Source of the DNA: a virus | IMG/VR virus record: IMGVR_UViG_3300013120_000767 | Location: 62,001-126,000 of that record | Length of the DNA stretch: 64,000 nt | Reading direction: 5' to 3' (one strand) | Part shown: positions 1-64,000 of the stretch, in pieces | Numbering within the stretch: the stretch's first letter is position 1 | Layout of the letters: each line of letters starts with the position of its first letter | Made by a program: the position numbers and the translations under genes | Notes under the pieces: model-generated | Seen by the model: the letters and a program-made list of their open reading frames with translations, nothing else | What the model was told of the DNA's origin: nothing | Database searches by the model: none

Positions 1-2435
1 TCCATTTGGGCGGCTGCACAGATGTCTACATGCACACGACAGAGGAAGCCTCGGTGGGCGCCTTCGACGGAGTGTACGACTTGGTTCCCTACGCCACAGC
101 GTTGGCCACGTGGACCTCAGGGAACGACACGATGACGTTGGCATCCGTCGTTTTCAATTCGGACCTGGCAGCGGGCTACCCGGACCCCACTGAAGACTAC
201 TCAGCGATGATCCCCAGCATCATTACGTTGGAGATCGACGATCGTGACCCCCGCCAGGTGTACCGGGTGCTGGCGCTGTCCGAAACCGGGGCCCGCCTGA
301 GTGAGGACATGGGGGACTCCGGCACCAACCAGCCGGTCACCTTGTACGTCAACCACGAAGTGGACTTGCTCTCCGTCAAGAACTTGAAGAAGGCGGGGAC
401 GGACGGGACCGTGGGGTTCTCCAAGTACGTCATCCTGGGGACGGCTGCCCCCGCGTCTACGGTACCGGGGGACACCCTCGAAATCTTGTCGGACATAGGG
501 AAGGGGGCCTACGAAATTCAGTCCCTCCACAGCGGAGGGCTCATCGTCCTATTGACCACTACTGTGAGCGGGTTCGACACGGACGTAGAGTACGAGATTT
601 ATTCCACTGACGCGGGGGTGAACGCTCCTATCTCCCGTATCGACCACGTCGAGTTACGGGCGGCCACCGGGACTACCGCTATCAACCTGTACTACCGGGA
701 CCCCCTAGCCTGCCGAGTAATGGGCGACAGTGTCACCGACGGCCCCAATGTCATCATCCCGCCGGATGAAGAGGAGGGGTCATTGGGGGACTACCTGGGC
801 AGCGTTGCTCACCTGGTGCCTCCGCCGGCCGGGGCGTTCAGTAATAGCTTGGGGTTATTCGCCTGGTCGGGAGACGTCGAGGAAATGGGGGTCAAGGAGG
901 GGGACGTACTCATCCTCCACGGGGCCGGCAACAACTACTCCGCCCGCATCCTCCTGGCGGAGTACAGCGTAGACGACGAGCAGTCGTACATCCTGTACTC
1001 CCCCTACGGGTACGCCACAGTGGACGAGGACGACGTCCCCTTCGAGATCCACGCTGCGCAAGTGGCCACCGTCCGACTCTACTTTGAGCACCCGCTGGAG
1101 GCCATGGTCGGGTGGTTCACACCCGCCCTGACAACAATCTTCTACTTGGGGGCCTACACCTACAGCCCCCACATGGATCACAAGGAGCTGTACACCCTGG
1201 AGGACGCGCATACGGAGCTCGTCATCGACGTCAGTGGGGGGGCGACCAGCACCATCAGTACCAACTCCGCTACCCTTGACTTTGGGGAGCTGCGCCTGAA
1301 GCCGGGGGACATAGTGCTGCTGAAGTACTCAGCTATCATCAGCTCCTCCCTCGCTTCGACTTGTGACGTAGCCGGGAAGTCGCTGACGTTGGCAGTGGGC
1401 GGGAACGCCAAGACTATCTACTTCGTAGGCACTGACCCACTCACGTTGGATGACGCCGACGGCATCTCCGGGCAAATTGAGGACGGGTTCGGCATCGACG
1501 TCATCGTGCGGGCCCAAGGGGACCTGTTCCGTATGTACCTGGTCTCCACGCAGAAGGTGACCGTAACCGGGGGCACCGCCGTCACCGACTTGGGGCTGTT
1601 GGCCAACATGACCAACGACACCCTCAATGAGGAACTCAAAGGGAACCACACCATCATCAGCATAGACGAGACCTCGTTCACGGTGGACACAGTATTCTCC
1701 AGTGGGGCCACCGGTGACCAAGCGATGGTCGGCGTCTTCATACGGACCGGGGTGGTGTCACTGACGCCGGCAGAGATGGCCCTCAACACGGAGTACGGGT
1801 TCTACTACATGGACGTGGAGGTGCAATCCATGCAGGACGCCCCCTCCTCCTTTCTGGCGGGGAACACATACCTCGGCATTCAGGACTTCTACTACATGGC
1901 GGGTTTCAGCCTCTCCACCGACAAGGAGTACTCGTTTGGGGCCAACGAGGACCCACACATGTACCTGTCCCCCTACGTGGTAGACGAGAACGGGAACGAC
2001 ATCATTGTGGCTCGCTACGCCTTCGACATCCACTATTATGAGGCGCCGGTCGTTGAGAGCGTACAGGCGGTCCTGTCCTCCTCCTCCGTGCGAGCCACGG
2101 CCGACAACATGATGGGGAAGCAAAAGCCGCTGCTGCAAGTAGGGGTGGGCCCGGTCATCTACACGGGGGACACCGACGCCGTGATCCCGTCGGCGCAGGC
2201 GAGGATCAGGGAGCGGGTTATTGAACTGGTAACTAGCGGGCGGCCGGTGCGGCTCTCAGACATCCTGGGGGTGCTCACGCCGTTGGGTATCGACTACGAT
2301 GCCGATACGATGATTTTCTGGTACTATGAGGACCTTGAGAGGAACCGCCACTTGCGGTTTGGCGATGAGCTGACGGTGGACCGTACTTGGCGGGTAGAGG
2401 TGCCCTCCTCGATGATTATCTTTGCGGGATCATAG
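1..2435 (+). CDS. Baseplate J/gp6-like tail protein, 5' partial
   Basis: The frame is open at the left edge, so the gene starts outside the window; the TTG at 6 is only the first possible start inside it. The visible part has about 810 residues. It begins with a GGxTDVYM-type stretch like that seen in phage baseplate wedge (J/gp6-like) proteins and continues as a beta-rich, Asp/Gly-rich chain. The last 80 residues (RERVIELVTSGRPVRLSDIL region, then a hydrophobic Trp/Tyr stretch) look like the ordered C-terminal domain of such proteins. It is first of four consecutive rightward virion genes. The virion role is well supported by context; the baseplate assignment is inference. Confidence 0.55.
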   Translation, partial: HLGGCTDVYMHTTEEASVGAFDGVYDLVPYATALATWTSGNDTMTLASVVFNSDLAAGYPDPTEDYSAMIPSIITLEIDDRDPRQVYRVLALSETGARLSEDMGDSGTNQPVTLYVNHEVDLLSVKNLKKAGTDGTVGFSKYVILGTAAPASTVPGDTLEILSDIGKGAYEIQSLHSGGLIVLLTTTVSGFDTDVEYEIYSTDAGVNAPISRIDHVELRAATGTTAINLYYRDPLACRVMGDSVTDGPNVIIPPDEEEGSLGDYLGSVAHLVPPPAGAFSNSLGLFAWSGDVEEMGVKEGDVLILHGAGNNYSARILLAEYSVDDEQSYILYSPYGYATVDEDDVPFEIHAAQVATVRLYFEHPLEAMVGWFTPALTTIFYLGAYTYSPHMDHKELYTLEDAHTELVIDVSGGATSTISTNSATLDFGELRLKPGDIVLLKYSAIISSSLASTCDVAGKSLTLAVGGNAKTIYFVGTDPLTLDDADGISGQIEDGFGIDVIVRAQGDLFRMYLVSTQKVTVTGGTAVTDLGLLANMTNDTLNEELKGNHTIISIDETSFTVDTVFSSGATGDQAMVGVFIRTGVVSLTPAEMALNTEYGFYYMDVEVQSMQDAPSSFLAGNTYLGIQDFYYMAGFSLSTDKEYSFGANEDPHMYLSPYVVDENGNDIIVARYAFDIHYYEAPVVESVQAVLSSSSVRATADNMMGKQKPLLQVGVGPVIYTGDTDAVIPSAQARIRERVIELVTSGRPVRLSDILGVLTPLGIDYDADTMIFWYYEDLERNRHLRFGDELTVDRTWRVEVPSSMIIFAGS

Positions 2436-2679
2436 GGGCAGCCCCCTTCTCGTTTCCGCAGTGGAGGCATACCTCAACTTCAAGGAGCTCACCTACCTCC
2501 CCGGCGGAGAACCGGTAGGTGGAGTCCGTACGCCCGCATTTTGAGCAGCGGGTGTGGATATGGGGGGCGTCAGTGAGCAAGTTGGGGACGCCCTCGAGGA
2601 GCTCCTCTTTTATTGATGTTGGCATGGTGACCAATGGCGTATCCGACTTCGGTGAACTTTGATCTTTTTGATTGGTCAT
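2416..2679 (-). CDS. Small CxxC...CxxC zinc-ribbon protein, antisense to its neighbours
   Basis: This 87-residue frame lies between two rightward tail genes and overlaps the end of one by 20 bases and the start of the next by 46. It has a CSKCG motif and a CLHCG motif about 27 residues apart, the layout of a one-zinc ribbon. The ATG at 2679 follows a GGGGGA stretch; an internal ATG at 2625 (69 residues) would remove the overlap with the downstream gene but has no Shine-Dalgarno site. It may be a real leftward gene or a chance frame; the paired Cys motifs favour a gene. Function unknown. Confidence 0.45.
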   Translation of the reverse strand: MTNQKDQSSPKSDTPLVTMPTSIKEELLEGVPNLLTDAPHIHTRCSKCGRTDSTYRFSAGEVGELLEVEVCLHCGNEKGAAPMIPQR

Positions 2680-5600
2680 TGGGTCCCCCTGACACTTTGA
2701 ACTCCCTCGTGGACAGCTTCTCCGACCCGATCATAGTGGTCGGCCCCACCCAGATTTACTATGATAATACCAACAGTCGCTGGCTCATGTCCAGTGCCGG
2801 TTCACGGGCGGCCTTGACCATTCCCATTACCGTAGGGAACCAGGCCACCCTGGAAATGGCGGTGGTGCCGGCAGCGCTGCCGGCCGTGCTCTCCAAAGCC
2901 AACTACGTCGGCATCATGCTCTACAACGTCTCTGGCCCGTCCGGAGGGGTGCTTTTGGCTCAGGAGGGGCTGGGGTTGATCACAGCGGGCAACGAGGGGG
3001 TGGTCTCCTTCGAGAAGGTCCCCGCTACCGACTCCATCATGGCCGCCAACTTCACTATGCGGATAGTGTTCTCGGCGGAGCTGGTCAAGGTCTATATTCG
3101 CCAAACTGGTGGGGGCTTCGAAGAAGTTGCTTCCTGGTTCCCTTACAGCATTGGGGATACCGAGGACTTCGTGTACCTCGACGTGTACGGGACCAAGGAA
3201 GAGCCGCTGCTGTCTGGGTTCTCCTCTCTGCGGATGGGCGTTGCCGTAGAGACCAGCATCCCCCCCACCGCCGTTATCTCCGGGGCTACCAGTGCCCGGG
3301 TGAAGGAGCTGGTGCGACTGGACGGCTCGGGCAGTTTGAACCCTACAGATGCGGACTTGACCTACGCCTGGACGTTCTCCCCGCCGCAGGGGTCCTTATC
3401 GGTACTCTCCGGGTCGGCGCGGGCGTCGTTGACCCACGGCGCCCTCGTTTTCACAGCGGTGGACTCCGGATTGGGCGGGAACCTCATCAGAGTAGGCATC
3501 ACGAAGCCGGTGGGGGTTGCCGACCTGGTCGTCAGCGTCGCAGACAGCGACATTCAAATCCAACTGGCCCACGACGGGGGCGGGACGTACACGACGATCA
3601 GCGAGTTGGTGGGGATCTTGACCGATTCCCTGAATGCCGACTATAGTGCCGCCCTGGTTGCTCTGGTGACCCCCAGCGGCGCCGGCGACGACGCCCCCGA
3701 CGCCTTGGCGTTGACGTACTTATCCGGGGGTGTGGACTCCACACAGGCGTCCCCTATCTTCGTTCCGGACGTGCCTGGGTACTACTCAGCGGCCTTGATA
3801 GTCTCCGCCGAGGGCATGGAGAGCGAGTCCGTGTCCCACGGCGTGGGGGTCGGCCAGGCCACTCTCGTGTACGGAGCTGAGCCAGACGTTTCCCCAATCA
3901 GGAAGCAGGTAGCGCAGCCCTTCTTCAACATGATGACGAACAGCGACATTGTGGAGGCCTCCTGGCGGGCATTGGCGCACCTTACCTCGAACGAACTGCT
4001 CCAGGCGGTGCAGCACCGCATGAACATCCACATGGATAGGGCGCCCACGTACCTGCGTCACAAATGGATGCAGTTCAAAATGTACGAGGAGTTGGACACC
4101 CCCATTGAGGCCGAGTGGGTCGTGCCCATGGGGGTTATCGTGGGCGACCTCACCCCGTTGGACGACAACGACGGCGACGTCACCACTCCACGAGCGACTT
4201 GCGCTGTCCCCGCCAACTACGCCGGGGTGAAAATCGGCGTGATGAGCCCGAACTTCATCGCAACTATCGCCAAAGTGGACGAGGGCACCATCACTTGCGA
4301 TGACGCCCTCGTTGCCAAGACTTTGATAGACGAAGGGCTCTATGGGTACACTGAGAAGGGGGAGTCCTCCACTGCTTTCCTTACGAAGTACGCCCAGTTC
4401 AGCGCCCAAATCGAGGCAGGGGATTACCTCTATGCCCTGGGGCTGTATAAGGAGGTCGATACCCCCAGTACTAACAGCTTGGTGCTCGGCGACGCCCTGG
4501 CGGCGCCGTACGCAGCACCCTGGAAGGTACTTCGGGACGTCACCGCCCCTTTGGAGTGGCACGCCCTCTCCTACGTCAACCTGGGCACTTCCCTTAGTGA
4601 CTTCGCTATCGGGGACATCCTCGAGTTGGACTTGACCTATACCGACCCGGTGACGTCGGCGGTGTCTCGGGGGACAGCCCTGTCCCGTATCTTCGCCAAG
4701 GAGGGGGGGTGGTTCTACTTCTCCATCTACGACGCCTTGACGTCCCTGGTAGTAGGCACGGAAACAGCCACGGCAGTGGACGGGCCGGCCATCACTTTCG
4801 CCAACAAGAACCTGAACACTTTGTACCAAGTGACTGAGGACTGGGTAGTGCGCAACGTCACCAGGAACAGCGACTTCGCCAGGGTGCAGTACACCGATGA
4901 TAGCGGCCCCCTCTACGTCGATGACATAGCAGTGTTGAAGGACGACCTCGGCGTGGTTTCGGAAGTGGGCGACCTGTTTGCCTTCTACCCGCCCGTGACC
5001 TGGTACTTCAATGGGGCCACAGTGAAATGTGTTGGGGCCTACCGGACGTCTCAGGTGCCGCTGCCGGAGCGGGTGTTCGAAGTCCCAGTTCTGCGCCGCT
5101 CATTGTTGTTCACGGAGTTGTGCTACGTCCTCAACGAGGACTACACGATCTCTGGGACCAGCATTGTATTCCAGACCCCGTTCAGCCTCACCAACTTGCC
5201 GACCAAGAACTTGTGGGCGGAGCATGCCCTGCTCTACAATTACGAAGCCGCCCGCCTCTACGGGCCCTTTGTAGGACTGCCCAACCTGGACGAGCACCCG
5301 AGTCAGCTGTCGTTGGTGCCCATCGTCAAGGCTTTGATCAGCGGTGCCGTTACCGGGCCGGTGAAGGACGTCTTGGAGCGTAGCCTTGGGGTCATTGCCG
5401 GCTCCCCCTTCGCTGTGGAAACTTCGGTAATCATGGAGAAGTCCGGGGACTTCCTCTCTTTGCTGGACATCTGGGGCAGGACCCACGCCGTAGAGACGTC
5501 TACTCCTGACGACTTTGCGGTAGGGGACGTGTACGAGAGGCATCACCTCCTCCAGACCACGACGGAGCTGTGCGACTATTTGGACGGGGACGACGCTATC

Positions 5601-6839
5601 TTCTTGATGACCTACTCAGGGCTGGTGGGCAATCTCGACAAGTACCACGCCTTCATGGCTACGTTGAAGGCCATCGAAGTGGGGTCTCAAGATATGGCGG
5701 CGGCCATACTCAGGCGAATGAAACCCGCCTGGCAAGACGCCGTGTTGGTTTCCCAGCTGGAAGTGAGCGACGACGTCCTCCCTACTGAATGGCCTGAGTT
5801 CCGCACACAGCAGTTGGTGGCGGATGTGCCCACTTCGTTTGAGGACCCCGACCACCCGGTGATTCTGGGCACGGCCTTCATGTTCGATGACCCCTCCCAC
5901 TGGTTGGTGGGGGAGCAGGTGGACGCCGGCGTTGTCGGGGCCGGGGCGGCTACTGCCGCCACCCTCTCCGTGGACGTAGAGGCGGCAGGGGTGCACAAAG
6001 GGTGGGTCATGGTGGACATCACCTTGGGTGACTACGCTTGGATAACAGCAGTGGACGGTACGGGGGTAACCTTCGCCTACGGCATGCACGGGGGAGGCAC
6101 CCCTGCCGACGAGGACGAAGTCTACTTCATTCCCGGGTACGGGAGCATCTTCGACTTCCCCTTCGACCAGTTGATGACGCATACAGCTACCGGCGGGGGC
6201 CCGGACAGGTTGGTGTGGGACGCCGCAGAGTTGCTCAGACTACACGTTGGTGTAGGTTGGCGAGTCCACAACTTGACCAAGGACTCCTGGGGGTTGGTAG
6301 CGAGCTTGGTTGGGGACATCCTTGTCTTTACGGCAAACATGGAGCCGGTGCCGCCGGCGGCGTTTGCTCCCAACGCGGCGGGCGACGAGTTCCAACTCTA
6401 TCCCCCCTCGGGGATGCCGGGACATCACGCTGACGACATAAAGTACCTGGGGCCGATGGTTCACGCCGACTACCGAGTGTCGGAGGAGGTTCCAGGCGGC
6501 TTCTTGGTTGTAGCGGCAGCGCAGGCCCATGCCCAGTTTGTGAACCCGGCGTCAGTGATCCCCCCGAACTACCCGGTGCACCCTTACTCCCTGGAAGACC
6601 CAAGGCCAACCATCTCCCTGCGGCCGACCGTGGCAGCGGGGGTGTGTACCTTGTGGGGGTACTTCTACCTGGCTGGGTTGGTGGTGACTTTCAATGGTAC
6701 GCCCTCCCCCCTGGTCGTAGTGGTTTCGTTGTCGGAGGCGACCGCCCAACTTCCTCCCGGACTTACGGGGGAGGTTGACGTACGGGTGGAGGACGGCGCC
6801 GGAAACGGCTTTACTTGGCCGGCGGCGTTTTCTGTATAG
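2634..6839 (+). CDS. Large virion (tail/baseplate) protein with PKD-like and IPT/TIG-like domains
   Basis: This 1,401-residue protein is rich in Gly, Asp, Val and Thr. At about residues 210-245 it has a PKD-type beta-sandwich signature (PPTAVISG...VRLDGSGS...LTYAWTF). The middle third (about 430-500) holds a helical MNxHMDRAPTYLRHKW-like stretch. The last 60 residues resemble an IPT/TIG beta-sandwich. Such modules are common in tail-tip and fibre proteins that contact the host surface. The ATG at 2634 is the first start in frame after a stop at 2628-2630. It follows the baseplate-like gene and precedes two more structural genes. Confidence 0.6.
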   Translation: MAYPTSVNFDLFDWSLGPPDTLNSLVDSFSDPIIVVGPTQIYYDNTNSRWLMSSAGSRAALTIPITVGNQATLEMAVVPAALPAVLSKANYVGIMLYNVSGPSGGVLLAQEGLGLITAGNEGVVSFEKVPATDSIMAANFTMRIVFSAELVKVYIRQTGGGFEEVASWFPYSIGDTEDFVYLDVYGTKEEPLLSGFSSLRMGVAVETSIPPTAVISGATSARVKELVRLDGSGSLNPTDADLTYAWTFSPPQGSLSVLSGSARASLTHGALVFTAVDSGLGGNLIRVGITKPVGVADLVVSVADSDIQIQLAHDGGGTYTTISELVGILTDSLNADYSAALVALVTPSGAGDDAPDALALTYLSGGVDSTQASPIFVPDVPGYYSAALIVSAEGMESESVSHGVGVGQATLVYGAEPDVSPIRKQVAQPFFNMMTNSDIVEASWRALAHLTSNELLQAVQHRMNIHMDRAPTYLRHKWMQFKMYEELDTPIEAEWVVPMGVIVGDLTPLDDNDGDVTTPRATCAVPANYAGVKIGVMSPNFIATIAKVDEGTITCDDALVAKTLIDEGLYGYTEKGESSTAFLTKYAQFSAQIEAGDYLYALGLYKEVDTPSTNSLVLGDALAAPYAAPWKVLRDVTAPLEWHALSYVNLGTSLSDFAIGDILELDLTYTDPVTSAVSRGTALSRIFAKEGGWFYFSIYDALTSLVVGTETATAVDGPAITFANKNLNTLYQVTEDWVVRNVTRNSDFARVQYTDDSGPLYVDDIAVLKDDLGVVSEVGDLFAFYPPVTWYFNGATVKCVGAYRTSQVPLPERVFEVPVLRRSLLFTELCYVLNEDYTISGTSIVFQTPFSLTNLPTKNLWAEHALLYNYEAARLYGPFVGLPNLDEHPSQLSLVPIVKALISGAVTGPVKDVLERSLGVIAGSPFAVETSVIMEKSGDFLSLLDIWGRTHAVETSTPDDFAVGDVYERHHLLQTTTELCDYLDGDDAIFLMTYSGLVGNLDKYHAFMATLKAIEVGSQDMAAAILRRMKPAWQDAVLVSQLEVSDDVLPTEWPEFRTQQLVADVPTSFEDPDHPVILGTAFMFDDPSHWLVGEQVDAGVVGAGAATAATLSVDVEAAGVHKGWVMVDITLGDYAWITAVDGTGVTFAYGMHGGGTPADEDEVYFIPGYGSIFDFPFDQLMTHTATGGGPDRLVWDAAELLRLHVGVGWRVHNLTKDSWGLVASLVGDILVFTANMEPVPPAAFAPNAAGDEFQLYPPSGMPGHHADDIKYLGPMVHADYRVSEEVPGGFLVVAAAQAHAQFVNPASVIPPNYPVHPYSLEDPRPTISLRPTVAAGVCTLWGYFYLAGLVVTFNGTPSPLVVVVSLSEATAQLPPGLTGEVDVRVEDGAGNGFTWPAAFSV

Positions 6840-6885
6840 TTGACTGGTAGGGGTTGTTGCGCTAGCCTAAGGAAGCGAGGTTCTA

Positions 6886-7554
6886 ATGCGAATCGTAGAA
6901 GAAGTACAGGTTGAATCGAACGTCAAGATAATCATCCGGGAACGGGGTAAGATCATCGCCAGACGGGAGAGCCACAACATCGTCACCCTCCCGGGCAGAA
7001 CCTACCTCCGTAACCGCTTGGGGGCTGCCTCTTACCCGGCCATTCCTACAGTGGCGGGAACCGGCAGCAACCCCTTTGCTGAGTACCCGGGGGACGGGTC
7101 GTGGTCGATTGATGACGCCTTGGACCCCCACGTGCTGCGCTACTGTGCCTTCGGCAGCGGGGGATTACTCAACGGCGGGGCCTATACTGAGCATCAGAAC
7201 GTAGGGGGTTTGGAATCCCCCCTTCCCGTAGCAGCTACGGCCGTACCTGGGTATACCCACAGGTACGTGACCCAGGCCCTCCCACAACCGGACGCCAGCG
7301 ACCCGTACATCTTCCCTTCCGCTACCGAGCTCTGCTTGCGTTTCGTGGTGCAGAAGGCGGAGTTGAGCCTCACCGGGGCAGTAGAGGTCAGTGAGATCCT
7401 GGCTTTGACTTCTCTGGCCAATCCCTACCGGCCGCCATCGGTTGACGAGTACTCCGGGCTGTCCGTGCCGGGAGGCATCGCCTACAACATCCTCGAGCCG
7501 TTCCCGAAGGGCATCGACCACATCTTCGAGGTCCTCTGGTACTGGAGGCACTAA
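6886..7554 (+). CDS. Tail/baseplate-associated protein, unknown
   Basis: The 222-residue protein begins with a beta-rich segment (VESNVKIIIRERGKIIARRESHN) followed by VTLPGRTYLRNRLG, a pattern seen at the N-terminus of small phage baseplate or fibre-connector proteins. The ATG at 6886 has a GAGG seven bases upstream. The stop overlaps the first base of the next gene's ATG (TAATG), so the two are translationally coupled. A virion role is inferred from position. Confidence 0.55.
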   Translation: MRIVEEVQVESNVKIIIRERGKIIARRESHNIVTLPGRTYLRNRLGAASYPAIPTVAGTGSNPFAEYPGDGSWSIDDALDPHVLRYCAFGSGGLLNGGAYTEHQNVGGLESPLPVAATAVPGYTHRYVTQALPQPDASDPYIFPSATELCLRFVVQKAELSLTGAVEVSEILALTSLANPYRPPSVDEYSGLSVPGGIAYNILEPFPKGIDHIFEVLWYWRH

Positions 7555-10500
7555 TGTTCGATCCCCTCGCTGAATTTGTCCGCCTGTCCATGCTGATCGG
7601 GAACACGGTCCCTTCGGTTGTATTGGCCAATGTCGATTCCGAACGAAATAAGTGGATTCCCTCCGAAGCGCAGCCGGTGGGCACTCGCCTTGTCGCCGAT
7701 GGGGAGGATATAACGTCAGACGTAGTGAACCGCCTTGCTGTGGCCATGTGCGCCCAGACGGAGCGTATCCTCCTGCAAATGGAGGAGCCCGCCCTCTACA
7801 TGCGGACGGTCATGTTCGACGCCGCTCACTTGGTGGTGGCGGGGATCGGCGTTACGGAGTTGCCTCTGTATAGCAATCGGCCCATCGCCATCCCCGGCAC
7901 CCAGGCAGGACTGGAAACGACCATGGACTTGCTTGACCAGGACGGGGCGGAGATCGTCATTCCCGAAGTGGGAGAGTTCGTGGGGGTGCGTTGCTTCATC
8001 TCCGACCTTGAGCATTTGGACGGTACTGCCGCGTACGACGGCGGGGGAGATGTTGAAGACTACGTCATCAACTCCTTCGCTATCACCGGTGTGTTCAAGT
8101 GGGGGGTGTCCGTCCCCTCTTCAGTGGAAGAGCGGGTCACCGGGACGGCTTCGGGGGGGAGCGCCACTACCTTGGTGGACGCCACCGCCGACTTTGTCGC
8201 CGACGCAGTCGTCGCCGGTTGGGTGGTATGGAACAAGCGAACCGACGACTACGGCATCGTAACGGGGGTGATCGCTAACCAGCTCACCTTTGCCGGTGGG
8301 ATGATTGGGGGCGAGACCTGCGGCAACTTGGATGACTATGAAGTTCAAGGCCCCAACCACGTCATGCCAGGTATCTTCGCTACCATTTCAGGGTCAGACA
8401 ACAACAACGGCACCTACCTGGTAGTGGAAGTTGCCGACAATGACGTTGTTCTCGCCCTCATGTCCACTGACCTGTACCTGGCTGGGAGTTTACCTGAGTG
8501 GTCCATCGAAAACGCTTGGAAGGAGGCGGCCCCCACGGTCATGGTGGAGAACGACACCAACTTGGGGACCATCCAATTCCGCACCCTGGGGAAGTGCGCC
8601 GTCAACCCCATGGTCACCTTGACTGACAACTTCCCAGTCAACCCAGTGACCAACGGTCAAATCATCGGCGCAGGGGTGCGGGTGATGGACCTGACCCGCC
8701 TACTGGACAAGTCCATCACTCTGTTCGGCGCTGACCAACTCACCGTGCTCACCGACTCCCAAGTTGTGCGCCATATCAAGGAGCTCAAGGGCTTCACCAC
8801 TGGGTGGGGGGTGGCAGACCTCCAGGAGTACGATTGGAGGTACCCGCCTTCGGACAGCATCGAGAGTATTCACCGACGCCTCAACACTGCCGACCTTGAC
8901 GGGATCTACCGTATGGACCCGGAACGGGATTATCCCTTTGGCGCTTCGTACGAGCAGCCTACTACCGGTACGCCCGGGAAGGGGCGGGTTATCCACATCG
9001 ACGGGGGCGCAGTAGAACTGTACACGGAAGAGGGGGCAGCCGAAGATACCGGCGACGTCAACCGGACCATGCTTCGCATCTACGCCCGGGACACGGGTGA
9101 CGGTAACGTCCCCAACCTGGGCGAGCTGCTGCAAGAGAACACCCCCCTCGGCTACTCTCTGGCGCCGGCAACCGGGTACGCCCCGCTTACCTACTTGTCA
9201 GCCATCTTTGTGGGCGAGGTCACGTCCAGCTTGGATATGACCGTAATGGCCGCTCGACGGGCGCTGTTGAGCCGAGGTCTTGCGGGGGAATTGTTCCCCC
9301 TGGCGCTCAGGGACAACGCTCACGATGGTCGAGGTTCCGTCGTGTTGATGAAACGGACCGGCTCCGACGACTACCAGATTGGTTACGTGCAGCTCCGTGA
9401 TTGGGGACCGGGCGGCGCTGCTGAGTCTTTGGACGTCTACTTCCAGACGGACGTGCAGGACTGGGACACCGGGTACACCCTGGTTGTCTTCCAGCCTCTA
9501 TACACAGTGGGGACTCCTCCGGCGGAATTGATAACGGCCGGTAACTATGGCCACCAGGCCTACCATACTTTCTCCGCGCCGCCGCTGGACGCCAATTCCG
9601 GGGGTGTGCAGTACCACCCGGACAATGCTGCAGCAGCCTTCTTGGGGTGGAGTGGGCATACTGCAGGGGTGGGGACGCCAATTGTCGACTTCCTCCACGC
9701 CCGCATCTACGACCCGGCCAGCCCACCCACTGGGCCCACTGCTGACGACTTCACCCGCATCGCCCGGATCAGTTGGGAGGGGGCGGACTTCGGGCAGGAG
9801 CAGGACAACCTCATCTTCCAGGAGGATAACAAGGACTACGCTGACGTCACCATTCGCCCCTGGCAGAGCTTCACCGGGTGGTGGAGCTACGCCTTGGCGC
9901 CGGTGATGACGTTACGGCACTACGCCGACAGCGTCCACGACGACACTCGAGGAGAGTCGGACACTCTCATGTTGGGGCTGCCCTTCTACGAGGACGACAC
10001 GACTCCCGGGGACCTGTTCCACGGTGCCTTCCTTGGTGGGCGGCATGGACGCTTGGTTACCTGGGACTCGGCAGTGTCGGACATGAAGGCCTCCCTGGCC
10101 GCTGCTGTTCCCGACCCGTTGTTCTACACGGCCGCCTCCGGGTACCCGCTATACGACGACGCCGGCCTCTTCTCTTCCGGAGTTGCCCTGGAGATGACGG
10201 CGGGAGGTGGGGGGGTGCTCCTCATTACCAACTTGACTGCGCCGGAGCTCACCGTCTTCCGGGAAGGGGAGTTCGAACGGCACAATGGGTGCGTCCTACT
10301 GACCATTACCCAATGCACCGATGTGGACAAAATAGGAACGTACCACGTCGACAACATCGTCCCGGCAACTGGGGCGATTACGATCTCTCGCGGTACTACC
10401 CTATCTGAGTCTTTCACCCCCGGGGACGAGGCCAAAGGCTATCTGTGGACGCACACCATCATGAATGATGGGCTCATCCCCAACCTGGCCATGACGGGGT

Positions 10501-13115
10501 ACCACAAGCGCAGCGAAGTCCAAAATATCCCGTCCCCCTTGATTCGCTTCCCGTTGCAGAGAGTGACCGTCGTAGGGCCAATGTCGGTGTCGTTCACCCA
10601 AAGCGGTGACTACGACGACCTGATTCGCTTGATGGCCACCCCTACGGAGTGGATGTTCTTCAACAACACTCGGAACATGTACTCCATGGTCACTTCGGTG
10701 GCTGTAGTTGCAGGGACGATCACGATCAACTTTGAGAACATCGTTGGGGCGCAGGCGACGGGCGATGAGATGTATGTCATCCATTGGAACTACGTCCAGG
10801 ACGCTACTCAGCTACGGCGAGGAGGAGAGTATATCCGCACTGCCGATGTGATGGCCTCTGGGCAAGTCCGCACCATCATAGCCGACCTTACCGAGGGTGT
10901 TCCTATCGCCGGGTATGAGTCGCTGGGAGTGGAACTGGGGTCCTTGTACCACTGGTCAGTGATCGGGAAGGACATCAGCACAGCGTACACCTACAGCGCT
11001 TCAGCGCCTCCGGATGATCGCTACTTCTCCGTGCACATCGCTGCCCTTTCGGGGCAGGTCAACTGGATGAACATGGAGTTGGCTGCCGGCGCCGGTTTGG
11101 GCTATATTTTGCACACTCCCGTCGCCGGCGGCGCTGTCATACCTATGCTGACAATCACCGACACTGTCGCAGGGGCTTGGTTCGAGTGGGAGGAAAACGC
11201 TGCGGGTGTCCCCCACTTGACGATCTCCTCCCCCCTCATTTTCAACATGGCGGCGGAGCACTGGCTGGACACCCCCCTTCGGGGGCAGGACGGAGCGCAC
11301 CGGTACTTCCTGTCTTTTCTGTCTTCGCTCACTACGCCGGACAACAATGCCCACGCTTCCTACTACTACGGCAACGCAGCTTTGGACATCCGGGGGGGTT
11401 ACGACTTGCTGGGAGCTCTGCTCGGTGCCTATGGTTGGGTTGTCTACGTCCCGGTAACCCGAGACTGGGCCAAAGTCATGGACGGGGTGACGGACTTGCA
11501 CTTCGCCCGGGACTTCCCAGCCGGCAGCATCGACCTGACTAAGGCTATGGAAGAAGCAATCCTGTGGCCCGCTGCGTACATGGGGCTCTTCTCGGCAGGA
11601 GGCTCCCCCTACGTGCCTACAGACCGGGGCGACTTCTTCCTGAGGCTGTATACCAACCACGTCCACCATGCCGATGTAGGTTTCAGCGACAGCTTTTCCG
11701 TAGTGGGGTACGGCCACCCAGACTTTTGGGACGGCACTATTGCGGGATCGCACCCAATCGAGCTTGGCCTGTTGGCGGCAGGGGCGGAGAACACTTTGGT
11801 GTGGCCTTGGACTACCGGTGACCTCAAAGCCAACCTCCCAGGTTCGTACGAGGAGGACAACCGAGCAGCGCCGGACGGTGCTCGCAGGACGTCTTACGTC
11901 AAACCCCTGGTGTACTTCGCCAATCAACCCAACTTTGCCGGGCATGGGTTCGGTCAGTTCACTTTGCAGCCCGCTACTTCCGATGGGGCCGCCCTCTTCA
12001 TGATGGCTACAAAGGAAGTGTGGTCTTACACTCATACGTCGACGGGAACAAGCGTAATCCGTTTGCCCTTCGAGCGCCCGGTGCCGGGTTCCTTATTGCA
12101 GAACGTGTGGTGGGAGTTTTCCGCCAGAGACGACCCGGTAAATGTAGTCCCCCCACCCACTGAGAACCTGACCTCAGCCACTTTTCGAGTATTCATTGAA
12201 CGGGAGGGCTTTGTCGAGACCTCCCCTATGCGGCACATTGGCGTGTTCGGGGTGGCCCGAGGGCTCACGAAACGGTCAGGGTATGACGACCTGAAGACCG
12301 AAAAAACTTTAGTGTGCCACTACCCGGACGATTGGGCGGGGGTGAACCCGGAAGACCCAGCGTTGCCCTGGATGTACAACTTGTACGACGCAGCTTCGGG
12401 AAGTCTCCTGACTGCGGCTGAGGCAACGTGGGCGGTGACTGACGTCAACAACCCAGGTGGTCGGGATTGCCTGGCCGGCCTCACCCTCCCCCACAGCCGG
12501 TTGGGCCGTGACGCTGGTCCTTCGTACCCTGTGTGGTTCCCCTCCACTACTATTCGTGCAGTAGGGGACCATATAGACGCCTTTTGGAACAACTACGAGG
12601 GAGCGAGGGTCGTCGTGTTCAACTTGGCCTTTGATCCGACCCTTACTTCCTTGGGGGTCATTGCCAATCCTTTCGCCGTGTGGGGTAACGTCCCCCTTGG
12701 TGGGACCTATCCACTTCTTTCTCTGCGCCGATCACAGATCCCGAAGGGAGACTTCCTGTACGTGTGGTACGACGAAATCGGCACAGGGGACAGAAAATTA
12801 GGAACGTTCCCCATTTTGGGGGAAGCCAAAGCCACCTACCCAGGAGCGGGTAATAGCGCTGTTGTAGTGTTTGACCCCAACGGCGTCATACCCGCAGTGG
12901 GGGTCGTGAGCGCTGCCGTCCCAGCCCTCCTGGGGAGCACCCGCCTCAAGATCTGGCTGGAGTCGTACTGCGGGGTGGTCTCACCGGATATGATTGTGTG
13001 GCTCCACCACGCCGAGTACGAAGCTATCGAAGTCTCTCAGCGGTTCTCCCTCCCGATCCCCCTGACGACGTCCTACGCAGACTGGTACCATGAAGAAGAT
13101 GTAGACTTCCCGTAA
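7554..13115 (+). CDS. Very large virion structural protein (1,853 aa)
   Basis: This is the longest complete gene in the window. Its composition is typical of phage fibre/baseplate proteins: Gly/Asp/Thr/Val/Tyr rich, few Lys, many short beta segments, no transmembrane helix and no signal peptide. I recognise no enzymatic motif. It starts one base inside the stop of the preceding gene and is followed immediately by a bidirectional terminator, so it ends the rightward tail operon. A distal tail, baseplate or receptor-binding role is likely from size and position. Confidence 0.6.
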   Translation: MFDPLAEFVRLSMLIGNTVPSVVLANVDSERNKWIPSEAQPVGTRLVADGEDITSDVVNRLAVAMCAQTERILLQMEEPALYMRTVMFDAAHLVVAGIGVTELPLYSNRPIAIPGTQAGLETTMDLLDQDGAEIVIPEVGEFVGVRCFISDLEHLDGTAAYDGGGDVEDYVINSFAITGVFKWGVSVPSSVEERVTGTASGGSATTLVDATADFVADAVVAGWVVWNKRTDDYGIVTGVIANQLTFAGGMIGGETCGNLDDYEVQGPNHVMPGIFATISGSDNNNGTYLVVEVADNDVVLALMSTDLYLAGSLPEWSIENAWKEAAPTVMVENDTNLGTIQFRTLGKCAVNPMVTLTDNFPVNPVTNGQIIGAGVRVMDLTRLLDKSITLFGADQLTVLTDSQVVRHIKELKGFTTGWGVADLQEYDWRYPPSDSIESIHRRLNTADLDGIYRMDPERDYPFGASYEQPTTGTPGKGRVIHIDGGAVELYTEEGAAEDTGDVNRTMLRIYARDTGDGNVPNLGELLQENTPLGYSLAPATGYAPLTYLSAIFVGEVTSSLDMTVMAARRALLSRGLAGELFPLALRDNAHDGRGSVVLMKRTGSDDYQIGYVQLRDWGPGGAAESLDVYFQTDVQDWDTGYTLVVFQPLYTVGTPPAELITAGNYGHQAYHTFSAPPLDANSGGVQYHPDNAAAAFLGWSGHTAGVGTPIVDFLHARIYDPASPPTGPTADDFTRIARISWEGADFGQEQDNLIFQEDNKDYADVTIRPWQSFTGWWSYALAPVMTLRHYADSVHDDTRGESDTLMLGLPFYEDDTTPGDLFHGAFLGGRHGRLVTWDSAVSDMKASLAAAVPDPLFYTAASGYPLYDDAGLFSSGVALEMTAGGGGVLLITNLTAPELTVFREGEFERHNGCVLLTITQCTDVDKIGTYHVDNIVPATGAITISRGTTLSESFTPGDEAKGYLWTHTIMNDGLIPNLAMTGYHKRSEVQNIPSPLIRFPLQRVTVVGPMSVSFTQSGDYDDLIRLMATPTEWMFFNNTRNMYSMVTSVAVVAGTITINFENIVGAQATGDEMYVIHWNYVQDATQLRRGGEYIRTADVMASGQVRTIIADLTEGVPIAGYESLGVELGSLYHWSVIGKDISTAYTYSASAPPDDRYFSVHIAALSGQVNWMNMELAAGAGLGYILHTPVAGGAVIPMLTITDTVAGAWFEWEENAAGVPHLTISSPLIFNMAAEHWLDTPLRGQDGAHRYFLSFLSSLTTPDNNAHASYYYGNAALDIRGGYDLLGALLGAYGWVVYVPVTRDWAKVMDGVTDLHFARDFPAGSIDLTKAMEEAILWPAAYMGLFSAGGSPYVPTDRGDFFLRLYTNHVHHADVGFSDSFSVVGYGHPDFWDGTIAGSHPIELGLLAAGAENTLVWPWTTGDLKANLPGSYEEDNRAAPDGARRTSYVKPLVYFANQPNFAGHGFGQFTLQPATSDGAALFMMATKEVWSYTHTSTGTSVIRLPFERPVPGSLLQNVWWEFSARDDPVNVVPPPTENLTSATFRVFIEREGFVETSPMRHIGVFGVARGLTKRSGYDDLKTEKTLVCHYPDDWAGVNPEDPALPWMYNLYDAASGSLLTAAEATWAVTDVNNPGGRDCLAGLTLPHSRLGRDAGPSYPVWFPSTTIRAVGDHIDAFWNNYEGARVVVFNLAFDPTLTSLGVIANPFAVWGNVPLGGTYPLLSLRRSQIPKGDFLYVWYDEIGTGDRKLGTFPILGEAKATYPGAGNSAVVVFDPNGVIPAVGVVSAAVPALLGSTRLKIWLESYCGVVSPDMIVWLHHAEYEAIEVSQRFSLPIPLTTSYADWYHEEDVDFP

Positions 13116-13134
13116 GTCGAAGCTAAAGGAAAAG

Positions 13135-13166
13135 GGGAGGGGGGCCATGCCAAAACCCCCCCTCCC
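13135..13166. terminator. Bidirectional intrinsic-type terminator hairpin
   Basis: GGGAGGGGGG and CCCCCCTCCC form a perfect 10-bp stem around a 12-base loop. It lies in the 83-base gap between the convergent ends of the rightward tail operon (stop at 13115) and the leftward block (stop at 13199). The A-rich run before the stem would give a U-tract to leftward transcripts. Confidence 0.7.
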
Positions 13167-13198
13167 GGGTCCTCAAACCCACCCTGAGCAATAGCGAG

Positions 13199-14254
13199 TC
13201 AGGGAGTGAGGATTCCTTTGCCGCAAACCGGGCAGGCGCCCATGCCTTCGGCAGTTGTGTAGATGGTTTTCGGTTGGATGACCAACAAGACCTCCACCAG
13301 CCCCAGGAAAGCAGCCATGAAGGCTTGCCCGTCCCTGCAGGCGCCTTCGGGAGGGACCGCCCGTTCACGGTAGATACCGAACAGCGCCTCTGCGGAACTC
13401 TTCAGGGGGTGGTCACCGGCGAATTTCGCCCATCCGTGCTCGCCCTCCAAGAGCTCCTCGATGTTGACAATGGGGACATCTTCGTCGTCCCGCCCGTACC
13501 CGCTGAGGTCGAAGACATCGTCCCCGGTCCAGTAGTACCCACTCTCTGAGTACCAGTGGTGGTTCCAGTCGTGGCTACACCCGATGCGGGCGTCGGCGTA
13601 GTCGAGGAAGCTCACTGCGTCGCACAGGGTGATGTCGAACGCCCGGGGCTTGGTCAAGCCCCCTCTAGCGTCACACCCTCCGTGCACTTGCAGTAGAACG
13701 TGCCCCCCATCATCGTCCTCCCAGTACATGAACTGGATGTCCTGGGAGAGGAGGTTCTCATGGTTGTAGGTGTAGATGAGCATGGGCTCCCCGTCCCCGT
13801 AGATGCCCTGCGGGGGGTCCTCCGGGCGGGACTCGGCAAGGTGGGGCATGTACCTCCTCATGCACTCCAACCAGGTCACCGGCTGCTGTCGGAAACCCCC
13901 GCTCGGGACGTGGTGCTGGTTCTCCCTGAGCTCGCAGAAGGCGTGGAAGTTTGCGTCCAGTTCCTCATTGAACACGAGCCGCTCCTTAAGCCAGTGGTAG
14001 ATGGAGTAGGTGAAGTTGACTTCACCATACCTGAAGTGGACCCCCGCCCACCGCTCCTGCTCGAAGTCCCGCCCCTGGTTGCGTTGCCAATGGCGGCCAT
14101 AGCCGTGCAGGAATGTCCCGTCGGGTTGCTGGGTGCCTCCGGAGTCCAAGAAGGGTGTCCCCGTATCCTCCTTCAGCATTTCCGCCAAAACCTCAGCCGT
14201 TTTGCTCAGCAAGGGTCCTGAGGTAGTGGTCGTGGAGTCTTTTCCCGCGTTCAT
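13199..14254 (-). CDS. Unknown 351-aa protein with C-terminal CxxC
   Basis: The start is supported by GGAGGAAGGAG directly before the ATG. The protein is acidic and aromatic-rich, with many Trp and His (for example CSHDWNHHWY at about 215), and ends in a CPVCGKG zinc-knuckle-like tail. No family recognised. It is the last gene of the leftward block and its start overlaps the end of the preceding gene by 62 bases. Confidence 0.7.
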   Translation of the reverse strand: MNAGKDSTTTTSGPLLSKTAEVLAEMLKEDTGTPFLDSGGTQQPDGTFLHGYGRHWQRNQGRDFEQERWAGVHFRYGEVNFTYSIYHWLKERLVFNEELDANFHAFCELRENQHHVPSGGFRQQPVTWLECMRRYMPHLAESRPEDPPQGIYGDGEPMLIYTYNHENLLSQDIQFMYWEDDDGGHVLLQVHGGCDARGGLTKPRAFDITLCDAVSFLDYADARIGCSHDWNHHWYSESGYYWTGDDVFDLSGYGRDDEDVPIVNIEELLEGEHGWAKFAGDHPLKSSAEALFGIYRERAVPPEGACRDGQAFMAAFLGLVEVLLVIQPKTIYTTAEGMGACPVCGKGILTP

Positions 14255-14576
14255 CTCCTTCCTCCGTCACTTTGTCCGGGTCCTCCCGGGCGTTGTAGTA
14301 CAGGTAGCCGACCTCTGACCAGAGGCTGGGGGCGGCAGCTACGGCAGCGCAGATCGCTCCGCGGTTCCACGGGTGGGTCACGTCGATTGCGATCAGCCCG
14401 GTGTCCCCAACGTGCTCTATAGCCGCCTCCATGGCTTGCCCCACCGCCTCAGCGAAGTCCACCGCCCGCTCCGGGGAGTCGAACCTTGCCGGGAGCTCCG
14501 CTTTTCGGGTGGTCCCTTTCTGAATTGAGTAGATGTCCACTTGGTCAAAGCAGATGTCGACGACGGTGACTCCCAT
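14193..14576 (-). CDS. Unknown 127-aa protein, nuclease-fold-like core
   Basis: The ATG at 14576 overlaps the upstream stop as TGATG; a TTG three bases earlier is the alternative. The protein opens with a strand ending in CFDQVDIYSI and has a second strand, TGLIAIDVTHPWN, resembling the two acidic strands of RNase H-fold proteins. That resemblance is weak and no function is claimed. Translationally coupled to the HTH gene. Confidence 0.65.
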   Translation of the reverse strand: MGVTVVDICFDQVDIYSIQKGTTRKAELPARFDSPERAVDFAEAVGQAMEAAIEHVGDTGLIAIDVTHPWNRGAICAAVAAAPSLWSEVGYLYYNAREDPDKVTEEGDERGKRLHDHYLRTLAEQNG

Positions 14577-15085
14577 CAATCCACCAGGGAGATTTCAATG
14601 CGGACCTTCTTCCCCGAAGAAAGCAGCCGCACGAGCTGGGCCAGCCCTGTTTGTGTCTCCGTTGTTTGTATGAGCTCCCGGATGCTCAGGGCAGATTCCT
14701 TTACCAGCAGGGACGGCTCCTCACTCACGGGAGCGGGTTCCGGCTTTTTCCGGGGGGACTCCGCCGACTTGGCAGGCGCTTCCTCTTCCTTTTCCGGTTC
14801 CGGCGCCTGCGGTTCGGGCGGTGAAGGCGTCTTCGCCTTCTTCCTCTTGGGAGCGGGCTTCCGGGGGGGTGAGTCGGTGGGGGAGTCAAGCCCCCCGCCC
14901 GCCTTCTCCTCGGCTACGATCTGGTCGATGCGCTCCGCCAAGTCGTCAGGGATGGGGAAGTCCCCCTTTTCGTACTTCCGGTAGGTAGCCCGGGGTACTC
15001 CGAGGAGCCCCGCCATAGCAGTCACCGTGATCTGCAATACCTCCTCACGGATCTGTTTCAGTTCTTCAGGTTTCAATGCGCTCAC
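14576..15085 (-). CDS. HTH (Xre-like) DNA-binding protein with disordered Pro/Lys/Glu linker
   Basis: Residues 10-50 form a helix-turn-helix of the Cro/CI type: VTAMAGLLGVPRATYRKYEKG matches the recognition region, where the second helix avoids self-like sites and the third reads DNA. Residues about 60-125 are a charged Pro/Lys/Glu-rich low-complexity linker. The C-terminal 40 residues are helical and may oligomerise. It overlaps its upstream neighbour by four bases (ATGA). A regulatory role for the phage is plausible, but no operator was identified. Confidence 0.7.
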   Translation of the reverse strand: MSALKPEELKQIREEVLQITVTAMAGLLGVPRATYRKYEKGDFPIPDDLAERIDQIVAEEKAGGGLDSPTDSPPRKPAPKRKKAKTPSPPEPQAPEPEKEEEAPAKSAESPRKKPEPAPVSEEPSLLVKESALSIRELIQTTETQTGLAQLVRLLSSGKKVRIEISLVD

Positions 15086-15939
15086 CGTTCCTCCTCGAGA
15101 GCCACGTCGTCGCCGGAGGGCAACAGGGGCTCCAATCTGTCGGCCAGAGATTTGACGAGCTGAGAAGCGTCGAGACGCTTTCCCTCGTCTTTCCGTAGGG
15201 CCGCCAAATTGAGGCCCCGGAACTTCTGGTCAGTGTCGTTTACAATGGACAACAAGCCCGGGGGAATTCCCCACAGGATACTCCGCTTCGTTGCGTACTC
15301 CTCGCACCAGGCCAGAACTTGACCAATCACGGAAGCATAAAGCCTCCGTTTGGTGTTGCCGAAAATGCTCTCGGCGTGGCGCAGTCGCTCGTACCCCCTC
15401 AACAGGAGCCCATTGGTGTTGTTGGTTGCCCACTCCTCCATATTGTCGATACTGGCCTGCGTTTCGGCAGCACCCATGGAGGGGAGAGCGAAGATGATAC
15501 GCCCGTAACGGAACCCGAATTTTCGAGGGAGGGCTGTCTTAGCCGGCATGAGCTCGAGCTCTTCGGCTGTCAGCTCCTCTCGGGATTCCACCAGGGCGCT
15601 GTCGAATTCCTCCTCGACAAAGTCGTCGACAGCGTCCAAGAACTCCTCTTGGAAGTCCTCCAGTCGCTGCATCACCTCCGGAAGGATCTCGTTATCTATG
15701 AGGTACCCGGACCCGGTGGGGGACCGTCCCCCTTTCTCTTGCAGGAAGTCCCGGGCCGCCCGCTCCACGCGGGTTATCCCCTTGAGCCATTTCTTGTCGA
15801 CCAGGAAGACGTGCTTCCCGCGTCGTTTGTCTCCTCCTTTCGGGAGATCCTTTTTTGCTGTCCATACGCTGATCCTGAGCCACACAAGTGTGGCGCTTGA
15901 GAACAACGCCTCGACGTTGAATCTTGTTGCTGGTTCCAT
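15082..15939 (-). CDS. DUF3150-like protein
   Basis: The 285-residue protein starts with a strand (LVWLRISVWTAKKDL) and continues as a mostly helical charged protein, with an acidic run at 100-115 (DDFVEEEFDS). This layout resembles DUF3150, a family found next to AAA ATPases in phages and plasmids. The assignment rests on general resemblance and on the nearby AAA gene. The start has an excellent site (GGAGG, seven bases before the ATG). It overlaps the HTH gene by four bases. Confidence 0.55.
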   Translation of the reverse strand: MEPATRFNVEALFSSATLVWLRISVWTAKKDLPKGGDKRRGKHVFLVDKKWLKGITRVERAARDFLQEKGGRSPTGSGYLIDNEILPEVMQRLEDFQEEFLDAVDDFVEEEFDSALVESREELTAEELELMPAKTALPRKFGFRYGRIIFALPSMGAAETQASIDNMEEWATNNTNGLLLRGYERLRHAESIFGNTKRRLYASVIGQVLAWCEEYATKRSILWGIPPGLLSIVNDTDQKFRGLNLAALRKDEGKRLDASQLVKSLADRLEPLLPSGDDVALEEER

Positions 15940-15951
15940 CTCTTACCTCCG

Positions 15952-16047
15952 TTACCCGCACCAAGGGTTGCGGTTGACGTCCCCTTCGGGGACCCCCAGG
16001 TAGGCCAAAAACCTGTCTAGCCCGGGGGTCCACCATGAGGATACCAC
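15952..16047 (-). CDS. Possible 31-aa peptide downstream of the DUF2997 gene
   Basis: A GTG at 16047 preceded by GAGG opens a 31-codon frame that fills the gap between the DUF2997 and DUF3150-like genes. The peptide is Trp/Pro/Gly-rich (SSWWTPGLDRF...NPWCG). The same frame is open further upstream, with coding-like alternating residues, but lacks a start there. Could be a real small gene or chance. Confidence 0.3.
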   Translation of the reverse strand: MVSSWWTPGLDRFLAYLGVPEGDVNRNPWCG

Positions 16048-16075
16048 CCTGCCGCCTCGGAGGGTGAAGCGAAAG

Positions 16076-16270
16076 TCAGAACTCCTCGTATTCGAGAGCG
16101 TCCTCAGTAACCTCTTCCTGGAAGTACTCATCTTTGAGTTTGGGCTCCTCGGCTTCTTCGCCGATGAGCTGCTTGAGCGGGGCCGTCGCTTCGAGGCACT
16201 CGCCCCTGGTGAAACCGTCAGTTTCAATGTGGCATCGCCCATTCTTGATCCTCATCTTGATGGTTTTCAT
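16076..16270 (-). CDS. DUF2997 family protein
   Basis: The 64-residue protein matches DUF2997 in its first 40 residues: MKTIKMRIKNGRCHIETDGFTRGECLEATAPL, the pattern of a short two-strand start, a TDGFxGxxC turn and a helix. Members usually sit beside a DUF1257 gene, as here, where the two overlap by four bases (ATGA). The C-terminal 25 residues are acidic. Biochemical function unknown. Confidence 0.8.
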   Translation of the reverse strand: MKTIKMRIKNGRCHIETDGFTRGECLEATAPLKQLIGEEAEEPKLKDEYFQEEVTEDALEYEEF

Positions 16271-16650
16271 TCGTACTGCACCATGACCACCTCGATGGCG
16301 CCGTCGGGTTGGGTTTCGATTGTTGCCTCATACCCCATCTCCTCAGCGTACACCAGGGCGGCCTCCACGTGGTACTGGTCGGCGACTTGATTGACCCACT
16401 TGGTCATGTACTCATCACCGACGAGTCGATGCTTCCCCTCCACTTCTTGGACGCCTATGTCCCAAGGGACACCGGGGACTTCGATGACTGCCACCTGGTC
16501 ATGCTTGAAGCCCCGCTCGGCGGCAGTGTCGTTGTGCAGCGTGCGGATGGTAGACTTGCCTTGGCAGTATGTGAACCCTACCTTCTGGCAAGCCCTCTCC
16601 AGCAACTCGAGGCTTTCCGGTTTGAACTCCATCTCCACGGCGTGGCTCAT
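16267..16650 (-). CDS. DUF1257 / Ycf35-like protein
   Basis: The 127-residue protein begins MSHAVEMEFK and continues with the DUF1257 layout: a first helix (ESLELLERACQKVGF), a middle part with WDIGVQEVEGKHRLVGDEY, and a final helix plus strand (AALVYAEEMGYEATIETQPDG). DUF1257 is Ycf35 in cyanobacteria and plastids and also occurs in Firmicutes and phages. It lies between the Ycf46-like ATPase and DUF2997, overlapping each by four bases, so the three are almost certainly co-translated. Confidence 0.8.
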   Translation of the reverse strand: MSHAVEMEFKPESLELLERACQKVGFTYCQGKSTIRTLHNDTAAERGFKHDQVAVIEVPGVPWDIGVQEVEGKHRLVGDEYMTKWVNQVADQYHVEAALVYAEEMGYEATIETQPDGAIEVVMVQYE

Positions 16651-18074
16651 GCGTCCACCACTATGGAGGAGGTGTCCTCGTCATCCTCGTCCGGGTCGTC
16701 GGCCGGGACCAGTCCTGCCTCGTCAGCGAAGCGCCTGAGCTCTTCAAGCTGTGCCTTGGAGACTCGGGAAACCCTCACTGTGTAGCCTGCTGCTTCGGCC
16801 AAAGACACATTCATGGCCTTGGCATTCTCACAGCATTGAAAGATTTCTGCACCACTCCACCCCTCATCAGGCGGGTGCCCCTCCTCCTCGATACCGAAGT
16901 TGCGCTTGTGAATCTCCCACGCCTTGTCCCTCACCTTCTGGTTGGGCAAGCCCAGGTAGAAGATGGTGGAGAACCTGCCGGCCCGAATGTACTCGGGGGG
17001 TAAACTCATGGCGTTGCACGTAGCAATCACGCATGCGTCCAGGCTCCTCCGGTCGGACAACCAGGTGAGGAACTTGGACAAGGTCCTCTGCGTGGTACCC
17101 CCATCAGTAGAGCCACTTCCACCGAGGCCGGAGAAACCCTTCTCGATTTCGTCTACCAACAGCAAACAGCGCCCAAAGGCCTCCACAATGGCCACCATGC
17201 GGCGCATTCGGGCCTCGGAGGACCCGACAATTCCGTGGAACAGGCTGCCCACGTCCAGGATGATGAGTGGAATGCCCAACTTTCGAGCCAGGGATTTGGC
17301 GAAGTGCGTCTTGCCGGTACCTGGAGGCCCCATAATCAGCACGCCCCGGATCTTCCCTTCCGTTCTGACCATGAAGAACTTCAGACTCTCCATGCCGGCC
17401 AGGTCATCCATTTTGTCCGTCGGCAACGGTTGGTACAAAGACAACGCTGCAGACTGCCGGAGGATCTGCTTCTTGACCTCGGCAAACAAAGCTGGGTCCA
17501 GCCCCTTGGTCTTGACCAGGGAGAGCTTGAATGCCCGCTTGAACTCGCTGAAGGTCATACCTCGGCCAACCTTGGCCACTTCGGGCAGCGCCGACTGGGG
17601 GATCTCCACCTTGCCTCCGTACTCGAGGGCCAGGGCCCCGGCAAAGCCCAAAAGGTCCTCCTCTTCGGGGAGTCTGTCCCGGACGACGACAGCTTCACGG
17701 CCGATCTCCGCCGGCAATTCCTCAATGGTAGGGCAAGTCCCAATGAGAATGCAGGGCTTGTCCTTCTCACGCACTTTCCGGACGAAGTTGTGGAGCGCTT
17801 GCAGGAACGACTTGTCCTGGAGGAAGAAGTGCATATTCCGCAGAACAATAATGCTCCACTTCCCTTTCGTGTCCGGAAGTGTATCCACGTACTTCACCAC
17901 CTGGCCCTTGAGGCCTATCAAGTCCTGCACTTCCACGGTGGCCCCCTTCCCCAACCTGTCAGCAATTCGGGTAATTCGGTCCTCTGTATACAGAGGGTCG
18001 AATGTCTCAACCACAATAATGGGGTAGGATGCCCTGATGTAGTCCTCAAGTTTCAAGTCAAACGGGTAACTCAT
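16647..18074 (-). CDS. Ycf46-like AAA+ ATPase
   Basis: The 475-residue protein has an N-terminal Ycf46-like domain (about 1-210; YIRASYPIIVVETFDP...; WSIIVLRNMHFFLQD) and a AAA+ module at 225-440. Walker A is GPPGTGKT at 249-256 and Walker B is LLLVDEIEKG with D308/E309. Sensor 1 is ACVIATCN, and a second-region Arg stretch (RAGRFSTIFYLGLP) supplies the Arg finger. Plastid and cyanobacterial Ycf46 proteins have the same order. An ATP-dependent remodelling activity follows from the family; the substrate is unknown. The C-terminus ends in an acidic tail (DDPDEDDEDT). The start overlaps an upstream stop as ATGA. Confidence 0.85.
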   Translation of the reverse strand: MSYPFDLKLEDYIRASYPIIVVETFDPLYTEDRITRIADRLGKGATVEVQDLIGLKGQVVKYVDTLPDTKGKWSIIVLRNMHFFLQDKSFLQALHNFVRKVREKDKPCILIGTCPTIEELPAEIGREAVVVRDRLPEEEDLLGFAGALALEYGGKVEIPQSALPEVAKVGRGMTFSEFKRAFKLSLVKTKGLDPALFAEVKKQILRQSAALSLYQPLPTDKMDDLAGMESLKFFMVRTEGKIRGVLIMGPPGTGKTHFAKSLARKLGIPLIILDVGSLFHGIVGSSEARMRRMVAIVEAFGRCLLLVDEIEKGFSGLGGSGSTDGGTTQRTLSKFLTWLSDRRSLDACVIATCNAMSLPPEYIRAGRFSTIFYLGLPNQKVRDKAWEIHKRNFGIEEEGHPPDEGWSGAEIFQCCENAKAMNVSLAEAAGYTVRVSRVSKAQLEELRRFADEAGLVPADDPDEDDEDTSSIVVDA

Positions 18075-18190
18075 TCGTCCTCCGTAATTGACAGCTCAGC
18101 GGCAATCTCGATCAAGTCAGTAGGAGAGCCGGAAAACCCCAACTCCCGCATGTGGGCGATGATGTCTTCCGGCTCTTCGATAAGTACCGT
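18071..18190 (-). other. Open frame without a start codon, ending on the ATPase ATG
   Basis: The gap between the 363-residue gene and the ATPase gene carries a coding-like frame (VLIEEPEDIIAHMRELGF, then SPTDLIEIAAELSITEDE) whose TGA overlaps the ATPase ATG. No ATG, GTG or TTG precedes it in frame for about 100 bases; the only one inside is an ATG at 18151 (26 codons, poor Shine-Dalgarno). The frame is -1 relative to the 363-residue gene, whose end contains GGGCCCT in the phase required for a -1 slip. It may be a frameshift extension, a small gene with an unusual start, or chance. Confidence 0.3.
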
Positions 18191-18195
18191 GGGAG

Positions 18196-19287
18196 TTACT
18201 CCCGGTACCGGTCGGCGACGTCCTTCAGGCGGGCGAAAGGGCCCTCCCCCTCGACGTCGTCCAAGTCCAGGTAATTCTCTAGGATGGTCTGGACATCGAC
18301 AAAGCCCGCCATCACCTTGTCGACCAACAAGTCGATCGCTGCGACTGCCTTCCTTTCAGCTTCCTCCAAGGCCTGTACCCGGGCGACGAGCTGCATGACC
18401 TGCTCCCGCAGGAAGGCTACTTCTTCGGCTGCCCCAGCGGTGCCGCCCATTTTGGCCACCATCTTGAGCAAGGCTGCGTGAATCAGCGCAGCGGGCTCAG
18501 CGTCCTCAAAGGCATGCAGAGGATCGCCCTTGTCGTACTTCGGCGTAGGCGCTTCGCTCTCCGGCTGCTCTCCCCCCTCCGTGCCTTCGGCAGTGGGGGG
18601 CGCTGAGGGGGGAGCTTTCTTCTTGGGCGGGGCCTTCTTGCCCGCAGACTTCTGTTTCCGTGTTGCCTTCTTGGGCGCTCCGGCCGACTCCTCTGCGTCT
18701 GCTGGCTCCCCCGTAGCTGCGGGCTCCCCCCCCTTCTTCTTCTTGGGCGGAGCTTTCTTCTTGGGGCCGCCCTTTTTGCCTTTGGGCTCTTCAGGGGCCT
18801 TGTCGACTTCACCGGGGGCGCCCCGCGCCTCCAGAATTTTCAGGATGATCTCCTCCTTGGGCATGGAGTAGACGTCGAACCGGGGGATCTTCGCCTCCAC
18901 GGCGCCGATGCGGTAGAGATCCCCCTGCTCCAGTGCTTCCAGTTCTTTTCGCGTATACAGCTGGTGTTCTGCCATCTCCCATTCCTCCGTCGTTAAATGG
19001 CTTTCAAACGTCTCTACTGTCTCCCTACTCAAAATCCAACACCGCACCAGTTGCGCCGCTGGACAACGATAGCAATCGCCGGGGCAGTCGAGCTCTACCC
19101 GGTCCTTGAAGGTCCGAATGACCCGGAAAATGCGCATCCTTCGTTGGTCAAGAACCGACATGGGCGGGTCGGCGCCAGTGCCCTCAATGAGCTCCGTTAA
19201 GTCGAAGGGGCTCATATCCAAATCGACACAGTACCCCCGAGCACGGGCAACACACACCAGTTCAGAGTGAGTGGTTACGCGTCTCAT
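18196..19287 (-). CDS. Cys-cluster plus SAP-like plus Lys/Ala/Pro-rich protein, unknown
   Basis: The protein has four recognisable parts. Residues 1-104 include a cysteine cluster (CPGDCYRCP, then RCW). Residues about 105-155 (YTRKELEALE...MPKEEIILKILEA) look like a SAP-type helix-extension-helix DNA-binding motif. Residues 165-260 are repeats of KKAPPKKK and similar, a disordered basic linker. The C-terminal 100 residues are heptad-rich and probably coiled coil. An internal in-frame ATG at 18975 follows a near-perfect GGAGGA, so a shorter product starting MAEHQLYTRKEL may also be made. A DNA-binding scaffold role is inference. Confidence 0.7.
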   Translation of the reverse strand: MRRVTTHSELVCVARARGYCVDLDMSPFDLTELIEGTGADPPMSVLDQRRMRIFRVIRTFKDRVELDCPGDCYRCPAAQLVRCWILSRETVETFESHLTTEEWEMAEHQLYTRKELEALEQGDLYRIGAVEAKIPRFDVYSMPKEEIILKILEARGAPGEVDKAPEEPKGKKGGPKKKAPPKKKKGGEPAATGEPADAEESAGAPKKATRKQKSAGKKAPPKKKAPPSAPPTAEGTEGGEQPESEAPTPKYDKGDPLHAFEDAEPAALIHAALLKMVAKMGGTAGAAEEVAFLREQVMQLVARVQALEEAERKAVAAIDLLVDKVMAGFVDVQTILENYLDLDDVEGEGPFARLKDVADRYRE

Positions 19288-19850
19288 CAGTCCTCCGCAT
19301 ACCGGTCGCCTTCGTTAATGTCGGAAGGGTAGTCCTCCCCGGACCCCCTACCTCGCTGCTCCAACTTTCGCAACTCCACAATGCGAGACACCACCGCCAG
19401 GTCCCGGGAGATTTGCTTGTGCCGCATCTCCAGCATGCTGAAGGCGTGACAAGCACTTTCGTACCGCTCGTCCGCTTCCATATAGTCGACGTTGGCTCTC
19501 ACCGCTACTCGTCGCTTCTCCAGGGACTCTCCGTAGGCCAACCTGAGCTCGTGAATGACCCGGGACTCAACCGCTCTCTTAGTGGCCTCCCATGTGTTCT
19601 TGATCGTCTTCGCCTCCACCATCCGCTCCGCAATGTAGGCGTCCCAAATCCTCATTATCGCCATGAGTTGCTCTAATTCAGGGTTGGGCCAATCAGTGAT
19701 GTTCTCCGGGATTTGGGGATACTCCCTTTCAGGCAACTGGAATAGCGGTAACTTCCGGGCCTCCCAGTCGCCGAAGGCCCTGTCCACTGCAGCCTTCTTG
19801 CGTTCCCGGATAGCTCGTAGCTCTTCGGTTGACTTGAACCCTATTGCCAT
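19287..19850 (-). CDS. Coiled-coil protein, unknown
   Basis: The chosen ATG at 19850 has GGAGGAG five bases upstream and overlaps the upstream stop as TGATG; a TTG one codon earlier is less likely. The 187-residue protein is almost entirely helical and charged, with heptad-like stretches at 5-30 and 70-170. No motif recognised. It sits between the Cas4-like nuclease and the SAP-like gene in one operon. Confidence 0.7.
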   Translation of the reverse strand: MAIGFKSTEELRAIRERKKAAVDRAFGDWEARKLPLFQLPEREYPQIPENITDWPNPELEQLMAIMRIWDAYIAERMVEAKTIKNTWEATKRAVESRVIHELRLAYGESLEKRRVAVRANVDYMEADERYESACHAFSMLEMRHKQISRDLAVVSRIVELRKLEQRGRGSGEDYPSDINEGDRYAED

Positions 19851-20614
19851 CAACTCCTCCTTTTGAATACCTTACTGCGGGCGAGTGCCCCGGTCTTGGG
19901 CTGTCTGCGGCCAAAGCACTTATGGTAGTAGTCACAAGTGCTGCAAAGAAAAGAACTTTTCCCTACCGGCAAAGGCGGTAAGATCCCGGAGTCAACATAG
20001 GTCTCCTTGAACTTGGCCAACTCGGCCAGTTCTTTTGCCCATGCTTCCTCGGTGAGGTCCACCAATTTGGCGTGGGGCGTCCCTGTGTTCCGATTGACAA
20101 GGATTAGGATACCGGGCTGCCACAGCTTCAGCAGCGCCGCCGTCATCAGCATTTGGAAATAGTGTGACTGGGGGGTGTTCTTCACGTATTTCTTGAAGTA
20201 GGCATCCCCACAAGACTTGATCTCCCCCAGGAAGTCGTACTCTCCCTTGAGCAACTCAGCAATGATCAGATCGACCCGGGCCCGGGAGGTAATCCCCAAC
20301 ATCTCAGTGTCCGGCACTACGAACTCAATCAGTGTCTCCGGGAGCTTGCGTTTTATCCAGGTTTGGATAACTTCGTGAATGCAGTTCCCCATCTCCATCC
20401 TCAGCTGAGCCTGGAGCGTAGTTCGGCGCTTCGCCGTTTCACCGGTCAACTTGAAATACAGTTTCCGAGGGCACCAACCAAGGTCGGCCTGCGACGGGGT
20501 CAAGGTCTGGTTCTTCACTTCCGGCGGGTCGATCCGCAGTTCTTGCAGGATGCCGTTCAGCTGCTCGACCGCCTGCTCGTGGCGCGCTTCAATCATATGT
20601 ACTCCGTTTTCCAA
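19850..20614 (-). CDS. Cas4/RecB-like PD-(D/E)XK nuclease with Fe-S cluster
   Basis: The 254-residue protein carries the complete signature of Cas4/AddB-type nucleases. It has C48 in WCPRKLYF, H80 in GNCIHEVIQ, D115 in RARVDLIIA, E131 and K133 in GEIKS, and a C-terminal C224/C227/C233 triplet (CSTCDYYHKC). C48 with the last three Cys should bind a 4Fe-4S cluster, and His/Asp/Glu/Lys form the metal-dependent nuclease site. Phage relatives act as single-strand exonucleases in end processing and recombination. No cas genes or CRISPR repeats are in the window, so a recombination role alongside the adjacent RecA-like and Hjc-like genes is favoured. Confidence 0.85.
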   Translation of the reverse strand: MENGVHMIEARHEQAVEQLNGILQELRIDPPEVKNQTLTPSQADLGWCPRKLYFKLTGETAKRRTTLQAQLRMEMGNCIHEVIQTWIKRKLPETLIEFVVPDTEMLGITSRARVDLIIAELLKGEYDFLGEIKSCGDAYFKKYVKNTPQSHYFQMLMTAALLKLWQPGILILVNRNTGTPHAKLVDLTEEAWAKELAELAKFKETYVDSGILPPLPVGKSSFLCSTCDYYHKCFGRRQPKTGALARSKVFKRRS

Positions 20615-20970
20615 AGTGGCTTCATGCCGCCAGGGTAGATAGTGACGGTTTTGCGACCGTCGTCCTTATGCTCCTCCAGGACGGCGTCGACGTCGGCGTG
20701 CACAACTACCGCATACTGCCGATGGTCGAAGACGACGGCAAACGCCGGCGCCAGCCCCAGGCGAGCCGCCCGTTGGCGGATGGCCAATAGGAGGTCCTTG
20801 TTGACCCGGTGCCCCGTGGCGCAGGTGTGCTTCACTTCCACCAAGTGAGTGGCCGAGATTACGTCTTGTTTCCGGGCTGGGTTGCGGGAGCACCCCGATC
20901 CTTTCTGAAGCTCCCCCTCGTACAGGCGGGCAACCGCTGCTTCTGCTTCCTGCCAAGTCATGTCCGCCAT
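20593..20970 (-). CDS. Hjc/VRR-like PD-(D/E)XK Holliday-junction-type nuclease
   Basis: The 125-residue protein has the compact archaeal-Hjc/phage resolvase layout: E20 in the first helix, GSGCSRNPARKQDV with D36, then the catalytic strand THLVEVKHT with E45 and K47. A helix (NKDLLLAIRQRAARLG) and a strand (APAFAVVFD) follow. These form the E-D-ExK active site of small branched-DNA nucleases. It overlaps the Cas4-like gene by 22 bases and lies just downstream of the RecA-like gene. Other PD-(D/E)XK activities remain possible. Confidence 0.75.
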   Translation of the reverse strand: MADMTWQEAEAAVARLYEGELQKGSGCSRNPARKQDVISATHLVEVKHTCATGHRVNKDLLLAIRQRAARLGLAPAFAVVFDHRQYAVVVHADVDAVLEEHKDDGRKTVTIYPGGMKPLWKTEYI

Positions 20971-21098
20971 GCCTCCATATTAGATGTGCTTTCGTTGGCA
21001 GCGGACACCTTCGCCTTCAGGCAGTTGAGGAACTGCCTGGTGGGCTTGGTACGCGTGCCCCCAGCCGCTACTTTGGTAGTAGTTAGGGGAGTTGTCAA
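20958..21098 (-). CDS. Possible 46-aa basic peptide (TTG start)
   Basis: A TTG at 21098 overlaps the stop of the RecA-like gene as TTGA and is preceded by GAGGA. It opens a 46-codon frame filling the gap to the Hjc-like gene, whose start it overlaps. The peptide is Thr/Lys-rich (TTPLTTTKVAAGGTRTKPTR). TTGA overlaps recur at several convincing junctions in this genome, which supports it. Confidence 0.45.
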   Translation of the reverse strand: MTTPLTTTKVAAGGTRTKPTRQFLNCLKAKVSAANESTSNMEAWRT

Positions 21099-22279
21099 GA
21101 CGTCCTCATGAGGATACCCTTCTTCCGCAGGACCTTTTCCCAGATCTCGTCGTACAGCCCGTGCTCCTCCACGTAGTTGCAGAGGGGGTCGTAGCCAATA
21201 CCCCCGAACTCTCCATATGAGAAGTGGGAAGTCCCAGCCCTGTGAATGACCTCGTACATGACGGCCGTAGTCACCAGGTCCATGGTCCGGTCGATGCCGG
21301 AGTAAGGGTTGAACAGCAGCACTCCTCGAGCTCCGTCGCCGTGCCCGTACTTGCCCCGGGCAATTTTCCAGACGATTTTCTGCCCGCCTTCCTTGTCAAC
21401 GTCCTTCCGCACTCGGATGACGGCGGCGGTGTTGTGCTTCAGCGCCTCCCCGAACGGGAGGGTGAAGTTGTCCCCGGGCATCATCGACTTGCGAGCCTGG
21501 GAGGTCACCAGCACTGAAGTGGGGTTGAACTTCCCCTGGTGGTACTGGAGGAACAGGTTGAGCTTCTGCGTGAACTCCCCGAACAGGCGGGCGAAAGCCC
21601 CCCGGCGGGGGTCGTCCCCCAGCTTCTTCTCGGCGATTTCCCTGGGCGGCAGAGCGCCTAAGTCATCCACCACCGCAAGCTGGTACGTCCGGGTGCTCAC
21701 CAGAGTCAGGAACCCCTCCAGTACCCGCTCCAGGGCCCGGGGGCTGCTGTAGTCGGCGAAGAGGAAGTCCAGCTGCCCCATGGTCGCTCCTGCTTCTTTG
21801 ATCTCCTGGGGCGTGGGGGGTTGCCCATGGTATCCCTGGTACAGCGCGATGAACTCTTCTTTCTCTTCCTTGTTGAACGGGATCTTCAACCGGTGTATGC
21901 GAGCGTAGGGGCGGTCCAACGGCAGTCCCAAAGACAGGAACAGGCCCTTGAAGTCCTTGCCGTACGTCCGCTGCGCCTCCCGCAAGTTCCACATGGTCAG
22001 AAGGGTCTTGCCTGCCCCGTACGGGCCGTACAGGATGGTGGCGGCTCCGGACCCGGCTCCGCCGGCAATTTCGACGTCAAGGGAGGGGACGCCGAAGGGG
22101 CGGCGGATGCTCTGGTTGGTAATCAAGTCGGCGGCTCTAACCAGGTGCACCCCTTTCTTGGCGAGGGCTGCCCTAATCGCTTCGGCTTGTTCGGCCGGCG
22201 TAAGGCTCCCCTTCTTCTCCTTCTTCGGGCCCTTCTTCGTTCCTTTTTTCTCTGCTTTCTTACTCCCCTTCTTTGCCAC
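21095..22279 (-). CDS. RecA-like recombinase/ATPase
   Basis: The 394-residue protein begins with about 25 mostly Lys/Gly residues, a flexible basic tail. The RecA core follows: PFGVPSLDVEIAGG (61-74) is the typical entry, Walker A is GPYGAGKT at 85-92 and Walker B is LAVVDDLG at 201-208. The SVLVTSQAR segment fits the following core strand and L2-proximal region. It should form ATP-dependent filaments on single-stranded DNA and promote strand exchange, like UvsX or RecA, but relatives of the KaiC/RadB type cannot be excluded. It precedes Hjc-like and Cas4-like nuclease genes, a coherent recombination cassette. Confidence 0.75.
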   Translation of the reverse strand: MAKKGSKKAEKKGTKKGPKKEKKGSLTPAEQAEAIRAALAKKGVHLVRAADLITNQSIRRPFGVPSLDVEIAGGAGSGAATILYGPYGAGKTLLTMWNLREAQRTYGKDFKGLFLSLGLPLDRPYARIHRLKIPFNKEEKEEFIALYQGYHGQPPTPQEIKEAGATMGQLDFLFADYSSPRALERVLEGFLTLVSTRTYQLAVVDDLGALPPREIAEKKLGDDPRRGAFARLFGEFTQKLNLFLQYHQGKFNPTSVLVTSQARKSMMPGDNFTLPFGEALKHNTAAVIRVRKDVDKEGGQKIVWKIARGKYGHGDGARGVLLFNPYSGIDRTMDLVTTAVMYEVIHRAGTSHFSYGEFGGIGYDPLCNYVEEHGLYDEIWEKVLRKKGILMRTS

Positions 22280-22415
22280 GTCTCACCTCGAACGGCTCAG
22301 TTCCGCACTTCGGGCACCAGTGAGCGCCCCCCCGCTTCTCTACTTTGCTCCCGCACTTGGGGCACTTCCCGTCCTTTGGACCTTCAGTTTGCACTGCCAG
22401 TTTTTCTAGAACCAT
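22260..22415 (-). CDS. 51-aa zinc-ribbon protein
   Basis: The ATG at 22415 follows GGGAGGAGCGTC. The small protein has CPKCGSKVEKRGGAHWCPKCG, two CxxC knuckles of a rubredoxin/zinc-ribbon type. Its end overlaps the RecA-like gene start by 20 bases and its start lies inside the end of the upstream gene. A partner role to RecA is only positional inference. Confidence 0.65.
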   Translation of the reverse strand: MVLEKLAVQTEGPKDGKCPKCGSKVEKRGGAHWCPKCGTEPFEVRRGKEGE

Positions 22416-22734
22416 GACGCTCCTCCCAATCACGTTTGAAGTTGTCGTCGCTTTTCTTGGCGAGCCTAAGGAGCTCCCTGGCGACGTTTGAGTGTGGCTC
22501 GGACTTCTGCATGCGGAGGACCTTGACCACCTCGTGTGGGCTCTTTGCCTGTATGTAGCGGTGTCTCTCCTCTTCTCCCGGGATAGGTGACCCCCCAACA
22601 ATTTGGAGCAGGTAACCTACCTTTGTGCGGTATAGCCGCAGCTCCGTGTGCCGCTCCCACCCGCCTTCGGTGGAGGCCTCGGCCACCAGAGCGCCGCTAA
22701 AGGAGAACACTAACTTCCCTGGTTTCTTGGTCAT
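22384..22734 (-). CDS. Unknown 116-aa protein
   Basis: The ATG at 22734 (MTKKPGKLVF) is favoured over the upstream ATG at 22782 because GGAG precedes it and the GC hairpin at 22747-22770 lies between. The first half is beta-rich (LVFSFSGALVAEA...LRLYRTKVGYLLQIVGG), the second helical and basic. No family recognised. Confidence 0.65.
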   Translation of the reverse strand: MTKKPGKLVFSFSGALVAEASTEGGWERHTELRLYRTKVGYLLQIVGGSPIPGEEERHRYIQAKSPHEVVKVLRMQKSEPHSNVARELLRLAKKSDDNFKRDWEERHGSRKTGSAN

Positions 22735-22746
22735 CGAATCTCCTGT

Positions 22747-22770
22747 GGGGGGCCCGTTTCCGGACCCCCC
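22747..22770. other. GC hairpin in an intercistronic gap
   Basis: GGGGGG and CCCCCC, with further pairing inside (CCG/CGG), form a strong stem immediately upstream of the Shine-Dalgarno site of the 116-residue gene. It lacks a T-tract, so an mRNA-stabilising or processing element is as likely as a terminator. Confidence 0.5.
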
Positions 22771-22795
22771 AGTTCCTTCCAAACACTAGGCCGTC

Positions 22796-23260
22796 TCAGG
22801 ACGCCAGCAACTCAGCTTCTGCTCCCTGGAACCGAGTGAACTTCTCCGGGATGCACCCCGGGCTCCACTTGGCGACGACCTGAACTCCTTCTTCGACCAC
22901 CTTGACGTAGCCGACGTAGGGCTCGCCCTGGCTGGGGCGGAACAGCCGCAGACCGGTCACGGTGGACCGGAAGCAGTCGTACCGCTGCTTCACCAGCTCC
23001 CCGTCACCCTTCACGATGACGCACTGAGTGCCGGCGATGATGAGCGGCCGGTACCCTTTGCGCACGTCCCGGGAGAGGACGACCCAGCCATTACGCCGGC
23101 CGCCCTTGGTGCGGGCTGCAATGAAACCGTCTCCCACCAGGTTCTTCTCTTCGAGAGCTTCGTTGAACTCTCCCTCTCGGTAGTGTTTACCCCAGCCGAT
23201 GAAGCCGGGGCGGCCGGACCGCCAAGATGCCTTGGCCCGACCAAGTTTCTTTTTCGCCAT
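22796..23260 (-). CDS. Unknown basic 154-aa protein
   Basis: The start has GGAGG about ten bases upstream. The N-terminus is basic (MAKKKLGRAKASWRSGRPGF); the rest is a beta-rich domain (GWVVLSRDV, YRPLIIAGTQCVIVKGDGE, VQVVAKWSPG). No family recognised. It is the first gene downstream of a GCTATAAGAAC motif and a 70-base gap, so it may begin a transcription unit leading into the RecA cassette. Confidence 0.65.
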   Translation of the reverse strand: MAKKKLGRAKASWRSGRPGFIGWGKHYREGEFNEALEEKNLVGDGFIAARTKGGRRNGWVVLSRDVRKGYRPLIIAGTQCVIVKGDGELVKQRYDCFRSTVTGLRLFRPSQGEPYVGYVKVVEEGVQVVAKWSPGCIPEKFTRFQGAEAELLAS

Positions 23261-23330
23261 ATCAATGGCCTCCTTCCACCTCCCCTCAGGCGGAACAAGT
23301 TCCTGAGCCCGGAGTAGGGGTTTCCCCGGA

Positions 23331-23711
23331 CTAATTCACTCCACCGTTCTTATAGCAGATTCCCCCGAGCGACTGAGTGTACTGAAGTACGATTCCGGGC
23401 TTCCCTTCCTGCGAAACCGCTGCTACTACGGCGTACTCCCTCTTCTCCCGGCTGTAGCCGATCCACAGGCAGTTGGGTGGCGGCCCCAACTCGTCCAGGT
23501 CCAGGGCTACCCAACTCCCAATGCGTTGGGGGGCGTCGGCGCTTACCAGCCAGAAACGCCCCCGTTCGTTTTGGGAGACAGTGAGCCCCGACGGAAGCGT
23601 ACCAGCCTTGTCATACCTCCGAAACACCCGCACCAATGTCTGCACGAACCCGTCCAGGTCGTCTGTCTCCTCAAAGATGGGGTGGCAAAACCTCCGTCGT
23701 TGCGCTTTCAT
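23331..23711 (-). CDS. Unknown 126-aa protein
   Basis: A small alpha/beta protein with an N-terminal helix pair (DLDGFVQTLVRVFRRYD) and several strands (GRFWLVSAD, REYAVVAAVSQEGKPGIVLQYTQS). No family recognised. Its start overlaps the DNA polymerase stop by four bases, so it is made with the polymerase. Confidence 0.7.
   Translation of the reverse strand: MKAQRRRFCHPIFEETDDLDGFVQTLVRVFRRYDKAGTLPSGLTVSQNERGRFWLVSADAPQRIGSWVALDLDELGPPPNCLWIGYSREKREYAVVAAVSQEGKPGIVLQYTQSLGGICYKNGGVN
23346..23356 (-). promoter_or_regulatory. GCTATAAGAAC motif, candidate promoter
   Basis: Read leftward the motif is GCTATAAGAAC, 86 bases before the ATG at 23260 and just inside the end of the preceding gene. The same 11-mer, with A or T at one position, precedes two other leftward genes at similar distance. 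A consensus -35 is not visible. The leader after it has an inverted repeat (CTCAGGAAC...GTTCC...TGAG). Confidence 0.4.
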
Positions 23712-25606
23712 TTTCCCTCTTCCCAGTTGTCCGCCACTGCTGCGTCTACAGTGAGGGGGACATCCAGTTCAATCCCGGGGTGCTCCATATCCGCCCGGAC
23801 GAGCTCGAGGGCCCGGGCAGCATGTTCCGCAGGTACTTCGATAATGATTTCATCGTGCACCTGCAAGAGCATCTCGGCTCCTAACTTCCGGAGTTCCTCG
23901 TCGGCGTCCATCTTCACCATGGCCAGCTTCATGATTTCGGCCGCCGTCCCCTGAATGGGGGTGTTATACGTTCTGCGCTGGGCCTCTGCAATAGCGCTCC
24001 ACTGCTTCCGGCTCTTGGGCCAGTAAACATAGCGCTTCCTTCCAAAGTACGTCGGGATGAACCCCTGCTCCTTTGAGAAGTCGACACAGTCGTCGAAGAA
24101 TTCCCGGACGTCGTAGTGGACGTCCCAGTACGCGTCCAGGTACTTCTGGGCTTCCCGTTTGGACACGATCATGCCAGCGTCCTTCTTCAGGTTTTTGACG
24201 AGCCCGTAGGCGGTCAACCCGTAGAGAACTCCAAAGTTGATGGTTTTGGCCACGGAGCGGTACTTCAGGAGCTGCTCGTCTCGTTCCGTGACGTCCCCTT
24301 TGGGCTTTTTCTTGGCTGCGACGATGTCCTCGTACGGGACGTTGAACATGCGGGACGCCGTCAGCGAGTGCATGTCCATGCCTTGCAAGATGGGCTCAAG
24401 TAGGGTCTTGGCCTGCGCCAGGTGCGCCAACACCCGCATTTCGATCTGGGCGTAGTCGGCCGCGATGAGCTTGTAGCCCTCCCTGGCAACGAACGCCCGG
24501 CGGATGTGGAAGCCGTGCTTGTCTTTGTCCGAACGGGGGATATTTTGCAGATTAGGATCTGAACTTGACAAGCGCCCCGTCGCAGTTACATGCTGGTTGA
24601 AGTGGGTATGGATGACGTCCTCTATCATCCGCTCCAGGGGGCCCTTGACGTAAGTGCCTCGGAACTTGTCCACCCCCCGGTACTCCTGGATGAGCTCCAG
24701 GACTGGGTCGTTCAAGTTCTGCTCCTGGTCCAGCAAGGTGGACAGGGACTCCGCATCGGTAGAGGGCAAGCCGGTGTCGGTCTTCCCCACTACTGAGTAG
24801 CCCAACACCTCGAACAGCGCATAGCGCAGCTGCGGGTGGGACTTCATGTTGACCACCCGCCCAGCGTAGCGGGAGAACTGCTCCGTGATCTTCCGGAGGC
24901 GCTCCTGCATGGGCGCCAGCAACCCTTCCAAGTACTCCCGGTCCAACCGCATCCCTCGGCGCTCCATCCTCCACAGAATGGGAGCCAGCGGACGCTCCAT
25001 GGTGATGTAGTAGTCCCATAGGGTGCACTTCTTGCCCGTAGTGTACGCCTCGGCCTCATACAGGTCCTTGAATATCACGTGGAAGATCATGATGGTCAAC
25101 CACGCATCCTTGGCCGCGTAGTCGACCAGTTGCACAAAGTCTTCGCCGGTGACGTCCTCCAATTTCATCTTGGAGAAGTTATACTGCCGGAACTTCTTCG
25201 GGGGCACCCCGAGTATCTTCCAGGAGAGCCCCTTCAAGTCGTGGAACCCGTCCGGGTCCCACAGGTTGGACATCATTTGGGTGTCGAAGCAGCGGGCCCA
25301 GAGCTTCATCGGGTCGAATCCTGCATTGGTCAGCAGGTGGATGTCATAGGCGGCATTGTGGAAGATTAGAATAGTGCTCGAGTCTTCTTCCAGGAATTGC
25401 TTCAGCGCATCCAGCGTGTACGCCTTGGTGGCGTACCTCGCTTCGGTGTTCGCAAAGGACCACAGCACGATGTGGTCCCGAATGATGTCCAACCCTGTGG
25501 TCTCGGTGTCAACGGCAAGGAACCCCCCCGTGGAGGCTTCGCGCAGCTTAGCGAGGACCTCCTCGCTGGTTTCCAAATACTGTGGTGGGGGGATTTCCCT
25601 GATCAT
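23708..25606 (-). CDS. polA-like: Family A DNA polymerase with 3'-5' exonuclease
   Basis: The 632-residue protein copies DNA and proofreads it. The exonuclease domain (about 1-200) has DTETTG (D33, E35), a second motif with FHNAAYD and a third in DYAAKDAW. The polymerase domain has motif A at about 380 (ADYAQIEMR), motif B at about 450 (KTINFGVLYG) and motif C at about 580 (VHDEIII), so all catalytic Asp/Arg/Lys are present. The 5' nuclease domain of host Pol I is absent, as in phage replicases. Phe rather than Tyr in motif B predicts discrimination against dideoxynucleotides. It follows the primase and zinc-finger genes. Confidence 0.95.
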   Translation of the reverse strand: MIREIPPPQYLETSEEVLAKLREASTGGFLAVDTETTGLDIIRDHIVLWSFANTEARYATKAYTLDALKQFLEEDSSTILIFHNAAYDIHLLTNAGFDPMKLWARCFDTQMMSNLWDPDGFHDLKGLSWKILGVPPKKFRQYNFSKMKLEDVTGEDFVQLVDYAAKDAWLTIMIFHVIFKDLYEAEAYTTGKKCTLWDYYITMERPLAPILWRMERRGMRLDREYLEGLLAPMQERLRKITEQFSRYAGRVVNMKSHPQLRYALFEVLGYSVVGKTDTGLPSTDAESLSTLLDQEQNLNDPVLELIQEYRGVDKFRGTYVKGPLERMIEDVIHTHFNQHVTATGRLSSSDPNLQNIPRSDKDKHGFHIRRAFVAREGYKLIAADYAQIEMRVLAHLAQAKTLLEPILQGMDMHSLTASRMFNVPYEDIVAAKKKPKGDVTERDEQLLKYRSVAKTINFGVLYGLTAYGLVKNLKKDAGMIVSKREAQKYLDAYWDVHYDVREFFDDCVDFSKEQGFIPTYFGRKRYVYWPKSRKQWSAIAEAQRRTYNTPIQGTAAEIMKLAMVKMDADEELRKLGAEMLLQVHDEIIIEVPAEHAARALELVRADMEHPGIELDVPLTVDAAVADNWEEGK

Positions 25607-26664
25607 CAGGCGGCCTCACCCTCCGTCTTGGACCTGGCTTGCGCCCGGAAGGGGTTGGGTATCCCCAACAGCGCTGCTTGGTCGTCTGTGGACTGGCGGT
25701 CGTACGCCTTGAACCGGTAGGGGTACTTTCGGGCCTCCAGCATGCCCTCGTCCTCAACGGCCGTTGGGAAGTGGTTGTGCAGCTTGAGCACCTTCCCTCG
25801 CCCCTTGGGGTTCGGCACCTGCTCAATCTCCAAGTCGCAATCCCAGATATCGTAGAAGGTGGGGCTCCCGCACCCTTCCGAGACTTCCTGGGTACGGTGG
25901 TTGCGAACCTGGCAGTCGTGCTCCAGCTCCATGTAGCCCTCATGTCCGCAGTGGGGGCACTTGGCCTCCTCTACTTCCATCAGGAGTAGCGCGTCAAGGC
26001 CCACGTGGATCGCCTTACCGCACTTGGGGCAAGTCGCCTCGACAGGGAGCACCTCGCCCTCGTCGCAGGAGCGGCACTTCCGGGAGATCTCCCGGGACCA
26101 TTGGCAGAATGCCTCCCAACCAGCCTCGTCGAGGTCCAAGTGGCATTTCCGCCAATTGACCGTGACGTGCCCCGCTTTGCAGTGCTCGCAGCCCTCCCCC
26201 GTGCAGCGGGCGTAGCGGAAGCGGAACCCCTCGTCGTCCGGGTCCTTGCCCTCACTGCCCTCCAGCGGTACCTTGTGCAGCTTTGCATACTGGATGATGT
26301 TCACGGCGTACCAGGGGTTGGCGTAGAAGTGGTGCTTCGAAGTTTCCTTGAAGTACTCCTCGTCTTCCCAGCAAGGCACGCAGTCCTCGTCCCGATTGCC
26401 GGCGTGGCAATTGCAGGTGAGGAACCACCCCATCTTCTGGGGGTTGAACGGGTTCTGCACCCCGGGGGCCCAGCCCCGGTAATGCACGAACACTGCCTCG
26501 TTTTCATCCTCTCCGTACGTCCCGGGGAACGCCCGGATGACCTCCCGCTGACCGTCTTGGAGAATCAGCTTCGGATCGGTCCTCGTGCTGGTGAACTGGC
26601 GACTCCTCTTCTTGCGCCGCTTGTCCCCTCTGTACTGATTCAACAACTTGTCGTCTACCCGCAT
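25606..26664 (-). CDS. Multi-zinc-finger replication-associated protein
   Basis: The 352-residue protein has at least four Cys clusters: CNCHAGNRDEDCVPC (about 84-98), CTGEGCEHC, CRSCDEGEV...CPKCG and CPHCGHEG. The N-terminus is very basic (DKRRKKRSRQF). It lies between primase and polymerase and its stop overlaps the polymerase ATG (TGATG). A single-strand DNA-binding role is suggested by position and zinc content, as in T4 gp32, but no OB-fold is recognisable and the name is left open. Confidence 0.7.
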   Translation of the reverse strand: MRVDDKLLNQYRGDKRRKKRSRQFTSTRTDPKLILQDGQREVIRAFPGTYGEDENEAVFVHYRGWAPGVQNPFNPQKMGWFLTCNCHAGNRDEDCVPCWEDEEYFKETSKHHFYANPWYAVNIIQYAKLHKVPLEGSEGKDPDDEGFRFRYARCTGEGCEHCKAGHVTVNWRKCHLDLDEAGWEAFCQWSREISRKCRSCDEGEVLPVEATCPKCGKAIHVGLDALLLMEVEEAKCPHCGHEGYMELEHDCQVRNHRTQEVSEGCGSPTFYDIWDCDLEIEQVPNPKGRGKVLKLHNHFPTAVEDEGMLEARKYPYRFKAYDRQSTDDQAALLGIPNPFRAQARSKTEGEAA

Positions 26665-27604
26665 GAGCTCCTCCTATGTTGTGCTCAAGTATACTCCTAA
26701 CTTCCCTCACCGACAGCTCGTCGGGTTGGGTGGCTTCACAATCTTCGCCGTAGTCTACAATGTGGGCCTTCACTCCCCGCCACCGTAGCTTGCCTCGGTA
26801 GCTCCAAGCGGCCCGTTGGCCCTCCTCGTCGTTGTCCATGAACAGCAGTACCCGGGCGTCGTACTTGGTCAACACCCGGACTTGCTCTCCCCCCATCGCC
26901 CCCATGGCTCCCAGGACGTTGGGGAAGCCTGCCTCAAACACCCTCATGGACTGCTTGGGCCCCTCCGTCAGGATGATGGTATCGTACTCGCTCTCCCACA
27001 CGGCAGGGAGGACCACGTGCCCATTGATGAAACACTCGTCCTTCCCTGTTTCATCGTAGACGACGTCCATGCTGGAGAACTCCTCGGGGGAGTAAAATCG
27101 GTACCGGGTCTGCCAGTCCTCTACGGCCTTCAAGTCCCGGTAGTGCAAGGCTCGTAGCCTCCTCCGGTGATCCCGGATGGGATACACAACCCGGTCCCGC
27201 TCAGCATCGTACCTGACGTCGAAGTGGTCGATGACGCGGTCAGGGAACGGGAGCTTCCCATACGCTTCGGGGAAGAGGAACAGGACCTCCTCCGGCAGCG
27301 TGCTTGGCCCCTTCTTGGCAATCTTGGGAATTCGGGGGGCGTCGGACACCAGCCCCGCCTGCTTGATTTGCCTGTACGTCTCCCCCATCTCCAGCTCGGC
27401 CAACAGCTGGTACAGCGTCCACCCCCGATTGCAGGACTTGCAGTTGCACAGGCCCGTATGTATGTGCATGGTAAATGACCACCCACGGTGGCGCCCACCC
27501 GAGTGGAACGGGCATTTGAACATGACGTTCTCCGACCCGCCCCTGCGGCAGGGGCCGAGGACTCCCTCAACCCAGTCGATCAAAGGTGTCTTGTTGCCTA
27601 CCAT
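26504..27604 (-). CDS. DnaG-type DNA primase
   Basis: The 366-residue protein begins with a CHC2-type zinc-binding module: CPFHSGG at about 30, then CNCKSCNRG at about 53. The central part includes the primase core (DRVIDHFDVRYDAERDRVVYPI). The TOPRIM domain follows: ILTEGPKQSMRVFEAG with the catalytic Glu and VLLFMDNDEEG with the DxD metal site. It should make RNA primers for the adjacent DnaB-like helicase. The last 50 residues overlap the next gene by 161 bases and look non-native (Arg/Gly/Glu/Ser-rich), so the functional C-terminus may end near residue 310. Confidence 0.9.
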   Translation of the reverse strand: MVGNKTPLIDWVEGVLGPCRRGGSENVMFKCPFHSGGRHRGWSFTMHIHTGLCNCKSCNRGWTLYQLLAELEMGETYRQIKQAGLVSDAPRIPKIAKKGPSTLPEEVLFLFPEAYGKLPFPDRVIDHFDVRYDAERDRVVYPIRDHRRRLRALHYRDLKAVEDWQTRYRFYSPEEFSSMDVVYDETGKDECFINGHVVLPAVWESEYDTIILTEGPKQSMRVFEAGFPNVLGAMGAMGGEQVRVLTKYDARVLLFMDNDEEGQRAAWSYRGKLRWRGVKAHIVDYGEDCEATQPDELSVREVRSILEHNIGGAHAGRRQVVESVQRGQAAQEEESPVHQHEDRSEADSPRRSAGGHPGVPRDVRRG

Positions 27605-28863
27605 AGTGGCGTATCCTCCCGTTCCTCCTTCTCCTGTTGTTGATTGGCGGCCATCGCCATGTCATCGCCGGGGGAGTAGTTTATCTTGAACGGTTTGATT
27701 GGCAGCTTCCGCTCTGCCGGGAAGCCTACCCACATATAGCTAGCCCGGGCCGGCCGGCGCAATTTTATGGATAGGTCAGGTTTGGCGTATACGTTTTGTG
27801 AATAGGCGTAATCGGACTGGTCCTCAATGCCGCTGGTCTTGGCCTCCCGAATATGGGACTGCCACGAAGCCAGGAAGTGAACCTTGGTGCGGTTGGAAAT
27901 CCCACACGCTTCAGTGATGAGGTTCGACTGTTTACGCCAGTCCAAGTCGTCCGCTGCGGCGTAGAGGGCGTCGTAGTACAGTACGTCCGGGCCAAACGAG
28001 TTGATTGCCTCCCGCACCGCCGCCAACCCTTCTCCGTTGTCCTCGTAGATTCTGAGCTTGGAGCGCATCCCGGACATATTGGTTTCACTGCGTAGTTTCT
28101 GCAAGAAGTCCAAGAACCGGGCTTTTTCGTCGTCGAGCAGCTGCCCCCGCCAGTACTTCTCCAACGAAATGCGCGCCAACTGGCACGCCAGAATGGTGAG
28201 TACTTCCGGCCCTTGCATCTCCTTACCGACAATTACCGCCACGCGGGCGTGATGGTAGCCGAAGAAGTGAGCACAAGCCTCCAAGCAGAACATGGTCTTT
28301 CCGGTTTTTGGCGGGGCGGAAACCAACGTGAACTTCCCAGGGCAGGCGCCGCCCGTCCCCTCGTTGATCGGGCTCCAGGGCCAAGGGATGCCGATGATTC
28401 CATCATTGGTGCCAATCAGCTCCATCTCCTTAATGATATGGTCGTAAGCAGAGGTCGCTAAATCGAGTGAGGTGGCGCCCACCACCGGCGCCAGGTCGGA
28501 GCAGAGCTCCTGCATCATTTCCAATGCTTGGCTCGGATTTACTTGGGACATGTTTTCGATGCCGGGGAGGTGGACCGCCATGTGGCGGCGCATTTTCTCT
28601 TCGACCAGCATGGACACCAGGACGTTGAGGGTGTAAGTGGTTCTCTTGGGCAAGTCTACTTCTGCAAAGCGGGCCAACAGGACATCTTCCGTAGGTGTGG
28701 TTCCCCACCGGTCCTTGTCATGGTACCAACTGAACAGGTAGTCATACAGGACCAGGGCATCCACTGTGACCAGTAAGTCTCGGCGCAGCCCTACCTTTAC
28801 TCCCTCCCCGAAACCTTCGTTTACCAGGGCTCTTACGGCCTGGAGTTCAATGCTAGCGCCCAT
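27598..28863 (-). CDS. DnaB-like replicative helicase
   Basis: The 421-residue protein has a helical N-terminal domain and a RecA-type ATPase core. Walker A is SAPPKTGKT at about 184-192, Walker B is the DVLYYDAL strand at about 288, and a further core strand is HFLASWQSHI. It unwinds DNA 5'-3' at the fork in known relatives. The GGAGGAG site before the ATG is strong; the stop overlaps the primase ATG, so helicase and primase are co-translated. Confidence 0.85.
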   Translation of the reverse strand: MGASIELQAVRALVNEGFGEGVKVGLRRDLLVTVDALVLYDYLFSWYHDKDRWGTTPTEDVLLARFAEVDLPKRTTYTLNVLVSMLVEEKMRRHMAVHLPGIENMSQVNPSQALEMMQELCSDLAPVVGATSLDLATSAYDHIIKEMELIGTNDGIIGIPWPWSPINEGTGGACPGKFTLVSAPPKTGKTMFCLEACAHFFGYHHARVAVIVGKEMQGPEVLTILACQLARISLEKYWRGQLLDDEKARFLDFLQKLRSETNMSGMRSKLRIYEDNGEGLAAVREAINSFGPDVLYYDALYAAADDLDWRKQSNLITEACGISNRTKVHFLASWQSHIREAKTSGIEDQSDYAYSQNVYAKPDLSIKLRRPARASYMWVGFPAERKLPIKPFKINYSPGDDMAMAANQQQEKEEREDTPLW

Positions 28864-29540
28864 TGCTCCTCCTGTGTCAGCTGAGTAAGCTTGGACAACT
28901 CACTCAGGTGCTGGCCGGGGGTGCCGACGAGGCAGCGGGCCTGGACGAGGCGCAGGCCTTGCAAAGCCATCGCCGACCGTTCCCGTCGCCGGAGTTCGTC
29001 GATAGGGTAGAAATAAGGGGTCCTGGTAGTCATCAATTTGTCCGCCAGGTCTGCCTGCAATTTCTCTACGGCCCATTTCCACTCCAAGTGGGGCCGTTCC
29101 ATAATGGGGTATTCGTCCTTCAGCTGCCGCAGGGTAACAGGGAAGGGGGGCATCGTGTGCCACACGCCCTTGGTGCGGAAGATATGCCCGAGAAACAAAG
29201 GCAGGTTATCAGCCGCCCGGAGGTACACGCCGCTACAGTAGTCGGCCCCAATCATCATACAGACCAGGGCAAGGGGGAGCCCCTTGAACACAACGTACAC
29301 CTGCGGCATGTGGCACAGCCCCTCCAGGGCAATTGCTACCTCAGTAAGGTTGCCCACAAGGGCGTGGTGACCAACCGGGTAATGAGGGACACCCACCCAC
29401 TTCGTGGGAGGGCGGTAGCTGGGACGGGTTGCGCCGGTCACCTTCACCTGCTTCCCGGTGCGTTCAAAACGGGCCTTAGTTGGCCCCCCGAACTGTTCCC
29501 GGCACGCAGCAATGAGTCCTTCCCAGCTACACGTTCGCAC
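28833..29540 (-). CDS. Unknown 235-aa protein
   Basis: The GTG at 29540 lies two bases before the end of the upstream stop codon and follows AAGGGGTGG; this beats the longer frame, which would run through the upstream gene. The protein has a globular alpha/beta pattern (VYVVFKGLPLALVCMMIGADY; LPLFLGHIFRTKGVWH) and ends in heptad-like leucines. No family recognised. It ends 31 bases inside the DnaB gene. Confidence 0.65.
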   Translation of the reverse strand: MRTCSWEGLIAACREQFGGPTKARFERTGKQVKVTGATRPSYRPPTKWVGVPHYPVGHHALVGNLTEVAIALEGLCHMPQVYVVFKGLPLALVCMMIGADYCSGVYLRAADNLPLFLGHIFRTKGVWHTMPPFPVTLRQLKDEYPIMERPHLEWKWAVEKLQADLADKLMTTRTPYFYPIDELRRRERSAMALQGLRLVQARCLVGTPGQHLSELSKLTQLTQEEQWALALNSRP

Positions 29541-29541
29541 A

Positions 29542-29991
29542 CTACCACCCCTTGGGCTTACCAACTCCGGACTTGTACGTCTTTCCGTCTTCGCCAGGCA
29601 AGAACCGCCTCGCCGTCGAGGGCAGCCCGCCAGCATCCTTGCCCTTGCGCAGCAGCTTCTCCACGCCGGATACGGAGGGGGGCTTGATTATCCCTGCTTC
29701 GAGCATTTGCTTCCACCATTTGAAGATGCCTGGCCGGGCGTACAACGGGTTGGCTCGCCTGGTGAACGAGAAGTCGCAGCAGATAGGGATGAGGTTGACC
29801 CCGTCCGGGAACTTGGCCCCCCCTGCCAACTCGACAAGGTGGATCATCAGTTTTTTCTCTGCCTGCTCCAAGCTTTCCAGCTCGGCGAAGATTTTGCGGT
29901 GGCCATCTACAAATGCCGCCTTGGCTGTCCGCAATCGCGTCAACTCCTCGACAATGCGGGCGGCCTGCTCCAATGTTTGCTTCATCGACAT
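29542..29991 (-). CDS. Unknown 149-aa helical protein
   Basis: The ATG at 29991 has AAGGAG eight bases upstream; the longer frame would overlap most of the glycosylase end without a site. The first 60 residues are helical (EQAARIVEELTRLRTAKAAF), the rest mixed with a short basic C-terminal part ending in KPKGW. The arrangement recalls Gam-like or packaging-type small proteins, but nothing specific is recognised. Confidence 0.65.
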   Translation of the reverse strand: MSMKQTLEQAARIVEELTRLRTAKAAFVDGHRKIFAELESLEQAEKKLMIHLVELAGGAKFPDGVNLIPICCDFSFTRRANPLYARPGIFKWWKQMLEAGIIKPPSVSGVEKLLRKGKDAGGLPSTARRFLPGEDGKTYKSGVGKPKGW

Positions 29992-30593
29992 TTCAACACT
30001 CCTTTCAGGGTACTCAAGATACGGAGTACCCCAGCTAAGTCCTCCTCCCATTCCCTCGTCTTTTCCGGCTTCCGGTCGATGAAGGCGGGGTGATGGACCA
30101 TGTACACTGGAAGAGTCCACGTGAGCTCGCCCAGTTCCATCGGCAGGCGGAACATCCGCCCCCGTAAATCAGTGATTCCTTGCGTCGTGTGCAGCAGCGC
30201 CTGCCCGCTGATCCGGCCGAGGCCGACAATCATGAACGGGTCCAGTAGGCGCAGTTGCTCCATCAAACGGGGCGCGCACACCCCGTACTCGTCTTTGCGG
30301 GGGTCTCGGTTGTCCAAGGGGCGGCACATGACCACGTTGGTCAAGTAAGCGTCCTTGGGGTCGAACCCTACCTGTTTGAGGGCTGCTTTAAGGCGCTGAC
30401 CGGACTTCCCCACGAAGGGCCTCCCGGTATCATCCTCTACTTCCCCCGGGGCCTCCCCGATGAATACTACCTTTGGGGATAGGCTGCCCGCCCCGAACAC
30501 GGTGTGGTTCCTGTCCTCGTGCAGTCGACACTTCGTGCACGCTGACCACTCCGTTTTCAAACGTCCCAATGCGGTAGCCGATGTTTTGGGCAT
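29982..30593 (-). CDS. Family-4 uracil-DNA glycosylase (Fe-S)
   Basis: The 203-residue protein removes uracil from DNA. The Fe-S cysteines are C19, C22, C90 and C106. Motif 1 is GEAPGEVEDDTGRPFVGKSG at 46-65 and motif 2 is VHHPA at 166-170, both diagnostic of family 4. This family is most common in thermophiles, and the phage presumably uses it against cytosine deamination. Its start is inside the end of the SF2 helicase gene (164-base overlap) with GAGGAAGT before the ATG. Confidence 0.9.
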   Translation of the reverse strand: MPKTSATALGRLKTEWSACTKCRLHEDRNHTVFGAGSLSPKVVFIGEAPGEVEDDTGRPFVGKSGQRLKAALKQVGFDPKDAYLTNVVMCRPLDNRDPRKDEYGVCAPRLMEQLRLLDPFMIVGLGRISGQALLHTTQGITDLRGRMFRLPMELGELTWTLPVYMVHHPAFIDRKPEKTREWEEDLAGVLRILSTLKGVLKCR

Positions 30594-33195
30594 ACTTCCT
30601 CATCATTTGAGCCATGGCATAGCACGGCTTAGCCTTGGGCACGTAAACGATCACCCAGGGCTGGTTCTTACTCTCAACATCCCGTAAGGACCGCCAGATG
30701 GCTTGCAAAAACCGCCCTTCCGAATCCTTCCCGACGGGCATTGTGATGAGGACTAAATCGAGGTCCAGCCGATTCAGACCCTCTCTCGCAGCTCCCATTG
30801 TTCCGACAATCAAATCGTTTGTCAAGAGCTCTTTTTCCCGCTTCTCCCATTTCACCTTCCCGGTAATGATTCCAGTAGGTTGGAGCTTCTCCTCGAACAA
30901 GTCATGCAGCCAATGGGCGTGTTTTCGAACATGGGTGAATACCATAGGTATTCTCCCTTGTTCGACAAACCCCCTGACGTCCGCAAAGATGCGGCGGTTG
31001 AACCCTCGCTCTTTGGCGATTTTTTTCCAAAACAGAGGAAAGTTGAACTTCCCTCCGCGATCTATCACATCTTTGTCGTGCTCTGTAGTCTTGATGGGAA
31101 CTTCAACGAAGGCCACCAGGGGCTTCATCGAGTGGTAGGTCGACCGGTATATCACCGGCCCCAGGTGGTAGAGGTACAGCGGTAGGGTGCCGTCCGCCCT
31201 TTCGGGGGTAGCCGTGAAACCGAACCTGGCTCCCCGGAACATGGAGGCGACTTTCAGCCCGGTAGGGGACCCAAGATTATGGACTTCGTCAAACACCACT
31301 GTTCCGAACTTGTCCCGTAACTCGACCGGGTAGATCCCAGCCTTCAAGGCCAGCGATCGCAGCGAGGCGATGACAATGGGCTTCTCCAGCTCGGAGTACT
31401 TGGCCCCATTGAAGACGCCGATGTCCTCCTCAGCAATTCCGGCCTTGTCCGCCAGCTCCCGCTTCCAGCCGCTGATGATGGACAGCGTGGGGAGGATGAC
31501 GATGGTCGCCTTGCCCCGCTGCACGATCTTCTTGACGGCCAGGACAGTGTTATGGTTGATGAAGCCATTACCGTAATACTCGTGCCCGTTGGGTACGGTG
31601 AAGTCCACTACGTCCTCAACGGTATTCTGGAGCTTGGTTACTTTCAGGAAGCGGAGACCGTAGCGGTCTATTTCCCTCAAGAGGCTTTCCAGAACCCTTC
31701 GGATGTGGTTACCCTTTTTCCCTTCTTTGTCTCGTACAATGCGTAGGAACTCACGCAAACGAGGGCGGCTGATGCCGACGGTTCGGGCATCCTTGTACGC
31801 AGCGTACACCTCTTGCCCGTACTCTTTGGCGCACTCGTACACCAGCCTACTGACTGGGACGACATCAATATTTGAGTTTCGGGGCCTCCTTTCCAGGTGT
31901 CTACGCAAAGTCGCCAGGGAGGCACCTTTGCTCCCAGAGCAAAACCCAATTTTCTCGGCGAACTTGATAACGTCGCCTCCACGGATTCCTACCTCCCAGG
32001 CATCTAAGTGGGTTGTTTTCTTTTTCCGCACTTTGGCCAGTATGCCCAATGCAAGGAGAGCTTGCTGAATCTCCCTAGAAAGCCGTTCGCTAGCAGACGA
32101 CGAGGTTACGCCGTCTTTGGGGATTACCCCCCCATCTGCGGTAAAGTACCCTTGGAGGAACCAACGTAGTACGTCGCTCCCTTGCCGCAGAACCGCCACA
32201 GGTATCGTTTTGTTCTCCGACTTAACCGAGAGAAGTCCATGGTGTTCCAGCCACGCCTTGTACTGGCAGGAACATATTTCGTAGTCGCAGTTGGACCCGG
32301 TGCCTTTACGCAACTTCACTCCTGCTGCCTTAGCGTGAGCCCGCATGACTCGCAACACGTCAGGGTCGACAGTTGATATCCTTGTCCGATTCCTAACGGT
32401 AAGCCCCCCGTCTCCAACAAGGAGCCCCAGAACAATAGCGTCTGTCCGGGATAGCTGCCCGGTTAGGTTAATGTCCGTTGACGAGTAGTCGGGGTCCTTC
32501 CGGGCATACTTGAACTTCTTCGCCTTAGCCGCTCCCCAAGACATGGAAGTAGCCAAAGCGACGTAGTCCCCCTCCTTCAACTCCCCCACCATGGTCCAAT
32601 TCAGGGTAGCTGTATCCGGGTCTAATGTAACAAGTGGGTGCTCCAATGTGCCTGCTTCCTGATATCCTAATTGCGTCTCTATAGAACGGCAGACAGAGAC
32701 TGGGAAGCGGTACGCCCTAGTTGCTTGTTGTGGGCCATTACGGGAATCTAGGAATAAAGCCTCCCCACTTGTTATTGCTAAGTGGGCGTCCTCGGCCCTG
32801 AAAATTCCTTGGTCAGTGTACAACCAAGTTCCCAACCCTACGCACTTCCCGCGACCCCCCGGAATGGAAAAAAGGCCGCCGTCGGCGTGCCTCAATGCCT
32901 CCCAGGCCTTCTCCTGTTCGGCATCCAGGAAGGAGGTTACTCGATCCTCCATGCGGGAAAAGTCCCGACCGGGAGGGGTCAAGTCCAGGACCTCCACGTC
33001 CATGGGGAACTCCCGGGGGATTGCTATGTGGGTGTCCGATTCGTGATAGCCGATACGGGCATGCTCGATACCGTCCAAGTCGGTGTTGTGGAAGGTCAAC
33101 CGCTCCCGGACTTCGGCAAGGTCGACCTCTGCCTTCCGCAGGAAGAGCAGGCCTGACTTGAACGAGGGCATCTCCCGTAGGTCTATGATGTTCAT
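30430..33195 (-). CDS. SF2 DNA helicase interrupted by an intein
   Basis: The precursor is 921 residues. The helicase parts are 1-117 and 550-921. The P-loop is IPGGRGK followed, after the intein, by T550, restoring GGRGKT. Motif II is VVFDEVHN and motif III GFTATPERADG; a C-terminal helicase domain carries QAIWRSLRD-type motif VI. After splicing the enzyme should have about 489 residues, a size seen for phage UvsW/ERCC3-like helicases. The start abuts an upstream stop (TAGATG), so it relies on translational coupling. The last 50 residues overlap the glycosylase gene and are rich in Gly/Arg. Confidence 0.85.
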   Translation of the reverse strand: MNIIDLREMPSFKSGLLFLRKAEVDLAEVRERLTFHNTDLDGIEHARIGYHESDTHIAIPREFPMDVEVLDLTPPGRDFSRMEDRVTSFLDAEQEKAWEALRHADGGLFSIPGGRGKCVGLGTWLYTDQGIFRAEDAHLAITSGEALFLDSRNGPQQATRAYRFPVSVCRSIETQLGYQEAGTLEHPLVTLDPDTATLNWTMVGELKEGDYVALATSMSWGAAKAKKFKYARKDPDYSSTDINLTGQLSRTDAIVLGLLVGDGGLTVRNRTRISTVDPDVLRVMRAHAKAAGVKLRKGTGSNCDYEICSCQYKAWLEHHGLLSVKSENKTIPVAVLRQGSDVLRWFLQGYFTADGGVIPKDGVTSSSASERLSREIQQALLALGILAKVRKKKTTHLDAWEVGIRGGDVIKFAEKIGFCSGSKGASLATLRRHLERRPRNSNIDVVPVSRLVYECAKEYGQEVYAAYKDARTVGISRPRLREFLRIVRDKEGKKGNHIRRVLESLLREIDRYGLRFLKVTKLQNTVEDVVDFTVPNGHEYYGNGFINHNTVLAVKKIVQRGKATIVILPTLSIISGWKRELADKAGIAEEDIGVFNGAKYSELEKPIVIASLRSLALKAGIYPVELRDKFGTVVFDEVHNLGSPTGLKVASMFRGARFGFTATPERADGTLPLYLYHLGPVIYRSTYHSMKPLVAFVEVPIKTTEHDKDVIDRGGKFNFPLFWKKIAKERGFNRRIFADVRGFVEQGRIPMVFTHVRKHAHWLHDLFEEKLQPTGIITGKVKWEKREKELLTNDLIVGTMGAAREGLNRLDLDLVLITMPVGKDSEGRFLQAIWRSLRDVESKNQPWVIVYVPKAKPCYAMAQMMRKYAQNIGYRIGTFENGVVSVHEVSTARGQEPHRVRGGQPIPKGSIHRGGPGGSRG
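31549..32844 (-). other. Intein with LAGLIDADG homing endonuclease (C118-N549)
   Basis: The 432-residue insert begins with Cys118 and ends HN (548-549) before Thr550, the residues needed for protein splicing. Block A starts CVGLGTWL, block B is AGTLEHPLVT, block F DFTVPNGHEYYGNG and block G FINHN. Two LAGLIDADG motifs occur at about 255-265 (VLGLLVGDGGL) and 344-356 (FLQGYFTADGG), each with an acidic residue, so the endonuclease may be active. Removal joins GGRGK to TVLAV and restores the ATP-binding loop; unspliced protein should be inactive. Confidence 0.9.
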
Positions 33196-33852
33196 CTATT
33201 GTGCCGCTACCTGTTCCCGGTAGCTGAGGACTGCTTTGGCGTGCCGGCGGTAGCTCCCACAACCGTTCCAGTACTGGAGCCACACCATTTCTTCCGAGCC
33301 GGGGATGACCCGGCACCTTCTGGTACACCGGTTGTTCTCATCGGTGGCCAGGCAACGGGGTCCATTTCTATCCACCCGTTTCTTCAACTGGTCGTACGCT
33401 GTCATCATCACGTCCAGGGACCGCTCGAAGTGCCGCATATCCAGCACTGTGTACTCAGTCCCGTGTTCCTTGTTGTGCGCCCGAATCCAACTCCAGGAGG
33501 GGGAGTGCCGCAGCTGCCATTCGCTGACTTCTGCCGCCTTCTTCCGGATGACCCGGTTGGGTAGGTCCCATCCGTTCATCACCTTGGTGTAGCCCCCCAC
33601 GCACTTCCATTCACCATTGCTTTTGACCCACTTGTGGCACAGCCTCATAGCCCCCCGGACACCGCCGTAGCTCTCCTGTTTGACGACCCGGGCACAGACG
33701 TCGAAATTCATGTCCGTGAGCAAGGTCAACGCCAGGCAGGAATAGACGCCCTGGTCGGTGATGCCGAAGTGGCTCTGCACATCATCCACTTCCCGCAGTT
33801 CCGGATTGAACCCAAGGGTGTGCACAAGCAAGACGATTGCTGCCAAGTTCAT
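33196..33852 (-). CDS. Secreted-looking protein, possible lytic transglycosylase-like
   Basis: The N-terminus MNLAAIVLLVHTLGF is a short hydrophobic stretch that could be a signal or membrane anchor. The ARVVKQES...GAMRLCHKW segment and a final WLQYWNGCG...RRHAKAVLSY resemble, loosely, the catalytic Glu region and last helices of SLT-type lysozymes. Seven Cys suggest disulfides or metal binding. The match is too weak to name an activity. It is coupled to the helicase (TAGATG). Confidence 0.5.
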   Translation of the reverse strand: MNLAAIVLLVHTLGFNPELREVDDVQSHFGITDQGVYSCLALTLLTDMNFDVCARVVKQESYGGVRGAMRLCHKWVKSNGEWKCVGGYTKVMNGWDLPNRVIRKKAAEVSEWQLRHSPSWSWIRAHNKEHGTEYTVLDMRHFERSLDVMMTAYDQLKKRVDRNGPRCLATDENNRCTRRCRVIPGSEEMVWLQYWNGCGSYRRHAKAVLSYREQVAAQ

Positions 33853-34106
33853 GCGTCACCTCCATGCTTCCCCCCAAAGTCGAGGGTGTATGTGCACGCG
33901 TGTTTCCCCGCCAGGGAAGACAGCAAGACACGGAGGGCGTTGGCATTACCCCCTCTGCGCCCTACGACCTTGCCGAGGTCTTCCGGGTGCACCGTTACCA
34001 CTACTGACACCTTCTTTCCTTCGAGAATGGTATGTTCTACTATATCTACCTCTTCCGGGTGGTCAACGAGGGCCTTTACGACCGGCTCGATTATTTCCTT
34101 GATCAT
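33849..34106 (-). CDS. KhpA-like KH-domain RNA-binding protein
   Basis: The 85-residue protein matches KhpA/YlqC over nearly its full length: IKEIIEPVVKALVDHPEEV, a strand pair, then VTVHPEDLGKVVGRRGGNANALRVLL. The GxxG nucleic-acid loop is G49-R-R-G52, preceded by VHPEDLGKVV as in cellular KhpA. Cellular KhpA binds RNA as a dimer and partners KhpB (Jag). A phage copy could affect mRNA or sRNA. It is the first gene after the hairpin-rich gap at 34.1-34.4 kb. Confidence 0.85.
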   Translation of the reverse strand: MIKEIIEPVVKALVDHPEEVDIVEHTILEGKKVSVVVTVHPEDLGKVVGRRGGNANALRVLLSSLAGKHACTYTLDFGGKHGGDA

Positions 34107-34263
34107 CTTGGCATGCCTCCCCCTTGATTCGAGGGGTTATTCTACCAGACTTGTGGGAAACCATCAAGCTTCGCTGACTCTCTCGACGAGGGTATCGTAC
34201 GCACGTGCACCCGCGCCCGCGCCTGCGCAATATACATAACAACAACTACAACTAAACCCCAAC

Positions 34264-34296
34264 GGGGGCTCTTCTAGTATCCCTAGAAGAGCCCCC
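34264..34296. other. Perfect 14-bp stem hairpin
   Basis: GGGGGCTCTTCTAG and CTAGAAGAGCCCCC flank a five-base loop. It is in the 284-base non-coding gap between two leftward genes. No T-tract follows in either direction. It could stabilise or process mRNA, or be a binding site for a dimeric protein. Confidence 0.6.
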
Positions 34297-34311
34297 AGAG
34301 GGGGTTGAGTT

Positions 34312-34343
34312 GGGGGCTCTGCCCCCCGGACCCCCGTTTTTTT
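34312..34343 (+). terminator. Rightward terminator-like hairpin with T7 tract
   Basis: GGGGGC-TCT-GCCCCC (or the longer GGGGG...CCCCC pairing) is followed by GTTTTTTT on the rightward strand. Both flanking genes are leftward, so it would stop antisense transcripts running rightward. Confidence 0.5.
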
Positions 34344-34356
34344 AAAGAGACCACCC

Positions 34357-34373
34357 GGGGGGCTATGCCCCCC
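34357..34373. other. GC hairpin (GGGGGGC-TAT-GCCCCCC)
   Basis: A perfect 7-bp GC stem with a three-base loop, 18 bases downstream of the stop of the leftward 274-residue gene. Read leftward it is followed by GGGTGGTCTCTTT, a weak terminator tail for that gene. Confidence 0.5.
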
Positions 34374-34390
34374 GCCACCCCCCTTAAGCC

Positions 34391-35215
34391 TTACGGCAGG
34401 TGAGTAGACTTGGTAGCGAGGACAAGGGCCACAAACTCCCAGATTTCCTGTGGGGACCGCAAAGCGGGGACGTCCATAATCAACCCACGTTTGTTGATCA
34501 CGCTGACGGCGTCGGGCCCAATTACAACTTGGGCTACGCCTTCCGGGGGTACGTCCTGCCAAGTGGGCTTGGCCTCCTTTTGGGTTTGGGCGGCCTGCCT
34601 GGGCTGCCTCAATTTGCGGGGCGGAGGCGTTGCTGCACTGCGCACAAACCCCCCGAACGCCGCCTCGCGCCGAACTTTGGGGCCCGTTGCCATGTACTTG
34701 ATGAGCTTGCCTGCCCGCTTCTCTTCCACGAGGCGGCCGATGAGGCCGGTGAGGCGGCTGTCCCAGCCGGCGACGGTGCCGAAGCACACTCGGTAGGGGT
34801 CGGTGAGGAACTTCAGCATTCCAATGGCTTTCAGGGTCTCCAGTTCCTCCGCGGTCACTTGAATGTACTCCGCTCGCCCCCCCGTGGCGGCGAGCGCTGG
34901 GGCGATAGTCCGGCCAATCCAGTACTTCCGGAAGGCGTCGCGCATCTCGGAGATGGGGGTTGTGTCATCAGTGATGCCCAGGAGGTGGTAGGCTTTCCCT
35001 CCCTCTTTGCAGAAGAGTATCCCCGCTCCGGCGGCGTCGTTGGCCTTCTTGTATGCGTATTTCTGCATTGGGTCAGTGAGGTCCACGAGCCCTGCTTTCA
35101 GGTCTGCCTTGATGGCGTTCCGCAGGCGCCGGGCGCCCCTCAGCACATCCCTCATTGTGAGCTGCGCCATTTCTGCATTGGAGAAAACGATCCTTATCCT
35201 TTTGTCGATATCCAT
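34391..35215 (-). CDS. Unknown 274-aa protein
   Basis: A mixed alpha/beta protein with helical N-terminus (MAQLTMRDVLRGARRLRNAI) and a Pro/Lys/Gln linker at about 200-220 before a final domain with repeated Val/Ile (AQVVIGPDAVSVINKRGLIM). No family recognised. The ATG is preceded by AAAGGACC. An AT-rich TATAAAA lies just upstream and could be a -10 element with a very short leader. Confidence 0.65.
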   Translation of the reverse strand: MDIDKRIRIVFSNAEMAQLTMRDVLRGARRLRNAIKADLKAGLVDLTDPMQKYAYKKANDAAGAGILFCKEGGKAYHLLGITDDTTPISEMRDAFRKYWIGRTIAPALAATGGRAEYIQVTAEELETLKAIGMLKFLTDPYRVCFGTVAGWDSRLTGLIGRLVEEKRAGKLIKYMATGPKVRREAAFGGFVRSAATPPPRKLRQPRQAAQTQKEAKPTWQDVPPEGVAQVVIGPDAVSVINKRGLIMDVPALRSPQEIWEFVALVLATKSTHLP

Positions 35216-35238
35216 GGGTGGTCCTTTTATACGTGGAG

Positions 35239-36147
35239 TTACGAAGTAGGTATGTCCGGGTAGTCTGGTTGTTGCACTGTGAAGTAGTCGTCCGCCCCGT
35301 CGATGTTGTCGAACAGGTCGAAGTCTGCGCCGGGCACCGTGAACCGGCGAATGATCGAGGTGTTCTTGACAGATACCTCTACCTCCGTCCCGGGCACCAG
35401 CTCAACCGAGAGTTGCCCGTTGGTGTCCGACTCGACTACGGTGCGGTCGTCGGCAACTACAAACTTGGTGTCGTTGTTGGAGAAGGCCACCTTCGACAGG
35501 GTGGTGACGAGCACCTCCCGATACCGGATGGGGCTGCCTTGGCCGTTGATCAGCGTCGCCGTCATGGTGACTAGGGATTGGGGGGCTACGTACCTGGAAG
35601 TCGGGACGGGGATGGTCTTGGTGTTGAGCAGTATGGGGGCCTCTTCGTCCCGGTAGTCGATCTCCAGCTCAAACCCGTTGACTGTGAATACGTACCCGGA
35701 CTTCTCCAGGCAGATGCGGTAAGCCCCTTCCGGCAGCTCCAGGTTGCACTCTCCGTTGTCATCAGTGGTGGTTTCCGAGATGAGGTCGTACCCGACGTTG
35801 GCGAATTCAAGGAGCATGACCCGGACGCCGGCGTGGGCGGTCCCATCTTCGGTGTCTTCTACCCGAATGGTAGCGGAGTGGACGGAGATAACCACAAACA
35901 GGTTTTGCTCCGCCTGCTCGTTGTTGCCGTCCCCTCGCCAACGAATCAGGTAGGTGCCGGTATCATCCAGGCGCAAGTCGCCGACGTACACGCCGCCGGT
36001 AGGGTGCTCCTGGCAGGCGAGGGGGCTTTCCGAGATCTCCACTCCATCCTGGTAGATGTTGGCGGTGACGTCGGTCAGCCCGGTGACGCCCAGGGTCCAG
36101 ATGATGGAGCCGGGCTTGTTCACAATGAGGTACTGAGGGTCAAGCAT
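35239..36147 (-). CDS. Ig-like/CarboxypepD-regulatory-like structural protein
   Basis: The ATG at 36147 overlaps the upstream stop as TAATG and has GGAG before it. The 302-residue protein is three or four beta-sandwich modules. The second (about 95-170) reads ATIRVEDTEDGTAHAGVRVML...DDNGECNLELPEGAYRICLEKSGY, the pattern of carboxypeptidase-regulatory/SpaA-like folds. Such modules occur in head-decoration and fibre proteins. Coupled to the next beta-rich gene, suggesting a two-protein surface assembly. Confidence 0.6.
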   Translation of the reverse strand: MLDPQYLIVNKPGSIIWTLGVTGLTDVTANIYQDGVEISESPLACQEHPTGGVYVGDLRLDDTGTYLIRWRGDGNNEQAEQNLFVVISVHSATIRVEDTEDGTAHAGVRVMLLEFANVGYDLISETTTDDNGECNLELPEGAYRICLEKSGYVFTVNGFELEIDYRDEEAPILLNTKTIPVPTSRYVAPQSLVTMTATLINGQGSPIRYREVLVTTLSKVAFSNNDTKFVVADDRTVVESDTNGQLSVELVPGTEVEVSVKNTSIIRRFTVPGADFDLFDNIDGADDYFTVQQPDYPDIPTS

Positions 36148-36878
36148 TACTCTGCTCCTTCCACCACGTACTTGTACCCTTTGACGATGCCAAGGTACCC
36201 GATGGCTTCGTCGGCCGCTTTGTCGGCCAGGGCGTTGCCGATTGGTACAACCCACACGCCGGGCGTGGTCAGGTCCGGGTCGGAAGTGACCACGCCGGCG
36301 GTAACGTCGAGGTAGAGCGGGTCGCTGTACGCCCAGGCCTCCGCCGTGGCCCGCACTCGAGTGGGCCCGCTGACGATGACCTGGGATTGGGTGGCGCCGG
36401 CGCCGAGTCCTGATTGCACCACGCCGAAGAACTCCCCGTCATCGTTGAGGGCCATCTCCGCCCCGTCCCGGTCACCGGCAGCCAGCCGTACAGCGCTGTA
36501 CTGAGGAATGGGGACGGTGTCGGACGAGTTGAAGATCCAGCAGGTGATCGGCTCCCACTGGGAACCGTCGGCATAGGCCGGCGGGTCCGGGACTTCGGTG
36601 GCCATGGAGGCGATCGCCTCGGCGGTGAGGGTCTCCCCCGTGACGAACACAGTCAGGATTGTTTGCCAACTCGTCGCCACCGAGCGCCAGCGCAGAATGT
36701 AGGTAGCTCCGGCGTAGGTTTCGTTGAGCTCAACGTACGCCCGGTAGATGGTGGGGAACTCCTCCGTGCCGGAGACTGTGAAGATCTGGGTGCCATCGCT
36801 GGCGAACACGCCCAGCTCCAAGTCCTCGAGCCCGGCGGCGGCCTCCACTCGTTCTGTCCACACCAGCGGTCTCAGCAT
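36147..36878 (-). CDS. Beta-rich virion protein, head-decoration-like
   Basis: The 243-residue protein has an N-terminal beta-sandwich (LELGVFASDGTQIFTVSG...ATYILRWRSVATSW) and a C-terminal barrel-like part (FFGVVQSGLGAGATQSQVIVSGPTRV... YSDPLYLDVTAGVVTS) similar in style to DUF2190-type decoration domains. GGAGG precedes the ATG at 36878. No transmembrane segment. A capsid-surface role is inference. Confidence 0.55.
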   Translation of the reverse strand: MLRPLVWTERVEAAAGLEDLELGVFASDGTQIFTVSGTEEFPTIYRAYVELNETYAGATYILRWRSVATSWQTILTVFVTGETLTAEAIASMATEVPDPPAYADGSQWEPITCWIFNSSDTVPIPQYSAVRLAAGDRDGAEMALNDDGEFFGVVQSGLGAGATQSQVIVSGPTRVRATAEAWAYSDPLYLDVTAGVVTSDPDLTTPGVWVVPIGNALADKAADEAIGYLGIVKGYKYVVEGAE

Positions 36879-36930
36879 GGCTGCGCCTCCTGGGGGGATT
36901 CTACTACGTAGCGTGGGGGTTGTCGAGGAA

Positions 36931-37182
36931 CTAGATCTCGCTGTGCGTTCCCGCCCCCCCTTCTCGGGTGCCGCTGCCGGAAAGATCGCAATCTATAGGC
37001 AGGACGCTCTCGTCTTGTGTCGTCATTAGCCACCCTAAGCAGTGGCGATTGCCGCACTGTTGTTTCATGCGGCATGGCTGGGACCTCCAGCCGGTCGGTT
37101 GTTCACAAGAGAAGTACTTAACCGCCCCACCTTCCGGTTGCCTCTGGCCCCCCGGCGGTGAGCTTTGTTTGCTTGTTCTCAT
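36931..37182 (-). CDS. 83-aa Cys-rich protein
   Basis: The ATG overlaps the RuvC-like stop as ATGA and has a perfect GGAGG seven bases upstream (within the end of that gene). The middle part, SCEQPTGWRSQPCRMKQQCGNRHCLGW, has four Cys and one His that could bind zinc. Gly/Pro-rich termini. Unknown function. Confidence 0.55.
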   Translation of the reverse strand: MRTSKQSSPPGGQRQPEGGAVKYFSCEQPTGWRSQPCRMKQQCGNRHCLGWLMTTQDESVLPIDCDLSGSGTREGGAGTHSEI

Positions 37183-37700
37183 GTGTAATCCTCCAGGGGC
37201 GGGAAAGTCTCCGCCCGGGCGATGCCGGCAGCTTCAGCTTCATCCTCGTTGAGCCTTTCGCCGTAGATCCCCAGGACCATGTGGCGGGCCATCCGTTTCA
37301 GTACGTCACCGGTATAGCGGCCGGAGGCCCGGGCGCCGAGGACTCGCTTCCTCCACGTCGACGGTTCGAGGAAGATGGGCAGGGCTGTTCCCCCGTTGTC
37401 AAACCATGCCTGTACCCACATCCCTGACTTCCGGGCGGTGGTCAGAGCATTGCGGGGGTCCCGGCGCATTTTGCCGGTTTCTTTGTTCCTGCGCAGGTCG
37501 AGCCACTGTTGCTCGATGACGATAAGTTCTGGTTCATGCAGCATGGCGAGTTCCACGCTTTCTGCGATAGACTTGGCGAGGGCCCGAAACTTTCGGCTTT
37601 TTGGGAACGACCCGTACCCTAAGAGTGCATCACCTCGGACGCAGCACCACGCATTTGGGGGGTCGATTCCAAGAACGACCAGCGGTTCGGGTATCCTCAT
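37179..37700 (-). CDS. RuvC-like Holliday junction resolvase
   Basis: The 173-residue protein has the RNase H fold of RuvC-type resolvases: D13 in VVLGIDPPNAW, E63 in ELIVIEQQ, and D153/E154/E156 in the C-terminal NEDEAEAAGIA, taking the place of the RuvC ADA motif. Helical basic region between. It should cleave branched DNA during recombination or packaging. The window also has an Hjc-like nuclease, giving two different junction nucleases. GAGG precedes the ATG. Confidence 0.8.
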   Translation of the reverse strand: MRIPEPLVVLGIDPPNAWCCVRGDALLGYGSFPKSRKFRALAKSIAESVELAMLHEPELIVIEQQWLDLRRNKETGKMRRDPRNALTTARKSGMWVQAWFDNGGTALPIFLEPSTWRKRVLGARASGRYTGDVLKRMARHMVLGIYGERLNEDEAEAAGIARAETFPPLEDYT

Positions 37701-37712
37701 GCCCGCACCTCT

Positions 37713-37892
37713 TTAGTTTGCTCTTGTACCGGGCGTGTTTGCTTTCCGCCAGTTTTCCGCATCCTCCTCCGCCGCTCGTTGCGAGCAACGGGTTTCTATG
37801 CCGGTAGGTGTCTTGAAGCGCCAAACATATTCCCCCTCTTTCCACACTTCGTAGAGAGCTTTGTCGTTACTGGTTTTGCTGGTGTTGCTCAT
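37713..37892 (-). CDS. 59-aa small protein
   Basis: The ATG at 37892 follows GAGGAGGAGCGAAAG, an excellent site, and runs to TAA at 37713. The protein has KALYEVWKEGEYVWRFKTPTG, a beta-hairpin-like core, then a charged helix (QRAAEEDAENWRKA). Unknown function. First of the small genes after the 37.9 kb gap. Confidence 0.65.
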   Translation of the reverse strand: MSNTSKTSNDKALYEVWKEGEYVWRFKTPTGIETRCSQRAAEEDAENWRKANTPGTRAN

Positions 37893-37977
37893 CTTTCGCT
37901 CCTCCTCTTTTGCGCTATTTGTCCCTACAAGCCCGCACTTGGGAAGAGTAATTTCGGCCCTTCCTGCGGGGGGCTTG

Positions 37978-38202
37978 CTACTGGTCGAGTGGTATCCACA
38001 GGCAATGGAAGCCTAGCTCCTTGAGGATTTGGGCGATCTCCTCCTGGGGTAGGCGGACGAACAGCAGGTCCTCCTCCCGCATGCACTGGGCCTCCTTCAG
38101 GCGGAAGCGTTGATGTGCCCGCTTCGCTGTCTTGATGGAGGGGAACTCCAGCTCCCAAGGGAAGTACTCCCGGGCTGCCACTGTGTTGCGTTCTTGAGCC
38201 AC
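37978..38202 (-). CDS. 74-aa protein
   Basis: A GTG start at 38202 with GGAGGTG about 12 bases upstream. Helical charged protein (FPSIKTAKRAHQRFRLKEAQCMREEDLLFV...EEIAQILKELGFHCLWI). Unknown function. Confidence 0.6.
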   Translation of the reverse strand: MAQERNTVAAREYFPWELEFPSIKTAKRAHQRFRLKEAQCMREEDLLFVRLPQEEIAQILKELGFHCLWIPLDQ

Positions 38203-38255
38203 TTTTGTTTAACACCTCCAAGGCCCATCATCCACAATTGGGGGGGTCGCGTCAA

Positions 38256-38450
38256 CTAGAACATTGCTTGTTCTTCGTAGAAGTTGCGTACTCTAGCAAA
38301 AGAGTCTTCGTTGTAGGCGGGCGCTTCCCCCCTTATGCGGCAAAGGTCGTTCTCCGCTTTCATCCCCTCCACTTCGGCCAGTAACCTGGCGGCAACAAGA
38401 AACCGGAGCGAAGCTCTGTCAAACAGGTCTGCGGCGCGGGTATCAGGCAT
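38256..38450 (-). CDS. 64-aa helical protein
   Basis: The ATG at 38450 has GGAGG ten bases upstream and overlaps the end of the previous gene by eight bases. The protein is helical (ADLFDRASLRFLVAARLLAEVEGM) with an acidic/aromatic C-terminus. Unknown. Confidence 0.6.
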   Translation of the reverse strand: MPDTRAADLFDRASLRFLVAARLLAEVEGMKAENDLCRIRGEAPAYNEDSFARVRNFYEEQAMF

Positions 38451-38775
38451 TTTTCCTTGCCTCCTGCGCAAGTAGGCGCCGTAGCTCGGCACGTTTCCGC
38501 TTGCGTTCTTTCAGCTTCCCTTGGAGCGCTGCAATGTCGCGCTCCACCCGTTCCAATACGTTTTGGGCTAAGGCGGCTTTGGTTGAGAAATACAGCTTCT
38601 CATTGTAGGCGTGGAACCGTTTTCCGGGTCCCTGCACTGGGCAACAAACCATTTGCTGATAGCCGATGCCGACGTTGCAGGGGTCGCTGAGAACCTCCCC
38701 CGACCGTAACTCTTCCCGGTTCCGCCAGTGCAGGATCATTCCTTTTTTGATGGGTACTCCGTCGGCGGTATTCAA
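38443..38775 (-). CDS. 110-aa basic protein, TTG start
   Basis: The TTG at 38775 overlaps the upstream TGA (TTGA). This avoids a long overlap that the ATG at 39072 would need. The N-terminal half is a small beta-domain (GVPIKKGMILHWRNREEL), the C-terminal half a basic coiled coil (VERDIAALQGKLKERKRKRAELRRLL). Unknown. Confidence 0.6.
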   Translation of the reverse strand: MNTADGVPIKKGMILHWRNREELRSGEVLSDPCNVGIGYQQMVCCPVQGPGKRFHAYNEKLYFSTKAALAQNVLERVERDIAALQGKLKERKRKRAELRRLLAQEARKNA

Positions 38776-39428
38776 GCTGGCCAGAAACCCCAATGGCCGA
38801 GCGCGTCCCGCCCGAATTTGAAGCCGGTGGGGGCGTGCTTGTCCATGACCTCCTTGAGGTTCTCGAGGAGCTGTTTGGGCTCGTCCGAGTCCCACCAGGG
38901 GTGGTCGGTCGGGATTTCCTTGGGGTGCCTCCCCCTCAGTCCTTCCGGGATGTGCGGGCTGCTCAATTCGTAGAGCTTGTCGACTATAGCGCAGAGCAGC
39001 GCCCATTCGTCGGAGGAATCCAAGACGTCCTCGAAGGGCTCGGCGGTTGCCACTTCTTCCCCTTTCCCGCATTTCGCAACGAGAGCAACCGCAAAGTCGC
39101 AGTCGCCGGAGGGTTCGAAGGTCCCCTTTTGTGCTCTGCTCAGGGCTACCTGTTCGGCGTCGTTTGGGTTCTTAGCTTGGACCCCAATGGTGGTGACGTG
39201 GTATGAGGTCCTGTTGATGACCACATCGAAGAATGGCATACCTGTGGGCGGCTCTTTCCCGGTTACGAAGCCCAGGGCCTGGGCGGCGATGGGGTCGCCC
39301 CCTTCCGCCAGGCGCAGGACAGCGTCGTAAAGCGTCCGGAAGGCTCCTGGTTTCAGGAGCCTGGGATGTACGCCTTCGCAGGCACTTCGGAGCTTCTCGG
39401 TGTCTTCGAGGGGGACTTTATCCTTCAT
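38772..39428 (-). CDS. Unknown 218-aa protein
   Basis: GGAGGAGTACA precedes the ATG. Mixed alpha/beta protein with VVINRTSYHVTTIGVQAKNPNDAEQVAL resembling a short beta-hairpin followed by a helix. Acidic C-terminal half, no cysteine motif and no recognised family. Confidence 0.65.
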   Translation of the reverse strand: MKDKVPLEDTEKLRSACEGVHPRLLKPGAFRTLYDAVLRLAEGGDPIAAQALGFVTGKEPPTGMPFFDVVINRTSYHVTTIGVQAKNPNDAEQVALSRAQKGTFEPSGDCDFAVALVAKCGKGEEVATAEPFEDVLDSSDEWALLCAIVDKLYELSSPHIPEGLRGRHPKEIPTDHPWWDSDEPKQLLENLKEVMDKHAPTGFKFGRDALGHWGFWPA

Positions 39429-39780
39429 TGTACTCCTCCACGGCGTTGAACTTCGCGCCGGCGGAACGCAGCCCGTCTAGGAGGTCGGTGCCGTTCTCCA
39501 CCAGTAAATCAATTGTCTTGCCAAGGTGTGCGGGGGCTCTCCCCCACTTGTGCGCCCTAACGAGGGCAAGCAGCCCCAAAGCTTGGTGTAGGAAGCACGC
39601 CAGGGTGGGGGCGTTTGCCATCAATTCGCCGATGGCTGCCAGGTCCCTCCCGCTACGGCACCTCCCTTCGTCGTCTTGGGTGACGAGCTCAGCGAGATAG
39701 TTGCCGCCGTCGTCGAGAACCCACTTGTGCGGCCCCACCCCATCCTGGCGCCAGTTTTCCTGGTCAACTCTCACAGTCAT
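39418..39780 (-). CDS. Unknown 120-aa protein
   Basis: The ATG at 39780 follows GGAGGAAAACG and lies 14 bases inside the upstream gene's end. Helical (GRDLAAIGELMANAPTLACFLHQALGLLALV) with a short N-terminal beta-part. Overlaps the next gene's start by 11 bases. Confidence 0.6.
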   Translation of the reverse strand: MTVRVDQENWRQDGVGPHKWVLDDGGNYLAELVTQDDEGRCRSGRDLAAIGELMANAPTLACFLHQALGLLALVRAHKWGRAPAHLGKTIDLLVENGTDLLDGLRSAGAKFNAVEEYNEG

Positions 39781-40771
39781 CGTTTTCCTCCTCGAACAGC
39801 CCCCTCCCGGCGGAGTACACCAGCGTGTCGGTCTCCACACTCCAGTACGGGTAAGGGCACTCCTCGTCTTCGAACCAGCTTTTGTCCAGGCAGTACGCCT
39901 TCAGCTTGCCGGGTTGGGTGGTGAGGTACCCTGCGCAAGGTGCGCATGGTGAGCACTCTCCGCACATTGTGTAGACTGCGGACTTCAGGACGAGGATGTC
40001 CCCGTCTGCACACAACCGAACCGAGAGCCCTTCTTCAGGCGTGTCCCACTGGTAGGAGCTACCCTGGGACTCGTAGTGCTCCCCCAGGACTCCCACTTGT
40101 TCTTCGACCTCGTCTGCGACGAGCTCCCGGAGGGCCAAATCAAAGCCTTCCATGACCTTCTGAGCGAAGGTCGGGATGTCCTCGATGGGGGCCATGTCCG
40201 TGTCTAGCTTCTGGGTGAGCATGTCGGCGATGTACTCGGTGGCCTGCTCCCGGAACGCCAGGCAGTCGAAGGCCCGGGTGAGAATCCGGGTGAGGTGGTC
40301 GGCGACTTCCTCTTGCCAGGCCTTGTAGTTGAGGTCATCACCGTTGGTGACGATTTCGTCGACGGATTCCGGGTCCAGCTGGTTGGAGTGGATCACTCCG
40401 TAGTGGATGCCGGTTTCCGGATCGATGTTGGGCGGCGCTTCCCCGGTCATGGCGCAAGCGGCCCTGACGGCTTGGGTGTGGGTGCCTTCGAGCGGCGGCT
40501 GATTCCCCATTGTGTCGGGAAGGGAGCGCTCTTCCTCAGCGTTCTCTAAGTCCCGCAAATCCTCTCGGCATTTGGCGCAGCATGTCTGACTATGATAGCC
40601 ATTCTTTACCATGTCATCCACGTCGATCAGTTCTCCTTCAGTAGCCAGTCGGGTGTAGAGCTCAATAGGCGATCCGCCCAGGGAGACGATGAGGAGAATT
40701 CCGCCATCAGTGGTGAATTCCTGCCCACAATTCGGGCAGGTGATGAGGCTGTAGCTGTATGTGTAGGTCAA
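39764..40771 (-). CDS. 335-aa protein with zinc-binding ends
   Basis: The TTG at 40771 follows GGGAGTG in the stop region of the preceding gene; the longer frame would run through that gene. A zinc-ribbon CPNCGQEF...CCAKC is near the N-terminus and CGECSPCAPC near the C-terminus; between is an acidic helical region. Unknown. Confidence 0.6.
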   Translation of the reverse strand: MTYTYSYSLITCPNCGQEFTTDGGILLIVSLGGSPIELYTRLATEGELIDVDDMVKNGYHSQTCCAKCREDLRDLENAEEERSLPDTMGNQPPLEGTHTQAVRAACAMTGEAPPNIDPETGIHYGVIHSNQLDPESVDEIVTNGDDLNYKAWQEEVADHLTRILTRAFDCLAFREQATEYIADMLTQKLDTDMAPIEDIPTFAQKVMEGFDLALRELVADEVEEQVGVLGEHYESQGSSYQWDTPEEGLSVRLCADGDILVLKSAVYTMCGECSPCAPCAGYLTTQPGKLKAYCLDKSWFEDEECPYPYWSVETDTLVYSAGRGLFEEENDDCES

Positions 40772-40775
40772 GTTG

Positions 40776-41039
40776 TCACTCCCTGTAGGTGTCGTAGACT
40801 TCAACCTCGAAGAGGTCCCTTTCGCCCTTGGAGAGGACGATGGCGCCATGCTCTTCCACAAAGTCGTGGAGATCAGGTATGTCCAGGACCCACCTGTGCG
40901 TCCCGATCTCGCTACAGATTGGGCAAGGGCCGAACCCCTCCTTGAGGAAGGCTCCGGCTATCGGTGGCGTGTCTGCGAGTTCTTGGTAGGTGTCAAAGTA
41001 CAGCACGTCATAGCTTGTTCTTGTGATCAGGTAGAGCAT
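40776..41039 (-). CDS. 87-aa small protein
   Basis: AGGAGGAACTA precedes the ATG. Starts MLYLITRTSYDVLYFDTYQELAD, the same start style as two neighbours (MPTYYVIITRTAYETRLF; MPKFTLVLGARCYDTYS), suggesting a small paralogous family. Contains CPIC. Unknown function. Confidence 0.6.
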   Translation of the reverse strand: MLYLITRTSYDVLYFDTYQELADTPPIAGAFLKEGFGPCPICSEIGTHRWVLDIPDLHDFVEEHGAIVLSKGERDLFEVEVYDTYRE

Positions 41040-41049
41040 TAGTTCCTCC

Positions 41050-41205
41050 TTAGTCGTCCCAGAAGGGGCCGATGTACGTATGACAGGGCGTAAAACCTCT
41101 TGCCTTGAAGATCGGCTCTAGGTCGGTGAATTCCCCCTCTTCCGGTGGGAGAAGCACGATTGCGAATCCCGGGCCGTCGATGGGCTGTAGGATGATTGCT
41201 TTCAT
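41050..41205 (-). CDS. 51-aa small protein
   Basis: The ATG overlaps the upstream TGA as ATGA. MKAIILQPIDGPGFAIVLLP starts with a beta-strand and looks like a compact globular domain with a final Trp/Asp tail. Unknown function. Confidence 0.6.
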   Translation of the reverse strand: MKAIILQPIDGPGFAIVLLPPEEGEFTDLEPIFKARGFTPCHTYIGPFWDD

Positions 41206-41591
41206 GCGGCCCCCTCGGCCTCGATGAGGGCCAAAATACCGTCTATGGTTAGGAGGGCCTCTTGTAGGCGGGCCGTTGCTTCTTCCCCGGCTCCGGGTTC
41301 CCGTGAGGCCGCCACGAGGCGATCCAGCGCCTGACAGACCAAGCTGAAGGCAAGCCGGTTCGACATTTCGCTATCGAAGAGGTGAGAGACGTCTTTGCCA
41401 TCTCTGTGGATCGAGACGACGTCCTCAATGTGGTACTCCTGGGATGCTACCTCCCCGAGATTTTCCTCGATTACGCCATCGTCAGTGAAATCTTGAGCGA
41501 GGACGCGGTCTACTGCTTCTTTCAGTGAGGCGCACTCGATGCTGTAGGTATCGTAGCATCGGGCGCCGAGTACGAGGGTGAATTTGGGCAT
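41202..41591 (-). CDS. 129-aa small protein
   Basis: The ATG at 41591 follows GGAGGATTGAAC; a TTG two codons earlier is unlikely. Beta-alpha start (MPKFTLVLGARCYDTYSIECASLKEAVDRVL), a middle part with VVSIHRDGKDVSHL and a helical C-terminus. Related in style to its neighbours. Unknown. Confidence 0.6.
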   Translation of the reverse strand: MPKFTLVLGARCYDTYSIECASLKEAVDRVLAQDFTDDGVIEENLGEVASQEYHIEDVVSIHRDGKDVSHLFDSEMSNRLAFSLVCQALDRLVAASREPGAGEEATARLQEALLTIDGILALIEAEGAA

Positions 41592-41593
41592 GT

Positions 41594-41680
41594 TCAATCC
41601 TCCTTGCTTTCCCAGTAGTGGCGATCAGCAGCCTCTTGGCAACTGTCCAGTATCCTAATTTGCCACAACAGGAGCCTCAT
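41594..41680 (-). CDS. 28-aa peptide
   Basis: The ATG overlaps the upstream TGA (ATGA) and has AAGGAG in front. The peptide is MRLLLWQIRILD... then charged, an amphipathic helix. Unknown function. Confidence 0.4.
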   Translation of the reverse strand: MRLLLWQIRILDSCQEAADRHYWESKED

Positions 41681-41979
41681 TCCGTGCTCCTTAATCGTTC
41701 GTCCCAGCAGCATTCGTCCCCCACCCATTTCCCTCGATGAAGATGGGCAGTGTCGGCGGGGGTCCAGTTTCCGCACAAGGAACAATTCACGGCGTCTACC
41801 CCTGTTCCATCGTGGTCGATGCTGTCAACTTCGTAGTCGGAGCCATCGCTGGGGCCCCAGTTGTGGTCATAGGCATCAGCTGTGGCCTTGGCTTCTGCCT
41901 CCGTCGGAGAATCCGCCTCGACCTCGAACAGACGGGTCTCGTATGCTGTTCTTGTAATAATTACGTAGTAGGTTGGCAT
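41677..41979 (-). CDS. 100-aa protein with C-terminal Cys/His motif (paralogue A)
   Basis: GGAGGAG in the preceding stop region drives the ATG. The N-terminal half has MPTYYVIITRTAYETRLFEVEAD then a helix typical of small phage domains. The last 36 residues read CSLCGNWTPADTAHLHRGKW then VGDECCWDERLRSTE, nearly identical to the end of the gene at 42643-42978. Cys/His spacing suggests zinc. Confidence 0.65.
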   Translation of the reverse strand: MPTYYVIITRTAYETRLFEVEADSPTEAEAKATADAYDHNWGPSDGSDYEVDSIDHDGTGVDAVNCSLCGNWTPADTAHLHRGKWVGDECCWDERLRSTE

Positions 41980-42192
41980 TTACTCCTCCTGTGGTTTTGG
42001 TGCACCGCAATTAGCGCATACCTCCTCTTCTTCGAGGTTGAAATAGTGACAGGGGCCGACCTGTTCGATCTCCTCAGTGCATTCCCAAAGGAGCCCGGCT
42101 CTTAGGGCCAGGTCCATCAGCAGGATTCCGTAGTCCCAGTCCCTATTGCAGGCAGCGAAGAGGCGGGTGAGCATAGAAGGTTTTTTATCCAT
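41980..42192 (-). CDS. 70-aa protein with C-terminal CxxC
   Basis: The ATG lies within the end of the preceding gene. Helical N-terminus (MLTRLFAACNRDWDYGILLMDLALRAGLLWE) and CANCGAPKPQ tail. Unknown. Confidence 0.6.
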   Translation of the reverse strand: MDKKPSMLTRLFAACNRDWDYGILLMDLALRAGLLWECTEEIEQVGPCHYFNLEEEEVCANCGAPKPQEE

Positions 42193-42646
42193 CAGGTTCC
42201 TCCAGTTCGATCCAGGGCAGCTTCTTGTTATGCGGCTCGCCGATGTAGATGTGGTCGGTAAAGAAGCGGGTGCCGCAGTACTTCAGGAACCCCGTCCAAT
42301 TGAATCTCCTGGGCATGACGTTGAGGGACATAGTGCTTTGGGCGTGAGCTTCTTGTTCCTCTGCCCCCTCGACCAGTTGTCCATCTTCGCAGTAATCGCT
42401 TGGGTCTACGCCTGCGATGAGCGAGGGCTCCCAGTGGGCGGCAGATATCCCGTAGATGTGGTCTTCTGCCTGCGTCTCACAGAGCAGCTTCTGCATTCTA
42501 CGCAGCAAGGCGAGGAGTTTGGGGGTGACTTCCACCTTCGCTATTGTAGGGAAGTCCTCTTCAACGTATTCGGTTTCGTGGTGTACTGCTAAGATGATTG
42601 TTCTCAAACGTTCCTCCGTGTTGACGTACATTGATGTGAAGCTCAC
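42185..42646 (-). CDS. 153-aa protein
   Basis: GTG start at 42646 overlaps the upstream stop as GTGA; an ATG at 42631 is the alternative. Mixed protein, with RRFNWTGFLKYCGTRFFTDHIYIGEP near the end. Unknown. Confidence 0.6.
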   Translation of the reverse strand: MSFTSMYVNTEERLRTIILAVHHETEYVEEDFPTIAKVEVTPKLLALLRRMQKLLCETQAEDHIYGISAAHWEPSLIAGVDPSDYCEDGQLVEGAEEQEAHAQSTMSLNVMPRRFNWTGFLKYCGTRFFTDHIYIGEPHNKKLPWIELEEPDG

Positions 42647-42978
42647 TCTGTGCTTCTCAGTCGTTCATCCCAGCAGCACTGGTCCCCCACCCAGCCCCCA
42701 TCGTGGAGGTGGGCGGTATCGGAGGGGGTTTGCTCGTGGCAGAATTTGCATGTGACGGTGTCTTCGATCACAACGATGTCCTCGAGGAGCACGGTCTTTT
42801 GGCAGTTGTCACACATGTAGTCCACGTCGGTCACTTGTTCGTACTTGATGATTGGGTCACCGGCCTCGTACCAGTTGTCTTCGGCAGTGATTCCAAGCAG
42901 GGGGAACCAGCGGCGGGTCTTCTCGCAGACTAGGATCTTGCCTTCCGTCCCGCAGTGGGGACATCTCAGGATTTGCAT
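42643..42978 (-). CDS. 111-aa zinc-binding protein (paralogue B)
   Basis: The ATG at 42978 follows GAGGAGGAACAG; an ATG at 43026 overlapping the upstream stop is the alternative. Three CxxC-type knuckles: CPHCGTEG, CDNCQKT, CKFCHEQ. The C-terminal 36 residues repeat the end of the 41677-41979 gene (TPSDTAHLHDGGWVGDQCCW). Unknown function. Confidence 0.65.
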   Translation of the reverse strand: MQILRCPHCGTEGKILVCEKTRRWFPLLGITAEDNWYEAGDPIIKYEQVTDVDYMCDNCQKTVLLEDIVVIEDTVTCKFCHEQTPSDTAHLHDGGWVGDQCCWDERLRSTE

Positions 42979-43025
42979 CTGTTCCTCCTCTTCCGGGCGG
43001 TTGTGGTGCTCCAGTTCTCCACTCA

Positions 43026-43946
43026 TTACCAGCCAAAGGTTCCCAGGGAGGTAACAATGGGCCCATCCCGGTCCATGACCAGTAGCTTTGCGCCGTAGGC
43101 TGTAGCCGTGCGAACCAGCCATACCAGGTTGTTCGAACAGCTCATCTCAAGCAGCTCCTCGACGAAGTCATTGAGGTATCTTGCGGGGGGTAGCGTAATA
43201 GCGTAGCCCGTGTAGAACTCAATGACCCTCCCTTCGTCTGGGTTTCGTGCCATGCGTTGGAGGGCTACGTCATCCTTTTTCGTGATGTGGGCTGTGCTCA
43301 CATCTAGAAATTCCCTGAATGTAAGAGAGTGGTGGAGTAGCTCTTCCCTTGTAGCCCGCGGGGAGATAGCTTCCGGCCACCTTAGACCATCCACGGTAGT
43401 GCGGATTGCTTGGCGCACGGCTTGGATGTTGACTTCGATTCCATCCCCGAATGCCGCACGAAGGGCGGCGAGAATGGCCGCAGCGCAAATATCCTTCGGG
43501 ATCAGCTTGGAGACGAATGTGTACTTGTATCCGTGCATCCCGTCCCATGTATGCAGGCCGCCGAGAAGAGGCCGCAGCGCCTCGTCAACTTCGTTGGGCG
43601 GATGGGCTCCGCTTATCTGGATGATGTAGTATTGGGTTTCCTTGAGCTTCTCGATCTCCCAGGGGGGAGTGAGCCCATTGCGGCGTAGTCGAGCAGCAAA
43701 GCTCGCTTTGCGGCTGTGCTCAGTGACTCGTTGGGTGACATCCATCAGGGCTTTGCGGACGCCTTGGGTGGTATCCTTGTCCCACCGGATTCCTTGTTTG
43801 TCAGTGGCCCAGTGGATTACTTCCCCCGATTCCTGATCCACAATTCGGCCAGACATGCGAATGGGGATATGAGGGCGCTCCTTGTGATACAATGTCTTGT
43901 CGACGTAGATGAAAAAACCGTCGACGTCGGTTACGCGGTTCTTCAC
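43026..43946 (-). CDS. Unknown 306-aa protein
   Basis: The GTG at 43946 overlaps the upstream TGA (GTGA) with AGGAG before it. N-terminal strand-rich part (VTDVDGFFIYVDKTLYH), a long helical middle and a hydrophobic C-terminus (NNLVWLVRTATAYGAKLLVMDRD). No family recognised. Confidence 0.65.
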   Translation of the reverse strand: MKNRVTDVDGFFIYVDKTLYHKERPHIPIRMSGRIVDQESGEVIHWATDKQGIRWDKDTTQGVRKALMDVTQRVTEHSRKASFAARLRRNGLTPPWEIEKLKETQYYIIQISGAHPPNEVDEALRPLLGGLHTWDGMHGYKYTFVSKLIPKDICAAAILAALRAAFGDGIEVNIQAVRQAIRTTVDGLRWPEAISPRATREELLHHSLTFREFLDVSTAHITKKDDVALQRMARNPDEGRVIEFYTGYAITLPPARYLNDFVEELLEMSCSNNLVWLVRTATAYGAKLLVMDRDGPIVTSLGTFGW

Positions 43947-44716
43947 AGTTTCTCCTCTGCTTCCCAGGGGAAGATGATGATGTCGGACCACCACGTGGTT
44001 GCCTCCTCCACTTTGGGGGCGGCGGCTGAGAGGTCTCGCGGCGGGTCGAACAGAATCCAGCCTTCGTCAGCTACCCAGCGGGCGAGCTCGACGTCTCCGT
44101 CCGGCGGGAGCCGGAGTGTGGTGTAGGTCTGTTGCACGAACTCGTAGGGACCGTAGTTCTTGCTGAAGCGGGCCTCCGATCCGCACTCGAAGCGGACCCC
44201 TATCATGGGGGTTCTCCCGGAGGGTAGGGAGGCGACCATTCCCTGTGTTTTGGCGTCTTTGCCGGAAGACAGGGGCACTACCTCTTTGCTCTCGAGAGTG
44301 TGCACCAGTATCTCCTGTGTCTCCACGTTGTAGCTGGTGCCTCGGACTCGCAGAGAGCAGACCTCCGTCAGCGCTTCATGGGGAGCGAGCAGCTCGACGT
44401 TCCAGTAGGGATCGCACCAGCCGTTGTCCCAGCGCCGCAAGGAGTCCTCGTCAGTGTCAACGACCCTGACCACGCAGGGGGGGTCGCATTGGATGCCCAC
44501 GCCGTTATCGCCTCTGTAACCGTAGACGGTGGCGGCCAGGAAGGTTTTCCCGACAACCGCCCGAAAATCGGCCCGGACTTTCTCTTTGACGTTGTCCTTT
44601 GTAGTCCTCTGTGGGTTGGCTGCGAGCGCCTCTTCCTCGCGCAGTTCCCGAAAGGCTGGGAGGGAGAAGATGGCTTCGAGTATCTCCCGACACATTTGGT
44701 TTTTGTCCTTGGTCAT
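43943..44716 (-). CDS. Unknown 257-aa protein
   Basis: GGAG precedes the ATG. Helical, charged N-terminus (REILEAIFSLPAFRELREEEALA) and a beta-rich remainder, with WDNGWCDPYWNVELLAPHEAL at about 95. Unknown; coupled at its 3' end to the next gene. Confidence 0.65.
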   Translation of the reverse strand: MTKDKNQMCREILEAIFSLPAFRELREEEALAANPQRTTKDNVKEKVRADFRAVVGKTFLAATVYGYRGDNGVGIQCDPPCVVRVVDTDEDSLRRWDNGWCDPYWNVELLAPHEALTEVCSLRVRGTSYNVETQEILVHTLESKEVVPLSSGKDAKTQGMVASLPSGRTPMIGVRFECGSEARFSKNYGPYEFVQQTYTTLRLPPDGDVELARWVADEGWILFDPPRDLSAAAPKVEEATTWWSDIIIFPWEAEEKL

Positions 44717-44937
44717 GGCGTCTCCTTTTTTCTTCTGAGGCTGCGCAGGAGGGAGTACACCCTCCAGGGCATCCTCAGTGTCAATGTCCGGTCTCGGTAA
44801 CGGATAAAGGCGAGAGGGGAATGGGAGGAGGTGCCAAGGTTCACTCCGACCCTCCCCTTTTCCCCGTTGTCATCAGTGAGGGCTACACTATACGTGTGCC
44901 CTATGCCGGTGTCCCGGCGCTCGTAGGTTGCCTGCAT
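44713..44937 (-). CDS. 74-aa basic protein
   Basis: GAGGAGAACTAA precedes the ATG. Beta-rich (HTYSVALTDDNGEKGRVGVNLG) with a basic C-terminus (RMPWRVYSLLRSLRRKK). Could bind nucleic acid. Unknown. Confidence 0.6.
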   Translation of the reverse strand: MQATYERRDTGIGHTYSVALTDDNGEKGRVGVNLGTSSHSPLAFIRYRDRTLTLRMPWRVYSLLRSLRRKKETP

Positions 44938-45162
44938 TTAGTTCTCCTCTTTGTCTTCGAGGTGGGTGTTGTAGTACGCCCGCAAAGCTGCTCGAGCTTC
45001 TGCGTTCGTGTTGAACACTCCGCGGGAGCGGGCCCATACTTCGTCCCAAAATACCCACCCACCTGCTTCGAGCTCGCGTACAGGGTCATACGGGCTCTTG
45101 TGGGCTTTTTCTCTTCCGTGTGAGTGTTTCCAGGAGAGGGCCTTTGGGGGTTTGTCAATCAC
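44938..45162 (-). CDS. 74-aa protein
   Basis: GTG start at 45162 overlaps the upstream stop as GTGA, with GAGG upstream. Contains GGWVFWDEVWARSRG and a short helix. Unknown; ends one base before its downstream neighbour begins. Confidence 0.6.
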   Translation of the reverse strand: MIDKPPKALSWKHSHGREKAHKSPYDPVRELEAGGWVFWDEVWARSRGVFNTNAEARAALRAYYNTHLEDKEEN

Positions 45163-45944
45163 GCTGTTTTCCTCTTCGGCACCGCTGCGGCATTCCCGGC
45201 GATGCCCAGCCGGCGGTAGAAGTACTTCCGGATGGCCGACACGTAGACGGCCTCAACCGAGTCCATGGCGTAGAAGGGGCACCCCAGCTCGGCCTGCTTC
45301 CCCCAGAACTTGGCTAATGGCCACATGTAGATGCCGTGGAAGGCACCTTTCTCTTTGAGGGCGTTGACCAGCAGGGAGGGGACAAAGTACTCATCGTCCA
45401 GGTGGCTCAGGAGGTGGTCGCTACTGACCTTGTCGCCGAGGTTCTCCCCGCTGTCGGCATCTTGCATTTGACAGAAGAAGCAATCCCCCGTCCCGGGGGC
45501 CGGGATGTTGCCGGCGAGCATCTCCGCTACGAACTTCCTGGCGTAGGCGTCCACTTTTTTCTTCAGGGCAGCCATCTTCTTCTGCGACGGCCCCTTGGGG
45601 ATGCAGAGGCCCCCTTTGGGCCCAATGCGGGCCCCGTCCTGGAACAGCTTCTTGTTGCCGCCCCCCCAGCCTTTGCCGATGTACCAGACGCTCTTTTGGG
45701 ACCAGATGCAGAGGCCCGGCGGAAGATAGTCGTCCATCCAGCGCTTGGTAGTGACAGTTCGCCAGCCGCCGGAGTCGAGCACCATGCTCCCGTCCGGGTA
45801 GAACTGGATGATGTCGGTGTTGTGTAGCCGCAAAGCGAGGTGGTCGCCCCGGTCGTGAACCGTGACGTTCTTGGAGATGCGGGCGTAGGGTTTCCTGGCC
45901 CGCTTCAGTCGGCCAATCATTTCTTGGTAGTTTGTTGCGCTCAA
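45159..45944 (-). CDS. Conserved-type phage protein, 261 aa
   Basis: TTG start at 45944 overlaps the stop of the 24-residue frame (TTGA), with GGGGAGA before it. The beta-rich part HLALRLHNTDIIQFYPDGSMVL...GGWRTVTTKRWM resembles a protein common in actinophages and other large phages, of unknown function. A C-terminal CFFCQMQ is present. Confidence 0.65.
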   Translation of the reverse strand: MSATNYQEMIGRLKRARKPYARISKNVTVHDRGDHLALRLHNTDIIQFYPDGSMVLDSGGWRTVTTKRWMDDYLPPGLCIWSQKSVWYIGKGWGGGNKKLFQDGARIGPKGGLCIPKGPSQKKMAALKKKVDAYARKFVAEMLAGNIPAPGTGDCFFCQMQDADSGENLGDKVSSDHLLSHLDDEYFVPSLLVNALKEKGAFHGIYMWPLAKFWGKQAELGCPFYAMDSVEAVYVSAIRKYFYRRLGIAGNAAAVPKRKTA

Positions 45945-46015
45945 AGGTTTCTCCCCTCAATCATGTCGGAGACGCCGTCGTAGAGATAGCGGTAGGCATT
46001 AATTAGTTGCTGCAT
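45941..46015 (-). CDS. 24-aa peptide
   Basis: GGAGGGAAGTAAG precedes the ATG and the stop overlaps the next start. MQQLINAYRYLYDGVSDMIEG is an amphipathic helix. Small but well-placed. Confidence 0.4.
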   Translation of the reverse strand: MQQLINAYRYLYDGVSDMIEGRNL

Positions 46016-46016
46016 C

Positions 46017-46141
46017 TTACTTCCCTCCAGGTTCTCCGAAGTCAACTATAGGCACCAGGCGCAGAGTGACTCCGGTATCAGTGACTTGAATCTCTATTTT
46101 GTAGAAGTCATCGGGCTCCAGAATCACAGTCCCGCCTTTGC
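46017..46141 (-). pseudogene. 3' fragment of a small gene split by the TnpB element
   Basis: The frame reads KGGTVILEPDDFYKIEIQV then TDTGVTLRLVPIVDFGEPGGK and stop, a coherent beta-rich sequence that starts exactly where the insertion ends. It fits in frame with the fragment at 47,349-47,420. The joined product would be about 65 residues. Confidence 0.7.
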
Positions 46142-46150
46142 ACCGAGAAG

Positions 46151-46170
46151 CCACCGACTTGAGTCGGTGG
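46151..46170. repeat. Left-end hairpin of the TnpB element
   Basis: CCACCGACTTGAGTCGGTGG is a near-perfect palindrome whose centre resembles the right-end hairpin (CGACTTCAGTCG). TnpA of this family recognises such hairpins. Confidence 0.75.
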
Positions 46171-46225
46171 AGGGATAGGCGCTTTCCCCTTGACAAGCCA
46201 TTTGCGCATTTCTATCATAGAATCG

Positions 46226-47350
46226 ATGAAGCTGGTTGCCAACATAAAACTTCTCCCGTCGCCAGAGCAGGCGGAAGCCTTGCGGGCAACCCTGGAACGC
46301 TCCAACGAAGCTTGCAACTGGATCAGCACTCAGGCATGGGAGCACAAGTGCTTTCAGGTCTATCGCCTCCAATCCGAAGTCTACCGTACAGCCAGGGAAC
46401 GGTTCGGTCTTTCGGCCCAAATGACTGTGCGGTGCGTCGGCAAGGTCGTTGATGCGTACAAGGTGTTCAAAGGCAAGCAGCGGGCTTTCCGCAAGCACTC
46501 CGCTCAGCCATACGACGACAGAATCTTCCGGTTCTGCAAGGAAGACACGGTGTCCATCTGGACGCTTGAAGGCAGGCAAAAGATTCCCTTCGTCTGCGGT
46601 GAGCATCAACGGGCCATGCTTTCTCACGCCCATGGACAAGTTGACCTCATGTTCGTTCGCGGCTCTTGGTACATCGGAGTTGTCTGCGACATCGATGATC
46701 CTGAAACCTTCTTTCCTGAGGGTGTTCTTGGGGTTGACCTCGGAATTGTCAATCTCGCCTGCGACAGCGATGGACGAAGCTACTCCGGGGAAGCCGTAGA
46801 GGACAACCGGCGCAAGTATCAGCATCGCCGCAAGAATCTTCAGAAGAATGGCAGCAAGGCGGCGAAACGGAAACTGAAGCAGGTGTCCGGCCGCCAAGCC
46901 AGATATCAGCGCGACGTAAACCATTGCATCAGCAAAGCAATCGTAGAGGAGGCGCAACGCTCCCGACGAGGAATTGCCCTGGAAGATCTCAAGGGCATCC
47001 GTGGCCGGGTACAGGCCAGAAAGCGCCAACGCAATCGATTGCACAACTGGAGCTTCGCCCAACTTCGGGCCTTCGTAGAGTACAAGGCCCGACGGGCTGG
47101 AGTTCCGGTATTCGTGGTTGACCCCCGCAACTCCAGTCGGGAGTGCCCCGACTGTGGGCACATCTCGAAGCGGAACCGACCCACGAGAGACTCGTTTTCG
47201 TGTCGGGCCTGTGGCCGTTCCGGCCCGGCCGACCACATCGCGGCGCTGAATTTGAGCGCCAGGGCCGCTGTCAACCGGCCGATGGTAGGGGGTGCGACCA
47301 TTCATGTTGCTCCTACCTACAAGCCCTCGACTTCAGTCGAGGGTTGTTGA
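46226..47350 (+). CDS. tnpB: TnpB RNA-guided endonuclease
   Basis: The 374-residue protein (ATG at 46226; a longer frame starts at 46190) has the N-terminal domain with KLLPSPEQAEAL and the RuvC nuclease: D171 in GVDLGIVNL, E253 in ALEDLKGIRG, D336 in ADHIAALNL. The zinc site is CPDCG (C307, C310) with CRACG. All catalytic residues are intact. TnpB of this family uses an omega-RNA from the element's right end to cut DNA at an adjacent motif. The stop codon lies at the element edge, so the last codons overlap the right-end hairpin. Confidence 0.9.
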   Translation: MKLVANIKLLPSPEQAEALRATLERSNEACNWISTQAWEHKCFQVYRLQSEVYRTARERFGLSAQMTVRCVGKVVDAYKVFKGKQRAFRKHSAQPYDDRIFRFCKEDTVSIWTLEGRQKIPFVCGEHQRAMLSHAHGQVDLMFVRGSWYIGVVCDIDDPETFFPEGVLGVDLGIVNLACDSDGRSYSGEAVEDNRRKYQHRRKNLQKNGSKAAKRKLKQVSGRQARYQRDVNHCISKAIVEEAQRSRRGIALEDLKGIRGRVQARKRQRNRLHNWSFAQLRAFVEYKARRAGVPVFVVDPRNSSRECPDCGHISKRNRPTRDSFSCRACGRSGPADHIAALNLSARAAVNRPMVGGATIHVAPTYKPSTSVEGC

Positions 47351-47368
47351 CTACGGTGTGGGTAGTAC
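47200..47368 (+). ncRNA. Predicted omega-RNA (reRNA) region with guide
   Basis: In this family the guide RNA is transcribed across the 3' part of tnpB and the right end, and the guide is the next 15-20 bases beyond the element. Here those bases are TTGACTACGGTGTGGGTAGT, belonging to the broken host gene. The boundary is inferred from family knowledge, not from a folding calculation. Confidence 0.35.
47324..47343. repeat. Right-end hairpin of the TnpB element
   Basis: CCCTCGACTTCAGTCGAGGG, a strong palindrome at the 3' end of tnpB, part of its coding sequence (PSTSVEG). Confidence 0.8.
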
Positions 47369-47420
47369 CGCTCAGGAGCCGAAGGTCCCCGCCCTTCAAG
47401 CGATTGTACAAGCTGCTCAT
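47349..47420 (-). pseudogene. 5' fragment of the small gene split by the TnpB element
   Basis: The ATG at 47420 overlaps the upstream TGA (ATGA) with GAGGAG before it. It reads MSSLYNRLKGGDLRLLSGTT then HTVV and runs into the element, where it meets a stop. It joins in frame to the fragment at 46,017-46,141. Confidence 0.7.
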
Positions 47421-48031
47421 GGTAGCTCCTCTTCTTGCGCGTTTGCGGTCCCATAGGCCTCGGTGATTTCGGCGTGCAGCCGCATTACCCGGCGGTCGAT
47501 ATGGTGAATCTTCGCTAGAGCGTACTCCTGGCCGCATTCGAGAGCATCGTCGGCGGCCTTTCCGCATTCGTCGCTGATGGCGGCGAGCCGAGCTATGATC
47601 ATAGAGGCATCAAGCGGTGTTATTTTTGTCCTCTTCGGGTTGGCTCTCCCGGTTGCAGCGTACCTCATGACTCTGTTCCAGGCGGCGATGGCTTCTTCTC
47701 GATTCCCAGAGGATGGTCCCGTGCACCCGCAGGACTCGCCTGTACAGCAGACTCGGTGGTTGCCATAGTGGTTGGACATCACTACGGGTGCATTGTCGCA
47801 GCAGGAGCAGAGGGCCAGAGAGAGGAAACCTGCATTGTCCGGCCCGTCGATCATCCTGTTCCAAGCTATGACGGCCTTGTCGTGGGTGATTTTGCAGCCG
47901 GGCCCCACCCAGCAGGCTGCCTCGGAGCACATGGGATGGTGGAGGCCGTCCGAGGCAAAGACGACCTCGGCGAGGCTGTCGCAGTGGGGGCAAGGGTGCA
48001 TGGTGGGATCTCGTAGTGTAGAAACTGCCAT
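47417..48031 (-). CDS. Double Lar-like (restriction-alleviation type) zinc protein
   Basis: The 204-residue protein has two copies of a Lar-like domain. The first reads HPCPHCDSLAEV...CWVGPGCKITHDKAVIAWN (12-58); the second CSCCDNAP...CGCTGPSSGNREEAIAAWN (74-120). These share the CxxC, central CxxxxC or CGC and the EAxxAWN ending of the Lar family. Lar of Rac prophage relieves EcoK restriction; most phage relatives are untested. The C-terminal 80 residues are helical. AAGGAG precedes the ATG. Confidence 0.65.
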   Translation of the reverse strand: MAVSTLRDPTMHPCPHCDSLAEVVFASDGLHHPMCSEAACWVGPGCKITHDKAVIAWNRMIDGPDNAGFLSLALCSCCDNAPVVMSNHYGNHRVCCTGESCGCTGPSSGNREEAIAAWNRVMRYAATGRANPKRTKITPLDASMIIARLAAISDECGKAADDALECGQEYALAKIHHIDRRVMRLHAEITEAYGTANAQEEELP

Positions 48032-48044
48032 ATTTTCTCCTTCG

Positions 48045-48341
48045 TTAGCGCTTGACGTTGTAGACCATTATCTCGGCGAGCCCTCTGTACTGCGGGAGGT
48101 CCCTGTAGGTTTTTAACCACCACGTTGTGATTTCCTTGTCGGAGGCACCCTCGCCGAGGCTGTTGGGGATCTCGCAGACTTCCGTGGTCCATCTGCGGTC
48201 TTCCCACAGGAGGGCGATCTCGCAGGGCCAGTGGGTTGGTTGCCTGCCCTTTCCAAAGGTGAGGTCTACTCCCAAGTTGGGGTTCTCGGTAAGTAGGTCC
48301 TCTTCGATGCGATGCACTACTGGGGTGTATCGCTTGCTCAT
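48045..48341 (-). CDS. 98-aa protein
   Basis: GGAGGGAAACCT precedes the ATG, which overlaps the upstream stop (ATGA). Mixed protein with LGVDLTFGKGRQPTHWPCEI and WWLKTYRDLPQYRGL. Unknown. Confidence 0.65.
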   Translation of the reverse strand: MSKRYTPVVHRIEEDLLTENPNLGVDLTFGKGRQPTHWPCEIALLWEDRRWTTEVCEIPNSLGEGASDKEITTWWLKTYRDLPQYRGLAEIMVYNVKR

Positions 48342-48691
48342 AGGTTTCCCTCCTCCTTTTCGGCGTCGTACTCTTCTGTGGTGAATTCATAGCCGTCCCC
48401 GGTGGGGGGCCAGTGCTCCGTCACTGAGATTTCAATGGGGACGTAGCCCCCGACAGTACGCCAGATGAGGAGGGCGATTTCCTGCTCGATCAGCTCCTCG
48501 GGCGTGTCCTCCAGGCCGATGGCGACCAGTGGAGTACCTTCTTCCATTGGCCCCCTGCTGGTTACGAACCCGACCGTGAACAGGTCCCCTGCCACCAAGT
48601 GTTCGTTCAGGGCCACCAGGAGGGGCCCCGGGAAATTGACCGTGGTAAGGGGGACGGTGATGTTGTAGCTCCAGGTGCGTTGGTCGTTCAT
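48338..48691 (-). CDS. 117-aa protein
   Basis: The ATG at 48691 overlaps the upstream TGA (ATGA) with AGGAGAAAA before it. Beta-rich, hydrophobic protein (WSYNITVPLTTVNFPGPLLVAL; DLFTVGFVTSRG). Unknown. Confidence 0.65.
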   Translation of the reverse strand: MNDQRTWSYNITVPLTTVNFPGPLLVALNEHLVAGDLFTVGFVTSRGPMEEGTPLVAIGLEDTPEELIEQEIALLIWRTVGGYVPIEISVTEHWPPTGDGYEFTTEEYDAEKEEGNL

Positions 48692-48960
48692 TTTTCTCCT
48701 GTGGGCTGCGCCCATCCGGTTATTTTCTCCATTTTCCAGAGTGACAATTGGGGGGCGTTTGCGTAGTCGGAGGAGGATATCGCCGTTCCTTCCCGGCGGC
48801 TTTTGAGAACCCGCCCAGTGCTCATGTCGACGACCTCTGTAGCCATTGCCGCTAGGCGGCAAGACCAGGGCACATCATACAACTCGACACGTTTGCCTCG
48901 CCGCTTGCGGGCGGGGACTTTCCACCACTTGTCGTTTATCTTCAAGGCAATCCAGGTCAT
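48688..48960 (-). CDS. 90-aa basic protein
   Basis: The ATG overlaps the upstream stop (ATGA). A small beta-domain (WIALKINDKWWKVPARKRRGKR) with a basic patch. Unknown. Confidence 0.65.
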   Translation of the reverse strand: MTWIALKINDKWWKVPARKRRGKRVELYDVPWSCRLAAMATEVVDMSTGRVLKSRREGTAISSSDYANAPQLSLWKMEKITGWAQPTGEK

Positions 48961-49169
48961 ACTGGGTCCTCAGGCTCGGCGCTCGGCACCAACTCGATGC
49001 TGCAGCAATCCGGGCATCGGCGGTTGCCGCTGGTATCCAGCAGGACCTGATAGCCTTGCGTGTGTGCGGAGCAGTTTAGGCATTGGAACCAGTCGTCTTC
49101 CCTGAAGTGCGCCGGGATTTCGGCTACTGCAGCAGCGAAGATACTGCGTATGGATTCGTTGTGGCTCAT
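48957..49169 (-). CDS. 70-aa zinc-ribbon protein
   Basis: GGAGGACGC precedes the ATG. CLNCSAHT and CPDCCSI are the zinc knuckles, with a helical N-terminus. Overlaps both neighbours by four bases. Unknown. Confidence 0.65.
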   Translation of the reverse strand: MSHNESIRSIFAAAVAEIPAHFREDDWFQCLNCSAHTQGYQVLLDTSGNRRCPDCCSIELVPSAEPEDPV

Positions 49170-49987
49170 GCGTCCTCCAGGGTATAGCCTTGGTCAAGGT
49201 AGTATTGGACACAGTCCAACAACCCACTCCTTTTGTGGTCCCCTCCGAAGAAGCCGTAACACGAGTCTTCGATTTCCCCATTCCCACCAAAGACCTGAAA
49301 GCCGTAAACGGCACCGATGAGGTAGTCGTCATACACATCTACCTCGCTGCGCAGGTATTCCTTTATCTTCGTGATGCGGCCTCTATTGAGACGCTTCCAG
49401 CACATCTCCTCCCGCGCCTTTGTCTTCGAGATGAAGATGAAACCCACCTGTCCGCTGTCCCAAGGGCAGGTGAAGGGGTAGGTGCGCATGGTGATACCGC
49501 TGTGGGAGTACAGGTAGAGGGGGAGGACCACGGCCGGGTCCAGGTTCTTCCAGATCCAGGCTTCCATTTCCTCCCACCCGCTGAACTCTTCTGGTGGGGG
49601 AACTCCATGGTCCCTGTCCCCCAGGTCGTAGTTCCTGGCGTAGCACACCATGGTCCCGAGGTTGTCGTCTTCTCGGGGACTCACGGGCTGGTCGTCGATG
49701 ACTATCTTGACTACTTTTTCAGGATTCACGAGGCCCCTCCTTGGCTTCCTCGGCTGTTTGTTTCCATTGGATGCTCCCCTTAACGGGTGGACGCTCAGCA
49801 TCGCCTCCAGCAGCTCCCAGAACTTCTCGCTCATTCTTGTGCGTAGGGCGTTGCTGTGGGTGAGTACCCAGCTTCGCACTTCTTCCGGGGAGGGCACCTT
49901 CTCGCAGTCGTCGTAGGCGGACCCGAAGAGGGACTCCCAGATGTCATCAGCGGTGAACTCGATCTTGAAGACGGTGTTGTCATTCAT
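49166..49987 (-). CDS. Unknown 273-aa protein
   Basis: The ATG at 49987 lies just inside the end of the upstream gene, with GGAGG about 11 bases before it. N-terminal KIEFTADDIWESLFGSAYDD and a globular acidic/aromatic remainder (GQVGFIFISKTKAREEMCW). The C-terminus (LLDCVQYYLDQGYTLEDA) is helical. Unknown. Confidence 0.65.
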   Translation of the reverse strand: MNDNTVFKIEFTADDIWESLFGSAYDDCEKVPSPEEVRSWVLTHSNALRTRMSEKFWELLEAMLSVHPLRGASNGNKQPRKPRRGLVNPEKVVKIVIDDQPVSPREDDNLGTMVCYARNYDLGDRDHGVPPPEEFSGWEEMEAWIWKNLDPAVVLPLYLYSHSGITMRTYPFTCPWDSGQVGFIFISKTKAREEMCWKRLNRGRITKIKEYLRSEVDVYDDYLIGAVYGFQVFGGNGEIEDSCYGFFGGDHKRSGLLDCVQYYLDQGYTLEDA

Positions 49988-51005
49988 CTTTCGACATGCC
50001 TCCAATCTCCTCGGCACCTACTGGTACCTCGCCGACGATTTTCTCGTCGTTGAATGTCACGTCGGGGTTTTGCGGGTTCGCAATGAACGCCTCAAGCTTG
50101 TGGAGTGCTTCCCCCCTGGTCCTGGCGATGACAGTGTACTCCCCTTCCAATACTACCGCAGAGCGGACTATGAAGTACCGGTTGGGGAGATCTTCTTCCT
50201 GTACTTCCCGGTTGTGCAGCGCCCGGTCGACTTCAGCATCTTCGATTCGGGCAAAGTCCTTCTCTCGAAGCGCGCAGCGGTGGACCCGTTGCAGGGGGGA
50301 AGGGAGTCGTTCCTTGAAGTACGCCAGGAGTTTCCTCTTCTCTTCACCTTCCAGGAAGACGTGAGCGCCGTAGTTGCCCAAGCAGGCTTCTATGTCCTCC
50401 AGTTCCAGGTATCCCTGGATGACGTAGCGGGTGTAGTGGATGCGCCAGGTGTTGTCCTGGCCGCAGCTGAGCATGACCAACCAGTACCTCTGCCCGTGCT
50501 CGATGAGCAGGAAACCGAACTGCAGAGCCTTCTTCCGCAAGTCCTCGTAGTAGCCCCCGGCCATGCACCCGGCCGTGCATGTGTAGGGCACGTCCACTTC
50601 GTAGGCGGTGTTCCAGATGACGTCGAGGTCGACATGCCCTTCATAGCACTCCTCGCAGGGCTCGAATTCGAACTCGTAGGCGTTGTGGGCATAGTACTCT
50701 TTTACGTCCTCTTCGTCGACGCCGAAGTCGTCGATGAACGCTTGGACCACTGTGGCTTTGGCGTCGTCGTCCAGCTCTTCGTACTCCCCTGTCATGCCGA
50801 GGCGCCCGGCGTTCTCGGTGAAGAAGTCTCCCAGAGGCATGAGCATCTGCTCCTTGCAGTACCTGAACACGACCTGGAAGACCTCGTCTTCGTCCAACTC
50901 TTCGTACTTCCGATGGTTCTCGCCGTCGCAGAATGGGCAGGAGAGGTCGATGTCCTCCTGCCAGTTTTCCTGCTCCATGACCGCACCAAAATCCAGCGTG
51001 TTCAA
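49980..51005 (-). CDS. 341-aa acidic protein with Cys motifs
   Basis: The TTG at 51005 follows GGGAGG by five bases; the GTG at 51074 would lie at or before the likely transcription start. Cys pairs SCPFCDG near 20, EPCEECYEG at about 120 and a CTAGC stretch fit zinc binding. The protein is very acidic. Unknown function. It is the first gene after a GCTATAAGTAC motif. Confidence 0.65.
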   Translation of the reverse strand: MNTLDFGAVMEQENWQEDIDLSCPFCDGENHRKYEELDEDEVFQVVFRYCKEQMLMPLGDFFTENAGRLGMTGEYEELDDDAKATVVQAFIDDFGVDEEDVKEYYAHNAYEFEFEPCEECYEGHVDLDVIWNTAYEVDVPYTCTAGCMAGGYYEDLRKKALQFGFLLIEHGQRYWLVMLSCGQDNTWRIHYTRYVIQGYLELEDIEACLGNYGAHVFLEGEEKRKLLAYFKERLPSPLQRVHRCALREKDFARIEDAEVDRALHNREVQEEDLPNRYFIVRSAVVLEGEYTVIARTRGEALHKLEAFIANPQNPDVTFNDEKIVGEVPVGAEEIGGMSKDE

Positions 51006-51075
51006 AATTTCCTCCCTAAAGGAAGTGCCCCGGTCGATGACCCCCGGGGGTTGGGTCAAGCTGCTTTTCTTCACA

Positions 51076-51086
51076 GTACTTATAGC
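51076..51086 (-). promoter_or_regulatory. GCTATAAGTAC motif, candidate promoter
   Basis: Leftward GCTATAAGTAC, 71 bases before the TTG at 51005 and right after the stop of the endolysin-like gene. Same element as at 23,346 and 58,087. A -35 box is not evident. Confidence 0.45.
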
Positions 51087-51132
51087 AAAATAAGGAAAGT
51101 TTTTGAGGCAGCCAGGCCATCAAAGGACCGAA

Positions 51133-52203
51133 CTACTCGAGCTCGAACGGCCACGGTTCTCGGCTTGCCCATGGCCCGTCGGTGGGGGAGCAGGTGTCCG
51201 GGTCCATGTCCTGGAGGCGGTAGAAGTCCCACCTCTGGCGGCATTTGTCCACTTCCTTGATGCGCCGGAAGGTCTGTTTGGTGCCGGAGTAGAACTTCTC
51301 CCTTACTCCGTCCCCGTCCGTGTCCACCTTGGGGTAGTACCCATCCGCCGCCCACCGGTACAACCCGGACGGAAGAGGCTGGCCTGGGTTGTGGGGGTCC
51401 TCTAGCCGCAGTCCGTCCTCCCCCCCTACTTTGAGGATAAGGATGACGTGGTGGTCCATTTCCACGAGGTTGACTTTGTTGAGCCAGTCCCAATGTTGGT
51501 ACAGGATGTTCAGCGGGCGCTGCTCCAGGCGCAGTTTCCCGTGCACTTCGAAATAGTCCCCGTACCCTGGAACGACGTGGCGACCTACCTTGGCATCATG
51601 CTTCGAAGTGGCGATTTTGCGCCCGCTGCGGCCGATGCGGAAGTTGTAGTCCTGGTTGACGCAGACAATGCCGCCCACCATCAGCCCCGCCCAGGGGGAG
51701 CAGGTCCCGCCGTGAACGGGCGCTTCCAGTTCATGGCCGGGGACTAGCCTCCCCACCTTGGGGACGACGAAGACCTGGTTGTTGTCAAACTGCTCCTTGT
51801 CGAACTGGTAGGGGTCGATCCACCCCCCGTACCGACATCCCTGCCCGCCGTCGCAGTTCTGCTGCTGCATGACAGCGGCGGAGATGCGCCGGTCGAAGTT
51901 GTTGGCCGGCAGCCCGAAGGGGAGGGCAGCGGCCTCCTCGAAGGTGTCGACGACCTCATTGGTGATGTGCGACTGTGCTGCGGCCAGGATGCCGTCCAGC
52001 GTCTGGATGGTTTCGCCGGCGTGGTCCCCCACCCCTACGTGCCCGTCGACTGCGAGCCCGTAGGCAGCCTGGAACGCCCGCACTGCGAAATCCGTCATGT
52101 TGAAGAATTTTCCGTCCTCGGGCCCTACAGGATAACCCGCCCTGTTGAGCTTTCCCTGTAACACCCGCACTTCCGCGTGAATCGTTCCGTGCTTAAGAAT
52201 CAT
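51133..52203 (-). CDS. Peptidoglycan-binding, putative endolysin
   Basis: Residues about 8-58 form a PG_binding_1 domain (VRVLQGKLNRAGYPVG...AVRAFQAAYGLAVDGHVG), used by cell-wall hydrolases. The remaining 300 residues are probably catalytic; a GGTCSPWAGLM cysteine and an HHVILIL strand fit a CHAP/NlpC-like Cys-His arrangement, which is inference. A sigma70-like promoter lies 94 bases upstream and a GC hairpin is in its leader. AAAGGAGGG precedes the ATG. Confidence 0.65.
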   Translation of the reverse strand: MILKHGTIHAEVRVLQGKLNRAGYPVGPEDGKFFNMTDFAVRAFQAAYGLAVDGHVGVGDHAGETIQTLDGILAAAQSHITNEVVDTFEEAAALPFGLPANNFDRRISAAVMQQQNCDGGQGCRYGGWIDPYQFDKEQFDNNQVFVVPKVGRLVPGHELEAPVHGGTCSPWAGLMVGGIVCVNQDYNFRIGRSGRKIATSKHDAKVGRHVVPGYGDYFEVHGKLRLEQRPLNILYQHWDWLNKVNLVEMDHHVILILKVGGEDGLRLEDPHNPGQPLPSGLYRWAADGYYPKVDTDGDGVREKFYSGTKQTFRRIKEVDKCRQRWDFYRLQDMDPDTCSPTDGPWASREPWPFELE

Positions 52204-52220
52204 GTGTGGTCCCTCCTTTT

Positions 52221-52258
52221 GCGATTTCTTGACGGCCTGATTTAACCAGGTATCTTGG
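52221..52258 (+). promoter_or_regulatory. Rightward promoter, copy 1
   Basis: TTGACG (52229-52234), 16 bases, then TATCTT (52251-52256). The surrounding 38 bases are nearly identical to copy 2 at 52,424. It overlaps the leader of the leftward endolysin-like gene. Confidence 0.6.
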
Positions 52259-52264
52259 CCTCCT

Positions 52265-52284
52265 CCCCCACCTCACGGTGGGGG
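52265..52284. other. GC hairpin between the divergent promoters
   Basis: CCCCCACC-TCAC-GGTGGGGG, a perfect 8-bp stem, lies just after the copy 1 start site and in the leader of the leftward transcript. No T-tract. It resembles IS200/IS605-type end hairpins, but no tnpB remnant is nearby. Confidence 0.6.
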
Positions 52285-52296
52285 ATTCCTGTCCAC

Positions 52297-52325
52297 ACAC
52301 TACCAATGTAAACTGTAGATGTCAA
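52297..52325 (-). promoter_or_regulatory. Leftward sigma70-like promoter
   Basis: TTGACA, a 17-base spacer and TAGTGT. It drives the leftward endolysin-like gene 94 bases away. Confidence 0.6.
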
Positions 52326-52423
52326 GCAAGTTGGGCGTCTCCTCGGTGGCCTGAAGGCGGGGGGTGTCCGCTGCTGGCGGAGTCGTAACTAACATGGAAG
52401 TACTGCGGGCACACCCCCCGATT

Positions 52424-52461
52424 GCGATTTCTTGACGGCTTGATTTAACCGGGTATTATGG
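52424..52461 (+). promoter_or_regulatory. Rightward promoter, copy 2
   Basis: TTGACG (52432-52437), 16-base spacer, TATTAT (52454-52459). It predicts a start near 52,466, so the ATG at 52,458 cannot be used and the next one at 52,500 is right. Confidence 0.7.
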
Positions 52462-52499
52462 GGGGTGAGAAAGGCAACCCCGCTCGGCGGAGGCGCTAC

Positions 52500-53450
52500 A
52501 TGATACAGTTGGATTATTACGATGACGGCGGTGAGTTCTTGGCCCAGACTGTGGGTGAGGGAAGGGAACTTGCCAAGGTCGCCGCTCGTGGGATCTCTAA
52601 GGGGGTGCGGGTAGACAAGGCGGACCATAAGAAGTTCCCCGACCAGGAGTTCGCCCTGGTGCGGAAACAGAAAGGCAAGGTTGTGGGAAGGTACTACCCG
52701 ATTTCGGACCAGGCCAACGCCTTGGTTTCCATGTTCTATTTCCTACACACGGGCAAGAAGCTCCCCGAAGAAGTCAGGGATGAGGTCAGCGCTCGACTCT
52801 TGACGGCGTTGAGGAAGTTCGGGCTCAAAGTGAAGGGCGGGGCCGACCTTTCCAAGACTGCCTCAGCGGAGTTTGACGAGGTACGAGAGCCAAAGGCTCG
52901 GCCTCAGCCGAAAAACTTCATCGTGGTGCGGGGGGCCAACGTCGGCTTTGACTCAAGAGACCAACTGGAGAAGCTAGCCGCTAGCTTGGCCGGCCAGATA
53001 GGCGCTTTGCGCCCCTGCGAGAGGCGGTCGGTGGCTTTGCAGCTGCTGATGCACGGAGTAGAGGCCCCCGACCCATTGAGCAAGTACGCTGCCGTAGATG
53101 AGAACACCAGTCGCCAGTTCCTGCTCGATCGGCGCCGTGCGTTCTTAGAGGCCCATCGGCCGGATGCGCTGAGCCTTTTTGACACCATCCTGGGAGAGCA
53201 GGACTTGGAGAAGCACGCCAGTATGTTGGACCAGTTGGACCAGGAGGTGTGCTTGAAGGGGCACCCGGACGCTTTCTTGACCACGTTCGGTCACCGGGAG
53301 GTGCCGCCCAAAGAGGAGGTCCCTGAAGACACCTTGGAGAAAGTGGCGGCGGTGATGGGCGCCACCGTGCGCAACGCCGTAGCCACGGGGAACATAGGAA
53401 TCCTGAGCCGTGAGCACCGTAGGGTGCTCACAACTATCATGGAGGAGTAG
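52500..53450 (+). CDS. Unknown 316-aa protein at the head of the structural operon
   Basis: The ATG at 52500 has GGAGG seven bases before it and lies downstream of the predicted start site. The protein has a beta-rich N-terminus (MIQLDYYDDGGEF) and a long helical C-terminal part. First gene of the rightward head operon; a scaffold or prohead role is possible but unsupported. Confidence 0.65.
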   Translation: MIQLDYYDDGGEFLAQTVGEGRELAKVAARGISKGVRVDKADHKKFPDQEFALVRKQKGKVVGRYYPISDQANALVSMFYFLHTGKKLPEEVRDEVSARLLTALRKFGLKVKGGADLSKTASAEFDEVREPKARPQPKNFIVVRGANVGFDSRDQLEKLAASLAGQIGALRPCERRSVALQLLMHGVEAPDPLSKYAAVDENTSRQFLLDRRRAFLEAHRPDALSLFDTILGEQDLEKHASMLDQLDQEVCLKGHPDAFLTTFGHREVPPKEEVPEDTLEKVAAVMGATVRNAVATGNIGILSREHRRVLTTIMEE

Positions 53451-53452
53451 AC

Positions 53453-54208
53453 ATGCCGAGCAACAACTTTGGAGCGTTCCTGTCGATGAGTTACCACGGC
53501 TGGTTCACTGAGCGCCTGAAGGACGTCCGAAGCTACATCGACCGGGCGTTCATGAACAGCGAGGGTGGCCTCCAGCGGAACACCATCCCCTTCTTCTGCC
53601 TGGGGGACGGGCCCGCCGGGGATGACCAGCACCCGATCATTGTGGACGCTGTGGCCTCGCACGAGATTTACATCGGAGCCTACCAGATCAACTATGGCCT
53701 GGGTTACTGGGCCCCGAAGGCCGGCTTCCGCCTTTACGCCTTGGAGGGCAACACGGGGAAGGACTACAACCTGGTCATCAACGTTGCTGCCGGCGCCGCC
53801 TTTGTTTTGGCGTGGGCCGCTGCCACCGAGACCTTGACCATTTCCATCCCGAACGACGAGTCCGGGACCTTGGCTGGGTTGCGCACCGCCTTGCTGGCGG
53901 ACGCCACCTTGCGGGAGATGTTTGCCGTGAGCGGCACGGATGCGGTCACCTTGGTTGCCGCCGACGTCATGGCCTCCACTGCCATCACTGCCCCGGGCAC
54001 CTGGGGAACCGGCGTGGCGGGAATGGCGATGCTCGCCGACCTGTACTTCTCCCGGTTGGAGCCGAACTGGGCCATGCTGCACATCCTGGCCGACCAGTTC
54101 AGCACGGCGCTGGACGCTTTCTTGCCCCTCACCCTTGTGGTTGAAGTGTGGAACGACGGCCAGCTCATGCAGTTCCACCACCTTGCCCAAGCCGAGGGCG
54201 CCGAGTAG
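53453..54208 (+). CDS. Probable virion protein (251 aa)
   Basis: A globular protein with an Ala/Thr-rich beta middle (YNLVINVAAGAAFVLAWAAATETLTISIPN) resembling viral structural folds. It is two bases after the preceding stop. No specific family; a head or tail-tube role is inference. Confidence 0.55.
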   Translation: MPSNNFGAFLSMSYHGWFTERLKDVRSYIDRAFMNSEGGLQRNTIPFFCLGDGPAGDDQHPIIVDAVASHEIYIGAYQINYGLGYWAPKAGFRLYALEGNTGKDYNLVINVAAGAAFVLAWAAATETLTISIPNDESGTLAGLRTALLADATLREMFAVSGTDAVTLVAADVMASTAITAPGTWGTGVAGMAMLADLYFSRLEPNWAMLHILADQFSTALDAFLPLTLVVEVWNDGQLMQFHHLAQAEGAE

Positions 54209-54217
54209 AGACGACAG

Positions 54218-54739
54218 GTGAAGCTGACTGATCCCGCACTCCACCCAGTGTTCTTGGCGTTCCTTTTGGACGAAGGGGGTGCTGGGTGGGTTGAGTGGGG
54301 GGCAGCGAAGCTGAGGTCGTTTGTCGGCCCTTGCTCCCAGGGCAATTGGAACAAGATTCAAGGGGCAAAGACCGTTCGCTGTTCCCACGCCGCATTTGAT
54401 GACTTTCGGGTCTTTTCTCACGTGGTGCAGGCACTCAACGGCAGGACCCCTAACTTCTTGCTGTTGGAGCCCCCGAGCATCCCTGAGTTGGTGGGTGGGG
54501 CGCAGATGGTGATGTTGCTCGCGTTGCACACGGATAAGCAGTTCGCCCCCGAAGTTTATCGGTACGCAGCGGCCGTGAGCGACCTGCATGGGGCGGGGAC
54601 TTTACCGGAACCGTTGAAAAAGTCTTCGGAGTATGTAAAGGTACCAATAAGGGCCCCCGGTCTCCGCGAGGAAGCTGCGGAGTATGTGGGGAAGTTGAAC
54701 CGGGTGTTGATCGCCCAGATGGAGGCGCACGGTGGGTGA
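54218..54739 (+). CDS. Unknown 173-aa protein
   Basis: GTG start at 54218, nine bases after the preceding stop. Helical/beta mix (LHPVFLAFLLDEGGAGWVEWG; GAQMVMLLALHTDKQ). The end overlaps the portal start by eight bases, so it is part of the head operon. Confidence 0.6.
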   Translation: MKLTDPALHPVFLAFLLDEGGAGWVEWGAAKLRSFVGPCSQGNWNKIQGAKTVRCSHAAFDDFRVFSHVVQALNGRTPNFLLLEPPSIPELVGGAQMVMLLALHTDKQFAPEVYRYAAAVSDLHGAGTLPEPLKKSSEYVKVPIRAPGLREEAAEYVGKLNRVLIAQMEAHGG

Positions 54740-56669
54740 AGGCAGAGTCAAATCGTTGCCGCAGAGGCGGCCGCCTTCCAAACTGGCCGCTTACGATCGG
54801 TCCCGGCTGACGTTGAGCAAGCCCCCGTCGCCTTTTTTGGATTACGCCAGTACAGTACTCCCCGACACCCTCCATGAGGTATGGCGGTGGTGCGCCTACT
54901 TCGCCATCTTCAACCCCCTACTCAATGCTGCCATTGTCCGCAAAGCATTGTACCCGGTTACCGATCTCACTTTGCGGGGCGGGCTTCGGGAGTCTGAAAT
55001 AGACGACTGGGTGGAGCTCCTGACGGAGTTTTTGGATATTCAGGCGTTGCGGGTGCAGATCAACCTTGACCTCTATGTGTACGGGCACGCTGCAGTGTCG
55101 GTGATCGCCCCGTTCAACAAGTACTTCCTCTGCAAGAAGTGCGGGAAGCCTCACTTAGCCAAGATCGCCAAGTTCAAGGTGGACCCGTGGGACAAGTCCT
55201 TCCGGGTGCGTTGTGTGGTCTGCAAGAGCTACCAACGAGCAGTGGTCAGGGATTTCTACATCAAGGCGGGGAATCGCATCACCCTACGGCGGTGGGACCC
55301 CTTTGAGCTGTCGGTGAGGCGCGTCGGCTTCTCGTTGCAGCCTAAGTACCAGGTGGATTTCTCCAAAGAGTTTCGGAACCAGGTCAAGTTAGGGAAGCGG
55401 GAGGCCATTGCCGACACCCCGCAGGAGTTTGTTGAGGCCATCCTCCGTAATAAGAAGATGAACCTGTTCAATGACCAGGTGTTCATCTTTGAGGAAACAG
55501 CGCTGACTCCTTCCACCTACAAGAAGTCCGTGCAGACCAGGGAAGGGTGGCCCTGGCCGACGTTGGCCGGGACGTTGCCTGACTGCTTCCATATGAAGAT
55601 TGTTTTGAAAGCGGAGGAGGCGCTGGTGATGACTCAGCTCATCCCTTTCCGGATGATCACCCCGGCCGCTTCCGGAGATGCTGGGCACAGTGTGAACCTG
55701 TCCGGCGCCGCAAAGATGTGGATGGACAAGATGCGCAGCCAGCTGGAGACTTGGGAGCAGGACCCGGCCTCGGTGGCCATTTCCCCCATCCCGTCGCAGC
55801 TGCTCCAGTTCGGGGACCCCAATCGCCTGCTCATGCCTGACCAGCAGGTCAGGTTGCTGATGGAGCGTATCCTCATTGGAGCGCGCACACCGGTCGAGTT
55901 CGTGTGGGGCGGCAAGTCGTGGTCGGGCGCTTCCCATTCTCTGCGGGCATTGGACACCGAGTTCATAGCGTTGATGCACTTGCACAAGCGGTTCATTCGG
56001 TTCGTGATGAAGAAGTGCGCCTCCATTCTGGGCTGGGGGCTGCCCAACGAGGTCTTCCTCCAACCCATCATGTCCGGGGACGAGGTCCAGAAGCTCTCCA
56101 TCCTGAGCGGCATGGCGGCCCAGGGCGGCCTGGCGTACCGGGTGGTGCACGAGCGAATGGGCCTTGACAGTGAGGCCGTTTGGGAAGCACAACTCGAGGA
56201 GCAGAAGATGCGAGTGCGCAACCAGGCGGCGATTCAGCGGTTGCAGGAGGAATTGGGGCTCGGCCCTCCACCGGGGCAGCCTCAACCTGGGCAGCCTCAA
56301 CCTGGCCAGGAAGCACCGCCGGGAGGAGCCCCTGGAGAGGGACAGCCTCAACCCGGCCAGGAGGCTCAACCGGGGGAATCCCCCTTAGCGCCTCCCCCCG
56401 ACCAGTTGTCGGGAACGCACGGGGTGATGGGAACGCCGGAGATACTCGCTATGGTGCCTCCCGAAGGTGTGGACCCGGGGGCAGTACACAAGATCAGCAT
56501 GGCGCTGAAGCATCAGTCCCCCTTGCAGCGGGCTATGGTGTTGCAGGACATCGCCAACAAGAACATTGATATGCACCGGGCGCTGATGGAGCAATTCAAC
56601 CCCATGCAGCCGGTCATTGAAAGGCCCCTCCCTGAGCAGCTCCCGCCACGCAGAGCGGGGTACAGCTAA
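54732..56669 (+). CDS. gp20-type portal protein with zinc-ribbon insertion
   Basis: The 645-residue protein resembles large-phage portals: a helical start (FLDYASTVLPDTLHEVW...AIVRKALYPVTDLTL), a core, and the diagnostic VRLLMERILIGARTPVEFVWGG then KSWSGASHSLRALDTEFIAL. Unusually, residues about 134-164 hold CKKCGKPH and CVVCK, a zinc ribbon inserted in the clip/stem region. The C-terminus has repeated PQPGQ units before a helical end. It forms the dodecameric DNA entry ring in relatives. It starts inside the preceding gene. Confidence 0.75.
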   Translation: MGEGRVKSLPQRRPPSKLAAYDRSRLTLSKPPSPFLDYASTVLPDTLHEVWRWCAYFAIFNPLLNAAIVRKALYPVTDLTLRGGLRESEIDDWVELLTEFLDIQALRVQINLDLYVYGHAAVSVIAPFNKYFLCKKCGKPHLAKIAKFKVDPWDKSFRVRCVVCKSYQRAVVRDFYIKAGNRITLRRWDPFELSVRRVGFSLQPKYQVDFSKEFRNQVKLGKREAIADTPQEFVEAILRNKKMNLFNDQVFIFEETALTPSTYKKSVQTREGWPWPTLAGTLPDCFHMKIVLKAEEALVMTQLIPFRMITPAASGDAGHSVNLSGAAKMWMDKMRSQLETWEQDPASVAISPIPSQLLQFGDPNRLLMPDQQVRLLMERILIGARTPVEFVWGGKSWSGASHSLRALDTEFIALMHLHKRFIRFVMKKCASILGWGLPNEVFLQPIMSGDEVQKLSILSGMAAQGGLAYRVVHERMGLDSEAVWEAQLEEQKMRVRNQAAIQRLQEELGLGPPPGQPQPGQPQPGQEAPPGGAPGEGQPQPGQEAQPGESPLAPPPDQLSGTHGVMGTPEILAMVPPEGVDPGAVHKISMALKHQSPLQRAMVLQDIANKNIDMHRALMEQFNPMQPVIERPLPEQLPPRRAGYS

Positions 56670-56681
56670 AAAAGGGGGAAA

Positions 56682-56708
56682 GGGGGACGGTCCCCAGAAC
56701 CGTCCCCC
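56682..56708. terminator. Terminator hairpin after the head operon
   Basis: GGGGGACGGT and ACCGTCCCCC form a perfect 10-bp stem around seven bases, 13 bases after the portal stop and before a leftward small gene. An AAAAAA run lies upstream, making a U-tract leftward, so it may serve both directions. Confidence 0.65.
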
Positions 56709-56723
56709 TCCCTTTGCCGGAAG

Positions 56724-56825
56724 TCAGCCGAACAGTGGAATTTCACCTTCCGGGTCCAGAAACCCGTCGATTAGCTCCCACAGCTCCCAGCCCACCTCCA
56801 GCCCCAGTAGAACAGCGTTGAACAT
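56724..56825 (-). CDS. 33-aa acidic amphipathic peptide
   Basis: GAGG 11 bases before the ATG at 56825. MFNAVLLGLEVGWELWELI then DGFLDPEGEIPLFG is an amphipathic helix with acidic tail. A small real gene or chance. Confidence 0.4.
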   Translation of the reverse strand: MFNAVLLGLEVGWELWELIDGFLDPEGEIPLFG

Positions 56826-56910
56826 CGGATTACCTCATAGGTTGAGGTTGCCGATGTCTCTCAGTCCCACCAGTTTGCGTCGCCTGGTCGGGCTGTGAGG
56901 GCTCTCTTTT

Positions 56911-58011
56911 TCAGAACCCTTCCTCCTCCTCGTCCACGACAAGTATGCCCTCCCTTGCGGACGTGGCGGCACGGTACAGGTACCATGCCCTCTCGTGATC
57001 TTTCCACCAGGCTGGGGGCGGGAGCAGCACAACCCAGTCGGTGTCGTTCAGTGTGTAGACCGTCATGATGCGGCGGTCGCTCCCACGGGGGTAATTCAGG
57101 CCGGTGGGGGACCATACGGCATTGAGGTCCTTTTCCAGCACATCCATGGGTACCGTGTCCTTGGCAAAGTCCGACACGTAGTCACACTTGGCGAGTTCCT
57201 CAGCGGTCTTTTCCGGCGTGCCTCTCCGGAGATACCGTTCCCGAGTGAACTTCGTTTGGCAGGCTTCCAGGATGAGCCCGTAAGCTCGGTTGGGGCCATG
57301 CCGTGCTATGTCCGCCACGGTAGTGGCAAACACCCCAAAGTCATCTTTGGGGAAGCGATTGGGCGTTGCCCAATCAATCAACTCCATATCTGCCCAAGTT
57401 GGCACGACGACCGTAATCATTCGGGCATCCTCCTCGATGGCGTCCACCACTTGGATGATATCCTCATCTATCGGCAGCCACTGGTCCGGGTGGAACCCCA
57501 GCTCTCGTAGATTCCGCACGATCGTGAAAGGCAGAGAGACCTCGTTCTCTGCGGCGTTCATGAGCAGATTCGACATCGCCCCCGGCCTTGGGGATCGGAA
57601 CGGGTCCCCAACGAGGTGGATGGCCGATTTGAAACTTGCACCGAAGAATGAGTTACTTACGGTTTCGGCGTTGACCAGGGTGACTTCGCAATCCGGGGGT
57701 ACGATGTACTCCCAGGCCAACATGTAGGGGATGACTCCGGTGTCCTCAACTTCTTTCAGTACTGCCCGCCCGGCTTCGCTCCGCCCCACTTCTTCCTTCC
57801 CCCAGCCATAGGCTTCCCAGGGGGCCTTTCCGTAGTGGGCTTCAAAGAGCTTTATGGATTGGGCGTTGGAGATGAGGACCATCCCCTCTGGCAGGTGGTC
57901 TCGGAAGAATCGGGAGAATCCGCCCCTTCCTCCGATCACCCTCCCGTCGAGTTGTGTCTCGTCAAGCCGATGTGCTACCTGGCGAGTCACACTTGTGATG
58001 TCTAGTGCCAC
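56911..58011 (-). CDS. Unknown 366-aa protein next to the RNA polymerase gene
   Basis: The GTG at 58011 is in frame (an ATG three bases earlier reads into a stop). Mixed alpha/beta protein with repeated hydrophobic strands (GVIPYMLAWEYIVPPDCEVTLVN, DTDWVVLLPPPAWW) and an acidic end (VDEEEEGF). No family recognised. It faces the RNA polymerase gene and has its own GCTATAAGAAC element, so it may be a transcription-related factor; that is inference. Confidence 0.65.
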   Translation of the reverse strand: MALDITSVTRQVAHRLDETQLDGRVIGGRGGFSRFFRDHLPEGMVLISNAQSIKLFEAHYGKAPWEAYGWGKEEVGRSEAGRAVLKEVEDTGVIPYMLAWEYIVPPDCEVTLVNAETVSNSFFGASFKSAIHLVGDPFRSPRPGAMSNLLMNAAENEVSLPFTIVRNLRELGFHPDQWLPIDEDIIQVVDAIEEDARMITVVVPTWADMELIDWATPNRFPKDDFGVFATTVADIARHGPNRAYGLILEACQTKFTRERYLRRGTPEKTAEELAKCDYVSDFAKDTVPMDVLEKDLNAVWSPTGLNYPRGSDRRIMTVYTLNDTDWVVLLPPPAWWKDHERAWYLYRAATSAREGILVVDEEEEGF

Positions 58012-58052
58012 ATTGTCTACCTCCTGTCTTATGCGGTTTTCTCCCCAATTCC

Positions 58053-58081
58053 ACAGTGCCTGGTGTTTTTCTCGGCACTGT
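58053..58081. other. Inverted repeat in the divergent control region
   Basis: ACAGTGCC and GGCACTGT, separated by 13 bases with a T-tract, lie between the GCTATAAGAAC motif and the GTG at 58011. It could be an operator or a leader hairpin. Confidence 0.45.
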
Positions 58082-58086
58082 ACATT

Positions 58087-58097
58087 GTTCTTATAGC
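58087..58097 (-). promoter_or_regulatory. GCTATAAGAAC motif, candidate promoter
   Basis: Leftward GCTATAAGAAC, 76 bases before the GTG at 58011. Identical to the motif at 23,346. It sits in the gap between the leftward gene and the rightward RNA polymerase gene. Confidence 0.45.
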
Positions 58098-58175
58098 GGG
58101 ATTTGGCTGCCCTTTGCTACGCTTCTTTCTTTTTAGCGCCGGGTAGGTTAGACTACGGACTAGTGGAGGGAACCG

Positions 58176-61100
58176 ATGCCGGACAGGACGCTCCCCCGGG
58201 ACTACTCGGAGAACTTGAACGCTGCCATGCGCGCCCTTGAGGGGCAGTTCCCGGTCAAGTACGGGAAGAGGGAGTTGCGGCTGTCCGAAGTAGAGGTGGA
58301 AACCCCCAAGGACCCCACTGATGTCAGCGCCCAGAAAGCTGCTCGGGTGCAGGGGAAGAAGTGGGGCGTAGGTATTCGGGGGACCGTGGCGCTGTATGAA
58401 GAGGGGAGGCTTGTAGACAAGCAACGGCTGCGCTTGGTGAATGTGCCCGTGCCTACTTCCAGGTGGAGCTACATCGTCAATAACAGTGAGTACTACCCCA
58501 TTACTCAGAACCGGCTGAAGCCGGGGGTGTTTATTCACCGCAAGCAGACAGGGGATACCGTTGCCTCTTTCAACCTCTCCCGGGGGAGGAACTTTGAGGT
58601 CCTGTACAGCCCGGAGCGGCAGCTCTACACCTTGAAGTACGGGGACACCAATGTCCCTCTTTACCATGTCATGAAGGCCTTGGGGGTGGATGACGGTGAC
58701 ATGCGGTCCGCCTGGGGTGCAGAAGTGCTCCAAAAGAATGCAGCGACTAAGCCCAAGTTGGTCCGGTTGCTGGCAGCGGCGGGGGTGGACTCCAACGAGA
58801 GCGGGGCCCCCCTGTTGGTCCGGGAGATGTTCTCCGCCATGGAGATGAGCACTCCTGAAGTGCCGGAGAAGACTATTGGGTTGAAGACTACCAAGGTCTC
58901 CTCCCAGGTGATGCTCCTCTCTTCTCGGAAGTTGCTGAACGTGGTGCGGGGGAAGGACACACCGGACCGGAGAGACTCGTTGGAGTACCGTTGGTTCATG
59001 AACATGCCTGCGTTCGTGCATGAGCGGATCAGCCGAGCGGGAGTGACCGGGAAGCTCAAGTACCGAATGGCCAAAAGTGACGATGTGACGGCTATCATGG
59101 GTGGGTCCTCCCCGTACGACAAGTCGGTGTGGAGCATTTTCACCTCCGCCGGCCTGGCCGACCGGGCGCCGCAGACCAACCCCTATGCGGAATTGGGCGC
59201 AGTGGGCCGGGTCAGCATCATGGGGGAGGGGGGCATCTCCAACCCCGACGCCATCACTGAGGCGGCCCGCTCCGTCTACCCCACGTTTGTGGGCGTCATC
59301 GACCCGGTGGTGACGCCGGAGAGTGAGAAAGCGGGGGCGGTGTACCCCCTTTCTATCGGTGGTACGGTGAAGAACCGGGAGCCTGCTCTCAGGGTACGCG
59401 AAGTGAAGACGGGCCAGCCCCACACGTTCACGGTGCGGGAGCTGCTCAATACCCCGTACGCGCTCACTGATGAGTATGCTCAGGCAAAGAAGGCTGGGCG
59501 GAACGTACGGGCCATCAAGGGCGGCAAGGTAGTCGAAGTGCCGGCCGGGAGCGTGAAGTACGTTATCGACCCGGCTACTACTTTCTCAGAGGTGACCCTG
59601 TCCACCCCGTTTGCCACTGCCACCTCCCCCAACCGCTTGGAGATGGTGTACCGTCATTTGACTTCCGCTATTGCCTTGCGGGACCGGGAGGTTCCGCTAG
59701 TACTGACGGCCACGGACAACGGTCGAATAGTGGAGCGAGTAATTGGAGACATGGTGGTGATGCGCTCTCCCGTGAACGGAACCGTGGTTTCCGTGAACAA
59801 AGACCGCATTCTGGTGAACGGGGAGGACGGGCGGAAGCACAAGGTCTTCATCCCCCATATGTTCCCCTTGAACGACGGCCGATCGGTGGAGCACCACGAG
59901 CCCGTAGTGAAGAAGGGGGACAAGGTCAAGAAGGGCGACCGCCTCACAGAGGCCAACACTACTCGGGACGGGCTCATCGCCATGGGGGTGAACGCCCGGG
60001 TAGGCTACATGGCCGACGGGTTCAACTTCGAGGACGCCATCACCATCAGCGAGTCCTTTGCCGCCAAGCTCACTTCTACAGCTATTGTGCAGAAGCACTA
60101 TAGCGAAGACGCTGAGGTGGACGCCGCGTTGTTCTCCCGCACTGTACGGCCGCTGTCGGTGGAGGAGCGGGCGACGTTGGAGGATGGGGTGGTAAAGCCA
60201 GGTACTTTGGTCCGAGAGGGGCAAATCCTGGTGGCCGGGGTGAAGAAGCAGGCCATGTCCAAAGAGGAGCGCCTACTGGGCAAGAAGTTGGGGATGGAGA
60301 CGCTCAGAGACGCCTCGGTGGTGTGGGATCGGCAGACCCCCGGAATCGTGCAAGAGGTGGAGAAGACGCCGGATGGGTACTACATCGCTGTGGCGGTGGA
60401 AGAGGTGGCCAAGCTGGGCGACAAGCTCAGTGGCCGGCATGGCAACAAGGGCGTATGCGGAAAGATCAAACCGGATTCGGAGATGCCCACCACCAGGGAC
60501 GGGAGACCGCTTGATGTCTTGCTTAATCCTGTCGGAATCGGGGGGCGTACAAATCCCTCCCAGATGTACGAGACTCTGGTAGGCAAAGTTGCCAAGAAGA
60601 AAGGGCACCCCATTGCGGTCAGCAGCTTCTCCGGAGGTGTCCGTATTGTTGATGTCCCGGCGCATGAGCGCACCTACTGGGTTGGGAGGGGGGAGGAGCG
60701 CAGGCCGATCAAGAAGCACATCGAAGCTTACAGCTACGAGCGGGACTTCGTTGAGGAAGTGGCGGAGCTCCTGAAGAAGAACGGGATGTCCGACACAGAG
60801 GAGGTCTTCGTTGACGGCAAGAAGGTGGGGGACGTCCTGGTGGGGTACCAGTACTTGCTGAAGCTCATCCACCAGGCCGAGCACAAGATGAATGCTCGAG
60901 GTGCCGGCTACCCCTACGCGTACTCCGCTGAAGGTACCCCGGTAAAAGGTGGGGAGGCCGGAGAAGGCGAAGTAGGGAAAGCCCAGTCTGCCGACCGGGG
61001 GATGGCCATGGCCCTACTTGCACACGGTGCTGGCGAGAACATGCGTGAGGTGCTCAGCTATCGTGGTGACAAGGACAACGATGCAGTGTGGACCGCCATT

Positions 61101-64000
61101 CAACTGGGGCAAACCCTACCCCCTCCTCGGGTCCCCAAGGTGTACCACAAGTTCGAAGCCTACCTGAATGCGGCCGGGTTGAAGCTGGAGAGGGAAGGGG
61201 ACGAGATGTGGCTCTTACCCATGACCAATAAGGAGATCCTGGCTCGTTCCAACGGTGAATTGACCAAGCCCACCATGTTCTCCGGCAAGACCGGCAAGGC
61301 AAAGGCGGGGGAGCTCTTCGACTCGAAGATTACGGGTGGTTTGGACGGCTCGGGCTGGGGCCATATTCGTCTCCCTTACGAAGTCCCCAACCCAGTGTTC
61401 ATTTCCCCCATCTCCAAGATCTTGGGCTTGACCCGTGCGCACGTTATCGCTGTGGGCAGCGGGCAAAAGGGCCTTCAGTACGAGGACGGGAAGTACACGG
61501 CGGTAGATGGGCCGGGCAACACCACGTTAGGTAAGGCCCTTAGGGAATTGGACGTCCGAAAGGAGCTGAGCAAGGGAGGCGACCCCCTACGTCAGAGGTT
61601 CCTCCGGGCTCTGGATGAGCTGGGCGAGGGAGCGGACGTATACATGCTCCGCAACGTCCCTGTGATACCCCCGGTCTTTCGGCCGGTTACCTCTATGAAG
61701 GGGCGGCTGATTATTTCGGACCTGAACCTCCTGTACGGCGACCTTATTGCCACTGGCAACTCACTTAAGGGGTTGAAAAAGGAAACCCCTGAGCTCATGG
61801 CTTTCGAGGAGGGGAGAAACGCCCGGGGTAAGCTTTACGCCGACGTAGCCGCCCTGTTCGGTTTAGGCAAGACGGAACACTACAGGGAAGCCAAGGGCAT
61901 CTTTCAGCAGCTGCACGGGACCGGCTCGGTGAAGTTGGGCATGGTCCACCGCAACATCATGCGGCGTCGGCAGGACTTGTCCGGGAGAGCCGTGATTGTC
62001 CCCGGGCCCGGTTTGCACCTGGATGAGGTAGGAGTTCCGCGGGAGATGCTGCGGGAGATGTACCAGCCCTTCATTGTCCGAGAGCTTGCTACTTTGGGAT
62101 TAACCCCTTTGGTAGCTAAGAAGCTCACCGAGGACCGTCCTGAGGACCCCCTGGTTGAAGCCGCCCTGAAACGGGCTATTGCTGACCGCCCGGTGTGGCT
62201 GAAGCGGGACCCGGTGCTTCACAAGTTCGGCGTTATGGCCTTCTTTCCCCGCCCGACCAACGAAAACGTCATTGAATTACACCCCCTGGTGACCAGCGTG
62301 TACAACGCGGACTTCGACGGGGACACCTGCTCTCTCTTCGTCCCCGTTTCCGACGAAGCGGTCATCGAAGCCAAGCGCAGCATGCCCTCGAGGCTGCTCA
62401 GGAGTCCCTCCAGCGGCGATTACCTGTACACTCCGACCCATGAAGCGCTGATGGGGCTTTTCGACATGACTGCGGTGAGGGGAAAAAAGGCAAAAAAGGG
62501 CTTCGGGGACCTCAAAAAGGCCATTGCTGCCCAAAAAAGAGGGGAGATCGGGGTCACGGACCGCATTCGGGTGGCAGGGAAGGAGACCACCCTCGGCCGG
62601 AGCATGATTCAAGGCCTCTTACCTCCCGAAATGGCGAGTTTTTTGGCTGTTGGCGCTCCCCAGTTGGACAAAAAGCGCCTCCAAGCCCTCGCAGAGACCT
62701 TGGGGGTGGTCTCGCCCGCCCGTTACGGGGCGGTCATGGACGGCTTGAAGAATTTGGGCTTCGAATACTCCTACCGTTCAGGCCTGTCGGTGTCCTTGGG
62801 GGATTTGACGCCATTGAGGGCTGAGCGCCGGAGGTACTTGAGGCAGTTGGAGGGGGCGAAAAACAAGGAAAAAGCTGTGCGGGACGTGGGAAGAGCCCTG
62901 GAGAGACAGCAATACCCCCCCGGGAGCACGTTTACCCGGATGAATCGGGCGGGGTTGAAACCGGCCAAGGCAAATTTGCAGCAAATGCTGCTTTCTCCCC
63001 TGTTTGGAGACTGGGGGGAGGGCAACCTCGTGCCGGTGAGGAGGGGGTACGCCGAGGGAATGAACAGTATGGACTACTGGTCCACGGCGCCGACGGCCCG
63101 CAAAGCAGTGGTGCAGTCCGTGCGGTCCGTACGCATCCCTGGAGACATCACCAAGCAGATGTTGGCCGCCACCATGAGCTCGGTCATCGCCACCCGTGAT
63201 TGTGGGAGCACCGGCAGCGTACGCCCGGTGTCCGATGCCGTGGACAGAGTGCTGGGGGAAAGCACCGCGGGGGTCAGAGCAGGCACTATCATCACTCCAG
63301 CCGAGGTAGATATTTTCCGGCGCAAGGGAGTAAAGCAGGTAAGGGTACGTTCCCCCCTGAGCTGCCGCAACGGGGAAGGGATCTGCGCCAGGTGTTTCGG
63401 GCAGACTGAGCATGGGCCGGCCCAGTTGGGGGACAACGTCGGTATCAAGGCCGCCCAGGCCCTGGGGGAGCGGGGAACCCAATTGACGCTTCGCAGCTTT
63501 CACCTCGGCGGCTTCGGGGAGCTCCCCCCCCTGGACCAGGTTACCAACCTTCTCCGTTTGCCCCAGAACTTGCCTGGTAAGGCCACTCTTTCCCATTTGG
63601 CGGGGAAGGTGGCCTCGGTTGAGAAGGTCCCCGACGGCACATACGTGCATGTAACGGGGAGTAAAGGGAAGGGGAAGTACTTCGCTCCGGTGGGCCGCGC
63701 GGTTGTGGTCAAACGGGGTCAGTCCGTGAAGTTGGGGGAGGCCCTCACTACCGGTTTGGTGGACCCGAGGGAGGTGCTTGCCGTGACCAAGAGCTTACCA
63801 GCCGCTCAGCGGTCGATGGCGGACAGCTTGATGGCTGTCTACGGCAAGTATGGCATCGACCCCCGGAACGTGGAAGTGTTGGTCAGGGCCGTTACCAACT
63901 TAGCGGTGGTGGACGACCCCGGCTCTTCCAATAAGATCAAGGGGGAGTATATCCCCTACTACCAAGCCCGGGCTTGGAATCGCTCCCACGACAACTCGTT
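58176..64000 (+). CDS. Single-chain RNA polymerase, beta/beta-prime fusion, 3' partial
   Basis: One frame runs from ATG 58176 (GGAGGG ten bases upstream) to the window end, over 1,940 codons, with no stop between the two halves. The beta half (about 1-1,000) has NFEDAITISE (N617), GDKLSGRHGNKG (D749), NPVGIGGRTNPSQMYE, GYQYLLKLIHQAEHKM and a C-terminal PKVYHKFEAYLNAAGL. At about 1,005 it passes to beta-prime: TNKEILARSNGELTKP, GWGHIRL, VIPPVFRP, LSGRAVIVPGPGLHL, and catalytic NADFDGD with D1379/D1381/D1383. Later come the trigger-loop region, zinc site C1676/C1730/C1737/C1740 and AAQALGERGTQLTLRSFHLGG. The beta-prime N-terminal zinc domain is missing. It should transcribe phage genes without host core enzyme. 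Confidence 0.95.
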   Translation, partial: MPDRTLPRDYSENLNAAMRALEGQFPVKYGKRELRLSEVEVETPKDPTDVSAQKAARVQGKKWGVGIRGTVALYEEGRLVDKQRLRLVNVPVPTSRWSYIVNNSEYYPITQNRLKPGVFIHRKQTGDTVASFNLSRGRNFEVLYSPERQLYTLKYGDTNVPLYHVMKALGVDDGDMRSAWGAEVLQKNAATKPKLVRLLAAAGVDSNESGAPLLVREMFSAMEMSTPEVPEKTIGLKTTKVSSQVMLLSSRKLLNVVRGKDTPDRRDSLEYRWFMNMPAFVHERISRAGVTGKLKYRMAKSDDVTAIMGGSSPYDKSVWSIFTSAGLADRAPQTNPYAELGAVGRVSIMGEGGISNPDAITEAARSVYPTFVGVIDPVVTPESEKAGAVYPLSIGGTVKNREPALRVREVKTGQPHTFTVRELLNTPYALTDEYAQAKKAGRNVRAIKGGKVVEVPAGSVKYVIDPATTFSEVTLSTPFATATSPNRLEMVYRHLTSAIALRDREVPLVLTATDNGRIVERVIGDMVVMRSPVNGTVVSVNKDRILVNGEDGRKHKVFIPHMFPLNDGRSVEHHEPVVKKGDKVKKGDRLTEANTTRDGLIAMGVNARVGYMADGFNFEDAITISESFAAKLTSTAIVQKHYSEDAEVDAALFSRTVRPLSVEERATLEDGVVKPGTLVREGQILVAGVKKQAMSKEERLLGKKLGMETLRDASVVWDRQTPGIVQEVEKTPDGYYIAVAVEEVAKLGDKLSGRHGNKGVCGKIKPDSEMPTTRDGRPLDVLLNPVGIGGRTNPSQMYETLVGKVAKKKGHPIAVSSFSGGVRIVDVPAHERTYWVGRGEERRPIKKHIEAYSYERDFVEEVAELLKKNGMSDTEEVFVDGKKVGDVLVGYQYLLKLIHQAEHKMNARGAGYPYAYSAEGTPVKGGEAGEGEVGKAQSADRGMAMALLAHGAGENMREVLSYRGDKDNDAVWTAIQLGQTLPPPRVPKVYHKFEAYLNAAGLKLEREGDEMWLLPMTNKEILARSNGELTKPTMFSGKTGKAKAGELFDSKITGGLDGSGWGHIRLPYEVPNPVFISPISKILGLTRAHVIAVGSGQKGLQYEDGKYTAVDGPGNTTLGKALRELDVRKELSKGGDPLRQRFLRALDELGEGADVYMLRNVPVIPPVFRPVTSMKGRLIISDLNLLYGDLIATGNSLKGLKKETPELMAFEEGRNARGKLYADVAALFGLGKTEHYREAKGIFQQLHGTGSVKLGMVHRNIMRRRQDLSGRAVIVPGPGLHLDEVGVPREMLREMYQPFIVRELATLGLTPLVAKKLTEDRPEDPLVEAALKRAIADRPVWLKRDPVLHKFGVMAFFPRPTNENVIELHPLVTSVYNADFDGDTCSLFVPVSDEAVIEAKRSMPSRLLRSPSSGDYLYTPTHEALMGLFDMTAVRGKKAKKGFGDLKKAIAAQKRGEIGVTDRIRVAGKETTLGRSMIQGLLPPEMASFLAVGAPQLDKKRLQALAETLGVVSPARYGAVMDGLKNLGFEYSYRSGLSVSLGDLTPLRAERRRYLRQLEGAKNKEKAVRDVGRALERQQYPPGSTFTRMNRAGLKPAKANLQQMLLSPLFGDWGEGNLVPVRRGYAEGMNSMDYWSTAPTARKAVVQSVRSVRIPGDITKQMLAATMSSVIATRDCGSTGSVRPVSDAVDRVLGESTAGVRAGTIITPAEVDIFRRKGVKQVRVRSPLSCRNGEGICARCFGQTEHGPAQLGDNVGIKAAQALGERGTQLTLRSFHLGGFGELPPLDQVTNLLRLPQNLPGKATLSHLAGKVASVEKVPDGTYVHVTGSKGKGKYFAPVGRAVVVKRGQSVKLGEALTTGLVDPREVLAVTKSLPAAQRSMADSLMAVYGKYGIDPRNVEVLVRAVTNLAVVDDPGSSNKIKGEYIPYYQARAWNRSHDNS

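What the first reader, a model, noticed from the sequence alone, without database searches (positions are those of the whole stretch)
46017..47420. TnpB element that splits a small phage gene, with reconstructable target
Removing the element joins MSSLYNRLKGG...HTVVN with KGGTVILEPDDFYK... in frame, giving about 65 residues. The gene sits in an ATGA-coupled operon, so it was functional. TnpB keeps all RuvC residues. The predicted guide begins TTGACTACGG, the right flank, and the left flank ends CCTTTG, a candidate adjacent motif.
Basis: partly seen in the sequence, partly recalled or inferred. Interest (0 to 1): 0.65.

Follow-up and report, generated by a model that had tools for sequence, protein, structure and literature searches.

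The report
TnpB transposon inside small phage gene

Summary
The core observation holds. A 1,224-bp IS200/IS605-type element (46128-47351, +) carries tnpB (46226-47350). All three RuvC catalytic residues and four zinc-ribbon cysteines are present. It interrupts a 59-codon gene on the opposite strand of a ~134-kb phage record. Removing it restores one open frame, MSSLYNRLKGGDLRLLSGTTHTV|VILEPDDFYKIEIQ..., coupled to its neighbours at both ends.

(1) The guide does not begin TTGACTACGG. In 31 related elements the terminal hexamer NNTGAC pairs and covaries with a hexamer inside tnpB (181 of 186 positions paired; best shuffle 160), so TTGAC is RNA scaffold. The guide begins TACGGTGTGGGTAGTACCGC. 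(2) The left flank is not CCTTTG. Related elements start just after NTCAC/T (21 of 24 left ends; shuffle mean 2.4). Here that is ATCAC at 46123-46127, matching the TCAC motif proven for AmaTnpB. The restored gene therefore has 59 residues, not 65.

No intact copy of the gene was found: the only sibling contig ends before this region. tnpA is absent. Phage-borne TnpB is common, so this is a new member of a known kind. Nuclease activity and spread between phages are inferred, not shown.

The parts
46128..47351 (+). complete IS200/IS605-type (IS1341-like, no tnpA) element, 1,224 bp
   Evidence: right end fixed by two copies of a 47%-identical relative at different sites and by 31 related right ends; left end by the motif in 21 of 24 left ends and by pairs of related elements at different sites
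46123..46127 (+). ATCAC, the TAM / left cleavage motif in the flank (also gene sequence)
   Evidence: NTCAC/T sits directly left of related elements; TCAC is the measured TAM of AmaTnpB (PMC10278001)
46151..46170 (+). left-end hairpin CCACCGACTTGAGTCGGTGG, 23 nt from the motif
   Evidence: 8-bp stem
46190..46218 (+). promoter-like TTGACA-17-TATCAT inside the left end, 7 nt before the tnpB start
   Evidence: 11 of 12 consensus positions; consensus match only
46226..47350 (+). tnpB, 374 aa; codons of D171 (46736-46738), E253 (46982-46984) and D336 (47231-47233)
   Evidence: PF07282 69 bits, PF01385 33 bits; invariant residues in alignment A1; aligned to solved Cas12f/TnpB chains
47270..47275 (+). 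GTCAAC inside tnpB, 5' half of the omega-RNA pseudoknot
   Evidence: covaries with the terminal hexamer in 31 elements
47324..47343 (+). right-end hairpin CCCTCGACTTCAGTCGAGGG
47346..47351 (+). GTTGAC, 3' half of the pseudoknot and last bases of the element
47352..47371 (+). predicted guide TACGGTGTGGGTAGTACCGC
   Evidence: first flank bases after the element's right end; the 20-nt length is assumed from published TnpBs
47352..47420 (-). 5' piece of the split gene (MSSLYNRLKGGDLRLLSGTTHTV)
46017..46127 (-). 3' piece of the split gene (VILEPDDFYK...EPGGK, stop)
   Evidence: codon score 14.2 bits for this piece
47417..48031 (-). upstream gene, Lar-like restriction alleviation protein, overlapping the split gene by ATGA
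   Evidence: PHROG 599, E 1.3e-7

Best explanation
An IS200/IS605-type element without its own transposase was carried into this phage, presumably by a TnpA supplied in trans. It inserted 3' of an ATCAC inside a 59-codon accessory gene, on the opposite strand. Its tnpB transcript is processed into an omega-RNA whose scaffold ends ...GGGTTGTTGAC and whose guide is the adjacent phage sequence TACGGTGTGGGTAGTACCGC. The TnpB-RNA complex would cut the empty allele (ATCAC followed by the guide sequence) in element-free phage genomes or after excision. Repair from an element-bearing copy would then restore or spread the element. The element-bearing copy is spared because TTGAC, not ATCAC, stands before the guide at its right junction. 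Shown here: element, ends, intact catalytic residues, covarying scaffold, restored frame. Inferred: activity, guide length, cutting, spread.
For: Full-length TnpB with invariant D171/E253/D336 and zinc cysteines. Right-end pseudoknot covariation in 31 elements: 181 of 186 positions paired, shuffle mean 140.7, maximum 160. Exact right end from two copies of a relative at different sites. NTCAC/T in place in 21 of 24 left ends, shuffle mean 2.4, maximum 8. Pairs of related elements at different sites diverge at that motif (L053/L060, L066/L076). TCAC is a measured TAM. The corrected join is in frame with no stop, and its codon score of 16.2 bits exceeds the 99th percentile of control frames, 15.4. 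The start overlaps the upstream stop, and the next ATG is one base after the stop.
Against: No empty allele or homologue of the small gene was found. The sibling contig G003 ends at window 34363 and does not cover the site. The nearest related TnpB found is 54-55% identical, so the TAM is inferred from rather distant relatives. The spacing from ATCAC to the hairpin (23 nt) is at the long end of the usual 17-23 nt. No expression or cleavage data exist.
Confidence: 0.85

Rival explanations
1. Boundaries as the first reader drew them: left flank ends CCTTTG, guide begins TTGACTACGG, restored protein about 65 residues.
For: This join is also in frame (sequence).
Against: TTGAC is part of the element in two copies of a relative at different sites and covaries with an internal hexamer. 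No relative shows CCTTTG at its left end, whereas 20 of the 23 others show TCAC/T.
Confidence: 0.04
2. The flanks were never one gene: two separate short frames happen to join.
For: No homologue of the joined protein was found. The 5' piece alone has a weak codon score (2.0 bits).
Against: The boundary chosen from relatives, independently of frame, gives an open 59-codon frame with native-like codon use, an ATGA overlap upstream and a start codon one base after its stop.
Confidence: 0.1
3. The TnpB has been taken over by the phage as a guide-directed regulator or defence tool (TldR-like) rather than acting as a selfish element.
For: Phage-encoded TnpB-derived TldR regulators are known (PMC13418256).
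Against: The catalytic triad is intact, the element keeps both ends, and the guide points to its own insertion site, with no other close match in 134 kb plus a sibling 145-kb record.
Confidence: 0.05

Closest known systems
IS200/IS605-family TnpB elements (ISDra2 TnpB, AmaTnpB), IS1341-type arrangement
   Same: RuvC triad and zinc ribbon, subterminal hairpins, omega-RNA from the 3' end of tnpB and right end, insertion 3' of a short motif that serves as TAM (PMC8612924, PMC10278001)
   Different: no tnpA in the record; carried by a phage and inside a phage gene; at most about 55% protein identity to the relatives found
TnpB elements of Chloroflexota, Armatimonadota, Geobacillus and Rhodovastum (L053, L005, L018, L009)
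   Same: 44-55% identical TnpB, the same end architecture and the same NTCAC/T motif
   Different: chromosomal or plasmid location; different insertion sites and guides
TnpB genes in other phages (Thermus phage MN1, Rhodothermus phage RM378)
   Same: TnpB homologues in phage genomes; 409 phage records match
   Different: below 60% identical over the match

Membership tests
IS200/IS605 TnpB | RuvC catalytic D, E, D | tested here: met
   D171, E253, D336 invariant; aligned with solved Cas12f/TnpB chains
IS200/IS605 TnpB | C-terminal zinc ribbon and OrfB domain | tested here: met
   PF07282 and PF01385 over cut-off
IS200/IS605 TnpB | subterminal hairpins at both ends | tested here: met
IS200/IS605 TnpB | omega-RNA scaffold overlapping the tnpB 3' end, ending at the right boundary | tested here: met
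   covarying pseudoknot; fold z -3.2; RNA itself not observed
IS200/IS605 TnpB | family motif (TAM) directly left of the element | tested here: met
   ATCAC, as in relatives
IS200/IS605 TnpB | RNA-guided DNA cleavage | not testable with these tools
   needs a cleavage assay
autonomous IS605 (tnpA + tnpB) | Y1 transposase tnpA | tested here: not met
   PF01797 absent from G000 and sibling G003; hence IS1341-type
TldR (nuclease-dead TnpB regulator) | loss of RuvC catalytic residues | tested here: not met
   triad intact
IStron | group I intron allowing splicing of the host transcript | tested here: not met
   no group I intron match; element is antisense to the split gene
IscB/HEARO | HEARO RNA above curated threshold with an IscB gene | tested here: not met
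   25.8 bits against 83, wrong strand; Pfam shows only TnpB domains

The most novel reading that the evidence does not exclude
The element works as an RNA-guided homing element in a phage: during mixed infection its TnpB cuts sibling genomes at the uninterrupted small gene, so that element-bearing genomes displace them, despite the cost of losing that gene.
Probability: 0.3. Interest if true: 0.5.

Novelty: new member of a known kind. Interest (0 to 1): 0.3.

Why it matters
Phage-borne TnpB elements are common. Here the ends, motif, guide and disrupted gene are all defined to the base, which gives a ready-made test of whether TnpB drives an element through phage populations, as has been reported for plasmids (PMC11870625). 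It also shows that the terminal TTGAC of such elements must be read as scaffold, not guide.

Tried and rejected
Intact gene: tblastn in phages, peptide patterns in viral contigs, a degenerate VILEPDDF pattern (19 hits, none a convincing homologue) and the exact empty site all failed. The patterns (neighbour genes, TnpB) found no near relative. The sibling record G003 was identical over 20 kb but ends before the site. The HEARO match was rejected as a resemblance of the DNA ends, below threshold and on the wrong strand. Phage relatives by DNA polymerase, ATPase or neighbour protein are only about 24-34% identical, too distant to expect the gene; their genomes were not searched for it one by one.

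Full report
What is there. The window is positions 62001-126000 of a 134,075-base virus record. Genes around 42-52 kb run on the minus strand. On the plus strand lies one TnpB gene, 46226-47350 (374 aa), with Pfam Cas12f1-like_TNB at 69 bits and OrfB_IS605 at 33 bits; it is the only one in the record. D171, E253 and D336, and cysteines 307, 310, 326 and 329, are invariant in an alignment with eight relatives, and the catalytic region aligns with solved Cas12f and TnpB chains. Neither this record nor its sibling holds a recognisable Y1 transposase.

Right end and guide. Two near-identical Geobacillus-group elements (47% identical TnpB) at different sites agree up to GGGTAGTTGAC and diverge at the next base. 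Most relatives end the same way: AAGC, a hairpin, then NNTGAC or NNTTAC. The last six bases are complementary to a hexamer about 40-75 nt upstream of the hairpin, in the 3' end of tnpB. In 31 distinct elements 181 of 186 positions pair, against a shuffle mean of 140.7 and maximum of 160 in 5,000 shuffles, with changes on both sides such as GTCAAC/GTTGAC, GTCATG/CATGAC, GTAAGC/GCTTAC and GTCAAG/CTTGAC (one of the 31, L013, was mis-parsed and counts against the pairing). The shuffle does not correct for relatedness, but the variety of pair types across phyla makes inheritance alone unlikely. TTGAC is therefore scaffold, and the guide begins at 47352, TACGGTGTGGGTAGTACCGC.

Left end and TAM. Among 24 left ends in which the script found a hairpin (the window included), 21 have TCAC or TCAT 13-27 nt before the hairpin; shuffles give 2.4 on average and never more than 8. 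L053 and L060 share AGAAAAAGACCC directly after TTCAC and CTCAC, and L066 and L076 share CAAATCATGCGG directly after TTCAC, with different sequence further left. The window has ATCAC at 46123-46127, then AGTCCCGCC..., 23 nt before the hairpin. TCAC is the measured TAM of AmaTnpB (PMC10278001). CCTTTG lies inside the element. The element is thus 46128-47351, 1,224 bp.

The split gene. Joining 46127 to 47352 gives, on the minus strand, MSSLYNRLKGGDLRLLSGTTHTV|VILEPDDFYKIEIQVTDTGVTLRLVPIVDFGEPGGK, 59 aa, open and in frame. Its start overlaps the stop of the upstream gene (ATGA, 47417-47420), a Lar-like protein (PHROG 599, E 1.3e-7). A further ATG lies one base after its stop. Its codon score is 16.2 bits; control out-of-frame stretches have a 99th percentile of 15.4 and true genes a mean of 22.

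Is there an intact copy? None was found. A sibling contig, G003, is 100% identical over 20 kb but starts at window 34363, so it does not cover the site. Other phages are about 24-34% identical in the proteins tried. The claim that the gene was functional therefore rests on the sequence alone.

How it most likely works. By established knowledge of IS200/IS605 (PMC8612924), TnpA, here supplied in trans, inserts the element 3' of its motif without target duplication, and the right end of the element plus flank becomes the guide RNA. TnpB then cuts the empty site, ATCAC plus the guide sequence, and repair restores the element. In the occupied genome the guide sequence is preceded by TTGAC, one core base away from TCAC, which would spare it; a search of the record with up to three mismatches finds this site and one other weak match. 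A strong promoter-like site lies 7 nt before the tnpB start. Nuclease activity, guide length and any spread among phages are inferred. Gene drive by TnpB has been reported for plasmids (PMC11870625).

Novelty. TnpB is widespread in phages: 409 records match. The end architecture and motif are shared with bacterial elements. This is a new member of a known kind, of moderate interest because its natural target is fully specified.

Noticed in passing
window 46190-46218: Near-perfect sigma-70-like promoter (TTGACA-17-TATCAT) ending 7 nt before the tnpB ATG, suggesting a leaderless tnpB transcript; several relatives have TATACT-like boxes at the same place.
   Followed up: partly
window 47348-47350: The tnpB stop codon TGA lies inside the terminal TTGAC, so the reading frame runs through the whole right end.
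   Followed up: no
window 47191-47351, minus strand: Sub-threshold HEARO (IscB omega-RNA) match, 25.8 bits against 83, reflecting the similar GTCAAC-hairpin end and its internal GTTGAC partner read from the other strand.
   Followed up: partly
window 47417-48031: Upstream neighbour is a Lar-like restriction alleviation protein, possibly with two CPxC-type modules.
   Followed up: no
window 14365-34363 / G003 1-20000: IMG/VR contig IMGVR_UViG_3300009314_000004 (145 kb) is 100% identical over at least 20 kb and seems to be the same phage broken at window 34363, so the full genome may exceed 134 kb.
   Followed up: partly
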